From positions 62,001 through 126,000 of the forward strand of contig JARBJD010000113.1 of assembly GCA_033064195.1 (NCBI GenBank): a stretch of 64,000 nt of DNA. The letters run 5' to 3'. A program made the translations under genes and the position numbers. Positions 1-64,000 of this stretch are shown here, piece by piece. Each line of letters opens with the position of its first letter. Position 1 is the first letter of the stretch. The notes under the pieces are model-generated. The model searched no databases. It had not been told where the DNA came from and was given only the letters and a program-made list of their open reading frames with translations. This stretch comes from Blattamonas nauphoetae (lineage: Eukaryota > Preaxostyla > Oxymonadida).

Positions 1-2
1 CC

Positions 3-248
3 TCAGCGACCCCTTCCGCTCTTTCCCAGCTCGTCACAACTGCCTTCCTCACTCCCCACTCCTCCTCACTCGCTTCTATCCCTGACCTTTGTCAATTTGA
101 TTCGGTGTTCCAGGTGTTGTCGCTTCTTTTCCGCAAATTGTCGTCGGCTGACAAGAGAAATGTTGCGACACAACTCCACCCCATTCAAGATGATCTGGTG
201 AGGAGTCGGAAGGGGAGAGCTCTTTGGGACGAGCTGGTCAAATATTGA
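3..248 (+). CDS. 3' end of a possible Pumilio-type RNA-binding protein (partial)
   Basis: An open frame enters from the left edge and ends at TGA (246-248), about 81 codons without a start in the window. The last third is leucine- and basic-rich and includes FRKLSSADKRNVATQL and DDLVRSRKGRALWDELVKY. The closing pattern (short helix, then a K/R-G-R-x-x-W turn and final helix) resembles the end of Pumilio/Nop9-like RNA-binding repeats. That reading rests on a short stretch. The protein family would bind RNA in the nucleus or nucleolus. No intron is evident. It converges with the kinase gene on the other strand. Confidence 0.35.
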   Translation, partial: SATPSALSQLVTTAFLTPHSSSLASIPDLCQFDSVFQVLSLLFRKLSSADKRNVATQLHPIQDDLVRSRKGRALWDELVKY

Positions 249-648
249 CACTTTTGCTTTTTTTTCACTTTTTTCAGTCCTGGCCCATCTCCAAGCTCGC
301 CGGGAAGGTTCATAGAATCTTACTTTGATTAAACATCTAGTCTTGTTTTTCAACGTCTTTGAACCATTTCTATTGGAAATTAGTCTTCCAGTTTCTCTCA
401 GAATCTTCTTTTTTCCTCAAAAAAAGTCTTATGGGCCAAGAAAGGTGTCAAAAGTGAATATATTTCGATGAAAAACTGATGAAGAATCCTTCAAATATCA
501 AACAATTCAGAAAAACTCTCATTTTTGCTTTCGAACAGCTTTCTTGGCTGATGAAGGGCCTGGACTGGAAGAGACGACTGTGGGAGACAATCTCATTGAT
601 TGTGCTCTGCATAAGAAAGAGACGAGATTGAAAAGAAAGTAAAGAGAA
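249..648. other. Intergenic, AT-rich
   Basis: This 400-bp spacer lies between two convergent genes. I see no convincing coding frame, repeat or RNA gene. It presumably holds the 3' untranslated ends of both neighbours. Confidence 0.6.
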
Positions 649-3600
649 TTAAGAAGAGCTATATATCAAATATTTGAAGAAAAACTCAAAATAAGAATTC
701 GAAAAACCGATCATGAAAGCGAGGACAATATCACACCGTTTTGGAGAAATCAATGAGTCGGCAACCACCTTCTTCTCCTCCTTCCTCTCCTCCACCCTCG
801 TCTTGAGATCGGCCGAGGATGTGGTTCTTGTATGTTTTGGTTGTGGCGTCTGTTTAGGAGTTTCAATTCCTGTCTTCCCATTCTTCCTGTCGTCCTCCTT
901 CTCCTTCCCCTTCTCTCCCTGTCCGACATTTCGTGGAGACACGCCTCGTTGGTTCGATTTCGCGCTGAGCGACTTCTTCTTCTCTTCCTTCACTCCACTC
1001 CCTGCATCACCCACTGGAATCGGGCTCTGCGAATAATTTGATGGGGAAGACGTTGCCGTTCGTCGGATGGAGTTCCGTTTGGTTGGGATTTCGAACTTTT
1101 CGTTTTTCTTCCCTTCCTCAGCTGTGGGCACGGTGAAGGGCATGGGAGCCAGGCGACGGGAGCTGCGAGGGTTGTCAGAGGGAAAGACAGGAGTCGAGGG
1201 TTCTTCGGGGTCGCTGGGAAGAACGGAGGAGTTGGGGAGAGGCGGGCAGGGAGGAGAATGATAATCAATGAGGAAGAAAAGAAAATAATAGAGAAGGGTG
1301 AGAATGTGGATGTCGAGAGAAATGAAGAAGGAAGAATGATGGGAGAGGGACAGGAGACACACGCGGAATATTTTGAAAGATTTGTGTTGAATGAGATTGT
1401 CCTCGTCGGAAGCTTGCTCTTTCCAGAATATATCTGTCTCGGAGAACTACGGAAAAGCGAGAAAAACATCATGGATGGCACAAAGACCGAGAAAAATGAC
1501 TTCGAAATTCCGATCACAAAACGCAGAAAGACGACTCAAAAATGAATGTTTCCTTCTCCCAAACTCGAGTGCAGAGTCGTTCTTCGATTCTTCCGTTCGA
1601 TCAGTCGGAGCTTCCATCCCAAACAATCCAGTCCAAATTCCTGCGTTGAGCATCTCGAGAAGAGCGTGCATCTCAACAGGAGGCGTATAATTGCCTTTAT
1701 TGAGTGGAGTGGACAGCGGGTTGGTGCTGTTGAAGAGAAGAGCTTCGGCGAAGATGAGATGGCGACATTGTGAAGTTGACACGATGAACGGTTCGTAGTC
1801 AAGCGAGAATGGGGCAAGGACTTTGTGGTGAATGGGGGCTGAAGGGGAGAGGGGAGAAAAGAAGAGAGAGGGGGATGAGGCGATGAAAGTGGCAGACAGA
1901 TACGGGGAGATCGAGAATGTGAGAGTGGCGTGTTGATTGGGGTTGAGAGTGAGGAACGTCGAATGGGAATGGGAGAAGCGGTGCTGGAAGAATAATGGAG
2001 TCATAATGAACAATAAGAGGAACAAGGACAGATGGAAGAGGTGACCCAAAATGAACGCTTTGTGCAAACCTCATCGTGGACATTGGCGTTATAGGCGGAG
2101 TGTCGGCCCAGTTAAGGTCAGTATTCATTAATTCCTCATCTGCCTCTCTCATTCCATCGAAGTATGGATGGAGAAGAGCCTCTTTCGCACTCAGCCTTTC
2201 CCGGGGATCCCAAGCAAGCAATTTCACCAAAAGAGATAATGGGGTGGCAGGAAAAGAGACGTTCTTCTCCACAAAATGATCGTGCCACGCGAGGAAGATT
2301 GGTGAAGACATGACTTCGAGAAGTTCTGGAGTGGCGTTGGGAGGTGTGCAAACGGGGAATTCGTGCGATTCCTGCGGTGAGAGGGTTGTTGCGAGAGATT
2401 TGAGATATCTGATTGCCTATGGGGAGAATTAAAGGAGAAAGATGGAGACTTTGTCGTTGTCGTATTGTGTGAGCGTTTTATCATCCGGAACACCGAGTCG
2501 TTCCACAATAAGGTGAAGTTGGTGAAGATCTGATAGAGAAGAAGTGGTTTTCCAGATAAATAGAAAATGGGGGAACAAACAGTCTCGACCCGGAAAGAGC
2601 GGAGAACGAGTGAAAAACTCGGCGAAAAGACAACCGACACTCCACATATCAGCTGAATACATCAGAAACAGATGAAAATGGGCAGAAGGATGGGATAAGA
2701 TGTGACTTGACGAATGTGAAAGAAACAGACATTCCACTCCATAGTTGCTGCTACCAAGAACGATTTCAGGAGCTCGATACCATCTACACGAGAGATAGAA
2801 GAGAATAAAGTGGATGAAAAGGAACGTACCTTGTTGCAACATATTCAGTGAGCATTTTTGATCCGAGATCTTGGTTGGGGAGAACAGGGCGAGCGAGACC
2901 AAAATCTGTAATCTGGAGGGAAAGAGAAGAGCATTGTGAAGAATGAGATGAGAGATGGAACGGTGGGAGAGCGGGAGATGAGAGAATGAAAAAGGAGTGT
3001 GTTTAACAAGAAAAAGAACAAGAATGATGAACAAGATAGAAAACCTTGACTGTGCAATCTTTATTCACGAGAATGTTCCCTGGTTTCTACAAACGACAGA
3101 AAATGGAAAAAGATCTTTTCTAGAAGTAGGCAAAGAACACACAAGATCTCGGTGCATGATGCCCTGTTCATGCATGAACGCCACACCAAGGAGCATCTGA
3201 TACGTTAGATAACAGATCTGAGAGAGACAAATGAGGAGGAACCCGAAAAGAAGAGTTGATGGATAGATCGACGAAACGAGTAGGAAGAAACCTGGTCGTC
3301 GGAAAGCTTGTGATTTGACTTGAGAACATGATGGAGGTCACTGTCCATCAGGTCCAGAACGAAATAGACATCGGTAAATACGTCAAAAAGTGAGTCAGGT
3401 GACGATGACTCAGTATTCGAATGGTTTGCATGTTTGGACAATACAGAAGGGAGAGATTGGGGTTTGGGAGAAGGGAACGGAAGAGGGGTGTTAGAAGAAT
3501 CAGTGGGGGACGAGGCGGGATTTGGTGAGTTTGATGGTGCTGACAAGATGATATCTTGAAGTGATACAATCTAAGAAGAAGAACGAGGGAGTGAAGTGAA

Positions 3601-4012
3601 GACGGCAGAGAGGGAAAGAGGACGAAGTGGTTGTGATGGATTTCGGAAAGGAACAGACATTGGGATGGATGAGTCGTTTGAGAAGGCGAATCTCGCGAAG
3701 GGTTCGTTTTGCATCGGTTCGCGATTGGAATGCTTTGCTTGCTTTTTTAACGGCTCGGTTTTCGCCTGTCACGGAATCATGGACGGATCTGTGTGAAGTG
3801 ATGGCCAGGACAGAGGATGAGAAGTCAGTGGAGAAAGTAATGCGGAGAATGAATGCAGAGAGAATGAAAGAATGTGGAAGTCATTAGACGCAGAAAAATG
3901 TCAAGTGCGTCGATGAAACGACGACATACAGAACTACACCATAGGAACCTTTTCCTATGATTTTCAGCGGTGTATACCGCTCTGGGAGCGAAAAAGAAGA
4001 AATTCCTGACAT
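649..4012 (-). CDS. MAP kinase, TEY class, at least ten exons
   Basis: A serine/threonine kinase of the MAP kinase family. Translated exons on the minus strand: 4012-3930, 3788-3659, 3570-3292, 3217-3143, 3086-3045, 2912-2830, 2783-2731, 2652-2581, 2529-2450, 2416-2070. All junction phases agree. In order they give the glycine loop GKGSYGVV, catalytic lysine [31 protein letters not shown], activation loop TEYVATRWYRAPE, DMWSVGC, FPGRDYLHQL and [20 protein letters not shown], so the kinase domain is complete with a TEY dual-phosphorylation site. A typical post-kinase MAPK segment (SLDYEPF...[11 protein letters not shown]) lies near 1700-1830, but its splice junction could not be fixed. A Ser/Lys-rich tail near 649-1260 is plausible. 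Introns run from 33 (2417-2449) to 141 nt. The start was chosen because exon 1 opens just upstream of the glycine loop. Confidence 0.88.
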
Positions 4013-4189
4013 AGGAGGAATGCGCGAACTCGCGTTCACGTACGTGAACGAAGAAAGAAGATCATCCCATTTAGAGAAAAAATGTTCAACGTCTGAGTGA
4101 AGTGAAAGGAAGAATGACCATGGAAGGAAGATTATTCATCATGGAGATCACAAAGAAAGAAATGAATCGCCTGAAAAACAGAATTTCTA

Positions 4190-6163
4190 TCAAAATTTGG
4201 GTTCGAAAGTTTTCTGAACCACATGTCCAGATTTTGTGCGGTTACCAGACTGAGTCTTCTTCGAAGTCGGCTCTGCGGATGCTGCTGTCTTATTTTCACT
4301 TTTCTTCGTCTGTTTGGTTGGTTTAGGCTTCTGTGGCGGTGGCTGCAGGAAGGTGATGTGAGAAACGAGAATCAGACTGTATAATCAGGTTGAAGAACAT
4401 GTCCCTTATCCGACGTGCCAACAGTCGTCAGTGCACTCTTGAACGCCTTCGAGGGAGGAGGGGTGGACGAACTGGAAACGAGTGATTTGATCCCTGGGAA
4501 TGGACACCATAACAAGGAGAGGGAAAATCAGACTGCTTTTAGGTGCGGTTTTCTTTGCAAATCGCTCGGCTCGTTTGTCAGAGGCCAAATCGCTATAGAC
4601 TGGCGATGGTTTCGGTTTTGGTTTAGACACTGACGACGGAAAGTGGGAATAAAATGGGACATAATGAAAGAATAAGATAGACAAAAGTGAGATGAAGAAG
4701 TTAAGGGGGAGGTGATACCTCGCGGGGCAGAATGAGCGGGAGGTTGGTGGGTTGGACGTGGTTGGAGTGGAATGGCTCGCTGTGCTGCAGGTTTGGCTTT
4801 TTCCACTCGAAGAGGCATTGGAGGGAAGCCATTTGCTTTGAAATAGCAACAAGTTCGGATGGAAGACAGAAAGAGATGGGCCAGCAGGAAAAAGACACCT
4901 TCAAAGTATTCAGCGATAAACTCGTTCATGGGACAGTTAGATTGGATGTGGTGGGTGCATTCATCTTCTGATTGCGACTCGTATTGATGGCAGAGTGGAC
5001 AGATGAACTTGAATGAAGGTTCCCGAGAGTCTTCAGAAAAAGAATTGTGGATTCTTAAAAAACATTTGGGATGAACAAACTGCGAGTTGGAGCTGTTGTA
5101 TGTTCGGAATTTGTCTTGACTGTTGGATTGGACGTGTATATGTTCCCAGACGGCGTGCTTCCAAAGAAATCTCCTGAGCAAGAGGAATACAGCGACAAAA
5201 GCAAGAAATACCAAGAGCTGCTGCTCGCATGTTGTCAAGACTCTCTTCTGGTGTGCGTTGGCGAGGAGCGGGCGGCTCAAGGACATGCTCAGCACATCCA
5301 GAGTGAAGATGAAGCATCAGGACTGGATGGACGGAAATACGAAAAGTGAAGAGAAAGAGATTGGAAGAGTGATGAGAATTGACAAACATTTCACCAAAAC
5401 ACGTTGATGGCAAACGTCACAAAGATCTGTTCTGTTTCCACATTCTTCAATGTGATCTATGATTCACAGATTGAAAAAGGGAGGAAGGAGCAAATAGGTG
5501 ACAAGATGAAGAGAACAAGGCTCATACTTGGATCTGTATGCGGAAAGAGGTCAATTTCGCAGTACGGACACTGCCCGAGAATTCTGCATTGACATTCATC
5601 TTTCTGATGCAATTCAAGAAAATATTGATCAATTTGCATGTGACAGAGTTCGCATTCGACCTAAAACCAGTTCAGAACTGAGATGAAGATGAGAACTGAT
5701 TGCAGACACTCTGGTGAGATTCAGCATAATGTTCATCGAGGGCCTACAGAACACACAAGAATAGAATGAGAGAAAGTCAAATAACTGACTGTTTTTTGGA
5801 CAGGCTCGCCGCATTTCGGACAGAGGATGATGAATCGAGTGCAGTAGGTCACATGTCGCTCAAAATTGGCAGCGATGTCCTGGTGACAATTTGGACAGCA
5901 TTGTGTCATTGAAACAAGCTGTGAATCGGCAGGTCCGACTTTAGATGATAGACTTCGGATCCAACCACAATCATTTTGGAGATTCGATAGAAACGATCTG
6001 TTTGCAGTTCTGAGGCATCCCAATCACAACGTACCCGCGTTAGAAGGATGCCATCAGATCGAAATGGAGGAACACAGAAGTTCAAGAAGTTCCCATTATT
6101 CTTGTAGTCTCGATCAGATCGTGAAGGACCAAACGCTAACTGCAATACTATTGATACATTCAT
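4190..6163 (-). CDS. TRAF-type zinc-finger protein, XAF1/TRAFD1-like, with a membrane segment
   Basis: A multi-exon gene. Exons encode TQCCPNCHQDIAANFERH, then TRFIILCPKCGEPVQKT, ALDEHYAESHQS, VECELCHMQIDQYFLELHQ, CQCRILGQCPYCEIDLFPH and HIEECGNRTDLCDVCHQRVL. The spacing of Cys/His pairs and the NFxxH...YCxRFxxLCPxCxEP signature match the N-terminal zinc-finger array of XAF1/TRAFD1. A hydrophobic stretch (LLVFLAFVAVFLLLRRFLW) near 5190 looks like a transmembrane helix and is not usual for that family. A further finger (FICPLCHQY...CTHHIQSNC) and Pro/Lys-rich exons follow, with stop at 4192-4190. The proposed first exon (6163-5954) joins through a 35-nt intron (5919-5953); the alternative start is the ATG at 5909. 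TRAF-type fingers usually mediate protein-protein contacts; the role here is unknown. Confidence 0.68.
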
Positions 6164-9100
6164 GATTCATTTGGGAATATTTCTACTCTTTATTCGGACC
6201 ACCTCCCCGAGGTCATTGTCACTATCCCCCTTCTCACCTTCCCCGTCGCAAGACGACAACAATCGAAAAAACCACGTCTTTGTCGAAAACTCGCTCGTTC
6301 TTCAATGCAGTACAGTCTATACGGACACGAATGTTTCGCTATCAGGTGTCCCAATGCGACCAGCTTTGAATATTGAAGAAAGGGGATTCTTCATTGTTCT
6401 GAACTCTTCATTCTCTCTCGCCTCTTTGTCGTTATGGCCAACCCACCTTCTTGCCCAAATCACGAACTCCTTCTGCTCTCTCTCAAATTGTGATCTCCAT
6501 GTCTGCACAACCTCACCATTTGATGCAGTCTCGAGTGTGATTCGATTGAAAAGATTGTCATTTGAGAGCGACACAGGAACAATCGACAGTGTTGTGACAA
6601 GCAGGAGCCAGAACAATACCATTCATATGCTGGCATCATCGCTATGGAACATGACAGTGATGTCTGGAGAGTCTTTCTTTGGAGGGAACAAAACCGACAC
6701 TCGACTGTCATCGACGACCTTCTGGAATGTGACCAGATCCTCTCTGACTTCCTCTCCGGCAGTCTCTGTTGCAGACCGGACGATGATTCTGGGATCGGAG
6801 TTTGGGTACGTGTGGAACGGAATTGATGGAACAATTGTTCGTCGATTTTGCGACACGCCCCGTTTTCTGGCGCAGAACACAACATTCCGGAATGGAGTGT
6901 ATGAGGAGAAGATATTTACGTCACCTCAAACGCTTTCGGACATCTCGAATACCTTCATCAAATGCACCTTCTCTGACTGCTCCTCTTCGTCGAGTGGCGG
7001 CAGCTTATCGGCATCCTACATCGCCCTCTCATCATCAATCGACCTTACTCTGAAGAATTGCACGTTTGAATCGTCACAGTCAAGCAAGAACGGAGGAGCC
7101 ATCGCCATCATTCTCGATGGATCAAACAACGAAGAATGCCGTCTCACTGTCGATATAAAAGTCTGCAACTTCTCAAATACCACAGCTCGTACGGGGGAAG
7201 GTGGAGCTATCTTTATCAACGTTCGGGGAGAAGCAAAATGCGATGGGTCATTCGTGATGAACAATTCGACCATGACCAACTGTACCTCGAGAATGGGTGG
7301 ATGTATCCGCTCATCAATCTCTACCACGAAATCATTTTCGTTTCTGATGGATGTCTTCTCTATCTCAGATTCAACAGCTGAGAAGGGAGGTGCAATCGCT
7401 CATGAAATCTTGCTCTCAACGATATCGTCATTTTCAGTCAAGAACGGTAAGTTCCTCGACTGTTATTCGGATTACGGGGGGTCTTTGATGTTTATCATCC
7501 ACGAATGTCTCAAAATCTCAATCGCAGAAACGCATTTCAATCGATCGAGTTCAACCCAGGATGGTGGCTGTATTCACATCAAACACCGCAAATCTGCATC
7601 TAATATCCCTTTTTCTGTGGTCTTCTCCGATCTTATCGTCGAAAATTGCTCGGCAACCCATGAGGGTGGCTTCCTCCATCTCGTCCAGGACAGTTTCACA
7701 ATGGAAGAAGAATCAACCATCTCATGCGATCATATCATTGCCACACGCTGCTCTGCTGGATATTATGGCGGATTCTTCTCCTTTTCTGAAACGAAATGCA
7801 CGAACCTCTCAATTTCGTCTTCACACTTCAATAATATCTACGCGGTGGATAGCGGAGCCTTCATGTCTTGTTTGGATCGTCTCTCGCGCGATCCCCATCT
7901 CCCTCTCACCGTCTCCATCTCCAATGTCATCTTCTCGGACCTGTCGTCAAGGATTGGCTGTCTTTTCCATTCGGAAGCACGATACGAGGTGTCCTCCCTC
8001 TCTCTCACTCTCAACAACGTGACAGCCGAAAAGATTGAAAGCTCGAGCGATATTTATGGAGCGCTGATCAATTTTGTCCCATCCAATGTTTCTGTGATGC
8101 CCAAATGTGTCATCAAGAATTGCCATTTCACACAAGACTCGTTTGCTTCGTCGCCTCTGATTTATCAACGTGAAGGAACACTGCGATTGGAGTCAACAAT
8201 CATTCTCGACCATAGTGTCCAGAACAAGATGATGCTCAACCTCTCGCTGAACACAAAACTGTCTCTGAACAAGTGCCAGCTGATCAGCTCTGCCTCTCGA
8301 CAGATTGAACAGAAATACAACTTGATCAGCGGTCCAATCGGACAAGACAACTTCATCGAATGCTCGGAAGTGGTGTTCTCTGTGCACAGTCCCACGTGCG
8401 ATGGCTACCTCGTTCTCTTTGACTCCCTCCCCGCCAACGTCGAGACACTGTTCGAATCGTGTGTGGACACATCGACAGAGAATTCATTCTCATCAATCGT
8501 TGACCAGACTGGAAATACCTCGTACGTCGACCGCTCTAACAATCTTGAGGTGTATGTCGATGAAGAAAAAGGACATGACTCGAACATGTGTGGATTTCCC
8601 TTCAATCCATGCCAGTCAATCAATTTCGCGAGTCGTATATATCCTCGCCTTGCCTTCTCAATTTCAGCTGTCGGCTTTTTTTCATCTCCTGTCCATCCAA
8701 TCGTCCTCACATCGCCGTGCATGCGCCTCACATCACGTCCAACAAAAAATGAAAGTCGAGCCACTCTCAAGTTCACGTTGTCTACGGATCCGATTCTCCA
8801 AGCACCTCACAATCCATTTGAACTGTCGAACTTGGTCTTGATTCTCAACACAAACCGAATTAACGGAGTGTTCTTCAAAACTGGACGGAGTTCGACTCGT
8901 GTCCGCAGTATTCTCGTCCACTACACTGAACAACACCGCATCTCACTCTTCCTCCTCGCTCACATCTCCACCTCCACATTTGAGATTGATCTCGATTCCC
9001 CCGATCTCCCTCTGACCAACATCGTTCTTTTCTCATCCAATTCCGCAGTCTCTATCGTTGAGAGGTCAACTTTCAAAGATCTCGTCCTTGCTGGCTCGTC

Positions 9101-11773
9101 AACTTTTCTTGGTGCTTCGAAACATACAGTCATCACAAATTCATCATTCCAAACGATCAAATCAACTGAGTCGTTCTTCCGCCTCTCTTCATCAACATTT
9201 GATCTCAACAACACACTCTTCCAATTCTGTGAAATTGAATCAGAAGCTCTGATTGTGGTGGACGAGGGATCAATCCTCAATGTTCACTCTTCGACGTTTG
9301 AGAGCTGCAGTGGGCGAGAAGCTGGTGTGGCACTTTTCAAAACGAACACAAACAAAGAATCGTCATTCACCGAAGTGAACTTGATCAACAATCGTGTCTC
9401 TCGCCAGAACGGGATTGATGAAGCGACGTCTTCACTTTTCGGAAATGACTTGACAATCCGAGGCGACCCACAGCTCGTGAACATCTCGAACAGTCGATCG
9501 TCGTCGTTCTTCCCGCGTGTCGTTGTTGGTGATTCAGACAGTGTGAAAGTTGTTGACATGTTTGCTCAAAATCAAACTGTGTTCCATCTGAAGAACTCTG
9601 GAAGCGACGATTTCAAATGTGGAAGTGAACTTGCTGCTTGCTGTACTCTGCAATACACGATCGGTGTGACAAACGAGACGAACGCGAAAGAGTGGATGAC
9701 GACGCTTTGTCCGTTTGGTCCGTTCAGCGAAGTTCGTGTGTTTGTTGTTCGACGAAGCATTGTGATGGATGGACGTGGACTGTGCGAATTGGATGCTCCT
9801 TGTGAGGGAGACGAAGTGATGTTTTCAGTGGAAGACAGCTCAGTGATTTTTCGTCAAATTGTGTTTCGACTGACTCGAGCTGTGTATGGACGGTTCATCT
9901 GGTCGTCGAAATCAGCGTTGGAATTGATGAATTGTTCGGTGTCTTCATTCATTCCTGTTGCTGTTATTTCATCACCTGACTCGTCCCTCCACTCTCTCTT
10001 CTCTGTTGAATCTGGATCATTGGTCGTTTCTCGACTGCGGTGTGACAACTTCCAATCAACTCTCCACTCGTCCACTCTTCTCTTCGTCGACCGAGCTGAC
10101 TTCAATCTCAGAAACACACAATTGTCATATCTGTCCGCCGTGTCTGATAATGGATTGATGTGTGGGACAGTCCAACACACTCACTTCGATATCGACGATG
10201 TCTTGTTTGAAGCACTGACAACACCATCGAATTGTGGAATGCTGAACCTGGAAGTGATTGACGATGGATCTATGTCTCTCCGAAACACGGCATTCTCGAA
10301 CCTGTACATCACATCTCCTCTCATCTCGCTCATTCTTCTTCCTCACTCCACTCGCCGAACGGCAACAGGATTGATGTGGATGTATCCTCTCTTATTGTTC
10401 GATCCTGCCGTGGACCAGAAGTCACAGGATCGATTCTGTTTGTTGACAATCCTCAGAACATGCAATGGACACTCTCAGAACCAACGACTCGGCAATTTCT
10501 GACAGAGATTGAATGGGACTCGTTTGTCGAGAAGCGAGGCGCAGACGAAGCCCGAAGTCTCTTCGACGATCGAATTCTTCCTCTTCCGCAGTATCTGATC
10601 GATGAGAATGTGTTTAATGAAGTGATTAACTGTGGAACAGAATTCTTGCCATGCCGTTCAATCGAGTTCGCAATTGGTCGAATTCATCCTCATCGAACGA
10701 ATGCTGTTGGAGTGATTCTGATGTCGTCAGTTGATTTGAAGGAACAACTGTCAGACAGGCGATGCTGGTTTGTGGATGGGTCTGGGAAGACAGTGACGAT
10801 TGTGGGAGGAGTTGTTGATAGTGGTGGAGCGATTGTGGTTCGGGAGAGATTTGAGCTGTTGTCGATTGTTGTGTCACTTCCTGCGAACTCGAAATCGCTT
10901 GGGAAGACAGTTGGGATCATCGAATGCTGTTCTGGAACTCTGTCGATGCGAGAAGTGGCCGTGCTTCAGACGACGATGAGTGTTGATTTTGATCGAGTGA
11001 TTGTGTTTGGAGTTGACGCTCACGTGAGTATTTCAGATTGCGAGCTGAGCCGACTCTCGACTGCGGCTGGAATGATCTCTCTCACTTTCACATCGAACAC
11101 GAAAACACCATCTTTCCTGTTTCGGAATGTGTCGTTTGTGAACTGCCAGCCGTCGCATGCTGTCAGGATTGGACTCACTTTCTCGTCTAAGCATAGGAAT
11201 GTGAAGATTCGAGATCACTTTGAGAAGATTCGGCTGGACTGGAAGCATCCTGAATGGTACTGGCTTCGGGTGGGAGAGAAGGAGTCGTCGTTCGTGTTTG
11301 ATGTGGTTGTGCATCCCGCGATTTGGGTTGGACTTGGAGTGGCTGGCCTCGTCGCCCTGTTCATCGTTCCTTGGCTGCTGTGCACGCCAGCGATGTTCCC
11401 TTTGATGCTGTGCTATCGTCGCCGGCACAGCCGAGCCGATCCATCGAATGGCTCGCACTGCTGCAAATGTCTGCTTCCTGATGGAGGCCGAGGCCAGAGG
11501 GAACACGAGCCGTGGGATGTTGTTCATTTGCTGAATGGGATTCCGAGTGAATATCGATATGCGACGATCACAGATGCGAAAACGAGACTTCAGATTGCTG
11601 GAGAAGACGGGGACCGGCCAATCACCCCATCTCATCGGAAACGGGGATTGAGTGAGAAGATGGAAGTGGATGTTGATGTGAAACAAGCTCTGAACAACAG
11701 GAATCCCTCGAGTGATTCAGACTCAGAGGATGTCCTGGACTCATCGGATGAATCAGAGGAGGAGATCGTCTGA
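6162..11773 (+). pseudogene. Giant beta-helix surface protein, copy 1 of 3, frameshifted
   Basis: The first member of the tandem array. Two overlapping frames (6162-10502 and 10376-11773) together cover the full 1,865-residue relatives downstream. Alignment with copy 3 shows one base missing at about 10331-10340, inside the run coding LISLTLSSSL, which shifts the frame; it may be a real lesion or a read error. The N-terminus (MIHLGIFLLFIRTTS) looks like a signal peptide. The body has many short beta-strand turns with GGAIAI, GGAIFI and GGFLHL motifs typical of right-handed parallel beta-helix proteins. A transmembrane helix (VGLGVAGLVALFIVPWLL) is followed by a Cys-rich then acidic, Ser-rich cytosolic tail ending in SEEEIV. 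Likely a cell-surface protein; the ligand is unknown. Confidence 0.8.
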
Positions 11774-11996
11774 CTCCACTCTCTTTTGAAACTCTCTGTC
11801 TTCATTTTTTTCACCTCACCACTCATTTCTTGATTCATCCTTCTTGAATTGTATGTCGCTGTGTTTAAAGTGATTCATCTGATCAAACTGATTGTAGCAG
11901 TTCGTCGACCACAAATCTTCGTGGAAAACGTGTTTATTTAGTTTGAAATGGAGAGAGAAAGATGGATAAAACAATCCCATTATTATTGTTTTCTGG

Positions 11997-14900
11997 ATGA
12001 TTCGTTTGGGAATATTTCTGCTCTTAATTCGGACCACATCCCCGAGGTCATTGTCCCTGTCCCCCTTCTCACCTTCCCAATCGCAAGAGGACAACAATCA
12101 AAACCACCACTTCTTTGTCGAAAATTCACTCGTTCTTCAATGCAATACAGTCTACACGGACACGGATGTTACTCTCTCAGGCCTCCCAATGCGACCAGCT
12201 TTGAATATTGAAGAAAGAGGATTCTTCATTGTTCTGAACTCTTCATTCTCTCTCGCCTCTTTTTCGTTATGGCCAACCCACCTTCTTGCCCAGATCACGA
12301 ACTCCATCTGCTCTCTTTCGAATTGCGATCTCCATGTCTGCACAACCTCACCATTTGATGCAGTCTCGAGTGTGATTCGATTGAAGAGCTTGTCATTTGA
12401 GAGCGACACAGGAACAATTGACAGTGTTGTGACAAGCAGGAGCCAGAACAATACCATTGATATGCTGGGAAGCTCACTATGGAACATGACAGTGATGTCT
12501 GGAGAGTCTTTCTTTGGAGGGAACAAAACCGACACTCGACTGTCATCAACGACATTCTGGAATGTGACCAGATCGTCTCTGACTTCCTCTCCGGCAGTCT
12601 CTGTGGCAGATCGGACGATGATTCTGGGATCGGAGTTTGGGTACGTGTGGAACGGAATTGATGGAACAATTGTTCGTCGATTTTGCGACACGCCCCGTTT
12701 TCTGGCGCAGAACACAACATTCCGGAATGGAGTGTATGAGGAGAAGATATTTACGTCACCTCAAACGCTTTCGGACATCTCGAATACCTTCATCAAATGC
12801 ACCTTCTCTGACTGCTCCTCATCGTCGAGTGGAGGCAGCTTATCGGCATCCTACACCTCCCTCCCGTCTTCCATCGACCTTACTCTAACAAACTGCAAAT
12901 TTGATTCGTCACAGTCAAGCAAGAACGGAGGAGCCATCGCTATCATTCTCGAAGGATCAAACCACGAAGAATGCCGTCTCACTGTCAATATTGAACACTG
13001 CAGCTGCTATGATACGGCTGCTCGTTCGGGGGAGGGTGGACAGATCTTTATCAACGTTCAGAGAGAAGCAAAATGCGATGGATCAATCACGATCCACCAT
13101 TTCCAGACGAACAATTGTAACTCGAAAGTAGGTGGATGTATCCGCTCGTCCATCTTTACTACACTGTCTGTGTCGTTTCTGATGGATAACTGCTCTTTTT
13201 CACATATCAATGCTGAGAAAGGTGGGGCAATCGCTCATGATGTCTCTCTCTCGTCGAAGTCTTCCTTTACTGTCGCAAACAGCGACTTCTCAGACTGTTT
13301 CTCCATGTTCGGAGGATCTCTTCTGTTCGACATCCACGAATTCCTCGCAATATCAATCACCGAAACAACATTCAACGGATCGAGTTCATCTCACGAAGGT
13401 GGGTGTATTTACATCACACATCGCAAATCCGCCTCAAATTTGCCTTTTTCTGTGATCCTCTCAGCCCTTACTATTCACGACTGCTCGTCAAAGTCCTGGG
13501 GTGGCTTCCTCCATCTCGAACAGGAAGAAATTGAAATTGAGGGAGAATCAACCATCTCGTGTGATCATATCAATGTCACACACTGCTCTGCTGGGCTTTA
13601 TGGAGGAATTTTCACATTTTGTTACACAAAATCCATGCAACTTTCTGTATCCGATTCAACCTTCCAGAATCTCTACGCAGGGTCATGCGGCGCCTTCATG
13701 TATTGTTTGGATTCCCAACATCATGTTATCCCTCTCGCCCTCACAGTCTCCATCTCCAATGTCACCTTCTTCGATCTGTCATCAAAGGCAGGCTGTCTGT
13801 TCTATTCGGACACACTTTATCCAAAATCGATGCTCTCTCTCACCCTCAACAACGTGACAGTGACCAAGTTTCATAGCACAGATTCTGGAGCACTGATCAA
13901 CTTTTCCCCGCCTTCTAGTCTTGTGAAGCCCGAATGTGTCATCAAGAATTGCCATTTCACTCGAGATTCATCTGGATCGTCAAGTGTGATTTATCAACGT
14001 ATTGGAACACTGCGATTGGAGACAACAATCATTCTCGACCATAGTGTCCAGAACAAGATGATGCTCGAGCTCTCACCGAACACAACCTTAGCTCTGAACA
14101 AGTGCCAGCTCATCAGTTCTGCCTCTCGACAGATGGGACAGGACTACAAAATGATCAGCGGGCCGATCGGGTCTGACAACTTCATCGAATGCTTGGAAGT
14201 GGTGTTCTCTGTGCACAGTCCCACGTGCGATGGCTACCTCGTCGCTTTCGACACTCTCCCCGCCAACGTCAAGACACTGTTCGAATCGTGTGTGGACATC
14301 TCGACCAAAACTTCATTCCCATCAATCATTGACAAGGATGGGGCGCAGACGTTCTCCATCACTTCTGACACTCTTGAAGTGTATGTCGATGAGCAGAATG
14401 GCCACGACTCGAACATGTGTGGGTTTCCCTCACATCCTTGCCAGTCGCTTGGTTACGCAAGTCGTGTTTCATCCCACATTGCCTTCTCAATCTCAGCCGT
14501 CGGCACTGTTTCATCTCCTGTCCACCCAATCGTCCTCCCCTCACCCTGCATGCGCCTCACTTCGAATCGAAGCGACATGGCCACTCTCAAGTTCACCCTG
14601 TCTGACTCTCCCATCCTCCAAGCACCCAACAACCCCTTTGTGCTGTCGAAATTGGTCTTCATTCTCAACACAATCCAGAAAGACGGAGTGTTCTTCAAAA
14701 CTGGACAGAGTTCGACTCATGTTCGCAATATCCTCGTGCAATACACTGAACAACATCGCATCTCACTCTTTTTCCTCGCTCACATCTCCACCTCCACATT
14801 TGAGATTGATCTCGATTCCCCCGATCTCCCTCTGACCAACATCGTTCTTTTCTCATCCAATTCCGCAGTCTCTATCGTTGAGAGGTCCACTTTCAAAGAT

Positions 14901-17594
14901 CTCGTCCTTTCTGACTCATCCACCTTTCTTGGTGCTTCGAAACATACAGTCATCATGGATTCATCATTCAAAGCCATCCAATCAGCTGAGCCTCTCTTCC
15001 GCCTTTCGTCGTCCAAACTTCATTTTGTCAACACAATCTTCCAATTATGTCTAGTTGAATCGGATGCTCTGGTTGTGGTGGACGAGGGATCGATCCTCAA
15101 TGTTCAGTCTTCGATGTTTGAGAGCTGCACTGGGCGAGAAGCTGGTGTGGCACTTTTCAAAACGAACACAAACACAGAATCTTCATTCAGCGATGTGAAC
15201 TTGATCAACAATCGTGTCTCCCGCCCGAACGAGATTGATGACGCGAAGACTTCACTTTTGGGAAATGACTTGACAATCCGAGGCAACCCAAAGCTCGTGA
15301 TCATCTTTCGCAGTCGATCGACATCGTTCTTCCCGCGTGTCGTTGTTGGTGATTCGGACAGTGTGGAAGTTGTTGACATGTTCGCTCAAGATCAAACTGT
15401 GTTCCATCTGAACATTTCAGGAAGCGACCATTTCCAATGTGGAAGTGAACTTGATGCTTGCTGCACTCTGCAATACACGATCGGTGTGACGAACGAGACG
15501 AACGCGAAAGAGTGGATGACGACGCTTTGTCCGTTTGGTCCGTTCAGCGAAGTTCGTGTGTTTGTTGTTCGACGAAGCATTGTGATGGATGGACGTGGAC
15601 TGTGCGAATTGGATGCTCCTTGTGAGGGAGACGAAGTGATGTTTTCAGTGGAAGACAGCTCAGTGATTTTTCGTCAAATTGTGTTTCGACTGACTCGAGC
15701 TGTGTATGGACGGTTCATCTGGTCGTCGAAATCAGCGTTGGAATTGATGAATTGTTCGGTGTCTTCATTCATTCCTGTTTCTGCTGTTTCATCACCTGGT
15801 TCGTCCCTCCACTCTCTCTTCTCTGTTGAATCTGGATCGTTGGTCGTTTCTCGACTGCGGTGTGACAACTTCCAATCAACTCAACACTCATCCACTCTTT
15901 TCTTCATCGACCGAGCTAACTTCAATCTCAGAAACACACAATTGTCATATCTGTCCGCCGTGTCTGATAATGGATTGATGTGTGGGACAGTCCAACACAC
16001 TCACTTCGATATCGACGATGTCTTGTTTGAAGCACTGACAACACCATCGAATTGTGGAATGCTGAACCTGGAAGTGATTGACGATGGATCTGTATCTCTC
16101 CGAAACACGACTTTCTCGAACATGAACATCTCATCTCCCCTCATCTCACTCACTCTTTCTTCCTCTCTCCTCTTGACTGCTGCGAAGAGCATTGTTGTGG
16201 ATATGTCCTCTCTTCTTGTTCGATCCTGCCGTGGATCAGATGTCACTGGATCGATTCTGTTTGTTGACAATTCTCTGAACATGCAATGGACACTCTCAGA
16301 ACCAAAGACTGGACAATTTCTGACAGAGATTGAATGGGACTCGTTTGTCGAGAAGCGAGGCGCGGACGAAGCCCGAAGTCTCTTCGACGATCGAATTCTT
16401 CCTCTTCCGCAGTATCTGATCGATGAGAATGTGTTTAATGAAGTGATTAACTGTGGAACAGAATTCTTGCCATGCCGTTCAATCGAGTTCGCAATTGGTC
16501 GAATTCATCCTCATCGAACGAATGCTGTTGGAGTGATTCTGATGTCGTCAGTTGATTTGAAGGAACAACTGTCAGACAGGCGATGCTGGTTTGTGGATGG
16601 GTCTGGGAAGACAGTGACGATTGTGGGAGGAGTTGTTGATAGTGGTGGAGCGATTGTGGTTCGGGAGAGATTTGAGCTGTTGTCGATTGTTGTGTCACTT
16701 CCTGCGAACTCGAAATCGCTTGGGAAGACAGTTGGGATCATCGAATGCTGTTCTGGAACTCTGTCGATGCGAGAAGTGGCCGTGCTTCAGACGACGATGA
16801 GTGTTGATTTTGATCGAGTGATTGTGTTTGGAGTTGACGCTCACGTGAGTATTTCAGATTGCGAGCTGAGCCGACTCTCGACTGCGGCTGGAATGATCTC
16901 TCTCACTTTCACATCGAACACGAAAACACCATCTTTCCTGTTTCGGAATGTGTCGTTTGTGAACTGCCAGCCGTCGCATGCTGTCAGGATTGGACTCACT
17001 TTCTCGTCTAAGCATAGGAATGTGAAGATTCGAGATCACTTTGAGAAGATTCGGCTGGACTGGAAGCATCCTGAATGGTACTGGCTTCGGGTGGGAGAGA
17101 AGGAGTCGTCGTTCGTGTTTGATGTGGTTGTGCATCCCGCGATTTGGGTTGGACTTGGAGTGGCTGGTCTGCTTTCCATTTTCATCGTTCCTTGGCTGCT
17201 GTGCACGCCAGCGATGTTCCCTGTGATGATGTGCTGTCGTCACATCCGCAACAAACCGTCTTCGTCCAGTCACTGTCGCTGCTGCAAATGTCTGCTGCCT
17301 GATGGAGGGCTCGGGGAGAAGGATCACGAGCCGTGGGATGTTGTTCATTTGCTGAATGGGATTCCGAATGAATATCGATATGCGACGATCACAGATGCGA
17401 AAACGAGACTTCAGATTGCTGGAGAAGACGGGGACCGGCCAATCACCCCATCTCATCGGAAACGGGGATTGTGTGAGAAGATGGAAGTGGATGTTGATGT
17501 GAAACAAGCTCTGAACAACAGGAATCCCTCGAGTGATTCAGACTCAGAGGATGTCCTGGACTCGTCGGATGAATCAGAGGAAGAGATCGTCTGA
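11997..17594 (+). CDS. Giant beta-helix surface protein, copy 2 of 3
   Basis: A single uninterrupted frame of 1,865 codons without introns. Residues 1-20 look like a signal peptide (MIRLGIFLLLIRTTSP). Residues ~30-1690 are rich in Ser, Thr, Asn and paired Cys, with repeated GGxxF/I turns and NNVT-like glycosylation sequons, consistent with a secreted beta-helix ectodomain related to polymorphic outer-membrane protein folds. One membrane helix lies near residues 1714-1745 (VGLGVAGLLSIFIVPWLL). The ~120-residue cytosolic tail has a CCKC cluster and an acidic end (SDSDSEDVLDSSDESEEE) that suits casein-kinase phosphorylation. The upstream spacer is only 223 bp and the downstream one 182 bp. Long segments are identical to copies 1 and 3 while others differ strongly. 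Confidence 0.93.
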   Translation: MIRLGIFLLLIRTTSPRSLSLSPFSPSQSQEDNNQNHHFFVENSLVLQCNTVYTDTDVTLSGLPMRPALNIEERGFFIVLNSSFSLASFSLWPTHLLAQITNSICSLSNCDLHVCTTSPFDAVSSVIRLKSLSFESDTGTIDSVVTSRSQNNTIDMLGSSLWNMTVMSGESFFGGNKTDTRLSSTTFWNVTRSSLTSSPAVSVADRTMILGSEFGYVWNGIDGTIVRRFCDTPRFLAQNTTFRNGVYEEKIFTSPQTLSDISNTFIKCTFSDCSSSSSGGSLSASYTSLPSSIDLTLTNCKFDSSQSSKNGGAIAIILEGSNHEECRLTVNIEHCSCYDTAARSGEGGQIFINVQREAKCDGSITIHHFQTNNCNSKVGGCIRSSIFTTLSVSFLMDNCSFSHINAEKGGAIAHDVSLSSKSSFTVANSDFSDCFSMFGGSLLFDIHEFLAISITETTFNGSSSSHEGGCIYITHRKSASNLPFSVILSALTIHDCSSKSWGGFLHLEQEEIEIEGESTISCDHINVTHCSAGLYGGIFTFCYTKSMQLSVSDSTFQNLYAGSCGAFMYCLDSQHHVIPLALTVSISNVTFFDLSSKAGCLFYSDTLYPKSMLSLTLNNVTVTKFHSTDSGALINFSPPSSLVKPECVIKNCHFTRDSSGSSSVIYQRIGTLRLETTIILDHSVQNKMMLELSPNTTLALNKCQLISSASRQMGQDYKMISGPIGSDNFIECLEVVFSVHSPTCDGYLVAFDTLPANVKTLFESCVDISTKTSFPSIIDKDGAQTFSITSDTLEVYVDEQNGHDSNMCGFPSHPCQSLGYASRVSSHIAFSISAVGTVSSPVHPIVLPSPCMRLTSNRSDMATLKFTLSDSPILQAPNNPFVLSKLVFILNTIQKDGVFFKTGQSSTHVRNILVQYTEQHRISLFFLAHISTSTFEIDLDSPDLPLTNIVLFSSNSAVSIVERSTFKDLVLSDSSTFLGASKHTVIMDSSFKAIQSAEPLFRLSSSKLHFVNTIFQLCLVESDALVVVDEGSILNVQSSMFESCTGREAGVALFKTNTNTESSFSDVNLINNRVSRPNEIDDAKTSLLGNDLTIRGNPKLVIIFRSRSTSFFPRVVVGDSDSVEVVDMFAQDQTVFHLNISGSDHFQCGSELDACCTLQYTIGVTNETNAKEWMTTLCPFGPFSEVRVFVVRRSIVMDGRGLCELDAPCEGDEVMFSVEDSSVIFRQIVFRLTRAVYGRFIWSSKSALELMNCSVSSFIPVSAVSSPGSSLHSLFSVESGSLVVSRLRCDNFQSTQHSSTLFFIDRANFNLRNTQLSYLSAVSDNGLMCGTVQHTHFDIDDVLFEALTTPSNCGMLNLEVIDDGSVSLRNTTFSNMNISSPLISLTLSSSLLLTAAKSIVVDMSSLLVRSCRGSDVTGSILFVDNSLNMQWTLSEPKTGQFLTEIEWDSFVEKRGADEARSLFDDRILPLPQYLIDENVFNEVINCGTEFLPCRSIEFAIGRIHPHRTNAVGVILMSSVDLKEQLSDRRCWFVDGSGKTVTIVGGVVDSGGAIVVRERFELLSIVVSLPANSKSLGKTVGIIECCSGTLSMREVAVLQTTMSVDFDRVIVFGVDAHVSISDCELSRLSTAAGMISLTFTSNTKTPSFLFRNVSFVNCQPSHAVRIGLTFSSKHRNVKIRDHFEKIRLDWKHPEWYWLRVGEKESSFVFDVVVHPAIWVGLGVAGLLSIFIVPWLLCTPAMFPVMMCCRHIRNKPSSSSHCRCCKCLLPDGGLGEKDHEPWDVVHLLNGIPNEYRYATITDAKTRLQIAGEDGDRPITPSHRKRGLCEKMEVDVDVKQALNNRNPSSDSDSEDVLDSSDESEEEIV

Positions 17595-17618
17595 CTCCAC
17601 TCTCTTTTGAAATTCTCT

Positions 17619-17654
17619 GTCTTCATTTTTGTCTTCATTTTTGTCTTCATTTTT
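17619..17654 (+). repeat. 12-bp tandem repeat, three units
   Basis: The unit GTCTTCATTTTT occurs three times head to tail (17619-17630, 17631-17642, 17643-17654) directly after the stop of copy 2. The matching place after copy 1 (about 11799) has a single unit. It is a small recent expansion within the 3' spacer. Confidence 0.9.
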
Positions 17655-17776
17655 GACCATCAATTTAGCGAGAATCAATTTCATCGTCTAATTTCATTCG
17701 TTCTCCTGTGAATTTCATCTATGGTTGATCAGCCCTCTTTTGAAGTGTTCTCCTGGACAACTCGATTGATGCATTC

Positions 17777-20700
17777 ATGATTCATTTGGGATTATTTCTG
17801 GTCTTAATTCGGATCACGTCCCCGAGTTCATTGTCCCTGTCCCCCTTCTCACCTTCCCAGTCGCAGAACGAAACCAATCAAAACCACCACTTCTTTGTCG
17901 AAACATCGCTCGTTCTTCAATACAGTACAATCTACACGGACACGAATGTTTCCCTATCAGGCGTCCCAATGCGACCAGCTTTGAATCTTGAAGAAAGAGG
18001 ATTCTTCATTGTTCTGAACTCTTCATTCTCTCTCGCCTCTTTATCGTTATGGCCAACCCACCTTCTTGCCCAGATCACGAACTCCATCTGCTCTCTCTCG
18101 AATTGTGATCTCCATGTCTGCACAACCTCACCATTTCTTGCAGTCTCGAGTGTGATTCGATTGAAGAACTTGTCACTTGAGAGCGACACGAAAACAATCG
18201 ACAGTCTTTTGACAAGCAGGAGCCAGAACAATACCATTCATATACTGGCATCATCGCTATGGAACATGACAGTGATGTCTGGAGAGTCTTTCTTTGGAGG
18301 GAACAAAACCGACACTCGTCTGTCTTCGACCACCTTCAGGAATGTGACCAGATCGTCTCTGACTTCCTCTCCGAAAGTCTCTGTGGCAGATCGGACGATG
18401 ATTCTGGGATCGGAGTTTGGGTACGTGTGGAACGGAATTGATGGAACAATTGTTCGTCGATTTTGCCGCACGCCCTGTTTTCTGGCGCAGAACACAACGT
18501 TTCGGAATGGAGTGTATGAGGATGTGGAATTTACATCTCCTCAAACGCTTTCGGACATCTCGAATACCTTCATCAAATGCAACTTCTCTGACTGCTCCTC
18601 TTCGTCGAGTGGAGGCAGCTTATCGGCATCCTACACCGCCCTCCCATCATCAATCGACCTCACTCTGAAGGACTGCTCATTTTCAGATTCGAAATCAGAC
18701 AAGAATGGAGGTGCCATCGCCATCATACTCAAAGGATCACCCAACGAAGAATGCCGTCTCACCATCGATATTAAAGACTGCAGCTTCTCGAATATCACGG
18801 CTAGTGCGGGTGAAGGTGGAGCTATCTTTATCAACGTTCAGAGAGAAGCAAAATGCGATGGGTCATTCTTGATATACAATTCGGTCACGAACAACTGCTC
18901 CTCCAAAGTGGGTGGATTTATCCGCTCATCAATCTCTACCACGCAATCTTTTTCGTTTCTGATGGATGTTTTCTCTATCTCAGATTCAAAAGCTGAGTCG
19001 GGTGGTGCAATCGCTCATGAAATCTTGCTCTCGTCGACATCGTCATTTTCAGTCATGAACGGTGGTTTCTTCGACTGTTCTTCCTCTTACGGGGGATCTC
19101 TTCTTTTTGACATCCGCAAATCTATCAATATATCAATCGCCCACACAAACTTCCGTGGATCGAGTTCAACACGAGATGGTGGGTGTATTGCCATCAATCA
19201 GAACACATCTGCATCAAATGTCGCCTTGTCTCTAATTTTATCAGATCTTGAAATTCAAGGTTGCTCGTCTAAAGTGATGGGCGGCTTTCTCCACCTCGAA
19301 CAGAACAAAACCGAAATTGAGGGAGAATCCATCATCTCTTGTGAAAATATTGTTGCCACGCACTGTTCTTCTGGGAATTCTGGTGGATTTTTCTCATTTT
19401 TTGCACGAAAATCCGTTCAACTTTCTGTGTCGTCCTCGACATTCCAATATCTTCACACGACGTCATCCGGTGCCTTCATCTACTTTACGGATCACTACTC
19501 CCATGATCTCGATCTCTCCCTCGCCATCTCCATCTCCAATGTCACCTTTTCGGATCTGTCATCGATCGAAGGCTGTCTTTTCCATTCTGCCTCTTTTCAT
19601 GGTCAAACATCACTCTCTCTCACCCTCAACAACGTCACAGCAACCAAATTTCACAGCACTCACTCTGGAGCACTGATCAATTTTGAACCGTCCAATGTTC
19701 ATGTGAAGTTCGACTGTGTCATCAAGAACTGCAGTTTCACTCGAGACTCCTCTGCTTCGTCAAGTGTGATTTATCAACGTGAAGGAACACTGCGATTGGA
19801 GTCAACAATCATTCTCGACCATAGTGTCCAGAACAAGATGATGCTCAACCTCTCGCTGAACACAAAACTGTCTCTGAACAAGTGCCAGCTGATCAGCTCT
19901 GCCTCTCGACAGATTGAACAGAAATACAACTTGATCAGCGGTCCAATCGGACAAGACAACTTCATCGAATGCTCGGAAGTGGTGTTCTCTGTGCACAGTC
20001 CCACGTGTGGCGGTTACATCGTCACTTTCGACTCTCTCCCCGACAACATCAGTGACCTCTTCAAAGTGTGTGTGGACACATCGATCGAAACCTCATTCCC
20101 ATCTGTTGTGGATGAGACTGAAGAAAACTTGTTCTCCATCACTTCTGACACTCTTGAGGTGTGTGTCGATGAAGAAAGAGGCCACGACTCGAACATGTGT
20201 GGGTTTCCCTCAAATCCATGCCAAACCATCAGTTACGCAAGTCGTGTGTCATCCCACATTACATTCTCAATCTCAGCTGCTGACGTGTTTTCGACTAATG
20301 AACGCCCAATCGTCCTCCCCTCACCCTGCATGCGCCTCACATCTGGTGATTCGATATATGAAAGCCGAGCCACTCTCGAATTCACCCTGTCTGACTCCCC
20401 TATCCTCCAAGCGCCCAACAACCCCTTTGAGCTATCGAACTTGGTCTTGATTTTCAACGCAAACCAGAAAGACGGGGTGTTCTTCAAAACTGGACAGAGC
20501 TCGACTCGTGTTCACAATATTCTAGTGCACTACACTGGACAACACCGCATCTTGCTCTTCCTCCTCGCTCACGTCTCCACCTCCTCATTTGAGATTGATC
20601 TCGATTCCCTCGATCTCCCTCTGCACAATTCAGCTCTCTTCTCTTCTCACTCATCCCTCTCTCTCATCGACTCGTCAACTTTTCAGAGAGTCAATCTCAC

Positions 20701-23371
20701 TGGATTGTCCACATTTCTTGGCGTTTCGGAACATACTTTTGTCACAAATTCATCGTTCAAAACAATCAAGTCAACTGAGCCATTCTTCCGCCTTTCGTCG
20801 TCCACACTTCATTTCAGCCAGGCACTCTTCCAATTCTGTCAAGTTGAATCAGAAGCTCTGATTGTTGTGGACGAGGGATCAATCCTCAATATCTACTCTT
20901 CGATATTTAAGAGCTGCACTGGGCGAGAAGCTGGTGTGGCACTTTTCAAAACGAACACAAACAAAGAATCGTCATTCACCGAAGTGAACCTGATCAACAA
21001 TCGTGTCTCCCGCCCGAACGAGATTGATGACGCGAAGACTTCACTTTTCGGAAATGACTTGACAATCCGAGGCAACCCGCAGCTCGTGACCATCTTGCGC
21101 AGTCGATCGTCATCGTTCTTCCCGCGTGTTGTTGTTGGTGATTCAGACGATGCGAAAGTTGTTGACATGTTTGCTCACAATCAAACTGTGTTCCATCTGA
21201 ACAACTCCGGAATCGACGATTTCAAATGTGGAAGTGAAATTGATGCTTGCTGCACTCTGCAATACACGATCGGTGTGACGAACGAGACGAACGCGAAAGA
21301 GTGGATGACGACGCTTTGTCCGTTTGGTCCGTTCAGCGAAGTTCGTGTGTTTGTTGTTCGACGAAGCATTGTGATGGATGGACGTGGACTGTGCGAATTG
21401 GATGCTCCTTGTGAGGGAGACGAAGTGATGTTTTCAGTGGAAGACAGCTCAGTGATTTTTCGTCAAATTGTGTTTCGACTGACTCGAGCTGTGTATGGAC
21501 GGTTCATCTGGTCGTCGAAATCAGCGTTGGAATTGATGAATTGTTCGGTGTCTTCGTTCATTCCTGTTTCTGCTGTTTTCTCTCCTAACTCGTCACTCCG
21601 CTCTCTCTTCTCTGTTGAATCCGGTTCATTTAACGTTTCTCGACTGCGATGTGACAATTTCCAATCGTCTGAACACTCTTCCACTCTTCTCTTTCTCGAC
21701 AGAGCTGACTTCAGTCTCAGAAACACGACATTATCATATCTGTCCGCCGTGTCTGATAGTGGATTGATATGTGGCACAGTCCAACATACTCACTTCGATC
21801 TCGATGATGTCATTTTTGAAGCCGTGCAAACACCATCGAATTGTGGAATGCTGAGCCTGGAAGTGATTGACGATGGATCTGTGTCTCTCCGAAACACGAC
21901 ATTCTCGAACCTGTACATCACATCTCCCCTCATCTCGCTCACTCTGTCTTCCTCACTCCACTCATCGAACGCCAACAGGATTGTTGTGGATGTATCCTCT
22001 CTTCTTGTTCGATCCTGCCGTGGAACAGGAGTCACAGGATCGATTCTGTTTGTTGACAATCCTCAGAACATGCAATGGACACTCGCAGAACCAAAGACTG
22101 GACAATTTCTGACGGAGATAGAATGGAACTCGTTCGTCGAGAAGCGAGGCGCAGACGAAGCCCGAAGTCTGTTCGACGATCGAATTCCGGCACTTCCGCA
22201 GTATTTCGTGGATGGGAGTGTGTTGAATGAAGTGATTAACTGCGGACCAAAGTTGCTTGTCTGTAATTCCATCGAGTTCGCAATTGGTCGAATTCATCCT
22301 CATCGAACGAATGCTGTTGGAGTGATTCTGATGTCGTCAGTTGATTTGAAGGAACAACTGTCAGACAGGCGATGCTGGTTTGTGGATGGGTCTGGGAAGA
22401 CAGTGACGATTGTGGGAGGAGTTGTTGATAGTGGTGGAGCGATTGTGGTTCGGGAGAGATTTGAGCTGTTGTCGATTGTTGTGTCACTTCCTGCGAACTC
22501 GAAATCGCTTGGGAAGACAGTTGGGATCATCGAATGCTGTTCTGGAACTCTGTCGATGCGAGAAGTGGCAGTGCTTCAGACGACGATGAGTGTTGATTTT
22601 GATCGAGTGATTGTGTTTGGAGTTGACGCTCACGTGAGTATTTCAGATTGCGAGCTGAGCCGACTCTCGACTGCGGCTGGAATGATCTCTCTCACTTTCA
22701 CTTCGAACACGAAAACACCATCTTTCCTCTTTCGGAATGTGTCGTTTGTGAACTGCCAGCCATCGCATGCCGTCAGGATTGCGCTCACTTTCTCGCCTGA
22801 GCATGGGAATGTGAAGATGCGAGATCACTTTGAGAAGATGCGGCTGGACTGGAAGCATCCGGAATGGTACTGGCTTCGGGTGGGAGGGAAGGAGTCGTCG
22901 TTCGTGTTTGATGTGGTTGTGCATCCCGCGATTTGGGTTGGACTTGGAGTGGCTGGTCTGCTCGCCCTGTTCATCGTTCCTTGGCTGCTGTGCACGCCAG
23001 CGATGTTCCCTTTGATGTTGTGCTATCGTCGCCAGCACATCCAGGCAGATCGATCGAATCGCTCGCACTGCTGCAAATGTCTGCTCCCTGATGGAGGACG
23101 AGGACAGAAGGACCATGAGCCGTGGGATATTCTTCCTCAATTGAATGGGAACCCGAATACGTATCGTTATTCGACGATCACAGAAGCGAAAACTAGACAA
23201 CAGAGGATTGAAGAGGAACGAGCGCAGGCAGTCAATACTCCTCAACCAATCTCGAGTCATTCCCCGCCGATCTACACAACCCGTCAGACTGGAAGCAGAG
23301 GCACCTCTCCAGATTCCGATTCGGAGGATGTACTCAACTTGTCGGATGGGTCTGAAGAAGAGTTCATCTGA
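17777..23371 (+). CDS. Giant beta-helix surface protein, copy 3 of 3
   Basis: An intact 1,864-codon frame of the same architecture as copy 2: signal-like start MIHLGLFLVLI, beta-helix ectodomain with GGAIAI and GGSLLFDI turns, membrane helix VGLGVAGLLALFIVPWLL and cytosolic tail. The last ~55 residues differ from copies 1 and 2 (Gln/Pro-rich, then PDSDSEDVLNLSDGSEEEFI). Residues spanning RLESTIILDH to EVVFSVHSPTC match copy 1 rather than copy 2, whereas elsewhere copies 1 and 2 agree against copy 3. Start context CATTCATGATTCATTTGGG is shared with copy 1. Likely an exposed adhesion or interaction protein; no enzyme motif is visible. Confidence 0.93.
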   Translation: MIHLGLFLVLIRITSPSSLSLSPFSPSQSQNETNQNHHFFVETSLVLQYSTIYTDTNVSLSGVPMRPALNLEERGFFIVLNSSFSLASLSLWPTHLLAQITNSICSLSNCDLHVCTTSPFLAVSSVIRLKNLSLESDTKTIDSLLTSRSQNNTIHILASSLWNMTVMSGESFFGGNKTDTRLSSTTFRNVTRSSLTSSPKVSVADRTMILGSEFGYVWNGIDGTIVRRFCRTPCFLAQNTTFRNGVYEDVEFTSPQTLSDISNTFIKCNFSDCSSSSSGGSLSASYTALPSSIDLTLKDCSFSDSKSDKNGGAIAIILKGSPNEECRLTIDIKDCSFSNITASAGEGGAIFINVQREAKCDGSFLIYNSVTNNCSSKVGGFIRSSISTTQSFSFLMDVFSISDSKAESGGAIAHEILLSSTSSFSVMNGGFFDCSSSYGGSLLFDIRKSINISIAHTNFRGSSSTRDGGCIAINQNTSASNVALSLILSDLEIQGCSSKVMGGFLHLEQNKTEIEGESIISCENIVATHCSSGNSGGFFSFFARKSVQLSVSSSTFQYLHTTSSGAFIYFTDHYSHDLDLSLAISISNVTFSDLSSIEGCLFHSASFHGQTSLSLTLNNVTATKFHSTHSGALINFEPSNVHVKFDCVIKNCSFTRDSSASSSVIYQREGTLRLESTIILDHSVQNKMMLNLSLNTKLSLNKCQLISSASRQIEQKYNLISGPIGQDNFIECSEVVFSVHSPTCGGYIVTFDSLPDNISDLFKVCVDTSIETSFPSVVDETEENLFSITSDTLEVCVDEERGHDSNMCGFPSNPCQTISYASRVSSHITFSISAADVFSTNERPIVLPSPCMRLTSGDSIYESRATLEFTLSDSPILQAPNNPFELSNLVLIFNANQKDGVFFKTGQSSTRVHNILVHYTGQHRILLFLLAHVSTSSFEIDLDSLDLPLHNSALFSSHSSLSLIDSSTFQRVNLTGLSTFLGVSEHTFVTNSSFKTIKSTEPFFRLSSSTLHFSQALFQFCQVESEALIVVDEGSILNIYSSIFKSCTGREAGVALFKTNTNKESSFTEVNLINNRVSRPNEIDDAKTSLFGNDLTIRGNPQLVTILRSRSSSFFPRVVVGDSDDAKVVDMFAHNQTVFHLNNSGIDDFKCGSEIDACCTLQYTIGVTNETNAKEWMTTLCPFGPFSEVRVFVVRRSIVMDGRGLCELDAPCEGDEVMFSVEDSSVIFRQIVFRLTRAVYGRFIWSSKSALELMNCSVSSFIPVSAVFSPNSSLRSLFSVESGSFNVSRLRCDNFQSSEHSSTLLFLDRADFSLRNTTLSYLSAVSDSGLICGTVQHTHFDLDDVIFEAVQTPSNCGMLSLEVIDDGSVSLRNTTFSNLYITSPLISLTLSSSLHSSNANRIVVDVSSLLVRSCRGTGVTGSILFVDNPQNMQWTLAEPKTGQFLTEIEWNSFVEKRGADEARSLFDDRIPALPQYFVDGSVLNEVINCGPKLLVCNSIEFAIGRIHPHRTNAVGVILMSSVDLKEQLSDRRCWFVDGSGKTVTIVGGVVDSGGAIVVRERFELLSIVVSLPANSKSLGKTVGIIECCSGTLSMREVAVLQTTMSVDFDRVIVFGVDAHVSISDCELSRLSTAAGMISLTFTSNTKTPSFLFRNVSFVNCQPSHAVRIALTFSPEHGNVKMRDHFEKMRLDWKHPEWYWLRVGGKESSFVFDVVVHPAIWVGLGVAGLLALFIVPWLLCTPAMFPLMLCYRRQHIQADRSNRSHCCKCLLPDGGRGQKDHEPWDILPQLNGNPNTYRYSTITEAKTRQQRIEEERAQAVNTPQPISSHSPPIYTTRQTGSRGTSPDSDSEDVLNLSDGSEEEFI

Positions 23372-23604
23372 TCACCTTTCTCTCCCACAGTTCATCACAC
23401 ACTCGTTTTGACTGTTCCTTGAGATGAAATTGATTTCATCATCCGATTTCTTTGGCGAAGGATTCTTTATTTGACGTTGTTGATCCACCCACAACTGTGA
23501 AAAAAAATTGAAAATTGGCTATTTTGGACTTTTGTCCCCCTGAAGAAAAAAGTGCTCTGATATCAAAAAACCGCTTCACTGCGTTGCTATTTGTTATCCT
23601 GGCG

Positions 23605-23628
23605 TGACCGAGCCTTTTGGCTCGGTCA
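23605..23628. repeat. Perfect 10-bp stem, 4-nt loop hairpin
   Basis: TGACCGAGCC and its reverse complement flank a TTTT loop. As RNA it would form a stable stem-loop 234 nt beyond the stop of copy 3. In a eukaryote a terminator role is not implied. Confidence 0.85.
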
Positions 23629-23722
23629 GTGCCACCCCCTTTTCGTCAAAGGGTCAGATCACCTTTTCCCTTCAAAACCGGAATTTCCAGGGTTTATGGT
23701 CTTGAGATCAATTCCAAATAAA

Positions 23723-23742
23723 TTGAGATCGATTGATCTCAA
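23723..23742. repeat. 8-bp palindrome around GATT
   Basis: TTGAGATC and GATCTCAA flank GATT. The GAGATC half-site recurs nearby at 23704 and about 23850, so this may be a clustered protein-binding motif or an old insertion scar. Confidence 0.6.
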
Positions 23743-24341
23743 AATTTTTGATGGGCCGAGATCAAAATTATCTCATTTCACATGATTATTTTCATGAAGG
23801 ATGTTTGGGAATAGTCGCTAGACCACGATTATGACAATGAAATGTTGAGATCAATGAGATCTACACATAATGTCTGGGCATTTCACTGTCTCCAATGATG
23901 GCGATAGTCGGATATCGACGAAGCAGTTGAGTCCGCAGCGTCAGTTCTCTTGATTGTTTCAAATTCCATTCAGGATCAAAAACGCCAACTTTTTTTGAAG
24001 TGATGAGTCGTGACTTCTACCGCAAATGGCGTCCAGTTGGGAATACGTCATTCTTACAGTTTCAGGCAGTTGGGGTGCTGCCGAACTTGGGGAAGCCATC
24101 ATTGATTATGTGATGGACCTTTGTTAAGACGCCCAGAAAGATGAAGAAGAGGAAGAAGAAGATCCGTAATTTCATCCCTGCTTGGTACTGAGGAACCAGA
24201 AATCGTTTCCAGATATTGTATAGGTCTTGTCGATTCTTTCAAACTCCGACATTTCTGGTCTGTAGACCGTGTTCTCGCCATTGCCGGATGTGTCAGTTTG
24301 GATTGAAATGGATCCAATGAACACGTTGTTACCAACACTGG

Positions 24342-24668
24342 TTGGAAAATTGTTTGTTTTCTTTGTCTAATTCACTCACCTCTCGTGTAATCCCCCCACT
24401 GGTGACCACTCTCCCGACTGCACTGGCACCTCTTTCGACCATCGCAAGAGGTTTGGACTCGGACCCACTTCCTCTGCCGAGTGTGTGGGATCAGTTGTTC
24501 CGTCTAAACCGAGAGCTACATCTATACAGGTACTCTTTTCCCCTCTTTCATTGCCTCTCAAGTTTATCGGCATGCATTTAGTATGTCTGGTCGTTTGAAA
24601 AAATGAAGATCTCAAACTCCAACAGATCCTCTATACAACAAACAATCTCATCGGGCCCTCGAATACAA
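24342..24668 (+). other. Possible two-exon coding fragment
   Basis: A frame containing VTTLPTALAPLSTIARG and VWDQLFRLNRELHLYR ends at a good donor (CAG/GTACTC, 24529/24530). A CAG acceptor at 24622-24624 precedes a short second exon that ends at AAC/GTGAGT (24668). Codon choice looks coding-like but the product is not recognised and no flanking exon was found. It may be a gene relic. Confidence 0.25.
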
Positions 24669-24852
24669 CGTGAGTTTCCTTCAGAATAACAGCTGAAAAG
24701 ATTGGATTCTGTTTCCTCGACGATTAACACAATGGATGGTGAAATCGGCGGGATGTCTAATAAAGGGACTGTATATTGTGAATACGTGAGGGATTGTCTG
24801 TGAACCGATTTTTTTTGAACAGCACATCGTCAGGACGGTAACAGGTGCCATA

Positions 24853-25127
24853 CTAGGGAAGTTTACCCTTTTTCTGATTTTGAAAAGGGAACTTTGAGGT
24901 TTTCTTTGTAGTCCAAGACACAAACACATTCAGAATCTGCAAGGTAGGAGATATCCAATTTTTGCTGCATTTGTTGGGTAGTGGCTTCTTCCCGATGTCG
25001 ATGAACAAGTGTTGCGAGTTGATTTTTTTGTTAGTGTCGGCTTGTTTGACACAATTCTTGGTAATTCGCCACAATTTATCGACTGATAAAGTGGAATCAG
25101 GGAATAATACTTGGAAATCTCGGAAAA
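24853..25127 (-). other. Open frame beyond the stop of the neighbouring gene
   Basis: A 90-codon open frame (includes KSLIFRDFQVLFPDSTLSVD and NSQHLFIDIGKKPLPNK) continues past the stop of the 25128-26108 gene. It could be an extra exon used in another splice form, but I could not find a junction with matching phase. Unrecognised. Confidence 0.25.
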
Positions 25128-26108
25128 TCAGAGACTTCGGTTCCAGTACCTAGCGAGGAGAGAAAACACAGTCTTGAAGTTCTCAGAGTTAGAGTGGCAG
25201 ATTAGGTTAAAATAAGGGGGAAGGAAATCATCGTCTGAGTCGTCTTCCCCCAGCCCGAATTCGTCACTGGAAAGTGACAAATTTTCATCTTGATCCTCTA
25301 CACGGTCTCCAATCATCAAGTCACAAAAAGAAGAGACATCTAGTGAAGAGACTTTGAGCAATGGATCGATCTCTTCACCAGCGGTGACTGTGAATGAATC
25401 CTTGTTGTCTAAATCTGGTGGATTCATGAAGAAAGGAAAATGTGAATACCTGGCTGATGAACACTGGCTCTCGTCTGGAGATGTTTTAAAAGATTGTCTG
25501 CCCGTGTCCTCTCCGTCTTTGTCCTACGTTTCCTTGTTTGTCGGCGTAACTTCCGGAATTCTTTTCATTTCATTTTTACATCAAGTTCTGCAATCCTTTA
25601 AAAGTCTGAATGAGAAGAAAAGGAAAGAAAATCAATGAAAAAGTCAGATTATTCAACGAAACTAAAAACACTGGGAATGAAAAACTGATTCAAGAGGAGG
25701 GGAACTCAATTCTTTACCAATCTGATCTCCGTATTCGTCGTAATCATCTACAGTGTTCATATCTTCAGTTTCGGCGTTTAGGATTTGTTCAGTGACTGTA
25801 AAAACAAAATTAGCGGGAAAAAACAAAAGAGTTGTCATACCTCGTACTTTCATGGAATCTTCACTTGAACTAGTTGAAATGCTTGTTTTGAAACGAGTTT
25901 GGTGCCAGATTCCTGCTTCAGCATACTCTTTGGCAACTCTCCGTGTGGAGGGAGAACGATTCAACGAATCTTCGAATTCGTCTTGAAAAATATCTTCGAT
26001 AAGAGCATAGATTCGTCGAATTATGTCTTTTTGAGGTGGTGAACTCTCGTCGAAGATTTGTTCCAATCCAGCTTTGATCCGCCTGAGTCCCACTTGAATT
26101 CGATTCAT
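25128..26108 (-). CDS. Acidic protein of unknown function, four exons, 226 residues
   Basis: Exons 26108-25841, 25795-25718, 25497-25450 and 25414-25128 join with consistent phases (681 nt including stop). Introns measure 45, 220 and 35 nt. The product begins MNRIQVGLRRIKAGLEQIF with a basic amphipathic helix, followed by DIIRRIYALIEDIFQDEFED and then a long acidic, Ser-rich half (DENLSLSSDEFGLGEDDSDD). No enzyme motif or membrane segment is visible. The charge pattern suits a nuclear or cytosolic adaptor, but that is a guess. The ATG at 26108 is the only Met near the open start. Confidence 0.6.
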
Positions 26109-26570
26109 TTCACTTTTCAGTCGTTCATATTATTTCAATTTTTGGTTTCGGTTTAGTAGTTCTTTGGTTTTCGGCATCTTAAGACAGAAATATGGGCATT
26201 TTTTGTGATTAGATTTTGAAGAAAAATGGGAAATGGACAACGGAAAGTGACATGTTAAAAGAAGACTATCACAATTATAGATTGATTTGAAAATGATATC
26301 GGAAATTCTGTTGACCAGACAGACTAAACGGTCACCAGACATTCTAAACTTCGACCCAACATACTTAACTTGACCTTCCACTCGAAATCCATGCCAGTTT
26401 ATCTGGTACGTGATCACTACATAATGTTTCCATTGTTTTGGATGGCATTCACGAGAAGCAAGAAGAAGAGGATAAGAGAAAAGAAGAAGAGGAAGGACAA
26501 TGAAGAGGAAAGAAAGAAGGAGGAGAGAGAAAACGGAAAGAAGGGATCAGTTGACGAAATAATCTATTTC
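26109..26570. other. Intergenic with a polypurine tract
   Basis: No gene seen. At 26451-26550 the plus strand is almost entirely A/G (repeated GAAGAAGAGG-type runs), a ~100-bp polypurine tract immediately before the repeat at 26571. Confidence 0.6.
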
Positions 26571-27051
26571 TCATGAACGGGTACCTCAATTGTGAGGGGA
26601 AAAAGTCGGTGAGAGGGGAAAATCTCGGTTGGAGGGGAAAAACTAAGTCAGAGGGGAAAAACTAAGTCAGAGGGGAAAAACTAAGTCAGAGGGGAAAAAC
26701 TCGGTGGGAGGGGAAAAAAACCGGCCAGAGGGGAAGAATCTCAATGACAAGGGGATTGAAAGTGGATGTAGTTTTGATCGTGATTAGTTCAGGGAGTTCG
26801 AACACAAGACTTTCAACCCTCGGACCCGGGTTCGAGGTTGGTCGTCGACACTTTTTCTCGTTTTTGAAACATTTTTGATAATGATCTCATATACTCTCTC
26901 TTTTCAATCCATTTTTGCGTTTAAACTGAGTATTATTGTTCTGCGATGAACCGAGCGTTACAGATTAATGAGCAATCACGATCCTGTTCTGATTCTCGAA
27001 TTTAGGCTGTATTCACCAAAATAACTGAACATCTAACATCTTCATGAAATG
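26571..27051 (+). repeat. Interspersed repeat with tRNA-Glu-like core and 19-bp minisatellite, copy 1
   Basis: This ~480-bp unit recurs inverted at 40405-40866. Both copies are bounded by TCATGA. The 5' part (26594-26748) is eight ~19-bp units beginning GAGGGGAAAA. A tRNA-like core follows: A-box-like TTAGTTCAGGG, an anticodon-loop-like CTTTCAA (would read Glu, UUC) and B-box GGGTTCGAGG at 26829-26838. After it comes a unique tail to CATCTTCATGAAATG. The structure suits a tRNA-derived SINE with an added minisatellite; no coding capacity. Confidence 0.8.
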
Positions 27052-28752
27052 TTTCATGTGTCTTCTTCATCTTTTCTCATTTCTCACTCACCCTTTCTCA
27101 AAACTTTCGAACTCGTTCTCACACACACTTCTCAAGCTCCAACGGACGTCAGTACAATTTCATTCTTGTCGTCGTCAATTCAAGTCCTGGTCGCCATAGA
27201 ATCTCCTTCTCCCGCATCTTTTCCGCATGTATCCTCTGTTTCTTACGTAAACGAAGCAACAGCTCAGTTCTCACATCATCTCTCCGACTCCATCCTGCAG
27301 ATCGTCCAGTCATCAGCTGTAGGAATGGGAAGCAGCTCTTCATCAGCCTTGTTCATTCATTTATAATCAGGCTGGTGACAACAACCTGTCCGATCCCAAA
27401 TCTGGGACAGAACCATGGAAGAGGGTGATCTCACACACAAAAAGATCGACCACCTGTCCAGCAGCCTACAACCGCGAATCAGCTTTGTAGACGGTCGCCT
27501 GACTGAAGATGACACAGCAGTAAACTTTCCTGGTTTCACAGTCAACGTCTTGATCCGATCTAGCATGTTGTCACTTCCATATCGAACCAACTTCAAATTA
27601 AAGAAGTCTACAACAATGATCGTGTATCTGTTGCTCAAGTCGAATGTGAATCATCGTTGAGCTGTTGGTCAACGCACAGACTGGAATCCACATCAGTTTT
27701 CGTGATCTCCACATCCACAATCTCAATACCACCGATCTCTCTGTACCAACATTGTTCACAGTGGACAGTGGGTGTTTGATTGTCACATACCGTTCGTTGG
27801 ATGAATGTAAAATAGACACCAACACAAGTCAGGGCAAAATACCTTGTTCAAACTTAATTCTGAAGAAATGACACGTTCCGATCTTTCAGCAACAGCCTTG
27901 TCCTTGGATGGCGCATAGCTGACAGATACACCTTCATTCTCGTCGTTGTCTGTCGCCAGTTCTGACTTTGCTTCCCGAACCCACTCATGTCGCTGCATCA
28001 TGTTCAAACAAGATTAAATTCCGTGGAACATCATTATTGAATGTTAGGTCTACATCATCCCTCTTCTCGTCACCTGCTTCTTCTTCCTATACCTTCTCTG
28101 ATTCGTGTTCCTCCATCTCCTGCTCTTGCTCACCGATATTTGCGTTCGCATCAACAGGAACCCTCTCCCTCTGTTCATGCACACTCTCACCTGTTGCAAT
28201 CAGTAGTCTCACTCTTGTGGCATCCTCGTTGATGGAGATGACAGGAGGAACATCAGTGACGCCAGTCTCAGTCACTTCTTCGTCATCAGCAGTCCTGTCC
28301 ATCTCTGTATTCTCTTCACGTATTCGCCAGGAACACTCGACGTTCACATGATTGGATGATTTGACGATGCCAAATGTGGAACTGCCAAACTGCCGGGTGA
28401 AGCTGTCTCAACTGGTCTCTCATCTCGACTGGATCAGGAAGAGCGCTGAGGGGAACAATTGGCAACAGCGAAACAGAAACAATCACAGGCTCGAACTTCA
28501 CGTCGTGCTCTGCCACAGATGGAGGATTTATCACCAAAAAGCAAATGTGCATCCTTCTCGTCAAGACGGTCTGTCTCAGCCATATGAAAATGGTCAGAAA
28601 ATGCCGACTAGACCACCAGGCACTCTTCCAGATGAACAAACTCACTCATTCACCTCTGATCGTCCTCTTTCATCCTGTGTTTTGAGAGTTCGACTTCCGT
28701 TCTATTCTAATCATCATTTCATTGGTTTTGCATCGATTCCATTCATCCTTTG
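27049..28752 (+). pseudogene. Decayed beta-helix surface-protein gene
   Basis: Plus-strand pieces in shifting frames have the Ser/Thr-rich strand-turn character of this locus's surface proteins: ISFRDLHIHNLNTTDLSV with PTLFTVDSGCLIVTYRSLDE (27690-27800), and GTLSLCSCTLSPVAISS with SSLMEMTGG (28150-28250). Several frame breaks separate them and no signal peptide or membrane helix was found. Minus-strand frames in the same interval (for example MRDQLRQLHPAVWQFHIWH at about 28430-28550) are also open and cannot be fully excluded as coding. Confidence 0.45.
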
Positions 28753-28894
28753 ACAAAACATTACGTGTTCATAACAAAAATTGCTCACAGATGCGAACAG
28801 AGTCTTGATCAAGCCAGATCGAGGTATCACTGAAATCCTAAGTTCCCACCAAAATGAATTTTAGGACCAAGCACCTTGTTCACGTTCTCTGTGT

Positions 28895-30768
28895 GTGTTC
28901 TGTTCTTCATCTTCAACAGCTCTCTTTTTCAGTGTGTCAAAGATTGATTCTGACCACGCACAGATGATCATGCCGTCTCAACTGAGTCTGGCATGGTCTA
29001 TGCCCACAAAATCATTGAAACATGCAGTTTGTAGCAATATTTGGTGTGGAAGAAAAGTTTTCTTTTGGATGAGGGCGTGTAGACTGTTTGATGTCCCGAT
29101 CCAATTGGGCTCGGTCCAAGGGTTGTTTTTCAGAATCGATAAAAGGGTTGGATCGAAGATGTTTCCTTTCAGTCAACAATCTCCTCTCATAAAGGACAGT
29201 ATTATCCAAAATTTTATCGAAATGGCAAAACAAATGGCCGGGGGAGACATTGAAGGTCTCCTCTTGCACTTCATCCTGAAGAAAAAAGAAGGTCAATTCT
29301 TGAGGAAATTTCTGAAGGATGAATTGTTTCGTATGTGTTCGATGATGTTCAATGGCTGTTTTTAGAAGAGAATGACATTTTTCAGTTCCTCCGCGAGCTT
29401 GGTAGGGCATACAATGTCATGCAAAAGCATGATCAAGTACTTCTTCTAATAGCGATTTCGCAATTCTATCATCTCGCTGAGTTAAACGGTGCGAGTTGGG
29501 GGATAAAGCAAGCACAGCTATATTATGCTAAAAAAATGTTTGACCACGAAAAACCATACCGTCCAAAATTACATCCTATTCCTCCACCACGGGGCGTCAT
29601 CCTTCCAGAAACCCGTTTGTGTTTGTTTAAATGGTTACAGGAGAACGCAGAATTCTCCTGTAAAGCTCAAGCGCTAAAGACACGGCCGATCCTGAATGAG
29701 TGCATTGATAATCAGATTCCAGCCATTTCTTTGAATAAAAAGAAAACGAATGAAAGTGTTCGTGCAGACCTTGCCCAAACATATTGCTTTGAACCGCTGA
29801 TGTATCTGGGAACAAGAGAAGAATTGCGAAAAAAATTCAACGAAGACAATCCGTCCCACCAGTGAGCAAAAACAACTTTTCGAACGTTGACGAAGCAGGT
29901 TAAACAGGCGAGAGGGCGGACTGATGACTGTCCGAAGTGTGACAGACTTAAATGTCTGCTCCGACAGTCGATGAATGAACAAAAGGGATCTGAGAGAGAA
30001 AAGCGAGAATACCTCTCAGAAATTGAAGTGCTTCAGTGGCATAAGGACCATGCATCAGCTCAAAGAGAATTGTTAAAAAGTTGGAAAACAAACCTTCAGC
30101 CAGACTCAGTTTTAATAGTCTACGACTTTAAGGAGAATTGGAAGCTTGGAATGCGTAAGAATCAGTCTCAAAAAGACTTTTTTCAACATCAACAAGTCAC
30201 TCATCTTGGAATGACCATCTATTCCAATGATGACGGTTCGATCAAACCACAATTTTTTCATTTTGTCTCGGAACTTCTAAACCACGATTCCTTCTTTGTT
30301 CTGAAGTGCCTCGAAGAACTCTCAACAATCGATCAAGTCAAAAAGGCGAAAGATATTCGAATCTTCTCTGATTGCGGACCACATTTCCGCAATCGCTCAA
30401 TCCTTTACTCTCTTCTTCACAAAAACTCTTCAATATTTTCAAACAAATCCGTCTGGGTCTCATTTTTCATAGAGTCTCATGGAAAATCGATCTGTGACTC
30501 AACTTTTGGAATTCTCGCCCAATGTGCGAGGGATCACATCCGGACACAGACAATAGCAAATATTGATCAACTATCCCTTCATCTTTATCAGCGAAAATGG
30601 GAGACTGACTGGAAAAAAGTTGGAGTTTTGGAGCATATCACGGACGTTCACGCTCCCAGCACGTATCTCGTCCCGACAGCCGATCTCCACAAAATACTAA
30701 CAGAACACACATGTGCAAACGGAACCATTGCCTTTGACGTCGCTACACTTACTAATAGGGACTTGTGA
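28895..30768 (+). CDS. DDE-transposase-like protein of unplaced family
   Basis: The main frame (29887-30768) has a small zinc-knuckle-like CPKCDRLKC and three acidic motifs spaced as in DDE recombinases: VYDFKENWKLG, RIFSDCGPHFRN and FFIESHGKSICDSTFG. An upstream frame (to 29865) is joined through a 35-nt intron (29331-29365, GT...TTTTTAG) giving DELFQENDIFQFLREL. The link between 29865 and 29887 is unclear: it needs a second intron with a non-canonical-looking acceptor or it is a lesion. A decayed relative lies at 41640-42090, supporting a mobile family. I know of similar SHGKGxxDxxxG proteins in other eukaryotes but cannot place the superfamily. No terminal repeats were found. Confidence 0.55.
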
Positions 30769-31011
30769 CCTTCTTCTGGAATGGGAGCAAGTCTGGAGGT
30801 GTAGAAGTGTGCTGAGTCTCTGCCAGACCGTGAGACGGAATCTCATCCAGAAAAGAAGGCTGTAGAAGTGATAGACCGGCGTATTACCGCTCTCCAATCC
30901 AATAACTGACTCAAGTCATTCAATCAGCATGTTAAACTCGGACCCAAACAAGTTCTTTGTTCCACTGATGATATCACTTCTCTCAGCGTATACTTCGAGA
31001 AGAATCTCAAC

Positions 31012-32409
31012 TATAGTGGAAATTTAACCCGATACTTTGATTTAACCCGATACTTTTCCCCCATTTTTTTGGACCCCTCTTTCCATCCATCCCATATTTC
31101 TCGGAACCCATAAATTTTTGGGTCCCACCATTTCCGGGTTGGATATCTACCCTCCCCCATCAATCACTTGAGGCAGAAATCGAACCTCCAAAATAGGATC
31201 CACGGGTGGGGTCTCCTATTTAGGAGTCTTTTTTTTCTGATTTTTTTGACCCTTTTTGGCTCCCAAATAGGAGGTCCTTAACATTTAAGCTTAGGACAGC
31301 CGAACTTCACGACCACTTTTCTCCACGCCTGTTCATGATTTTTCAATCCCAGTTCATTTCTGGTGATTTGGGATGGTTTTCTCTCAAAATGACAATTTTT
31401 TGAAAAATGAAAAATCTTGGGGGGATCTGGGTGGAAATTCAAAGTCAAAATCAGACTTCCCTGTATAATAAGCTTAGGATCTTGAAAACTTATTTTGATC
31501 ATATCTCCACAACCAGACATGGTCCAGACATGAAACTTTTACCAATATGGATGTTTTGTTGAGAAGTATTTTTCTCGGACAATTTTAAGATTTTTCGAAG
31601 ACCTCCTATTCGGGAGTAATCTGGTTTTTCGCTTTTTCTCAGAATTTCCACCTACATCTCACTCTCTGAGAACTAATCTGTCTAAAATGATCAATTGGAT
31701 ACGATTCCGATGGTGTCTCCAACGTTTTGACGGAATTTGGAGACGGGCGCATCATTCCATGTCAAGTGACAGCTCTCCTTCAGCACCAAGGTAAAGAACC
31801 CGAAAACATTATCTCACCTGCCGCAAGGGGATATTTTTCAAATTTTTCCGAAAAAATACTTCTCAACAAAACATCCATATTGGTAAAAGTTTCATGTCTG
31901 GACCATGTCTGGTTGTGGAGATATGATCAAAATAAGTTTTCAAGATCCTAAGCTTATTATACAGGGAAGTCTGATTTTGACTTTGAATTTCCACCCAGAT
32001 CCCCCCAAGATTTTTCATTTTTCAAAAAATTGTCATTTTGAGAGAAAACCATCCCAAATCACCAGAAATGAACTGGGATTGAAAAATCATGAACAGGCGT
32101 GGAGAAAAGTGGTCGTGAAGTTCGGCTGTCCTAAGCTTAAATGTTAAGGACCTCCTATTTGGGAGCCAAAAGGGTCAAAAAATCAGAAAAAAGACTCCAA
32201 AATAGGAGACCCCACCCGTGGATCCTATTTTGGAGGTTCGATTTCTGCCTCAAGTGATTGATGGGGGAGGGTAGATATCCAACCCGGAAATGGTGGGACC
32301 CAAAAATTTATGGGTTCCGAGAAATATGGGATGGATGGAAAGAGGGGTCCAAAAAAATGGGGGAAAAGTATCGGGTTAAATCAAAGTATCGGGTTAAATT
32401 TCCACTATA
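31012..32409. mobile_element. 1.4 kb foldback element with ~565-bp inverted arms
   Basis: Arms 31012-31579 and 31848-32409 are near-perfect reverse complements around a ~270-bp spacer. Both ends read TATAGTGGAAATTT inward, so TA or TATA may be the duplicated target. Each arm begins with two direct copies of TTTAACCCGATACTTT, an IR/DR layout resembling transposase-binding sites. The motif CCTATTTNGGAG recurs in the arms and once in the spacer. Identical 80-codon frames in the two arms are by-products of the symmetry. High arm identity suggests recent activity or conversion; non-autonomous. Confidence 0.88.
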
Positions 32410-32870
32410 CATCAATATGGGCGTTTTTTTTCGAGACTCAACACCCCCTTTTTTTGACGAATCCCAAATTATTCCACATTTATCAAGAAGAGAGAGGTGG
32501 GAAAAATGTCGTTTTTCATCGGTTAAAAACCTGGATCCACATTATTTTTTCATTTGGGTGGATCACATTCACCTCGAAACGATTGTCAACCAACGCATTC
32601 TGTATCAGTAAATTGAACTCTGGTGAAAAGTGAAACTGGAAATCAGACTTTGGAAATGAGTGAAATGTAAAAGAACCATGAGAAGTTGGACGATCGTTGT
32701 TCGCGTTTCGTACTCAAGGTTTCAGACTCTGAGATCATGTGAGAAGTCAGAGGGAAGAAGAGCAGCCTCATCAGCTCCTCATCTTCGGTTGTTCTGAGCA
32801 TGACTTTCTGCCTGCGTTCATCGAGCTTGACTGACACCGCTCGCGGAAGTAGGTTGGAGTAAAGTGAACT
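32410..32870. other. Intergenic, no gene seen
   Basis: No convincing coding frame on either strand. It separates the foldback element from the broken end of the dynein relic, and part of it may be unrecognisable dynein sequence. Confidence 0.5.
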
Positions 32871-35800
32871 TCACAGCCGAGCGAGCGAAAAGTGGTTGAC
32901 ACGGCCAGGATATATCCTAAAACGAGTATAGAAGCTGTTGTTTATTGACGAGAGATATAGCACAACGTGTCTACGCTCACGAACAGACTGAATGAAGAGG
33001 TTGGAGAGCAGATCGGGAGTCTTCCTGTACAAGTCCTTCAGGCAATCGAGGAAGTGAGGAAGATGGAAGTTGCGAGTGACTTCGATGGTGAAGACACCGT
33101 AGTTGCTCACACACACCGAGACGAGCGAGAGACTCGCGACCGGATCCTCCAACACCGACGAACATGGTGTGGACGAGCTGGCGGGAGATCGTTCGAGAGA
33201 TGCGGCAGACGTGGCGCATGGCGTCTTCGAAGAGCACGAGCGGCATTTGGATGAAGTCAGTCTCGTTGACAGTGACACTGCGCCTGGTGACTTTGAGCTG
33301 CTGTTTCCAAAGGCAGTCGTTGACGTCCTTCACTTTGGAGTAGGCGAGGTTGGGGAGGACTTCGCGAACGTGATCTTCGATTGTTGGATGCGGAGCTGTT
33401 TGGTGTCCTTCTTGATCTGGCTGGGCTTGGAGTTGTTGTCGATGTGCTCGATCTGTGCTGTCCACACAATCTGTCCAGTCGCACTGCGATGTCTTCATAG
33501 CAGTGAAGAATCTCAGCACGCACAGTCTCCTGCATGATTGTCTCCAGCTCACTCAGCCACGCCTCCACAGCACCAGACGTGGTGAGCGGGCGGACGAGGG
33601 TAATCTCCTCGCCTTCCAACAAGAACATCTTCGTCGCCTTTCGTTCGGAAGCGAAGTGGAGATTGTTGAGAGAGGCATAGCATTTCTTGAGATGCGGACG
33701 GGCAGCTTGGGGGCCGCGAGCGTAGCCCAGAATTTTGAGAAGATCGTCGTCGGAGAGGAAGTAGAAGCGAGGGAAGAGCATTCGTTTGTCTTCCAGGAAC
33801 TTGTTGAGGTTGTTCTTGATGGTCTCCAGCTTCTTCTGGATGTCCACACAGCGCTGCACAATGCCAGCAATCTGGGCGGTGGGGAGGACGTGTCTGTCGG
33901 CCATGACTGCCTTCATGATCTTCTCCCACTCGTTGTTGATGTTGTTGAACTCTCTCGCCTCCTTCGCCATCTGCCTGCGCATGTCCTCGCTGGCCCCGAA
34001 GATCGACTCGAGGTACAGCCACTCCTTCTGAACGAGCATCAGCTTTTCCGTTGTCGCCTGCATCGCAGTCAGCAGCTTCTCCCACTTGTCCAGATCTTGG
34101 ACGAAGAACGCAACATTGCCTGAGCTCTTCATCGACGCGAGTTCCATCAAGTGATCGTCGATATGCTGCTCGATGTCTTCGGTGCTTCCAATGCGGGCGA
34201 CCTGTTTGTATGGCGAGACGATGTACTCCATCTCGTTCCACGTCTGCTCCACTTCGCGGATCTTCTTGTCGATGACGGCTTCTTCTGGAGCTTGTCCGGC
34301 GATCGACTGGATCAGGCCGAGATGTTCGTTCAGACCAATCTCGAACACCTTCTCGACAGTGAAGTCGGCGGACTTTTTGTCGAATGGTTGTGTCTCCTCC
34401 TTCAGCTTCTCCCAATGACGTTCACGCATGTCGTCGTTGCGGAGGTACGTGATGAGGGGGAGGGATTGTTTGAACGAGTCGACTTGTGTTTTGAGGGCCT
34501 TCCACACTTCGATGGGCCCACAATCTGTCTTCCTTTTCAGGAGATCTGTTGTGAAGTGACACGCTGCGTCGTCCATTCCTTTCGCGTTGAGGTCGTTGAA
34601 TTGCCCGGTCTTCCACTGATCCCTCAATCTCTGCCATTCCGCCTTCTGCCCCCACAAGAACGACAGATCGTCCAAATCCTTTGTGGTTGCTGTGAGGTCG
34701 TCATACACACGCTGCTCCAACCCAAACAACTCGATTCCAACCAACAATCTCATCTCTTCAGCACGGTGTGTCTTGAAATCATCTCTGAACTCGCCGATGA
34801 TTCCATTGGCGTCGTCGACGGCGGCTCTGTCCTGGAACGGAGCCTGCGCGAGGAACCGTTTGCGAGTGGCGGTGATGTTTGAGGCGAGCTGGTCGAGAGA
34901 CGCCTGCAGCTCCTTCTTTTTGGTCGCCTTGAGGTCGACCATGCGAACGTCCTGCTGTGCAATGAACTGTTTGGAAGCTTGGAACTTGGAGGGCAGCTGG
35001 AGAAGGAGCATGGTCTCCTGATCGGGTATGGGGAGAATGTCGGAGCATCTCTCGAGCAACTCCTGTCGCTGCTTGCAGTGAGCAATCAGCGCGTCCTTCA
35101 GCGGAACAACATCGACACGCACGATCTCGATGTTCTGCGACGGCTCCTTCGCAACGATCTGCCGTTCTCGCTCCTTCCAAATGTTGATGTCGTTCTCGAA
35201 CGCTTGCAGGTTGGGGAACTCGGTGTACGTTTCGTAGAACGCGTCTTGCGGGTCCTTGTCGAGTTGGAAGGCGACCATGATCGCTTTGTACTCCTGCTCG
35301 AACTTGCGGAGGTCCTGGATTGCTGGATTCCACTCCGTCTTCTGTCCAGCGAGAATGGCTTCGAGTCAATTAGCTTGCGGGATTCTTCCCAATACACTGT
35401 GATTGTTTGGTCGGTGTCGTCTTTGAAAGGAGTGAACGCGTTTCGGAGAAGGTCTTGAAGTTCGTGTGACATGCTCGTCATCTTCAGCTTCATCTTGCTT
35501 CTCTTCAATCCCCGTGTCTGTGCGAACTTGTCGAGTCTGTGGCAAGGACGAGGGTCGATGAAGATGAGTGGGATGCGGGTGAGGGACATGTGATCATCAC
35601 GTCAAGGCGCTTGAGATGGATGCGGAAGATGTCGGCGAATTGGACGGGGAGCGAGAGGAGGATGTCGTTGTATTCTCTCCCAACAAGAAGCACCGGCTGC
35701 TGAGCGAGGAGCAGCTCGGCCTCTTGTGCTTCGACAAAGTCGACCACGCTCGAAGGGATCTGCGCGACAGTCGGCAGCTTCTGCCAGAAATGGACCTCGT

Positions 35801-36341
35801 TGAAGAGGCGGAGGAGGGCAGGCTCGAAGTTGGACTTGAGCATGTGCGCGTTGGTCTGGCGGACGAAGATGGGGTTCTTTTTGTATGCTTCGAAGTCCTT
35901 CCCTTCGATGGCTTCAATCTCCCGATTAAGCTTTTCCATCAGCAGACTCGCCCACACTGCCGCCCCTCCGAACAGAGGCCAAGTGTTGGGGATTGGAGGG
36001 TTGCTCTTCTGGCGCTCTTCTCTTGATAGCATGTATTCCAAGTGGTTGCGTGAAGCAGATTGGTTCGTCATCATCGAAATTGGAACAAAGGAGCACAAAT
36101 GACTGATGATTATTAGTGTTATCTTCATTATGGCCCAATTGAGGAGATAGATGACGATCAGTGTCTTGAAGGGTTGGGTAGGACTTAAATGTGATTGAAT
36201 CGACGCTGTTGAGAAGATGGACAATGAAACATAAATATTTGATGAGTTTTGTATGATATTCGGATGGAAAGAATGACACAGGCATTGAATGAATGAAAAG
36301 ACGCTGGTCGGTTCACAGACCTGATACGACGCGATTTTCAT
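32871..36341 (-). pseudogene. Dynein heavy chain relic: tail and linker joined to AAA4
   Basis: Minus-strand frames encode consecutive dynein heavy chain regions. A tail (DHC_N1) piece includes PIPNTWPLFGGAAVWASLL and NFEPALLRLFNEVHFWQKL (35600-36000). The linker (DHC_N2), a 673-codon frame at 33257-35278, includes DLDDLSFLWGQKAEWQRL, LVQKEWLYLESIFGA and FPRFYFLSDDDLLKILG. Next is AAA4 sequence, [17 protein letters not shown] with a P-loop GVGGSGRES and [22 protein letters not shown]1 to AAA3, normally about 1,000 residues between linker and AAA4, are absent. At least four frame changes (near 35600, 35370, 33490 and 33400) break the frame, and everything after early AAA4 is missing. The linker wording is axonemal-type, so a functional paralogue probably drives a flagellum elsewhere. 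Confidence 0.85.
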
Positions 36342-37210
36342 CCCATTTCACCTTTGAAGGTGCAATTGGACATTGTGGCAAAGTAGTCTGTTCATCCTTT
36401 GAGTAGAAACGGACAATCCAGTCGGGTTCACGATGAATCTGTTTGGTGTCATGGATAGAGCCTTTTCTGTTGAATTGCAGCATGAATACCAGTTTGAACG
36501 GACATAAAAAGACGCAAGTATCCAAGCGACATATATCTGAGCCAGTGCGACTGACTTGACGATACAATATGGGGAGTATCCTCTTCGATGCGATCATCAT
36601 GAAGAATACGTTTCTGAAGAGGAGGCGGTTCCGAGTTTGAAGATCGTATTGATGAGTGTGTTTGTATAACTGCTGCTTTGGTTCGATTGATTCGATGCGT
36701 GGTGGAGGATCATCTCGGAGGAGATGGATGCTAAATGAGGAGAAGAGGAGAGTTGCAGTTCCGAAAGGACAGAAAATGCACACAAGTACAGCCTGTGGGA
36801 TGGGATGGAGAGGTGATTGTAGACTTTTTCCTTCTAGGTAGATCACAATGGAAAAGGTGTGATGGAACACTGAATGAGGGGATAAAGTGTGACTTTGAGA
36901 GCACAAAAGAGAATAAGATACAGGTTTGATGTCGAAAAGGAGTGCGAGAAATCGAATGAGCGCGTCCATCAAAATGGAGCGCTTTTTTTGTGAGTTGTGG
37001 GTTCGATCTTGTCTGTTTTCTAAATACTCATTATCAGAGATTTTCCCACTCTCATGTGAAATGATGAATTCTTTGAAGTCATTTAAGCAAATAAAAAAGG
37101 GGTGTTGAGTCTCGAACAATGGATATTACCCATTCTTTCGACAGCATCGCACAGCTCTGATCCACTGTTCGTTCCATCATCGGCCCGTCATCAGCTGAAT
37201 GACCACAATG
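36342..37210 (-). other. Possible upstream exons of the dynein relic
   Basis: A long minus frame (36313-37119) ends with a coding-like stretch, GSIHDTKQIHREPDWIVRFY then PIAPSKVKWDENRVVSG, just upstream of the dynein tail piece. The rest is hydrophobic low-complexity sequence that looks non-coding. It may be a 5' exon of the same relic; no independent support. Confidence 0.25.
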
Positions 37211-37225
37211 ATCTCCATTAGAGAT

Positions 37226-37270
37226 GGGCAGCGGTCGGTCCGACTGCTCGTCGACCGACCGACTGCTTTT
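37226..37270. repeat. Hairpin end module of E1
   Basis: A ~45-bp block identical with the left end of E2 (50886-50930): GGGCAGCGGTCGGTC, a 12-nt loop, then GACCGACCG and ACTGCTTTTT. The stem is 9 bp. Identity between the two elements ends soon after the T run. Confidence 0.85.
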
Positions 37271-37881
37271 TATCGCGATCGTGCCCATTTCCGGCAAAAT
37301 CGATGATGAAGTCACTGAGATAGTTTTTTCACGCTTTTCATCAATTTCCTTTGTTTCTAATTGAATTTTTGTGAAATAGTGATGATCATGTTGTTGAAAG
37401 ATATTGGACTGAAACAGAACAAACACAAATGATAGAGAGTGGAGTGAACTGTGAAACTGCCCGCATTATCTCACTCTTTTCTTCTCGTTCCACTGTGGCG
37501 AACGTATTTCTCCCTCCCAAACTGCTCTCCGCTGTGTGTGTCTGATTCTTCTGTCTCCATTCACTCCCTCCTCTATGCATTCACCCCTCCCATTCCTCCA
37601 TCCCCATCTTCTTTCTTCTCGTCGGTTTTCTTCCTTCTCACTCGCAGCTTCAATTGCCCAAATAGACTCACATTCGTCTTCCGCAGCATCTTCTTCAACG
37701 CGAACCACCCGTCGGCTTGCATCCCGTCGTACACTGCGCAGAACGTGGGTGTGAAGGAGGGGGGTGAGATGGAGCGGCTGCTGGTGAGGGAGGGAGAGAC
37801 CAGCTTCGACTACGATTACTCGCACGGTTGGAAGTTCTCGCGCTTGTCCTCCCACGCCAAGAACGCCCATCGCATTCTTCC

Positions 37882-39760
37882 TCACATTTCGAGTGGATTC
37901 CAAGGTGCCCGATTAGGCGCTCCTCCTCTTCGCGAGCTCTTCGGCTTTCTTTCGTTCAGCGTAGTCAGAGTTGGGGCTGTGGCAATCCTCTTTGCAGTCC
38001 TTCCTTTGTGTTCGACACATTTCGATGCAATTCTCGTTCCTTTGCAGTTTTCGACGCAGATTTCATGATCAGTCTCACACGACGCTTCGCATTCACCGCA
38101 CAGTCCGTTCTCTTCCTCTTTTTCTGAGTTCGAGCACATAGATCGACAGTCACTTCGGTCAGCACGGCATTGCATCAGACACGCTTTCTCGCCTGCGCCA
38201 GTCTTGTTGTTCTTGTCGGTTCCACACACGCCCGTTGGCTTGAACTGGATTCATAAAGACATCTGGAAAGTGTGTCCAGTGGAGTTTCGGGATGGTTCAG
38301 TGTCAGCTTGTGAGGGTGTGGGAGTGTCCAGTGAGCACTCGTTCACGCAGTCGAAGCGACGTTTTCGATGTCGCATTTGACATTCTCTGTCTTCTCCACA
38401 TTCTGCAACTTGGATTTCGAAGAGGCGCTCGCAGCGGTCTTTGCATGGCAGTGATGCCAGCTCGTCTGGTGTTGATGTGGAGACAGCAGTGGTGTCGTTT
38501 GTGTCGGGAGGTGAGGTGGATGGAGTGGTTGAGGGAGAAGAAGAGGAAGAATTAGTGTTTGGTGGGGTTTGAGTTTGATTGGCTGGGACTGTGCCGTTGC
38601 AGATGCAGCGAGAGAGAGAAATGCCCATTCGTCGTTGACTGCACATCAAACACGCCTGCTGGCAAAACACATCCCTTCGTCGCTTTCGCTTCGTGTCCAA
38701 TTTTGAACTGCGAAAACATGATTGACATCCCATCTCCTCTCTTTTCCTCCTTCTTCTCTCCGTTTTTCTCGTTGTCTTCTCCACTATCTCCCGCTGTGCA
38801 TTGCGTCAGTTTCGTTATGCAGGTTCGCTCGCATTCTGTCATATCGCTCTTCCCGCACTCCAACACACATCCTTCGCTTTTCTGATAACACTGATCCACA
38901 CACCGCTCAGTGTTGTGCATGGAGAACGACGGGCGAGTGTTTGGAGAGTTTTAGGAGAGGTGTCTGTTGGGATGAGCAGAGTTCGACGCAGTTGAGAAGC
39001 GATGAGCGGCAATTCTGTTGGCAGAAAGACAGTGAGGAGAGGATGGAGCGAGCAATGCACGATTCTCTTCGTCGCAAACTGACAGACATGAATCGAATGC
39101 TGCAACACATGGCGCGAGTGAGGGTGGATCGAGTGTTTACGGTGAGGATGAAAAGAACGATGGTTGGCAAAGCGAGAAACACGAGCGACGAGTGTCGATG
39201 AGAGTTTGGAGAGAGCGCAAGTCGTTGGTCGGAAAAAATGGAGAAAATGAAAGTGGGGAGAAATGAGGCGAATATGGTTGAATGATGATGAAAAAATGGA
39301 ATAAAAAGGGAGAGGAGTGCGTCAGACCTCGTTTGAGAGAAAGGGACAGCGTAGGACACATTCCATCTTCTCGTCGAAGCATTTAGCATTGCAAATGGCT
39401 CTTTCTTCGTCTTTCTCTTTCTCAGTTTTGGTTTGTTCCAGTTCGTGTTCATTTTCAGTTTTTGGGTCGTCTTCTGTCTTCTTTTGGGCGTCCGATTTTT
39501 GGTCGCATTGGTTCGAGTAGAGATGGTATAGTGTGAAACACATCCCATCGTACGGGGAAGAACTGATCGACGGGGATGATTTGAGGGAAGAGGAGAGCTG
39601 GATGAAGATAATATTGGGATCACAGAGGGCGGAGGCAGAGTTGGATGAATTGCGGGAAGTAATGAAGAAAAAATGTGAACAAACCTCGTGAGCTCCCTGA
39701 ATGCAACTGTGGATGCAGGGACGCTTCTTTTGGAGGCATATCAGGTGATAGAAAATCGAT
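37882..39760 (-). CDS. Cysteine-rich repeat protein, multi-exon, cargo of E1
   Basis: Exons on the minus strand encode repeated C-x3-C-x6-C-x3-C hairpin units: CNAKCFDEKMECVLRC (about 39390), CQQNCRSSLLNCVELC (about 39000), CVDQCYQKSEGCVLEC (about 38880), CLMQCRADRSDCRSMC and CEASCETDHEICVENC (38000-38180). Shorter relatives are CERTCITKLTQC and CKDRCERLFEIQVAEC. Such spacing suits disulfide-bonded helical hairpins like CHCH or alpha-hairpinin folds. A Ser/Thr/Pro linker (about 38480-38570) and Lys/Glu-rich linkers separate units. Stop is at 37882-37884; the 5' exon is uncertain. No domain name fits. The gene sits wholly inside E1. Confidence 0.55.
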
Positions 39761-39889
39761 GGAGGAGAAAATAGTGTTCATCTGTGGTAAAGTGGTTCAA
39801 GAATCCTGACAAGAGGAATAATATCATAAAAGAAATGAAAACACACTTCGCATTAGATACATGAAAAATTCTTGATTAGACTGAGGATC

Positions 39890-40347
39890 AAGGATCGAAT
39901 TGACTGTGGAGTGGGACAACTGGTTTCGCGGAGGAGATCTTGAGTGAAAACGAGAAGTAAGTACTGAGAAGAAAAAGAATACCGTTTTGCAATTGTTTGG
40001 ATTCGTGGAGATGCTGTCATAACAAGGTTGAAGAGTCGGAGTCGGTCTGTCAGGCCGACTTTTTGTCCGATGTTGGGGAAGGATAGACCGACTCAGGGAC
40101 TCTTGAACCACGACCTCTTACACATTAATTTTGTGAAAAATGTGATGAACGAATGATAGAGATGTTGTGAATCAAAAATGAGAAAAAGAGAGAAATAAAG
40201 TGACTCTGGCGGGATTCGATCCCGGGTCCGGGGAGCAAAAAGCTGCCGTGCTACCGCTCGACTAAAAGGCACTTCAAAAAAGTCGCCGACCCTTTTATTT
40301 TTAGGGACTGGACTCAACCTTTTCAGACCGACCACTGCCCATGCCTA
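39890..40347 (-). repeat. tRNA-Lys-like end module of E1
   Basis: This ~460-bp module (read 40347 to 39890) recurs at the right end of E2 (53455-53865) and inverted at 53891-54310. It starts TAGGCATGGGCAG, then holds a 73-nt tRNA-like segment at 40200-40272. In that segment 6 of 7 acceptor positions pair, the anticodon-arm loop is CTTTTTG (UUU, Lys) and the B-box is GGATCGAATCC. After it come TTTTTGATTCACAACATCTC and a GACTCGGTC/GACCGACTC palindrome. The module is shared by elements with different cargo. Confidence 0.8.
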
Positions 40348-40404
40348 ATCTCCAAACAAGCTCAGAATTGGAGGATTGGCAAGATGGTGAAGAACACACA
40401 ACAC

Positions 40405-40866
40405 ACATTTCATGAAGATGTTAGATGTTCAGTTATTTTGGTGAATACAGCCTAAATTCGAGAATCAGAACAGGATCGTGATTGCTCATTAATCTGTAAC
40501 GCTCGGTTCATCGCAGAACAATAATACTCAGTTTAAACGCAAAAATGGATTGAAAAGAGAGAGTATATGAGATCATTATCAAAAATGTTTCAAAAACGAG
40601 AAAAAGTGTCGACGACCAACCTCGAACCCGGGTCCGAGGGTTGAAAGTCTTGTGTTCGAACTCCCTGAACTAATCACGATCAAAACTACATCCACTTTCA
40701 ATCCCCTTGTCATTGAGATTCTTCCCCTCTGGCCGGTTTTTTTCCCCTCCCACCGAGTTTTTCCCCTCTGACTTAGTTTTTCCCCTCTGACTTAGTTTTT
40801 CCCCTCCAACCGAGATTTTCCCCTCTCACCGACTTTTTCCCCTCACAATTGAGCCACCCCTCATGA
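40405..40866 (-). repeat. Interspersed repeat with tRNA-Glu-like core, copy 2 (inverted)
   Basis: Reverse complement of the unit at 26571-27051, nearly identical through the tRNA-like core and tail. Its minisatellite (about 40715-40848) has seven units against eight in copy 1; the difference is one unit containing AACTAAGTCA. It begins 58 bp beyond the end of E1. Confidence 0.8.
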
Positions 40867-41639
40867 ACTAAAAGGTGACCATTTCACAAGACAGATTCGA
40901 TTAAAGTATTTTCAGAGCAATTTGGATAAATGAGAGAGGACGGAACCTCTTTCGTGACGATTGGAAGACAGAAATGTCATTTTACTCAAATTTTCAAAAA
41001 TCATTTCATATGATGCCGTTGAAAGCTATTTTCAGAATTTCTCTCCCGAAAGACAAGTATAGCAATCAGGCTGAAGCGAAAACAACTCTTGCCAACAGTT
41101 CCCATCAAGTTGCTTTTCGATGGAACCAAATATAGGTCCACGTCTTCATGGTGTCTCCTCACTTTTTCTCAACAATTACAGACTGTATGATTTTCTCCCG
41201 CCATTCTCTTGATCTCCTTTCTTTCTCTCTCTCATCTATAGTTGACATTGTGCCTTCTTTATCTTCTGATATTCATTCGTTTGTGAGGAATGACCATGTT
41301 TGATTGATAGTTGCACTTGATGTGGAGAGAAGTGGAAAGAGATGAGAGCCTGCCCGACTCAAATTCTGCCACAGTTATTGTTCGTTCTGTGTATTGTGCC
41401 AGTCCAGATACAGAACTGTGGCAAACGTAGTCAATTTCGTGGATTGTTTTTCACTATCGGACTTTTGAAGGATTTCACAAAGTCTGACCCATCTCTCGTC
41501 GGTTCCGATCAACTCTTTGACAATCACCGCCTTATCTTTGAGTCAAAATATTCTCTCCACTCTCAATTCAACACGATATTACCTGGTCTCATTTCACAGA
41601 CTTGGTTCTACTCCCACACAATCAATCTGACTCTTACAT
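40867..41639 (+). other. Mostly non-coding; possible start of decayed transposase
   Basis: No firm gene. A 99-codon frame at 41342-41641 (MRACPTQILPQLLFVLC...) lies directly upstream of the transposase remnant and may be its degraded N-terminal part. Confidence 0.35.
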
Positions 41640-42090
41640 AAAAATCGCACAGACTTGTGTGAACTTTGGGAAGCAGTAGCGCAGCTTCAGGAGAAGGACA
41701 GACGATATGGCGAGAAACCGACGAATAAATAGTGTCCTGATGTAATCAATGCATTCCGAAAAGTATTCCATCACAATTCTCTCTCTCAAACACAATCGAT
41801 ACAGTTTTGGTCGGATGGTGGCGCAAACTTCCGGTGTTCTGAAACCTTACATGCATTGACAGTATGGTTTTCAAGGGAGAAGTAACAGACAACTTGGAAT
41901 GAAGTTACAGTATCAGTCAACAATTTCGAAGCCGGCCACGGCAAGAACGAGGTCGACAGCCTCTTTGGTGTGCTTTCCCAGGAATTAAAACAGAACCTTC
42001 CAAAACTTGGACTTTCCTCTTTTCAGATCTAATTGTTTCTTTTCTATTGAACACTCTACAACTAGACATGCGGAAACCTGAACAATTGGA
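41640..42090 (+). pseudogene. Decayed relative of the DDE-transposase-like gene
   Basis: Pieces in different frames read IQFWSDGGANFRCSETLHAL (about 41800-41860) and FEAGHGKNEVDSLFGVLSQE (about 41925-41985). These align with SDCGPHFRN and FIESHGKSICDSTFG of the 28895-30768 gene and keep the second D and the E. Frameshifts and stops elsewhere show it is dead. It supports the view that the intact gene belongs to a transposon family. Confidence 0.6.
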
Positions 42091-44620
42091 GCAGCATTTT
42101 ATCGTTGCGTATGTTTTTCTTTCCAACCCCAATCTCAAGGGACGATTAATCAACTGAGCTTTGTGAAGCGTGCAACTTGGTAATCTCATGAATGAAGTCT
42201 TGCCTATGTTTTGGAGTACGAAATGGATTATTGAATGGTTTTGAAACTGCAGCTGAAACTGAACAAGGAACAATCTAACTGTGGAAGAAACGACCACCAA
42301 CTCAACATGCGAAAGTTCACAACATCTCTCTCTCCACTGACAAATGCTCCCTCGAATTGATATGCGAATGAAATTCAAACTCCAATGGGTGATTTCCACA
42401 TCATCCCAATCTGCTTTCAGTTTTCGAATCGAGGATCTCTTGACCTTCACAATCTTTCCCTCCTTTTCACTGAGTTTCGCTAGCCATGCTTTCCTTTTTC
42501 GCGAGGGGTTGGGTCAGGATTCGTTCTTTTTCATTCCTGGGAGGTGGAGATCACCTCTTCTCCGATGGTGTTTCGATCCACATTGGTGAATCTGCAGAAT
42601 GCTGAGCCCACTCTTGGTTTCCCATGTCCTTCATGGTAAAAAAAGATCTGTTTCGAAGACGAAAGTGAGACGTGTGGAATAAGAGATCGATAGTTGCAAG
42701 AGGAGGTGTTGATGGACAGAAACGACAAATAATCCATCGTGGTTTAGGACTTCAGAAAAAAAGGGGTAAAGTTCAGGTGTGTGATTTGTTGAAAGTGGCA
42801 AAAGTCATGACTACCATGTGTTTCTCTCATGACGAATTACCATTTTCCTTTGAAATCAAGAATGACGACTTTTTCTGTTTCTCCACAGGTCTCAATCAGC
42901 TCCTTAACCATCGAATGGTTGACCAGTGCTTGTGAGCTTTGTTCACAATCGTTCCAAGTTATCCCATCTGTCACAATTGTTGCGTCCGTCTGTTCTTTTC
43001 TTCGCTTGTTTGAGTTGATTAGTCGCCGATCGAAATGCTAATTCGATGAATGGCGATGAGGCAATTTTTTTGAATGAACGCAATAACCCCACTCTTGTTC
43101 CTTGAAAGACTCAGTGCTCCCACATCCAACAACGAGCTTGAAAGGGATTGTATTTTGGATCAATGCTGCTAGATCCCCTTCTTTGTCGAGGGAAAACTCT
43201 GTGAGACATTTTGAGAAGTATGATTTTGCTTTTTTCACTTGACACTCGTATATTTCATTAGTGTACTTTATCCGTGAAGGAGGCGATCAAGTCTGGACTC
43301 TGTGAGACTCTCCAAACTTCACGAGGTTCTTAGACAGTCTCAAACTGTTCAACGTCACAGAAACCCAACAGAACGGAGATCACCGTCGCTCCAAGACGGA
43401 ACGAGTGTTTGGAGCATCAGGATCTGTTCGTGACGGCGCATTTTTTTCGTTTGTCTGATAGAAACAAAATTTTGATGAGTAATTCCACACCAGTTTCCCT
43501 CACTTAATTTCCTTCCTTGAGTTTTGTGCCCCAATCCGTCTTTTCAAGAATATGGTCGAAATGATGAGGTATTCATGATCTAAAGCGTCGATGGCAGTCT
43601 GTTCAATTTTTGTCCTCAAGATAATTCGAAACAACGACGTTCTACAGACCTTCAGAGATACATCACTCAATCAAACAATAGAACTGACATGTGTGGTCAC
43701 TGTGCATTGATAAACCCACTGTGGACACTCCCGCCCGAAAAGAGAGCACTTCACAAGTTTATAGCCGACCTCCTCTCAATACACAAAGAAGATTCTGCAA
43801 CCTAACGCGCTCATCATATCGCAGATAACTCCAACGTGAGCGATGGCGAATGCATCCGAATTGAAGATTTCAAGAAGAACATTTCATTTCCGTTCGGGAA
43901 TATAGATTTTGGTGAATTCATCCATGCACAAAGCCCTCTCACATTTTTTTCGTTCATTGAAGAGTGGAAGACAATAAACATGTCCCACTCTAATTCGTTT
44001 GTGTGCACGCTTTTTTCTCCCGAGCATTCTCTGATTCATCGTCGAACCGAAGTTGATGATTCAGAGAAATCGTCGGCATCGATTTTACGAAAAATAGACT
44101 CGGAAAAGAGGTAGAAACTGCAGGAGCTGAACAAAACGACCGAAATCAAATGGTGAAGCCATTGAACGTTTATTGCTCGACAAAAGTTGAAAAAACTCTG
44201 GATGGATCAACATGAGCTTTTCTTCTCAGAAAAGAGGAATTTTCGCGTTTCTCGCTCCGTTTCTTACTGGTTTTGCTCAGTAGTTCCAGTGAAGTGAGTG
44301 ATACAATCAAAATCATTTGCACCCATCGTTACTCACTTCTTCACCAACAAAAAAGGTGATAGAAATGTCATTAACCCGGTCCGTGTCACCAACCCGGAAC
44401 TTGGGGTCCAAACAAACCATATTGGTCCAACTAAGAAAAAACTTTAATTTGAGAAACTAAAGGAATTTGAGAAAGGACAATTCATTTCTCAACCATAAGA
44501 GGAGATTGGTTTTGAATGTTGGTCTTCGAATTGATGAATGATGTTAAACATTCTGACCCAATTCACCATCGAACAAGAAAATCAGATCACGATTAACAGT
44601 TGCACAACACTCAAAATACC
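42091..44620. other. 2.5 kb without a supported gene
   Basis: Short frames only (the longest are 177 codons minus at 41917-42450, shadowing the transposase relic, and 92 codons plus at 43836-44114). None gives a recognisable protein. A motif TTGGTCCAACTAAGAAAAA at about 44423 is related to the repeat ends at 46222 and 46752. The region looks like eroded mobile DNA. Confidence 0.5.
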
Positions 44621-44623
44621 GAG

Positions 44624-45393
44624 TGTACACAGGGATTCGAATTTGCCCCGACAAGATGTAGGAGTTTAATCATCATCATTTCGTGGTTTTCGATAAAATA
44701 AAAAACATATTTTTATAAATTGTGAATGAAATGAAGGACTAGCATCTAAATTCAAAGAAAAAACTCGACACGATCAAGGACGCAGCAAGATCCTGATTAA
44801 TACGGATCAATGAAAAGGTTAAATTTTACTGGACGTCAAACCATGTCTGATAGCCCGATTCCATCGGCTATAAGATGGATGTGTGTAATTTTCAACCGTT
44901 CTCTCGATCTGAGAAACTTGTGCTGGTTTGTGTTCTTCAGATGACAATTGGTGTTTCGATCGTCTCAAACGGTGATAAAGTGAGAATTTCTTTTCGGTGA
45001 TAGACTTGTGTCTCTCATATCATGTTTAATCCAGCAGACGCTCCCACTTGAAAAACAGCGGCGATTTTCACCATGAATAGAAGTTTCTGAATCAAATAAG
45101 AGAGTCATTGGATTTTTTTTTGTGAAAGAGATGGTTAGAACATTATTGAACAATAATCACTCCACTTTGGTTGGTTTAGCTCAGAAAAACAATTCGTCAA
45201 AAACTGTTGATAAAGAGATGTTTAAGTGAAATGGAGTCAACTATGAAATTTGGAATGGTAGAGAAAGAGATGAGTTGAACCTCACGACGAGGGAACATTT
45301 TTATGACTATGCTCCCCCAACGCCCCGAATGGCAAACCCCGACTCCCCGACTCAAATCGTGAGTCGGGGCAAATTCGAATCCCTGAGTGTACA
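44624..45393. repeat. ~770-bp unit with 30-bp inverted ends
   Basis: TGTACACAGGGATTCGAATT and following TGCCCCGAC (44624-44652) recur reversed at 45363-45393 with one small difference. Each end contains GGATTCGAAT, like a tRNA B-box. Next to the right arm is a 9-bp hairpin, CCCCGACTC and GAGTCGGGG (45345-45369). No coding capacity; possibly a MITE or paired tRNA-like relics. Confidence 0.55.
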
Positions 45394-46164
45394 TCAAGAA
45401 AAATGTTGAAATGTGGACAGAAACGAAGAAACAGACATTTTTTTCTTCATCTGAAGTGGGAAGTCTGGTTATGGGACTAGATTCTCATCTGATTTATTTT
45501 GGAAAGTCTGGTCACATTGTCATCATGAACACCCCAACCTTTCGCCCAGAACACTATTCCGCACTTAAAGACACCTCAACTTGAAGACATTGGAAATGTC
45601 ACAAATCCGATTTTTCATGATCCGATTCAACATCATGCCGTTCGATTCCAAACTGATCCCCAACAAGAGATTGTAGGAGCAATTATCAATTTTTTCGTGG
45701 ACTCCAGATGACATACAATTCTCATGCCCAGTTCACTACACTGGTGGAAGAATGATTAATTTCTCGTTCTCGCCAGAAACACAACATTTTCAACCGCTCC
45801 TGACAGACCTTCAGTGGGCCCAGGCCAACGTCCTGATGGTCACAAAAGCAACCTGATAGTCATGAAGAAAAACTGAAAAAAAGCTAAACCAGCAAAAAAA
45901 CGAGCACAAGGAGAAATGTGAAACGAAAGAGCACAATAGGAGGTCCGAGAAAGAGATAAAAGCCGTTCAATCAACAATGTACTCCTTTTCTTGAATGGAC
46001 ACTTCAAAAACTGCGATGAACTTGATTTGCCACAATGAGAAATGAAAAGAAAAGAATAGCAATGCCATGAAATCAGATGAAACGAGTGGGGTTGTAAAGA
46101 AAAGAAATCAGATTCAATAAAACCACCAATTCCAGCCGCACATGTCGTCCACACCTTAATAGTA
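45394..46164. other. Intergenic, no gene seen
   Basis: Frames here are short and unrecognised (157 codons minus at 45840-46313 is hydrophobic and low-complexity). Nothing else noted. Confidence 0.5.
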
Positions 46165-46230
46165 GTGTCAATACCCCGTACATATTCAAAAACCCGTAAC
46201 ATGGGGCTTGAAAAATATATATTGGTCAAA

Positions 46231-46687
46231 CTAAGAAAAATCAAATTTGGTTTCGCGCCGAAACCCCTGTGTCGGGAGAAAACCTCAAAATACTGTTTCC
46301 TTAAGGAATCCACACATTTTTCTCAACTTTTTCCTTTTTTTTCTCCACAACCAGCCATCCGTTTTGAATCAAATAAAATGCATTGTGATCGTAAAGTTCT
46401 CGACAAAAGCTGCTCAAAAAATTAATGATATTTTTTTCTAAGCATTTTTTGTCGAGAAAAATATGGGTTTTTTTCCATTTTCCCAAATATCCAGAATTTT
46501 TTCTTGAAATTTTTTTCAAAAAATTCATTTCACCAAACAAACGATTCTACAAAACATTCCATCAAAATCGGTTCACAGGTTGTGAAGATATTCCCGAAAC
46601 GATTTTTTTTATCGGGCAAAAGGGGGTATTTTGAGGTTTTCTCCCGACACAGGGGTTTTGGCGCGGAACCAAATTTTAGTTTTCGTA
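46231..46687. mobile_element. N1: ~455-bp foldback insertion
   Basis: Inverted arms (about 46241-46300 and 46623-46680) carry AAATTTGGTTTCGCGCCGAA then CCCCTGTGTCGGGAGAAAAC and their reverse complement. The interior includes TTCACCAAACAAA and AAAATCGGTTCACAGGTTGT, shared with N2. The relative at 50440-50563 lacks it; a TA duplication fits both junctions. Confidence 0.75.
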
Positions 46688-46722
46688 TAGTGGCGTCACC
46701 AATACGTTCCATGTCAACAATT

Positions 46723-47248
46723 CGTGCTTTTTTCTGGAATTATCACTTTTGGTCAAACTAAGAAAAAAATAAAATTTTAGAGTTTTCTTCCCACTGGATC
46801 CCGAGAAAACCTCAAAATACGTTTTACAGCGAAACGCCACACATTTTCCAAACTTTAGACGATCATTTTTCCATACCCAGACATCCGTTTGAGACCGAAG
46901 AAAAAGCATTATTTTCGTAAACATATCGATTAAAGACGCTCAAAAAAATAAAAATTGTTTTCCCATGAAATTTTTCTGGGCGAAAAATAGCCTTTTTTCA
47001 TATCTTCCCAGATACCCATAATTTTTTTTCCAAAATTTTTTCAAAATGTTCATTTCACCAAACAAATGTTTCTGTGGAAAATTTCATCAAAATCGGTTCA
47101 CAGGTTGTGAAGTTATGACGAGAACACATGAAAAAAGTGGTTGAAAAGAGCTATTGTGAGGTTTTCTCGGGATCCAGTGGGAAGAAAATTCTAAAATTTT
47201 ATTTTTTTCGTAGTTTGACCAAAAGTGATAATTCCAGAAAAAAGCACG
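46723..47248. mobile_element. N2: ~526-bp foldback insertion, relative of N1
   Basis: Ends CGTGCTTTTTTCTGGAATTA inward, with ~95-bp inverted arms (46723-46820, 47150-47248) containing CCCACTGGATCCCGAGAAAA. The interior repeats the N1 motif AAAATCGGTTCACAGGTTGT, but the outer arms differ from N1. It is absent from the matching place in the 50440-50563 relative. Confidence 0.75.
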
Positions 47249-47276
47249 ATTGGCTTGGGTCGGCATGTCCTCCTCC

Positions 47277-47311
47277 AAAAACCCGTGTCCTATCATAGGA
47301 CACGGGTTTTT
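47277..47311. repeat. Perfect 17-bp palindrome, 1-nt centre
   Basis: AAAAACCCGTGTCCTAT, one C, then its exact reverse complement. The inner GTCCTAT/ATAGGAC is the same motif that fills 50052-50455. It lies at the right end of the split repeat. Confidence 0.9.
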
Positions 47312-48183
47312 GGCGCTTAATTAGGCGATGTGAGGGTTCTGTCCAAAAAAGCATGTAGATGAAGTTAGATGATGTGTAACCTATATTTTTACAACACACT
47401 ATTCAGTTTTACGTTCATTTCTGACGAATCAGTAGCGAAAAGGACGAACCAAGTTCGATCCGGGCAATTTAAAGAATGTAGGTCCGATCAACATTACACT
47501 TTCAAAACGTCCTCTCCTGATCACATTTAAAACAAAACAGAGCAACTTGAACGGGATAAATGTGGTTTTAATAAATGTGAGATCACAGACACACCAGATT
47601 AGCCGAAGGAGAGTTGTCAACTCTTTGTTCGCTTCTCTGCTGCCACTTCATTCGTGACCCTCTGATAGCATTGGTTGTCTGTTATATCCCTCGCCGCTTG
47701 TCGTGTGGGCACATATTCTTTGTGTGTCAGTTTGTCACCAAAGGCGGGTTCAACTTGTCTCTGTTTCTCAGCTTCTTCCTTCTCTGAGCGTATTGGTGTG
47801 CACGGTGGTGCTGATGTGTGCGACTACGACGAGTGCATTAGGAACAGAAAGAGACACACGACGGGACACATTCCGAATCACTGTCTGTGGAGGAAGAGGT
47901 GCTAGAACAAGAATCGCGAGGGGAAGTGTTCTTTCTTCCTTTCCTCTGTCGATCTCGGCTGTCCTCGTGCCTGTGTCGCTCGACGTAGCTTGTCATATCT
48001 CTACGAGACACACGATACATCCAGATTGACTGTGTTTTCGTTCAATGTCTGTCTCCTTCATCCTCCACCACTTCCGGTTCCAGAACGGTGATTGTGGGCT
48101 TGGCTCGAGTCGTCTGAGAGAGAGACTGGACCTGCTCGTCGTTGATTCGTATCATCCCTCGTTGAATGTGAGGAAATGAGAGA
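47312..48183. other. Spacer; possible far 3' part of the coiled-coil relic
   Basis: No firm gene. Minus-strand frames around 47838-48020 (STSSSTDSDSE-like) could be eroded tail sequence of the coiled-coil gene. CAAGTTCGATCCGGGCAAT near 47451 resembles a tRNA T-arm, but no tRNA folds around it. Confidence 0.4.
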
Positions 48184-49490
48184 TCACACCTCCAACCCCT
48201 TTCTCTTCAATTCGTTCTGTTCTCGCTTCCATCTCTTCTCTTCCGCCTCCTCGTCCTGTTTCGCTTTCTTCCTCTCCTCTTCTCGCTCTCTCTTCTTCTG
48301 TTCAATTTGCTGTCGAAGCTCTTCCCTGTATTCCAGTGCTTGTCTTTTCCGAATCTCGCTCGACCCTCCTATTCCCTTCAACCCACTCACTTCCTCCCGC
48401 TCTCCCTCACACATTTCCCTCCCTCTCCTCTCCCATCCCTCTTTCTCTTCATCCGATCTCCTTCACTACCCCTCCTATTTCTTCCGCATCCCCTTTCTTG
48501 TTCCCCACTTCTTGCTTCTACTTCTTCAGCTTGCCTTCGCGTGCAATCATGTTGTCTTCCAGTTTCGTCCTTTCAGTTGTGCTCCTCCCCCTTTTCGTCC
48601 CCAAGGGTTGTAATTCAGTGCAACCTCTTCCATTCTTCGCACTTCTTCCCGAATCCGAACTTCCTCCTGCGCCTTCATCCGTTTTCCTGGCTGCTGCTTG
48701 TTCAAGAAGTTCACTTTGATATTTACGTTATTCTTCCATTTTCTTCATTCTGGCACTTGGAACATACTCTGTGACGTTTTCTACAGCATCAGCGACCACT
48801 TCTCTCTCCTCCATCGGCACAGCGCGTTGTCTGATGGCAGGTTCCTCTTTGTGAGGTTGCCTATCCTGCCGGGGGGTTCTGTCAGAATGTACTGCGTTCA
48901 GTTTGGATTTTTTTTGAGTGGGAAGATTGTTGATGGCGTTTTGATGACCAGAAAGTACATCTTTTGTGAGGACGATCCGACCATTCTCGTGTATCAATGG
49001 TCCTCCTCCTCCGCCTCGCCTGAAATGAAAATACACCATAGTATGTTGTGGAGAGTACTCTCGTTTCCGCTGTTCCCGCACTTTCTGCTCTCACTCCCAT
49101 TTTTCTCGCATTTGATATCGAAGTTCAGCCGCATCTTCCTCCTTGTTTAAAACGCACGTATTCATGCTGCCATGTAATTGCTGAATCTGGTAGTCAATGT
49201 CTGATGATTCCATCTGGCGCAGGTGAGCAACTGTCGGTGCTAGTCCGCCAGGAAGAAAGTGGCTCGTGCAACCCTTGGATTTCGGACTCCGAATTGGGCG
49301 CTTGAATCATAGCCATCTCCGTCTTGGGTTGATGTTGGAGGATGCGTTCTTTATTTGTTTGCCGACCGGCCGGGAGGATCCACGTCGGGAACGTATTCAT
49401 GTCGAATTCGTGGTGCGGATCTGCCTTGCATCAATGCTCGGTTTATCTTTCGAACGCACCTTCCGTTTGTCTCTCATCTGAATCGTTCTC
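48184..49490 (-). pseudogene. Broken coiled-coil protein, centrosome/axoneme-like
   Basis: Minus-strand sequence encodes charged helices: AHLRQMESSDIDYQIQQLHG (about 49200), ELRYQMREKWE, EQKVREQRKREYSPQ (about 49070), RKYQSELLEQAAARK (about 48700) and ALEYREELRQQIEQKKRERE (about 48320). The last two resemble the short YxxxLxxQIxxKKxRKExE helices of CSPP1/CCDC66-type microtubule proteins. Two in-frame stops split otherwise continuous helix: TGA between EKWE and EQKVRE, and TAA between KMEE and RKYQSE. CGA to TGA and CAA to TAA changes would explain both. An apparent 17-nt GT-AG gap after PQHTM is too short to trust. Likely a dead copy. Confidence 0.5.
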
Positions 49491-50051
49491 TTCTCTCACG
49501 CTGTCAGTTCCTATATTTGTTTTTGACCCTTCGTTTTTGCGTTGATCGATTTGTGAGATTCTGGGATGATATCTTGACTATATCTGAAGAGATCTGGACA
49601 CGCAATGATGGTTGATGTGAATTCAGATGGATGAACGAATCTAAAGAACGGGCGAGGTTGATGTTTTGTTGAAATGAGGGGTGGAGATTTATACAATGTT
49701 GTTCATGATTGAACAATGAAATATACATATATTTCTGCACTTTTGGTTGATTGCTTCGTTTATTTTGCACAAGACTGCGATGCTTGACAAGTTAATAGGG
49801 AAAGAGCAGACCAGCATGATGAAGGAGTTTCTACAGAACAGTTCCAGTGAATTCAGGAACACTGAATGGAGAGAACAAGAAATTGAACAGAAAAACAGTC
49901 GATACCATTGATGCGACACGAAGTTCCTGAGTGTCCTGATGTCAACATGATCAGTTCATTTTTCTTGTCGATCAAGAGTTAAATTTCGAAGACATAGAAG
50001 AGAACGAGATCAAGAGGATGAGGGTCAATCGAGAAAAATGATGGTTTGATA
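49491..50051. other. Intergenic, nothing recognised
   Basis: No supported gene or repeat. Probably the upstream region of the coiled-coil relic. Confidence 0.5.
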
Positions 50052-50455
50052 GGACAGATCGGGCCACCATAGGACACGATAGGACAGGACAGGACAATTG
50101 TCCTCCCTCGATTTTATTGTGAAATTGAGACGCAAGTATTGTGAATGTCTCAAATAGCTTTCATGTCCTATGGTTTGAGCCCGATTCAGAATTGTCCTAT
50201 CGTGTCCTATGGTGGGCTGATCGACCGCTTTTGGACAACTTTCGCGATTTTCATTAAAATAACATGAAAAAACACTTTTGAAATGATTCTGAAACAGAAA
50301 ATGTGCATAATTCTCTCATCTTTCTCCTTCTTTTTCATTTTCGCTTTTCACCATCAGACGATGCAGGAGACCGGTTCAATTCCTGTCATCAGCACTTTTA
50401 TCCAAATTGTCCTCCTCTTTTTGGGTGTCCTATAGGACAGGACAGGTAGGACATG
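50052..50455. repeat. Cluster of TAGGACA heptamers with inverted arms
   Basis: TAGGACA or its complement occurs about ten times. A long inverted pair, GCCACCATAGGACACGATAG (from about 50073) and CTATCGTGTCCTATGGTGGG (to about 50215), would fold around ~95 nt. The cluster ends beside the unoccupied repeat copy. Its role is unknown. Confidence 0.7.
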
Positions 50456-50563
50456 CCGACCCAAGCCAAAAGCACGAATTGTTGACATGGAACGTATTGG
50501 TGACGGCACTATTAGTTTGACCAATGTATATTTTTCAAGCCCCATGTTACGGGTTTATGAAAA
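50440..50563. repeat. Unoccupied relative of the split repeat
   Basis: Read on the minus strand it runs from CCCGTAACATGGGGCTTG through GTCACCAATACGTTCCATG to GGCTTGGGTCGGCATGTCC with no insertions. It serves as a natural empty site for N1 and N2. Confidence 0.8.
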
Positions 50564-50870
50564 GTTCGGTTTATTGAAAGAACTATAACCCCAAATTATG
50601 TTTGTGGATGCTCCTTCCATATTTTCGCTTCATTCCTACTTCTAATTCTGGGATTTAACAGCCCAATTCATTTTTATTGAGACAGATCTGTCGGTATTGT
50701 CACAAAAACGGTTTGTTGTTGGTGTTCATCCGCTGAAAGTACACAAAATGGCACAACAACCACATAAATAGAGAAAAATGGATAAAAGACTTAAAATTGA
50801 ATGATATACAATTTCCATGGATTACTGTCACATCCTTACCCAATTGTGTGTGCCGGAAGTATCAAATGTG
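50564..50870. other. Intergenic flank of E2
   Basis: No gene or repeat recognised. It ends with the target octamer TCGTTCTC at 50871-50878. Confidence 0.6.
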
Positions 50871-51252
50871 TCGTTCTCTAGGCATGGGCAGCGGTCGGTC
50901 CGACTGCTCGTCGACCGACCGACTGCTTTTTTTAGGATGATCTGCCCCTTTTTATCACTTTCAGTAAAGACTTCCCGATTTCAGATAATTCACTCTCTCA
51001 CTTCGCAATATCGCTGTGTACAATGATTTTTTAAACAAATACATCCATAATCTCTTCTCATTGCTCACTTCCTTCCAACTATTCAAAGCTTTTGAATAGT
51101 GTGATCTCCTTTCTTATATGAAAGGATACTGACTTCATCATTTGTCATAAGCTCTTTAATTCACATTGACCGCCAATTTTCATTGTCTCCCAACCTTGAA
51201 GTGGACATATTCCAGATAAAAAGATGATTGTTCCTGTGAAGAGATTGAACCA

Positions 51253-53340
51253 TCATACTCCCATCAGAACCCTACTGGTTGTTGCAAATTGTCTCGAAGT
51301 GTGTGGAAACTCAACACGTTGCTGATCTGCTGGCTGTATTTCACCAGCTCTGAAAGTCGTTCTGAGTTCGCTGATCGGACTTGTGAGAGATGGATGGTTT
51401 GCAGAGACCCTGTGGAATGAGTGGGAGGAAGGGCACGTGGAGGCGGAGAAGACGGTGGTAGAGTGACTGGCCGAATCCAGCGCCGATGCGAAGAGCAGCA
51501 TTCTGAACAGTCGGTCGCTCCTTCCGCGAGTCTCCGATGAACACGATCCGCTTGAGCCTGTCGACGTTCTTCAGCATGACGAGCGGGATGAACGACTCGA
51601 TCTCCAGGCACGACCCCGTCACTTCCAGCACAATCGAGTCGAAGCTGAAGCCCTGTTTCACCAGATCCTCCCGCGCGAACGAGGTGTGTGTTGTGGTCAT
51701 CGCAATCACCTTCGCATGGCTGTAGAAGAAGTGCTGTGTGCTGTCGGTTGTGGTTGTGAACAACTCGTACGGCCGCCCTTTTCTCACACACTCGAACAGA
51801 CGCTAAACACATGCGAACAGAAACTGAGCATGTGTGAACGAGGCACAAGTTTCGGTGGGAGTTAGATAGAGTGTTGGCCAGCGCTTTCACCAGCTCCAGA
51901 CAGTGCAGACGACGAAACAGCATGTTGTCGACGCGGCCTTCCTTCGAATAGCAGTTGTTCAGGTTGTGTGTTTTTGAGCCGTGCCCCATTCGTAGAAAGG
52001 TGCTGAGCTGGCCAACGAGGGAAAAAGTTGTTTCGATGAGCTCATTGAGGATGGAATTGGAGTGGTTGAGGATATACACACGTAGTTAGGGTGGAATTTG
52101 AGGAGCGACGTGATGGTGTGGCTGGTCACTCACGTCTTTCCTGTCACGAATGGTTCGTCAGAAAGCATCGCCTCCTCTTCCCCTCTCGATAGTGGTGTCT
52201 GATTGGTGGAGATACTCTGTTCGGGATCGCCTTATCAGATCGGCACATCTCCGAGCAAGTCAGACTTAGACACACCATCCACAATCATCGTTCGGATTGA
52301 GTCGAGGACAGCCTTTGTGTTGCTCTCCTTTGGGTTGTGGTGAATAACGAAGCTGAAAGTCTGACACACAGTGACGACACCAGGCTTGACCCATCGCGTA
52401 TCCTACTCGTATTGGTTGAGGTCGAGGAGCACGTGGAGTGGTCGGTCCTCGTTCCCCACTTTAATAACCTCAGCACCTCGCACAGCCTGCACTCCGAACA
52501 GCTCGCAGAAGATGAGGGTGTCAGTGTCGGCTTGTTCGTGTGGTGGGACGACTGTCAGCAAATAAACCACATATTGTCGTTTGAGTGAATCCCACTCCGC
52601 TCTTATCGGAGCTTGTGTTGTGAACTCGATCACTCCTTCAGCATTCAGCACTGGAGACGACGATTCCATAGTATCTTTCAAGAAATCACGGATGGTGCGG
52701 AGATGGTAGTCGTGCTGAGTGAGGTATTGGAGGGAGAGGAAGAAGATTGGTGTCCCAAAGCATGCGTTCTGTCGGGAAGAGCGCCATTATCATGATAAGC
52801 TCGAGCAGGACTGTTGATGAGAGGGCCAGCTTCCTGCTCTCCTCGTACGCATCCACTTCGTCCTCGTCGGTGCCGATGACATCCAAGATCTCCACCAATC
52901 GAACGAGAGAGTCGTGCGGGGTAAACATGAGCAACTTGTCCCGAACTCCGTTTGTGTTGAACGAAGACACGGATGAGACCGCAATTTCCTTCAGCGAGGG
53001 AAGGTCGCGGTAGTAAAGCGTTTGGAGCTGTTGGATGCGATCGTATTACAAGTTCAGAATGTCTTTTTCTGTGAGTGCTTTTCCTGTTCGCTCGTCCACT
53101 TCAAAGAAGAGATATTAACGAAGAAGAGCTAGACAGCTAATAAAGAGATTGTGGTTCGTTAGAGATGGATTGTGAGACTGCGACTTGCCAGTGATCTCAC
53201 CCCTGAACTGGGCGAGGTCATTCTTGATGCAAATAAGGGGAATATGTTTTGATAAGATCATCGGACGCACAAAGCGACGTGTTGTAAGAGTGGACAAGAG
53301 CGAACTTGATCATTTAATTGAGACACAGCGGCCTAAAACC
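51253..53340 (-). pseudogene. AQR: Aquarius-like spliceosomal helicase fragment, copy A (E2 cargo)
   Basis: Aquarius/IBP160 is an SF1 RNA helicase that binds introns in the spliceosome. Pieces in Aquarius order: FFEVDERTGKALTEKDILNL, YDRIQQLQTLYYRDLPSLKE, MALFPTERMLWDTNLLPL, EGVIEFTTQAPIRAEWDSLK with LLDLNQYE, NHSNSILNELIETTFSL with LRMGHG, and the RecA-like AKVIAMTTTHTSF, GFSFDSIVLE and IVFIGDS. An in-frame TAA after DILNL and several frame changes break it. The Walker A region falls in a deleted interval. Parts before and after the helicase core are missing. A possible intron separates KNDLAQF from CLALLR near 53115-53220. The working gene must lie elsewhere. Confidence 0.82.
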
Positions 53341-53454
53341 GATGAAGGAGATCACATCGTTCATCATCGGAAAAGAGGCTCATCTGTTCTGATGAGAGAA
53401 CAAACATCGAAAAAGACTCTCAATAGAAGAAAAACGAGGGATTGTTGAGTAGAT

Positions 53455-53865
53455 TTAGGACCATGTATCGATCTGACTCGGGTGTGGGACGACAAACAAT
53501 CTTGAGCGAGATCATGAAAGAAAGTGATAGTTATGATTTGAAAATAAAAAGAATACCGTTTTGTTATTATCTAAAGCCGTTGAAAGACTGAAAGAACACA
53601 GTGAAAGAGTCGGGGACTCTTGATCAACGATGTGTTGAACATTTATTTCGAGAAAAATGAGATGAACTAATGATAGAGATGTTGTGAATCAAAAATGACA
53701 AAAAGTCAACAATAAAGTGTCCCAGGCGGGATTCGATCCTGGGTCCGGGGAGCAAAAAGCTGTCGTGCTACCGCTCGACTAAAGGGCACTAAAAAAAAGT
53801 CGCCGACTCTTTTATTTTTTAGGGACTGGACTCGATCTTTTCAGACCGACCACTGCCCATGCCTA
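53455..53865 (-). repeat. tRNA-Lys-like end module of E2
   Basis: Same module as 39890-40347. The tRNA-like segment is 53717-53789 (73 nt): acceptor GTGCCCT against GGGACAC, anticodon loop CTTTTTG, B-box GGATCGAATCC. It keeps TTTTTGATTCACAACATCTC and a GGTATTCTTTTT stretch, but the GACTCGGTC palindrome region is shorter than in E1. Confidence 0.8.
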
Positions 53866-53890
53866 TCGTTCTCAATGAAATGATGCAAAC

Positions 53891-55961
53891 TAGGAGTGGG
53901 CAGTGGTCAGTCTGAAAACATCGAGCCCTGTCCCTAAAAAAAAGAGACGGCGACGTTTTGCTCCTGCGACCCAGGATCGAATCCCGCCAGAGTCACTTTA
54001 TTTCTCTCTTTTTGTCATTTTTGATTCACAACATCTCTATCATTCGTTCATCACATTTTTCACAAAATTAATGTGTAAGAGGTCGTGGTTCAAGAGTCCC
54101 CGAGTGAGTCTGTCCTTCCCCAACATCGGACAAAAAGTCGGCCTGACAGACCTACACCGACTCATCCACTGTGTTTTGACAACTTTCACACAGATCTTAA
54201 TAAATCCAAGATGGTATTCTTTTTCTTCTCCACACTTCTTTATCGCTTTCACTCAGGATCTATCACAAGAAACCAATTGTCCCACTGCCAGGTCAGATCA
54301 TAACATGATTCCCAACTATATCAACGATAACTCATTTTTCTTCTGCAGAGTGTCTCTTCCCTCCATCCAGAACGACAAAAAACGACGTAAATTGGAATGG
54401 AAAGGAAGAAGATGATGAAAACAATGAAACATTGTCACGTTTCCTGTTCAATCCACATGTTCTACATTCCACACCAAAACTTCCATCTCACTCATCCATC
54501 TTCTGAATACTCTTGATGTACTCACGTTTGCCCAACACAACTCTCTCGGTCGATTAGCAGGGCTCTTTGACGTCATCGGCACCGACGAAGACAAAGGAGA
54601 TGTGGACGAGGAGAGCGGAAAGCTGACCCTCTCATCAAAAGTCCTGATCGAGCTCATCGCCGAAAAGTTCACGTGAAAGCCTTCCCAATTGGCCATATTC
54701 AAGAAAATATCTCTCTTTCCAACAGAACATATGCTGTTGGGACACAAATTTTCTGCCCACATCGACATTCCGCCACGAGCACATCCTCGCCCTCCAAAAG
54801 CTATCACTCCAATATCTCCTCATGTCCGACTACCTTCTCCACAATTACACCCTCTTCCGCTACGAATCCACCCACACCATCCGTGAGGACTTGGAAGGAA
54901 TGATCGAGTTCACATCCCAAGCTCCAACCGCCCTTCCCATCGGCGGGTTCAATTTGACTGTTGTGGGCCGAGAGAAGGTGGGCAAGAGCTGCCCATCTTT
55001 CATTCTGAGTGAGTTTGATATTGGACGGTATGTCTCTGCCTGCCTTGCTCGGAGATGTGCTCATCGCATATGGCTAGCCCGAACAGTGCATCCCCACAAA
55101 TCAAACGCTGGTGTCGAGAGGGGAAGAATATGCGATGCTGGCCGAGCGGGAGAGGATTGCGGACGAGCTGAGTGGGTCACAGCTGGATGCGGTGTCGAGT
55201 GGACTGAAACGCGGTCTCACGCTGATCGACGGAGCACCAGGGACGGGAAAGACGCGAGTGGTCAGCCATATCATCTCGTCGCTCCTCACACTCCACCCGA
55301 ACGAGCGTGTGCTTATCCTCGCCCACTCCAACTCCGCCCTCAACGAGCTCTTCGAAGCCGCTCTCTCCCTCCTCGGCTAACCACGCTTTTCGAAGGAAGA
55401 CCACGTCGACAACATGTTGCTTCGTTGCCTGTGCTATCTGGAGCTGGTGAAATCGCGGGCTGAGTCGCCGTGAAGAAGGTATGGGAGATCTTCGAGCAGC
55501 TGTGGGAGGAGCGCAAGAAGGACAAGGACGACGAAACTCCACAGGTAGAGTTCACTCCCGAGCCTCTCTTCCCAACACCCACCGACGCTGTCGCCTCGTT
55601 CGCACATGCCCAGATTCTGTTTCCATGTGTCGAGCGTCTGTTCGAGTGGGTGAGGGAAGGACGGCCGTACGAGCTGTTCACAACCACAACCGACAGCACA
55701 CAGCACTTCGTCTGCCGCCAAGCGAAGGTGATTGCGATGACCACAATACACGCCTCGTTCGCGCGGGAGGATCTGGTGAAACAGGGCTTCAGTATCGACT
55801 CGATTGTGCTGGAAGGGATGAGGTCGTGTCTGGAGATCGAGTCGTTCCTCCCGCTCACTGCACAGGGTCTCTGCAAACCCTCCATCTCTCGACTCCTCAC
55901 CCGAGTCTATCCCAACCTCACCAACACAGCAAGTGTGTCACAACCACCTTTCACAATCTCC
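53891..55961. mobile_element. E3: inverted relative of E2, incomplete
   Basis: It starts TAGGAGTGGGCAGTGGTCAG and the tRNA-like end module in plus orientation (53891-54310), with part of the tRNA-like segment lost. An Aquarius-like fragment follows on the plus strand, so the order module-then-cargo is the same as in E2 but mirrored. Only 25 bp separate E2 and E3. A retroelement begins at 55962, and I could not find the hairpin end beyond it, so the right end is lost or outside. Confidence 0.55.
54440..55961 (+). pseudogene. AQR: Aquarius-like helicase fragment, copy B (E3 cargo)
   Basis: Order: HNSLGRLAGLFDVIGTDED, LALQKLSLQYLLMSDYLLHN with YTLFRYESTHTIREDLEGM, PIGGFNLTVVGREKVGKSCP, SQLDAVSSGLKRGLTLIDG with Walker A GAPGTGKT, RVLILAHSNSALNELFEA, then AKVIAMTTIHASF, GFSIDSIVLE and QGLCKPSIS. 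These match Aquarius from the beta-barrel through the RecA-like domains. Several frame breaks and internal losses are present, including most of the segment before the Walker motif. It overlaps copy A over much of its length but retains the ATPase motif that copy A lacks. It stops at the retroelement's terminal repeat. Confidence 0.82.
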
Positions 55962-56045
55962 AAGGATTTCCTTTCACTCAATCCTCTACCAAACCTGTGC
56001 CTTCAACAAGTGAGATATCCCTGGTGACGTGTAAGGAAACAATGG

Positions 56046-57248
56046 GTGGCAGATCCAATCATGACTCAGCCTAGTCAACAGTCAGTGTTAATCCAATCCG
56101 ATGCACTATCTTCGATAAATGTTAGTGCTGATCTCATCACAGAGATTACGAAACAAGTAATCAATTCCATTCCTCAATACATATCGCAAGCAACAACTCA
56201 GTCAATTGCACGACCGATCGAGACTAAAATTGGAAACACGGCAGAACAAGCTCTAGATCCCCTTTCACCGATACACTCACAAGAAAAGATCCTCAAGAGG
56301 AAACGTACTTCTCCCACTAGAACAGATCGAAGGCACCGAAATCGACCATCTAAAAATCGAAGTATAGCTGTGCATCGTCGGAATAGACGACAACAATCCA
56401 AATACGATTACACTGACAGTAGTTTCGAAGAATCCTCAGAGTCATATCAGTCGTCAACAATGATATCAGACACTTCTTCGACAGATGATGACTTGATGCG
56501 TCTAAAGGAGATTCTTCGCCACCGAAAGTCGAAATCGCACAGGACTACAAAAAGGAAGAAGAGTTCCCATCGAAATTTGAGCACATCGACACGATCATCA
56601 TGCAGCGATCGGCGACACAGACGAAGTGGAATCTCCAGCCGACAAAGACAGGAAATGCTAAAGAAACAACTTTTCAAAGATATGAAGAAGCAAGAACCAT
56701 CTTTTACTAAGAATTGGCTGCAAACAACATTGCCAAATCAGCAACGTGATTTGACAAATTCACATACGTCTCAGATCAAGAATTTGTTGGGAATTCCCAC
56801 AGAAATAGCTGCAAACCGTGCGATAATCACAGAGGCGCAGAGAATACAAGATCAGGCCTTGATGACAGCAACACATTCAACCTTTTCGTCGATCGGACAC
56901 ATGGCCCAAGTTTATGATATGGTCACACATGGAGAGCCGCCAAAACACATCCTGCCAATTATCACGAAGGGTATCTTGGATGCTGCGGACTCTGCAGCCT
57001 GCAGCCATCTTGGCCGATACGTTACACCGGTCAATGCGGGACAGGTCGCTTTCACTTTGGGGCTCACTCAACCAGCGACAGCCCCCAATGATCTGCTTCT
57101 ACCTCCCAATCAATCTCCAGGGTTCACTCAGTCCAATAATCCACAACAACAGTTTAGTCAAAATTCTTTCTCTCAACAAGGGGGGTCAGTCCGCCTCCCG
57201 ACTCAACCCAAGGGACAACGCAACAGATTCTACCCCAAACGACATTAA
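56046..57248 (+). CDS. Capsid-like (Gag-like) part of the DIRS element
   Basis: A 400-codon frame. An N-terminal helical region (SADLITEITKQVINSIPQYI) is followed by an Arg/Ser-rich basic middle (KRKRTSPTRTDRRHRNRPSK), a conserved-looking C-terminal half and a Gln/Asn/Pro-rich tail. The position and charge pattern fit the first coding part of DIRS elements. No zinc knuckle is evident. Assignment is by position. Confidence 0.65.
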   Translation: MADPIMTQPSQQSVLIQSDALSSINVSADLITEITKQVINSIPQYISQATTQSIARPIETKIGNTAEQALDPLSPIHSQEKILKRKRTSPTRTDRRHRNRPSKNRSIAVHRRNRRQQSKYDYTDSSFEESSESYQSSTMISDTSSTDDDLMRLKEILRHRKSKSHRTTKRKKSSHRNLSTSTRSSCSDRRHRRSGISSRQRQEMLKKQLFKDMKKQEPSFTKNWLQTTLPNQQRDLTNSHTSQIKNLLGIPTEIAANRAIITEAQRIQDQALMTATHSTFSSIGHMAQVYDMVTHGEPPKHILPIITKGILDAADSAACSHLGRYVTPVNAGQVAFTLGLTQPATAPNDLLLPPNQSPGFTQSNNPQQQFSQNSFSQQGGSVRLPTQPKGQRNRFYPKRH

Positions 57249-57292
57249 CACAACCATCCAGTCGACCAGTTCCGGAGAGGCTGAGGGATGCC

Positions 57293-58762
57293 TTGGCGAG
57301 ATGGGAGGAGATAGGCGGGAAGGAGAGGGTGTTAGCAGGGGCAATGTGGGAGTGGATCAGTCCAGAGTCCCCGCAGAAGTTGCAAGAACTCCCGTGGTCT
57401 CCTCCATTCAAGGGCAATGTGGAGGAGACGGCGGCTTTTCATTCACTCTTGTTGGAAGAGATCCAGACGGGTGTGGTTGTTCCTGTCCCACAAACGGAAG
57501 TCACCCTCTCTCTTCATACCTTCCTTGTCCCGAAAACGGGGGGGAGATGGCGGAAGATCTTGAATGCGACGGCACTCAACAAGGAACTGAAGGTCGAGCA
57601 TTTCAAAATGGAAGATGTAAAAACAGCGACCTCTTTCATCAATGGAGGAGAATGGATGACGAGTATAGACCTGAAGAATGCATATCAACATGTCTTGGTG
57701 CCTCCACAACTCAGGAAGTATCTCTGCTTCGAGTTCGAGAAGCAGTTTTATCAATACGTGGGAATGCCGTTCGGGTTGTCGACTGCTCCGCGAACGTTTA
57801 CGAAGATTATGCGTTGTGCTGTGAAACATCTCCGCCACATTCTCCAGATTCCGATAATCTTCTATCTAGACGACATTCTCCTCATCTCGCAAACGATGGA
57901 GTCGGCAAGGGTCAATACAGAAAGAGCGATGGAAACCCTGACAAACTTGGGTTTTCAGATTGCCGTCAGCAAGTGTCAGACAGTCCCGTCCCAATCAATC
58001 GAATTCTTGGGATGGTCGATCGACGCGGTTACACAATCGATCTCAATCACCTCGTCTCGACGCTCCAAACTCCTCCATCAATTGCGGATGACCAAGGCAA
58101 TCATCCTACATCGAGAATCAATCAGAGTGAGGGACTTGGCAGCTCTGATCGGTCGTCTCAACTTCCTTCGAACGGTCATTCCAGCTGCGAGCCTCAACCT
58201 GCAGAAATTAAACCAATGGAAAGACATGGGTGCCAGGCAGGGTGGATGGGAAGCGAAGGTCCAGCTCAACCGTCTCCACCTGGGAGAGATCACCTTCTGG
58301 GCTTCAGCGATAGAACGGAACACTCCTCACTCCTTCCGTCAAGTCACACCCACAGCATCTCTCACCACAGATGCGAGCCCATGGGGCTGGGGATGTGTGC
58401 TCACGATTGGGGAGGAGACAACTCTCTTCCATGGAGTCTGGACCGAACAGCAGAAGGTTCAGACGTCCAATTGGAAAGAAACGGCAGCGATTCGTTTCTC
58501 CCTAATCAAAGCGACCATGCTCCTCAAGCAGAAGGATGTGCGGGCAATCACAGTTCACAGCGACAATACGACGGCCGTTCAAAATGTGAAGAAGCAGAGA
58601 GCCACCTCATCCCTTGTTCAGATCACGAATCAAACTCTTCAAACAATCAGATCGAGTGGGATGATTCTGGCCGACATCCAACACATTGCGGGAGTGAAGA
58701 ATACAGTAGCGGATGCTCTGTCAAGGCTCCACCCTCTTGCGGAGTTCATGCTGACCCTCTAG
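57293..58762 (+). CDS. Reverse transcriptase / RNase H part of the DIRS element
   Basis: A 489-codon frame. RT palm motifs are seen in order: SIDLKNAYQHV, MPFGLSTAPRTF and the catalytic YLDDIL. FLGWSID follows, then RNase H motifs TDASPWGWG, the ETAAIRF helix, HSDNTTAV and VADALSR. This arrangement is typical of DIRS/Ty3-related enzymes. A second long open frame overlaps it on the same strand (56914-59223); DIRS coding parts commonly overlap. Confidence 0.88.
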   Translation: MARWEEIGGKERVLAGAMWEWISPESPQKLQELPWSPPFKGNVEETAAFHSLLLEEIQTGVVVPVPQTEVTLSLHTFLVPKTGGRWRKILNATALNKELKVEHFKMEDVKTATSFINGGEWMTSIDLKNAYQHVLVPPQLRKYLCFEFEKQFYQYVGMPFGLSTAPRTFTKIMRCAVKHLRHILQIPIIFYLDDILLISQTMESARVNTERAMETLTNLGFQIAVSKCQTVPSQSIEFLGWSIDAVTQSISITSSRRSKLLHQLRMTKAIILHRESIRVRDLAALIGRLNFLRTVIPAASLNLQKLNQWKDMGARQGGWEAKVQLNRLHLGEITFWASAIERNTPHSFRQVTPTASLTTDASPWGWGCVLTIGEETTLFHGVWTEQQKVQTSNWKETAAIRFSLIKATMLLKQKDVRAITVHSDNTTAVQNVKKQRATSSLVQITNQTLQTIRSSGMILADIQHIAGVKNTVADALSRLHPLAEFMLTL

Positions 58763-58784
58763 CGCTTCAGGTATTGAAAGATCG

Positions 58785-60242
58785 ATGGTCTTACGTTCCT
58801 CTGATCGATCTCTTCGCCACAGATCAGAACAGACAATGTCACAAATACTTCTCGCTGAGACCGGAAGAGCACTCAGCTGGCGTGAATGCCCTCGTCGTCA
58901 ACTGGACAGGGATGATACAACCTCTCTGTCATCCTCCGATTCTCCTCATTCCACGAGTTCTGAAGAAGCTGAGGGAGGAACCAGTGAAGAAGGGAGTCCT
59001 CATCACTCCGGACTGGAGCAATCAAACTTGGTCTCCTCTCCTATCTCTGGTGGAGTTGGACAGCATCGTTCTCGGACCATACTCCACGATGACAGTGAAT
59101 ACGGATCCGACATCGGAGGCGAGCCTCCCCCCAGGGAATGTACGAGCATCTCTGGTGGGGGAGAGAACCTGGAGGGGAGAGACTTCTTCAGAAGTCTGTG
59201 TGATGAGGGAAGAATCCCAATGAATGTCCGAAATGTGGAAGAAGACGCATACAAACACAAGGGCCCTTGGATGCGGGCTTGGAAGTTATTCAAACAATAT
59301 TGCGAGAAGTTCAATCATTCTGTTTCCTTCATTGTTGCCAAGTCAACAAACATTGAACAACTTCTTTGCAGTTTCGTCGCAGATCTTGCCGAGCGGTTCC
59401 CACCTCCGAACCAACTCCCTCACACAGCAGTTCCGAAAGTCGTCAGATCATTAGGCCTCTTCCACCCAACACTGCACAACGACAGGTCACACCTGAATTC
59501 TTTCAGACAGGTTCTTGCAAAGAGTCACCCAAAGAACAAGTCAAAACGTCACTACACCGTAATGTGGAATATTGATCTGCTCCTGAACTGGGCACAGAAA
59601 ACAAATGAATTAGCCAGCGAAGATCCAGAGGTCCAGCAGATGAGAGCGTTGTCTCTCCTCCTTGCAACGACGTGCTGTCGCCGTGCAGAGATTGTCAACC
59701 TTCGATGGAGGGACGTTGACTTCCATGAATCATCGGACTTCATTCCAACGTCATTTGCGACGGTGACAATCAGGGCAAAACAGAATCAATTGCAGGACGA
59801 CATCAGATTTGTTCGAGACGAAGGGGATGAATCATTCTCAGCCTTTCGAGCATTGATCGCACATAAGAGAAACATCGAGCGAGTCATTGCAGAGTCGGTT
59901 GACACAGACATTGCGAATTGCAAGATATGGTATGATTTCAGGAAAGGCGTTCCACTGAAGATGCCGGCCATTGCGTCCATTCTAAAAAGTGTGCTGAAAG
60001 AGATCGGTGTCCCTGGTTCTTACGGACCATACACGGTCAAGCATGCAGCGGTGAGCCACCTCAGGCGTGTGGCCAAGGTTCCGCTGGAAGTAGTCAATAG
60101 CCATGTGGGTTGGTCTCTCACTTCGACAATTGCAGACGTCTACTACTCTGCTCCAATCCTGATTGGAACTGGAGTACCCACACTCGCAGAGAGTTGGTGG
60201 CTGCCCTTACGGGTTCACGGCCTTCCAACTGTATCGAACTAG
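58785..60242 (+). CDS. Tyrosine recombinase part of the DIRS element
   Basis: A 485-codon frame. The C-terminal half has tyrosine-recombinase features: LLLATTCCRRAEIVNLRWRD (first catalytic Arg region), YTVKHAAVSHLRR (His/Arg box), VNSHVGW and the nucleophile region TIADVYYS. The N-terminal ~150 residues are Ser/Glu-rich. The enzyme would integrate the circular DNA form. Confidence 0.85.
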   Translation: MVLRSSDRSLRHRSEQTMSQILLAETGRALSWRECPRRQLDRDDTTSLSSSDSPHSTSSEEAEGGTSEEGSPHHSGLEQSNLVSSPISGGVGQHRSRTILHDDSEYGSDIGGEPPPRECTSISGGGENLEGRDFFRSLCDEGRIPMNVRNVEEDAYKHKGPWMRAWKLFKQYCEKFNHSVSFIVAKSTNIEQLLCSFVADLAERFPPPNQLPHTAVPKVVRSLGLFHPTLHNDRSHLNSFRQVLAKSHPKNKSKRHYTVMWNIDLLLNWAQKTNELASEDPEVQQMRALSLLLATTCCRRAEIVNLRWRDVDFHESSDFIPTSFATVTIRAKQNQLQDDIRFVRDEGDESFSAFRALIAHKRNIERVIAESVDTDIANCKIWYDFRKGVPLKMPAIASILKSVLKEIGVPGSYGPYTVKHAAVSHLRRVAKVPLEVVNSHVGWSLTSTIADVYYSAPILIGTGVPTLAESWWLPLRVHGLPTVSN

Positions 60243-60380
60243 CTGTACAGGAGAAAGAATCAAGACATCCTTCTCTTCTTTTTCATTTTCAATGATTCTT
60301 CTCCCTTCTTTTAGGTCCCTTTCAACTCTCACTTGTTGAAGGCACAGGTTTGGTAGAGGATTGAGTGAAAGGAAATCCTT

Positions 60381-60989
60381 CTACAACAAACCAGTGCCCT
60401 TCAACTAAGAACGCAGCCACACAACTGGGGCTCGTTCGGGGGGACTCTTGTTTTATGTCGCGGAGCGACTCTGAATATACCTTTTGGTTCTTTTACACTT
60501 CATTAGTCACTTTTGACCTCTCGTTTGTCCAGTTTTTGTTCCTCGTTGAGGATTTCTGGACGAGAGACATCGTTCTCTCTTTTTGCCCTTCAACTGCCCC
60601 CACTTGGGCAAACCAACATCGTGACTCTTCAGTCCTAGGCATGGCTGACCGGCACTGACCGGTCAGTTTTCACCGAAAAGTACTGACGGTCACTGACCGG
60701 AGAAATTTCTGAACCCATAGTCGAGAGATATCGTTTCTCCGAAGTGGTTTCCAAAACAACCGAAATTCGAATCATTAACCAAAGAATCCTTGAATTTCCT
60801 TCGGATATGCCACAATTGATTTATTATCATTGCACTTCAGCTCTATCACTCTTATTTTCGGAGAGTAATTCCTCAAATGTTCAGAAAAAACAGTTACGGG
60901 CACAAGATCGAGCTTAACATCCTCTCTCAATAAAAAAGTGATAGCTGCCATATTGGATCAGTTCCTCGCTTATATTTGTCTTGCTTTGA
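60381..60989. other. Non-coding, with a TAGGCATGG palindromic end
   Basis: The first ~250 bp (CCTTCAACT repeated at about 60401 and 60589) may still belong to the 3' end of the DIRS element. At 60637 TAGGCATGGCTGACCGG begins a palindrome, CTGACCGGcaCTGACCGGTCAG in two pieces, whose first nine bases equal the E1/E2 terminus. No matching right end was found downstream. Confidence 0.45.
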
Positions 60990-63612
60990 GTTGAGTGGAC
61001 GAGATCTGAACAATCCACTTCAGGCTGTCGAGGAGAGAGTCGATCCTCCATTCCGAACGAACAGAGATGATGTCCGTTGTGTGGTTGAGTGAGTCAGTGC
61101 CGTTCCTGATTCTATCTTCAGAGTCCCAGATGTCACATCGAAGAGCGAGGAGGAAGGGGACACCAATTTCATCGTGTTCGTCCCACTCAGTTCCAACAGC
61201 CCTCCCGAAACCGATCCAAACACGGCAGGAATGTCTGCATCTCCATTCCTGATTGTTCAACCAGAAACCACAATCTTCCCCAACGACACTGAAATGGCTG
61301 GTTTGGTCTGCGAAGAGGCGAAGAGGATGGTTAGCGAGGAGAGAGTCAGGACAGATTCGGCTGAGGATGTTGTGAACTGACCCGTCTTCGAGAGTGTGAT
61401 TGTGTTTCCAGTGATCATCGCTTTGTGTCCACCACACGAAAACGGCGTCGATTGGTCAAGAGCAGTTTGGAGTTCGAGCGTGATCGGATTCAGCTTTCCT
61501 TCCGTTTTCGAGTCATTCGCTGCTAGTCGGGTCTGAACAAGATCGATTGACGAGCAAGGATTCACAGAGAAGCCACATAGCTCCCCATCGGACCCACTCG
61601 AACTTGCGAATCCTGTCGATCTCACATCAGCCAGGAACAGCACAAGAGGAATATCGTCTGACGAGTTCACTGTGTTCCATCCTCGATGCATGTCCACCGG
61701 CGCTGCCGTTGGAGTGAGTGGGAAAGGCGAGAGGAATGTCATGCTTGTTTTGGTGATGGCTGAGGCCAGTGACTGTGCTTCCACAAACACTGCAGATCCA
61801 CTCATAATCGCTGAGCATGATTCGAATGACGTCCCTGCTTCAACAGCGAATGAACCTGTCGATGAGAGCACAATCGACAAAGCTCCTCCCTTCCCAGACG
61901 ACGAATACAATTTGAATGTCGTGTCTGCAACCGTCAGTTTCGATCCTGCTCCCAGCTGAGCCAGAATCACTCCTCCATCTCCCTCCGACGACACCGACTC
62001 GAACGAGCAGTTTGTAATTGACACAATCTGGTTGTTGTTTCCATTTGTGCTCAGGAACGCCCCTCCTCCACTTTCTGTCTGCCAGAGATCGTTTTGAATT
62101 CACAGCCAGTAGACACATACATTGTCGATGCTCCTTCCATTGTGATCATACTTGCCGAGGTCAATGTGAGCGACGACAACGCAATAGTGCTCAATTCAAT
62201 GTTCCCTCCCGTTTGAGTGAGAAGAGATGACGACGACGAGAAGCGAACAGCGAAATCGAACACGGTTCCTGATAGTGCGAGTCTCCCTCCTTCAATCTTG
62301 AACAGCGACGCCGTGTGAGCGGCTGAGGGAGGGTCGTGATTGTCACTGTGCTGGAGAGGGTCAGTGTGCTTCCTTTCACAACGAGCAGAGACTGTGAGAG
62401 CGATGAGGGAAGTGTGATGTCAATCGACGACAAAGTGAGTGAGCCAACTTCCACAATTATCTGTCCATCAGATTCAAAAGCAGTGATGCCTCAGAAGACG
62501 AAGAGATCGACGCACCTGTCTCAGGGCATTCGAGAAGAGTTGAGAGAGTGATGTTTGAGCCCAGGCTGATTTCGGTCTTCGTGTGAGTGAGCAGCGAGAA
62601 GGCGAAATCGAGTGACGAGCAAGGAAGACGCTCCTGACCACACTTTCCATGATCCCAGAACCCTTCCGACATAAACACAGCTCCATTCGTGTGTGGATAC
62701 AAATGATACCCAAGCGGTCCGATGTTCGTCGTGTTTATCGAATCTGACCAAAAACTTGCTCCAACTGAGCTTTAGTCATCGTGGTGTTCGTCCCAATCAG
62801 ACTCGTCCAATCATCAGAAATGACAGCTCCCACAACTTGTCCCTCCAGAAACACTTCATGACTTCCAGTCATCCCAGCTGTGCTGATCGACACACTCTTC
62901 ATCACAACATCCCCAGACGAGAACGATTCGCGAGAGATGAAAACACTCTTCAGCGACAGTATCCACGCTCCACTCATCTTGACGAAGCTGCTGGTTCCAG
63001 AGAATGAAGGAGGGACGAATTCGACGCATTCGGGACGAAGAGATCCACCTTTCACATCGAAGAACGACTTCTGCCGAGATACTCCAATCTGTGAAGCTGT
63101 TTCTGTGAAGCCGAGTGAGGTGAGCGAGAGAGAGCCATCAGTAAGATGAGCAAAGCTCTGAGCGGTCGATTGCATGACCATCAGCGAACGTGCTGAACCC
63201 AACCCAGTGACAGTGATGGTCTTCTTGCTGGTGATGGAGAGAGCGATTGACACCCGACACTTGTTGACCAGCAGAACTGCTCGTCTGTTCCATCTTCTGG
63301 GTCGATTGGGATGGACGCTGCGTGAGGGAGAAAGACAGTTGATATGTCTCCATTGACTGAAGAACGCGGTGATGAACAGACGCTGAACGACGACGCGATG
63401 GGAGTGGTGAGGGAGACACTCGACGATGAATCGATGAAGAGCGACGAGGCCGACTGCCCAGCACAGTTTTCGAAGAGAAGACCAGAGAGGGCCAGAGTGT
63501 CGCAGGATGTGATTGAGAGTGCGACAGACATCGAGACAGATTGAACAACTGCTTGTTTCATCTGTCGTGACTCTTCTTCTGCTGCAGGTTTTTCCTCTAT
63601 TGCTTCTTTCAC
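60990..63612 (-). pseudogene. Decayed beta-helix surface-protein gene
   Basis: Minus-strand frames in sequence (63612-63181, 63253-62735, 62702-62457, 62263-62051, 62024-61257, 61223-61020) have the beta-helix character of the array proteins. Examples: ALSGLLFENCAGQSASSLFI, GSLSLTSLGFTETASQ, GNIELSTIALSSLTLTSASM, ADTTFKLYSSSGKGGALSIV and CGFSVNPCSSIDLVQTRL. The last matches CGFPSNPCQSI of the array copies, so the families are related though diverged. At least five frame changes occur and no signal peptide or membrane helix remains in the window. Confidence 0.65.
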
Positions 63613-64000
63613 GTCTACGACTGAGAAAATGTGATATTTTTGGACGCAGTTCAGTTTGACATCAGTGAAACTGGAATTCCTAAAAAGAAAGATAGAACCG
63701 AGTTTTTTTCACTTTCTTAATGAGTCGGGGGAGGAGATTGTACATTTGGTATCTTGTATTCTCCAATCGGGTGCGACTGACAGTGGATCGATGATATCTT
63801 CGTTTCTGAGCAACAATAAGAAAGAAAAGTGATGTGATGAATAAAGAATGATGCATGATACCAAAGTCTTCACAGATAATAGTGACAAATAAGCAGATTC
63901 GCTCGTTCGAAACGAACAAAGTTGAGCCTTGTGATTTGCTTTCGATCTGAACCTTCCCAACAGCTGGAATAGCTGCAGTTGGTGATTATCAAGTCCGTAT
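63613..64000. other. Right edge, no gene seen
   Basis: Short frames on the minus strand only, none recognisable. It would be the upstream region of the minus-strand beta-helix relic. Confidence 0.5.

Follow-up and report, generated by a model that had tools for sequence, protein, structure and literature searches.

A probable Pack-type transposon family with mosaic host-gene cargo in the oxymonad Blattamonas nauphoetae

Three elements in a 64,000-nucleotide stretch of the Blattamonas nauphoetae genome (contig JARBJD010000113.1, positions 62,001 to 126,000; hereafter the window) very likely belong to one non-autonomous, cut-and-paste family of the Pack type, probably served in trans by a hAT transposase, with cargo that appears to be re-copied from the parent genes. 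The family has defined ends, target-site duplications, an empty site, recently copied members, five recognisable host-gene cargoes, open-frame parents for four of these, and cargo that is mosaic in its identity to the parents. The mosaic cargo is the new element of this finding.

Table 1. Features of the three elements, in window coordinates
Feature	Position	Strand	Basis
E1 left target-site octamer ATCTCCAT	37211..37218	.	
E1 whole element, 3129 bp, left to right end	37219..40347	+	TIRs, octamers
E1 left end: TIR (variant TAGAG) and hairpin module	37219..37300	+	23 aligned left ends
E1 cargo region; open frames read inward from right end; putative gene	38254..39777	-	
E1 right module, ~420 bp, with TIR and internal inverted repeat GAGTCGGTC...GACCGACTC	39928..40347	-	
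E1 degenerate tRNA-Lys(UUU)-like stretch with A-box and B-box	40200..40270	-	
E1 right target-site octamer ATCTCCAA, 7/8 match	40348..40355	.	
E2 left target-site duplication TCGTTCTC	50871..50878	.	
E2 whole element, 2987 bp	50879..53865	+	
E2 cargo: Aquarius fragment, mosaic against open-frame parent G000:C790, ~92/82/93% identity	51385..53304	-	
E2 cargo beyond the ancestral capture edge (L071 parent positions 733-1103)	52934..53304	-	
E2 right module, GTCGG inverted repeat lost by internal deletion	53607..53865	-	
E2 right target-site duplication TCGTTCTC	53866..53873	.	
E3: right end 53891, Aquarius cargo from 54521, cut by retroelement at 55962	53891..55961	-	

Elements in the window

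The initial annotation had described E1 and E2 as elements sharing a hairpin left end and a tRNA-like right end, and both carry these ends at the positions given in Table 1. E2 is flanked by the perfect TCGTTCTC duplication claimed for it, and its supposed Aquarius content is borne out by Pfam (Aquarius_N_1st, 9.5e-15; Aquarius_N_2nd, 9.1e-11). The octamers reported beside E1, ATCTCCAT and ATCTCCAA, are likewise present; because two E1 siblings, L069 and L070, each have their own perfect octamer pair, the simplest account of the single mismatch is a substitution after insertion. These siblings show 0 mismatches across 3.1 kb, all differences being gaps, and E1 and three further copies (four in total) are 99-100% identical across the cargo. 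The assembly rests in part on Nanopore data, so that some of the small indels within repeats may be erroneous.

The “cysteine-rich gene” ascribed to E1 was not confirmed. Six frames and three ORFs gave no Pfam match and a protein homology search with the 184-aa frame (38254-38805) returned no homologue. A possible end-free relative of the E1 cargo lies at G000:C556:683506-685419, with 70-89% identity.

E3, a third family member that had been overlooked, begins 25 bp past E2 and carries its Aquarius cargo on the opposite strand to that of E2. The interrupting retroelement is DIRS-like, and no left end of E3 was found allowing up to 3 mismatches. The right ends of E2 and E3 lie head-to-head at 53830-53926; Rfam matches to MIR1512 and mir-4433 there, below the gathering score, are these ends and not microRNAs.

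Ends and target-site duplications across the genome

A 22-bp end pattern occurs 425 times in the genome at up to 2 mismatches, compared with 2 occurrences of a reversed control, and the anticipated pairing of end modules elsewhere was found for most copies examined. Pairs were picked from a list of 100 ends by convergent direction and distance, before the octamers were read. Eighty of these ends fall in the 42 extracted elements, which comprise 38 from list pairs together with E1, E2 and the two E1 siblings; L055 yielded no pair, and the nested L051 had given two false pairings, which were taken out. Four more ends make up two long pairs, of 18 kb on C2 and 20 kb on C6, that were left out of the 42, and 16, E3's end included, are without a partner in the list and scan used.

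Matching octamers outside the paired ends had been set beforehand as the result on which the proposal could fail, and the outcome was favourable in most copies. Perfect 8-bp target-site duplications, all different, flank 38 of the 42 elements; E1 stands at 7/8, and three pairs fail (L037 at 4/8, L042 at 3/8 and L053 at 1/8). In controls, shifting the right octamer gave 0/42 matches at eight of nine offsets and one at the ninth, and 2000 draws that paired octamers from different elements gave no match. In addition, a nested insertion supplied an empty site: once the inner element of L051 and one octamer were removed, the outer L051 aligned to L043 without gaps at 99.5% identity over 400 bp. Recent copying shows in the same-type pairs compared, of which 20 of 26 are at least 99.1% identical over the best BLAST piece, the other six being at 83-97%.

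The left end, a TIR and hairpin of ~50 nt, is recognisable in all 23 aligned representatives, a few with substitutions, and the E2 hairpin folds at -29 kcal/mol (RNA parameters). The right end keeps a tRNA-Lys-like arrangement of boxes but is degenerate. A tRNA-Lys(UUU)-like stretch with A-box and B-box is present in 18 of 19 representatives, allowing at most 2 changes per box, whereas the right module gave no tRNA match in Rfam at E<=1 and no tRNA with ARAGORN at default settings; at a 75% threshold ARAGORN called tRNA-Lys in 6/19 (E1 but not E2), amid scattered other calls. A tRNA gene or tRNA-derived SINE was rejected because tRNA models recognise the fold only at such lowered ARAGORN thresholds. 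Helitrons have no TIR and no target-site duplication, with a hairpin near the 3' end, and were ruled out by the TIRs and 8-bp duplications observed here.

Host-gene cargo and parent loci

The family holds about 15 kinds of interior, with five recognisable host-gene cargoes: Aquarius, alanyl-tRNA synthetase (AlaRS), a POLQ-like helicase, dynein and a Kelch protein. The inward reading from the tRNA-like (420-bp) end that had been noted for E1 and E2 is true of all five. Across 18 representatives, these domains were detected on the right-end-inward strand only, the opposite strand giving matches to DUF6470, collagen and DUF4236.

Four parent loci, C790, C235, C61 and C339, are open frames named by Pfam as Aquarius, DEAD/Helicase_C/POLQ, tRNA-synt_2c (171.9 bits) and dynein, respectively, with uninterrupted frames of 1196, 1233, 855 and 453 aa. 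No single locus was picked out as the Kelch parent. Single AlaRS cargo frames score below the Pfam cut-off, and the identity of this cargo therefore rests on the parent. One of 11 PF21143 matches lies in a long open frame (1271 aa); the remaining ten are 669-1674 bp from listed ends, nine of them with in-frame stops. From host-gene cargo between the ends, and one Aquarius open frame as against 10 other copies near element ends, these are therefore best read as Pack-type elements. The original suggestion of a gene-capturing, non-autonomous DNA transposon is supported by the paired ends, the 8-bp duplications, the several cargoes and the open-frame parents.

Pfam detected no hAT domain inside the elements (103 ORFs, and six trimmed frames of the 18 representatives). 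Single element ORFs matched two DDE families: DDE_3, and DDE_1 in L054, the latter probably a nested insert because L054 is a 7.8-kb member of a 1.9-kb type.

Mosaic identity between cargo and parent

Within the cargo, stretches ~80-87% identical to the parent adjoin stretches at 92-96%, with breakpoints that vary by element. L046 is 82.7% identical to its parent before position 1739 and 96.2% after it. At parent positions 1321-1700, L046 and L064 have 38 of 52 differences in common; at 1740-2200 L046 has just 4 of L064's 57, and identity to the parent is 97.2% in L046 versus 79.1% in L034. For 13 of 15 element-parent rows and 9 of 11 representatives, no more than 11 of 300 block permutations matched the best split, and for five of these representatives none of the 300 did (not corrected for multiple tests; the close relatives L034 and L064 are counted apart). 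L037 and L044 gave no significant mosaic (44/300 and 194/300 permutations). An apparent dynein mosaic (BLAST pieces at 84/92%) was rejected, base-by-base identity being uniform at ~92%.

Parent positions 733-1103 are present in E2 only. None of the six other Aquarius elements in the comparison begins before 1104 (four at exactly 1104, E3 at 1106 and L034 at 1287), and the E2 tract crosses this edge. From the mosaic identity, the differing breakpoints and the E2 sequence beyond the edge, cargo therefore appears to have been repeatedly re-copied from the living gene. A diverged functional paralogue was dismissed as source of the older tracts, with one of 11 Aquarius matches in a long frame and near-neutral codon positions (third positions take 40-51% of the changes in almost every row, with a single row at 26%). 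Strict polarity, with the left-end side always younger, was also dropped: identity rises clearly toward the left end in 5 of 11 representatives, is flat in four and falls slightly in two, a tendency only.

We propose that host-gene fragments were copied between a 50-80-bp hairpin left end and a ~330-420-bp right module, and then multiplied by transposition, with a hAT-type transposase probably acting in trans. Excision or fork breakage within an element would trigger repair synthesis that invades the homologous parent gene and copies a tract, sometimes beyond the old edge, and this tract would be rejoined via short homology. In this way the living gene would serve to replace and lengthen the cargo, and deletions flanked by microhomology would arise as by-products; deletions relative to the parent frames have a mean microhomology of 3.4 bp versus 0.74 at random, and 14 of 39 deletion entries have at least 4 bp versus 2.4% expected. 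With evenly divided confidence, we further suggest that the elements may keep a running copy of living host genes, which templated repair on the functional gene would mend and lengthen whenever an element breaks; each element would then combine tracts of differing age and could advance along a gene, and the right module may set the sense orientation of all captured sequence.

A less likely reading, though one to be weighed seriously, is that several independent captures, some old and some young, were recombined between elements, so that no parent re-copying onto cargo is needed. Recombination among family elements is conceivable, given the extensive homology of their ends and interiors, and the AlaRS types L032 and L048 are only ~71-77% identical to each other in their old part with few differences in common. 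AlaRS alone is no proof of re-copying, because the relation of its two cargo types to the parent is almost that of a star. However, the high-identity tracts occupy different positions in L046, L051i, E2 and E3, which would oblige several young captures each to recombine in, and the edge shared by four Aquarius elements is crossed by the tract in E2.

Mobilising enzyme

Assignment to hAT had been made on the 8-bp duplication and TAGG-type ends. These fit, but no hAT domain (PF05699) lies near the listed ends and the duplications have no strong hAT-type consensus; hAT membership remains an inference, as the initial annotation said. None of 61 PF05699 matches is within 10 kb of 189 listed ends, fewer than half of the 425; 17 are on a contig with a listed end and 44 on contigs without one. 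The 750 bp downstream of one hAT gene from an abundant-looking group consist mostly of tandem repeats, with no such end.

An enzyme of another type making 8-bp duplications (Merlin/IS1595, P or KDZ) is unlikely. In its favour, the short TIR of hAT elements begins YARNG, which TAGGG and TAGAG fit and the commoner TAGGC, lacking G at position 5, does not; 59 exact end matches are without C at this position, as compared with the 425 ends at up to 2 mismatches. The hAT duplication consensus is nTnnnnAn, and here T is at position 2 in 16/38 duplications and A at position 7 in 11/38. The genome also has 94 matches to the Merlin-type domain PF12762, three of them at a distance of 4.4-9.2 kb from a listed end. 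One, C68:362216, sits inward of a left end for which no right partner was found and could be inside an element; another, C2:389086, falls within a pair of ends 18 kb apart. Against such an enzyme, the numbers of matches near the 189 listed ends, two at up to 5 kb and three at up to 10 kb, are those predicted by chance (1.6 and 2.9), neither PF05699 nor PF12762 matches being nearer than chance, and the third match, C48:49155, lies beyond the element side of its end. Merlin ends start GG, while TAGGG/TAGAG with TGGGCA resemble hAT (Charlie-like) ends. A hAT-type enzyme remains our preferred reading.

Constraint on parents and RNA-mediated capture

Uneven constraint on the parent gene, with no separate copying events, is a very improbable source of the uneven identity. 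The parents are under selection and the cargo is not, and simple divergence after one capture would account for the dynein cargo, in which 68% of changes are at third positions and no split is significant. For Aquarius this explanation is largely refuted by the disparity between L046 and L034 over the same parent positions and by codon positions nearer neutral in the old stretches; in AlaRS, it is the class II core end that is more diverged.

Least credible of all is the insertion of spliced transcripts into the element, which would suit the sense orientation of all five recognised genes from one end and the spliced histone H3 taken up by a hAT of the fungus Pseudocercospora fijiensis, in the part of that report bearing on capture (PMC6710886), but gaps in the cargo are mostly associated with short direct repeats, with no GT-AG pattern by eye, and both AlaRS cargo types start upstream of the parent's open frame. 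Splicing is unreadable either way because the parent pieces are uninterrupted frames.

Relation to known systems

Pack-type gene capture is known mainly from plants, with additional animal and fungal cases. Ds elements reportedly arise by abortive gap repair of Ac, with internal deletions and filler acquired via short homologies. As in Ds, deletions here are explained by interrupted repair with short homologies; unlike Ds, the template would be an active host gene from which cargo is extended. Searches of an open-access library, leaving aside a Merlin survey and the M. exilis genome paper, turned up no oxymonad case of Pack-type capture, and no word starting “transpos” stands in the main text of the paper on the B. 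nauphoetae genome.

In the portions of the animal Pack-TIR survey concerned with capture (Tan et al. 2021, PMC8277862), elements mostly of hAT type have TIRs, host-gene fragments and target-site duplications, with some multicopy with distinct duplications, as here, and template switching during repair is proposed for capture. That account gives four multicopy cases (1.4%) and a median cargo of 224 bp, whereas in B. nauphoetae the parent-matching cargo exceeds 1 kb in each case measured, at least 10 of ~15 interior kinds are multicopy (ten searched) and cargo appears rewritten from the parent (PMC8277862). Plant Pack-TYPE elements (Pack-hAT, Pack-MULE), so far as described in the relevant part of PMC8903248, are similarly non-autonomous and amplified, with gene fragments between TIRs and parents elsewhere. 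The present family differs in its metamonad protist host, its asymmetric ends (hairpin and tRNA-like module), the single sense orientation of five recognised genes and its parent-derived mosaic cargo (PMC8903248). The P. fijiensis hAT resembles it in housekeeping-gene capture, 8-bp duplications and hundreds of copies, and differs in having captured one gene rather than many and, in the excerpted account, in holding a hAT transposase domain, with no transposase seen in the elements sampled here (PMC6710886).

If cargo is re-copied from the parent, the family would preserve a dated record of repair events, and the disputed capture step (gap filling or fork switching) would become testable by sequence analysis alone, helped by a small genome whose parent genes are uninterrupted. 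Predicted B. nauphoetae genes may also include pseudogene fragments of this kind.

A family of elements with paired ends

The initial annotation described two elements, E1 and E2, with the same ends, 8-bp target duplications and different host-gene cargo, and proposed a Pack-type transposon, that is, a non-autonomous TIR element carrying host-gene fragments. Both elements were recovered as described, E2 with a perfect octamer (8-bp target-site duplication) and E1 with one matching at 7/8 positions. The searched assembly comprised 88.3 Mb in 837 contigs, with the window at G000:C17:62001-126000; PMC10703272 gives the published B. nauphoetae assembly, built from Nanopore and Illumina reads, as 879 contigs and 88.5 Mb. 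The end pattern TAGGNNTGGGCAGNGGTCNGTC, with at most two mismatches, occurred 210 + 215 times in the assembly, against 2 + 0 for the reversed control. First-look candidates numbered 201 for the 428-bp right module and 183 for the 82-bp left end, with 40 scored in each case, and 40 regions gave 42 extracted elements (median 3007 bp, range 1867-7807 bp). Among 100 listed ends, 80 fell in these elements and 16 lacked a partner in the list; the remaining four made up two pairs separated by 18-20 kb.

When the flanking octamers of the extracted elements were tested, perfect duplications were found in 38/42 elements, all 38 octamers being distinct; the test failed in three (L037, L042 and L053). Control comparisons at shifted offsets matched in 0/42 elements at eight offsets and 1/42 at one, and mismatched partners matched in 0/2000 draws. 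L051 is a nested pair, one element within another, and after removal of the inner element and one octamer it matches a further element, L043, at 99.5% over 400 bp without gaps. In 20 of 26 same-type pairs compared, identity over the best BLAST piece was 99.1% or higher (in the other six, 83-97%), so much of the transposition is recent. E1 and E2 are members of a family rather than two coincidences.

The left end consists of a nearly invariant TIR and hairpin of ~50 bp, followed by 30 bp of looser sequence. The right module is conserved over ~330 bp and contains the inverted repeat GAGTCGGTC...GACCGACTC together with a tRNA-Lys-like stretch, whose A-/B-box spacing is kept in 18/19 representatives. 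A real tRNA was rejected here, as the letters are tRNA-like but neither Rfam nor default ARAGORN made a call. By eye, ATGGT followed by a TTC-rich stretch faces the cargo in 10/19 aligned right modules, ~360 bp from the right end (for example in L032, L044, L046, L056 and the third element of the window, E3), and has been lost from E1 and E2. This ATGGT is a possible start codon and may bear on the uniform orientation of the cargo.

Cargo genes and their parents

The element interiors formed 14 clusters, one of which merges two through the nested L051, giving about 15 kinds. On the strand reading inward from the right end, Pfam searches of 18 representatives detected Aquarius, Kelch, alanyl-tRNA synthetase (AlaRS), dynein C-terminal and POLQ helical domains, which upholds the earlier claim of different host genes within one element type. 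Matches on the opposite strand (DUF6470, collagen and DUF4236) are probably low-complexity matches. The AlaRS cargo frames are under the Pfam cut-off, and their identity is taken from the parent, which was identified as alanyl-tRNA synthetase. For the E1 cargo, neither Pfam nor a homologous-protein search with one of its frames gave an identification. A single orientation in 5/5 cargo gene families (chance 1 in 16, two-sided) is suggestive but short of proof.

Parent or parent-like genes for four of the five cargo genes (all but Kelch) were located as open frames elsewhere in the assembly. The Aquarius domain PF21143 matched once in a 1271-aa open frame on contig C790 and ten times otherwise; nine of these ten matches contain stops, and each of the ten has a listed end of an element 669-1674 bp away. 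The count covers copies that retain PF21143, which E3, for example, does not. The POLQ cargo has three near-identical copies and a parent on C235, the L048-type AlaRS cargo has eight and parent-like loci on C61, C223 and C445, and a parent-like locus for the dynein cargo lies on C339. The parent pieces on C790, C235, C61 and C339 are uninterrupted frames, in which Pfam identified Aquarius, a DEAD/POLQ-type helicase, alanyl-tRNA synthetase and dynein heavy chain.

Mosaic cargo

Base-by-base comparison of cargo with parent revealed that identity shifts sharply along single elements (see table). The best split was matched by at most 11/300 block permutations in 13/15 element-parent rows, or 9/11 representatives (uncorrected for multiple tests), and by none of 300 in five representatives; L037 and L044 had no significant split in 300 block permutations. 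Codon-position patterns in the old tracts are closer to neutral.

Elements, mosaic cargo and neighbouring features, with identities and repeats
Feature	Coordinates	Identity or repeats
E1	window 37219-40347	
E2 (Aquarius)	window 50879-53865	about 92, 82, 93% to parent
E3 (Aquarius)	window 53891-55961	84.1 then 93.0% to parent
L046 (Aquarius)	break at parent 1739	82.7% then 96.2% to parent
L053 (POLQ)		85.8 then 94.8% to parent
L032 (AlaRS)		80.0 then 91.9% to parent
L048 (AlaRS)		81.7 then 93.8% to parent
DIRS-like retroelement in E3 Aquarius cargo	window 55962-60380	54-bp perfect inverted repeats
Near-perfect hairpin of E2 and E3 right ends, head-to-head	window 53830-53926	
0.5-kb repeat, inverted pair	window 40388-40866 and 26571-27069	94.6% identical
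Gene of ~1,870 codons, three tandem copies	window 6108-23371	86-88% identical
Inverted repeat, 575 bp, 253-bp spacer	window 31012-31586 and 31840-32409	98.6% identical
Open frame, 300 aa, transposase-like by eye	window 29866-30768	

Within parent positions 1321-1700, L046 and another Aquarius element, L064, have 38/52 differences in common, and within 1740-2200 just 4/57 of L064's differences are present in L046, which points to old cargo of common ancestry that was later partly replaced. Aquarius cargo starts at parent position 1104 in four elements, 1106 in E3 and 1287 in L034; parent 733-1103 is present only in E2, at ~92% identity, in one tract spanning the 1104 edge. The main rival explanation is that old and new independent captures recombined with each other. 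Constraint cannot account for the uneven identity, since L046 matches one parent stretch at 97.2% and L034 matches that stretch at 79.1%.

For partial replacement from the parent, we propose that the element would be a cut-and-paste transposon relying on a transposase that acts in trans, and that a break within or beside the cargo would be mended by DNA synthesis templated on homologous sequence. This template would usually be a sister copy and sometimes the parent gene, leaving a new tract, and the repaired strand would rejoin via short homology. Deletions relative to the parent carry a mean microhomology of 3.4 bp, compared with 0.74 at random, and at least 4 bp in 14/39 entries; some events, few in number, are counted double in these figures, and local-alignment ends may inflate them. 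This is consistent with the gap-filling or fork-switching models that PMC8277862 proposes for animal Pack-TIRs.

Gene capture is shared with the Pack-type elements of plants (PMC8903248), animals (PMC8277862) and fungi (PMC6710886). Searches of an open-access library brought up no report of Pack-type capture in Blattamonas or Preaxostyla and no case of parental gene conversion in Pack elements. Four aspects are new as far as we have seen: an oxymonad as host, the extent of the phenomenon, the asymmetry of the two ends, and evidence of cargo rewritten from a living gene.

Candidate transposases

The hAT assignment is still an inference, as in the initial annotation: the 8-bp duplication and TAGG-type ends are compatible with hAT, but none of the 61 hAT dimerisation-domain matches lay within 10 kb of the 189 listed ends (under half of all ends), 17/61 being on the same contig as one. 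At distances of up to 5 kb and up to 10 kb from the same listed ends there were 2 and 3 of the 94 Merlin-type matches, where chance predicts 1.6 and 2.9. Because hAT matches near listed ends were absent and Merlin-type matches were at chance, we class the family among Pack-type TIR elements; its ends are hAT-like, but hAT membership is unproven.

One Merlin-type match (C68:362216) lies 4.6 kb inward from a left end that has no partner (G000:C68:362216-366824); it may belong to an autonomous relative or be there by chance. The two convergent pairs 18 and 20 kb apart are at G000:C2:379909-398320 and C6:194459-214611. The C2 pair has AlaRS-type cargo by one end and a Merlin-type match around its middle, so a large insertion has probably divided a single element here. 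In L054, an element of 7.8 kb whose type measures 1.9 kb, a DDE_1 transposase domain (L054:6463-7425) probably marks another DNA transposon nested there.

Neighbouring features

E3 begins 25 bp past E2 in opposite orientation, likewise carries Aquarius cargo, and is interrupted at 55962 by the retroelement with inverted repeats at its borders, in which reverse-transcriptase-like and tyrosine-recombinase-like frames were judged by eye from motifs. The hairpin formed by the right ends of E2 and E3 was scored as microRNA-like by Rfam, under the gathering cut-off. The 0.5-kb repeat, ~33 bp from the right octamer of E1, is possibly a tRNA-derived short repeat; by eye, sequence resembling a B-box lies near 40610. 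The first tandem copy of the ~1,870-codon gene is divided between two frames, and its product, judged by eye, is large and repeat-rich, with a likely C-terminal transmembrane segment.
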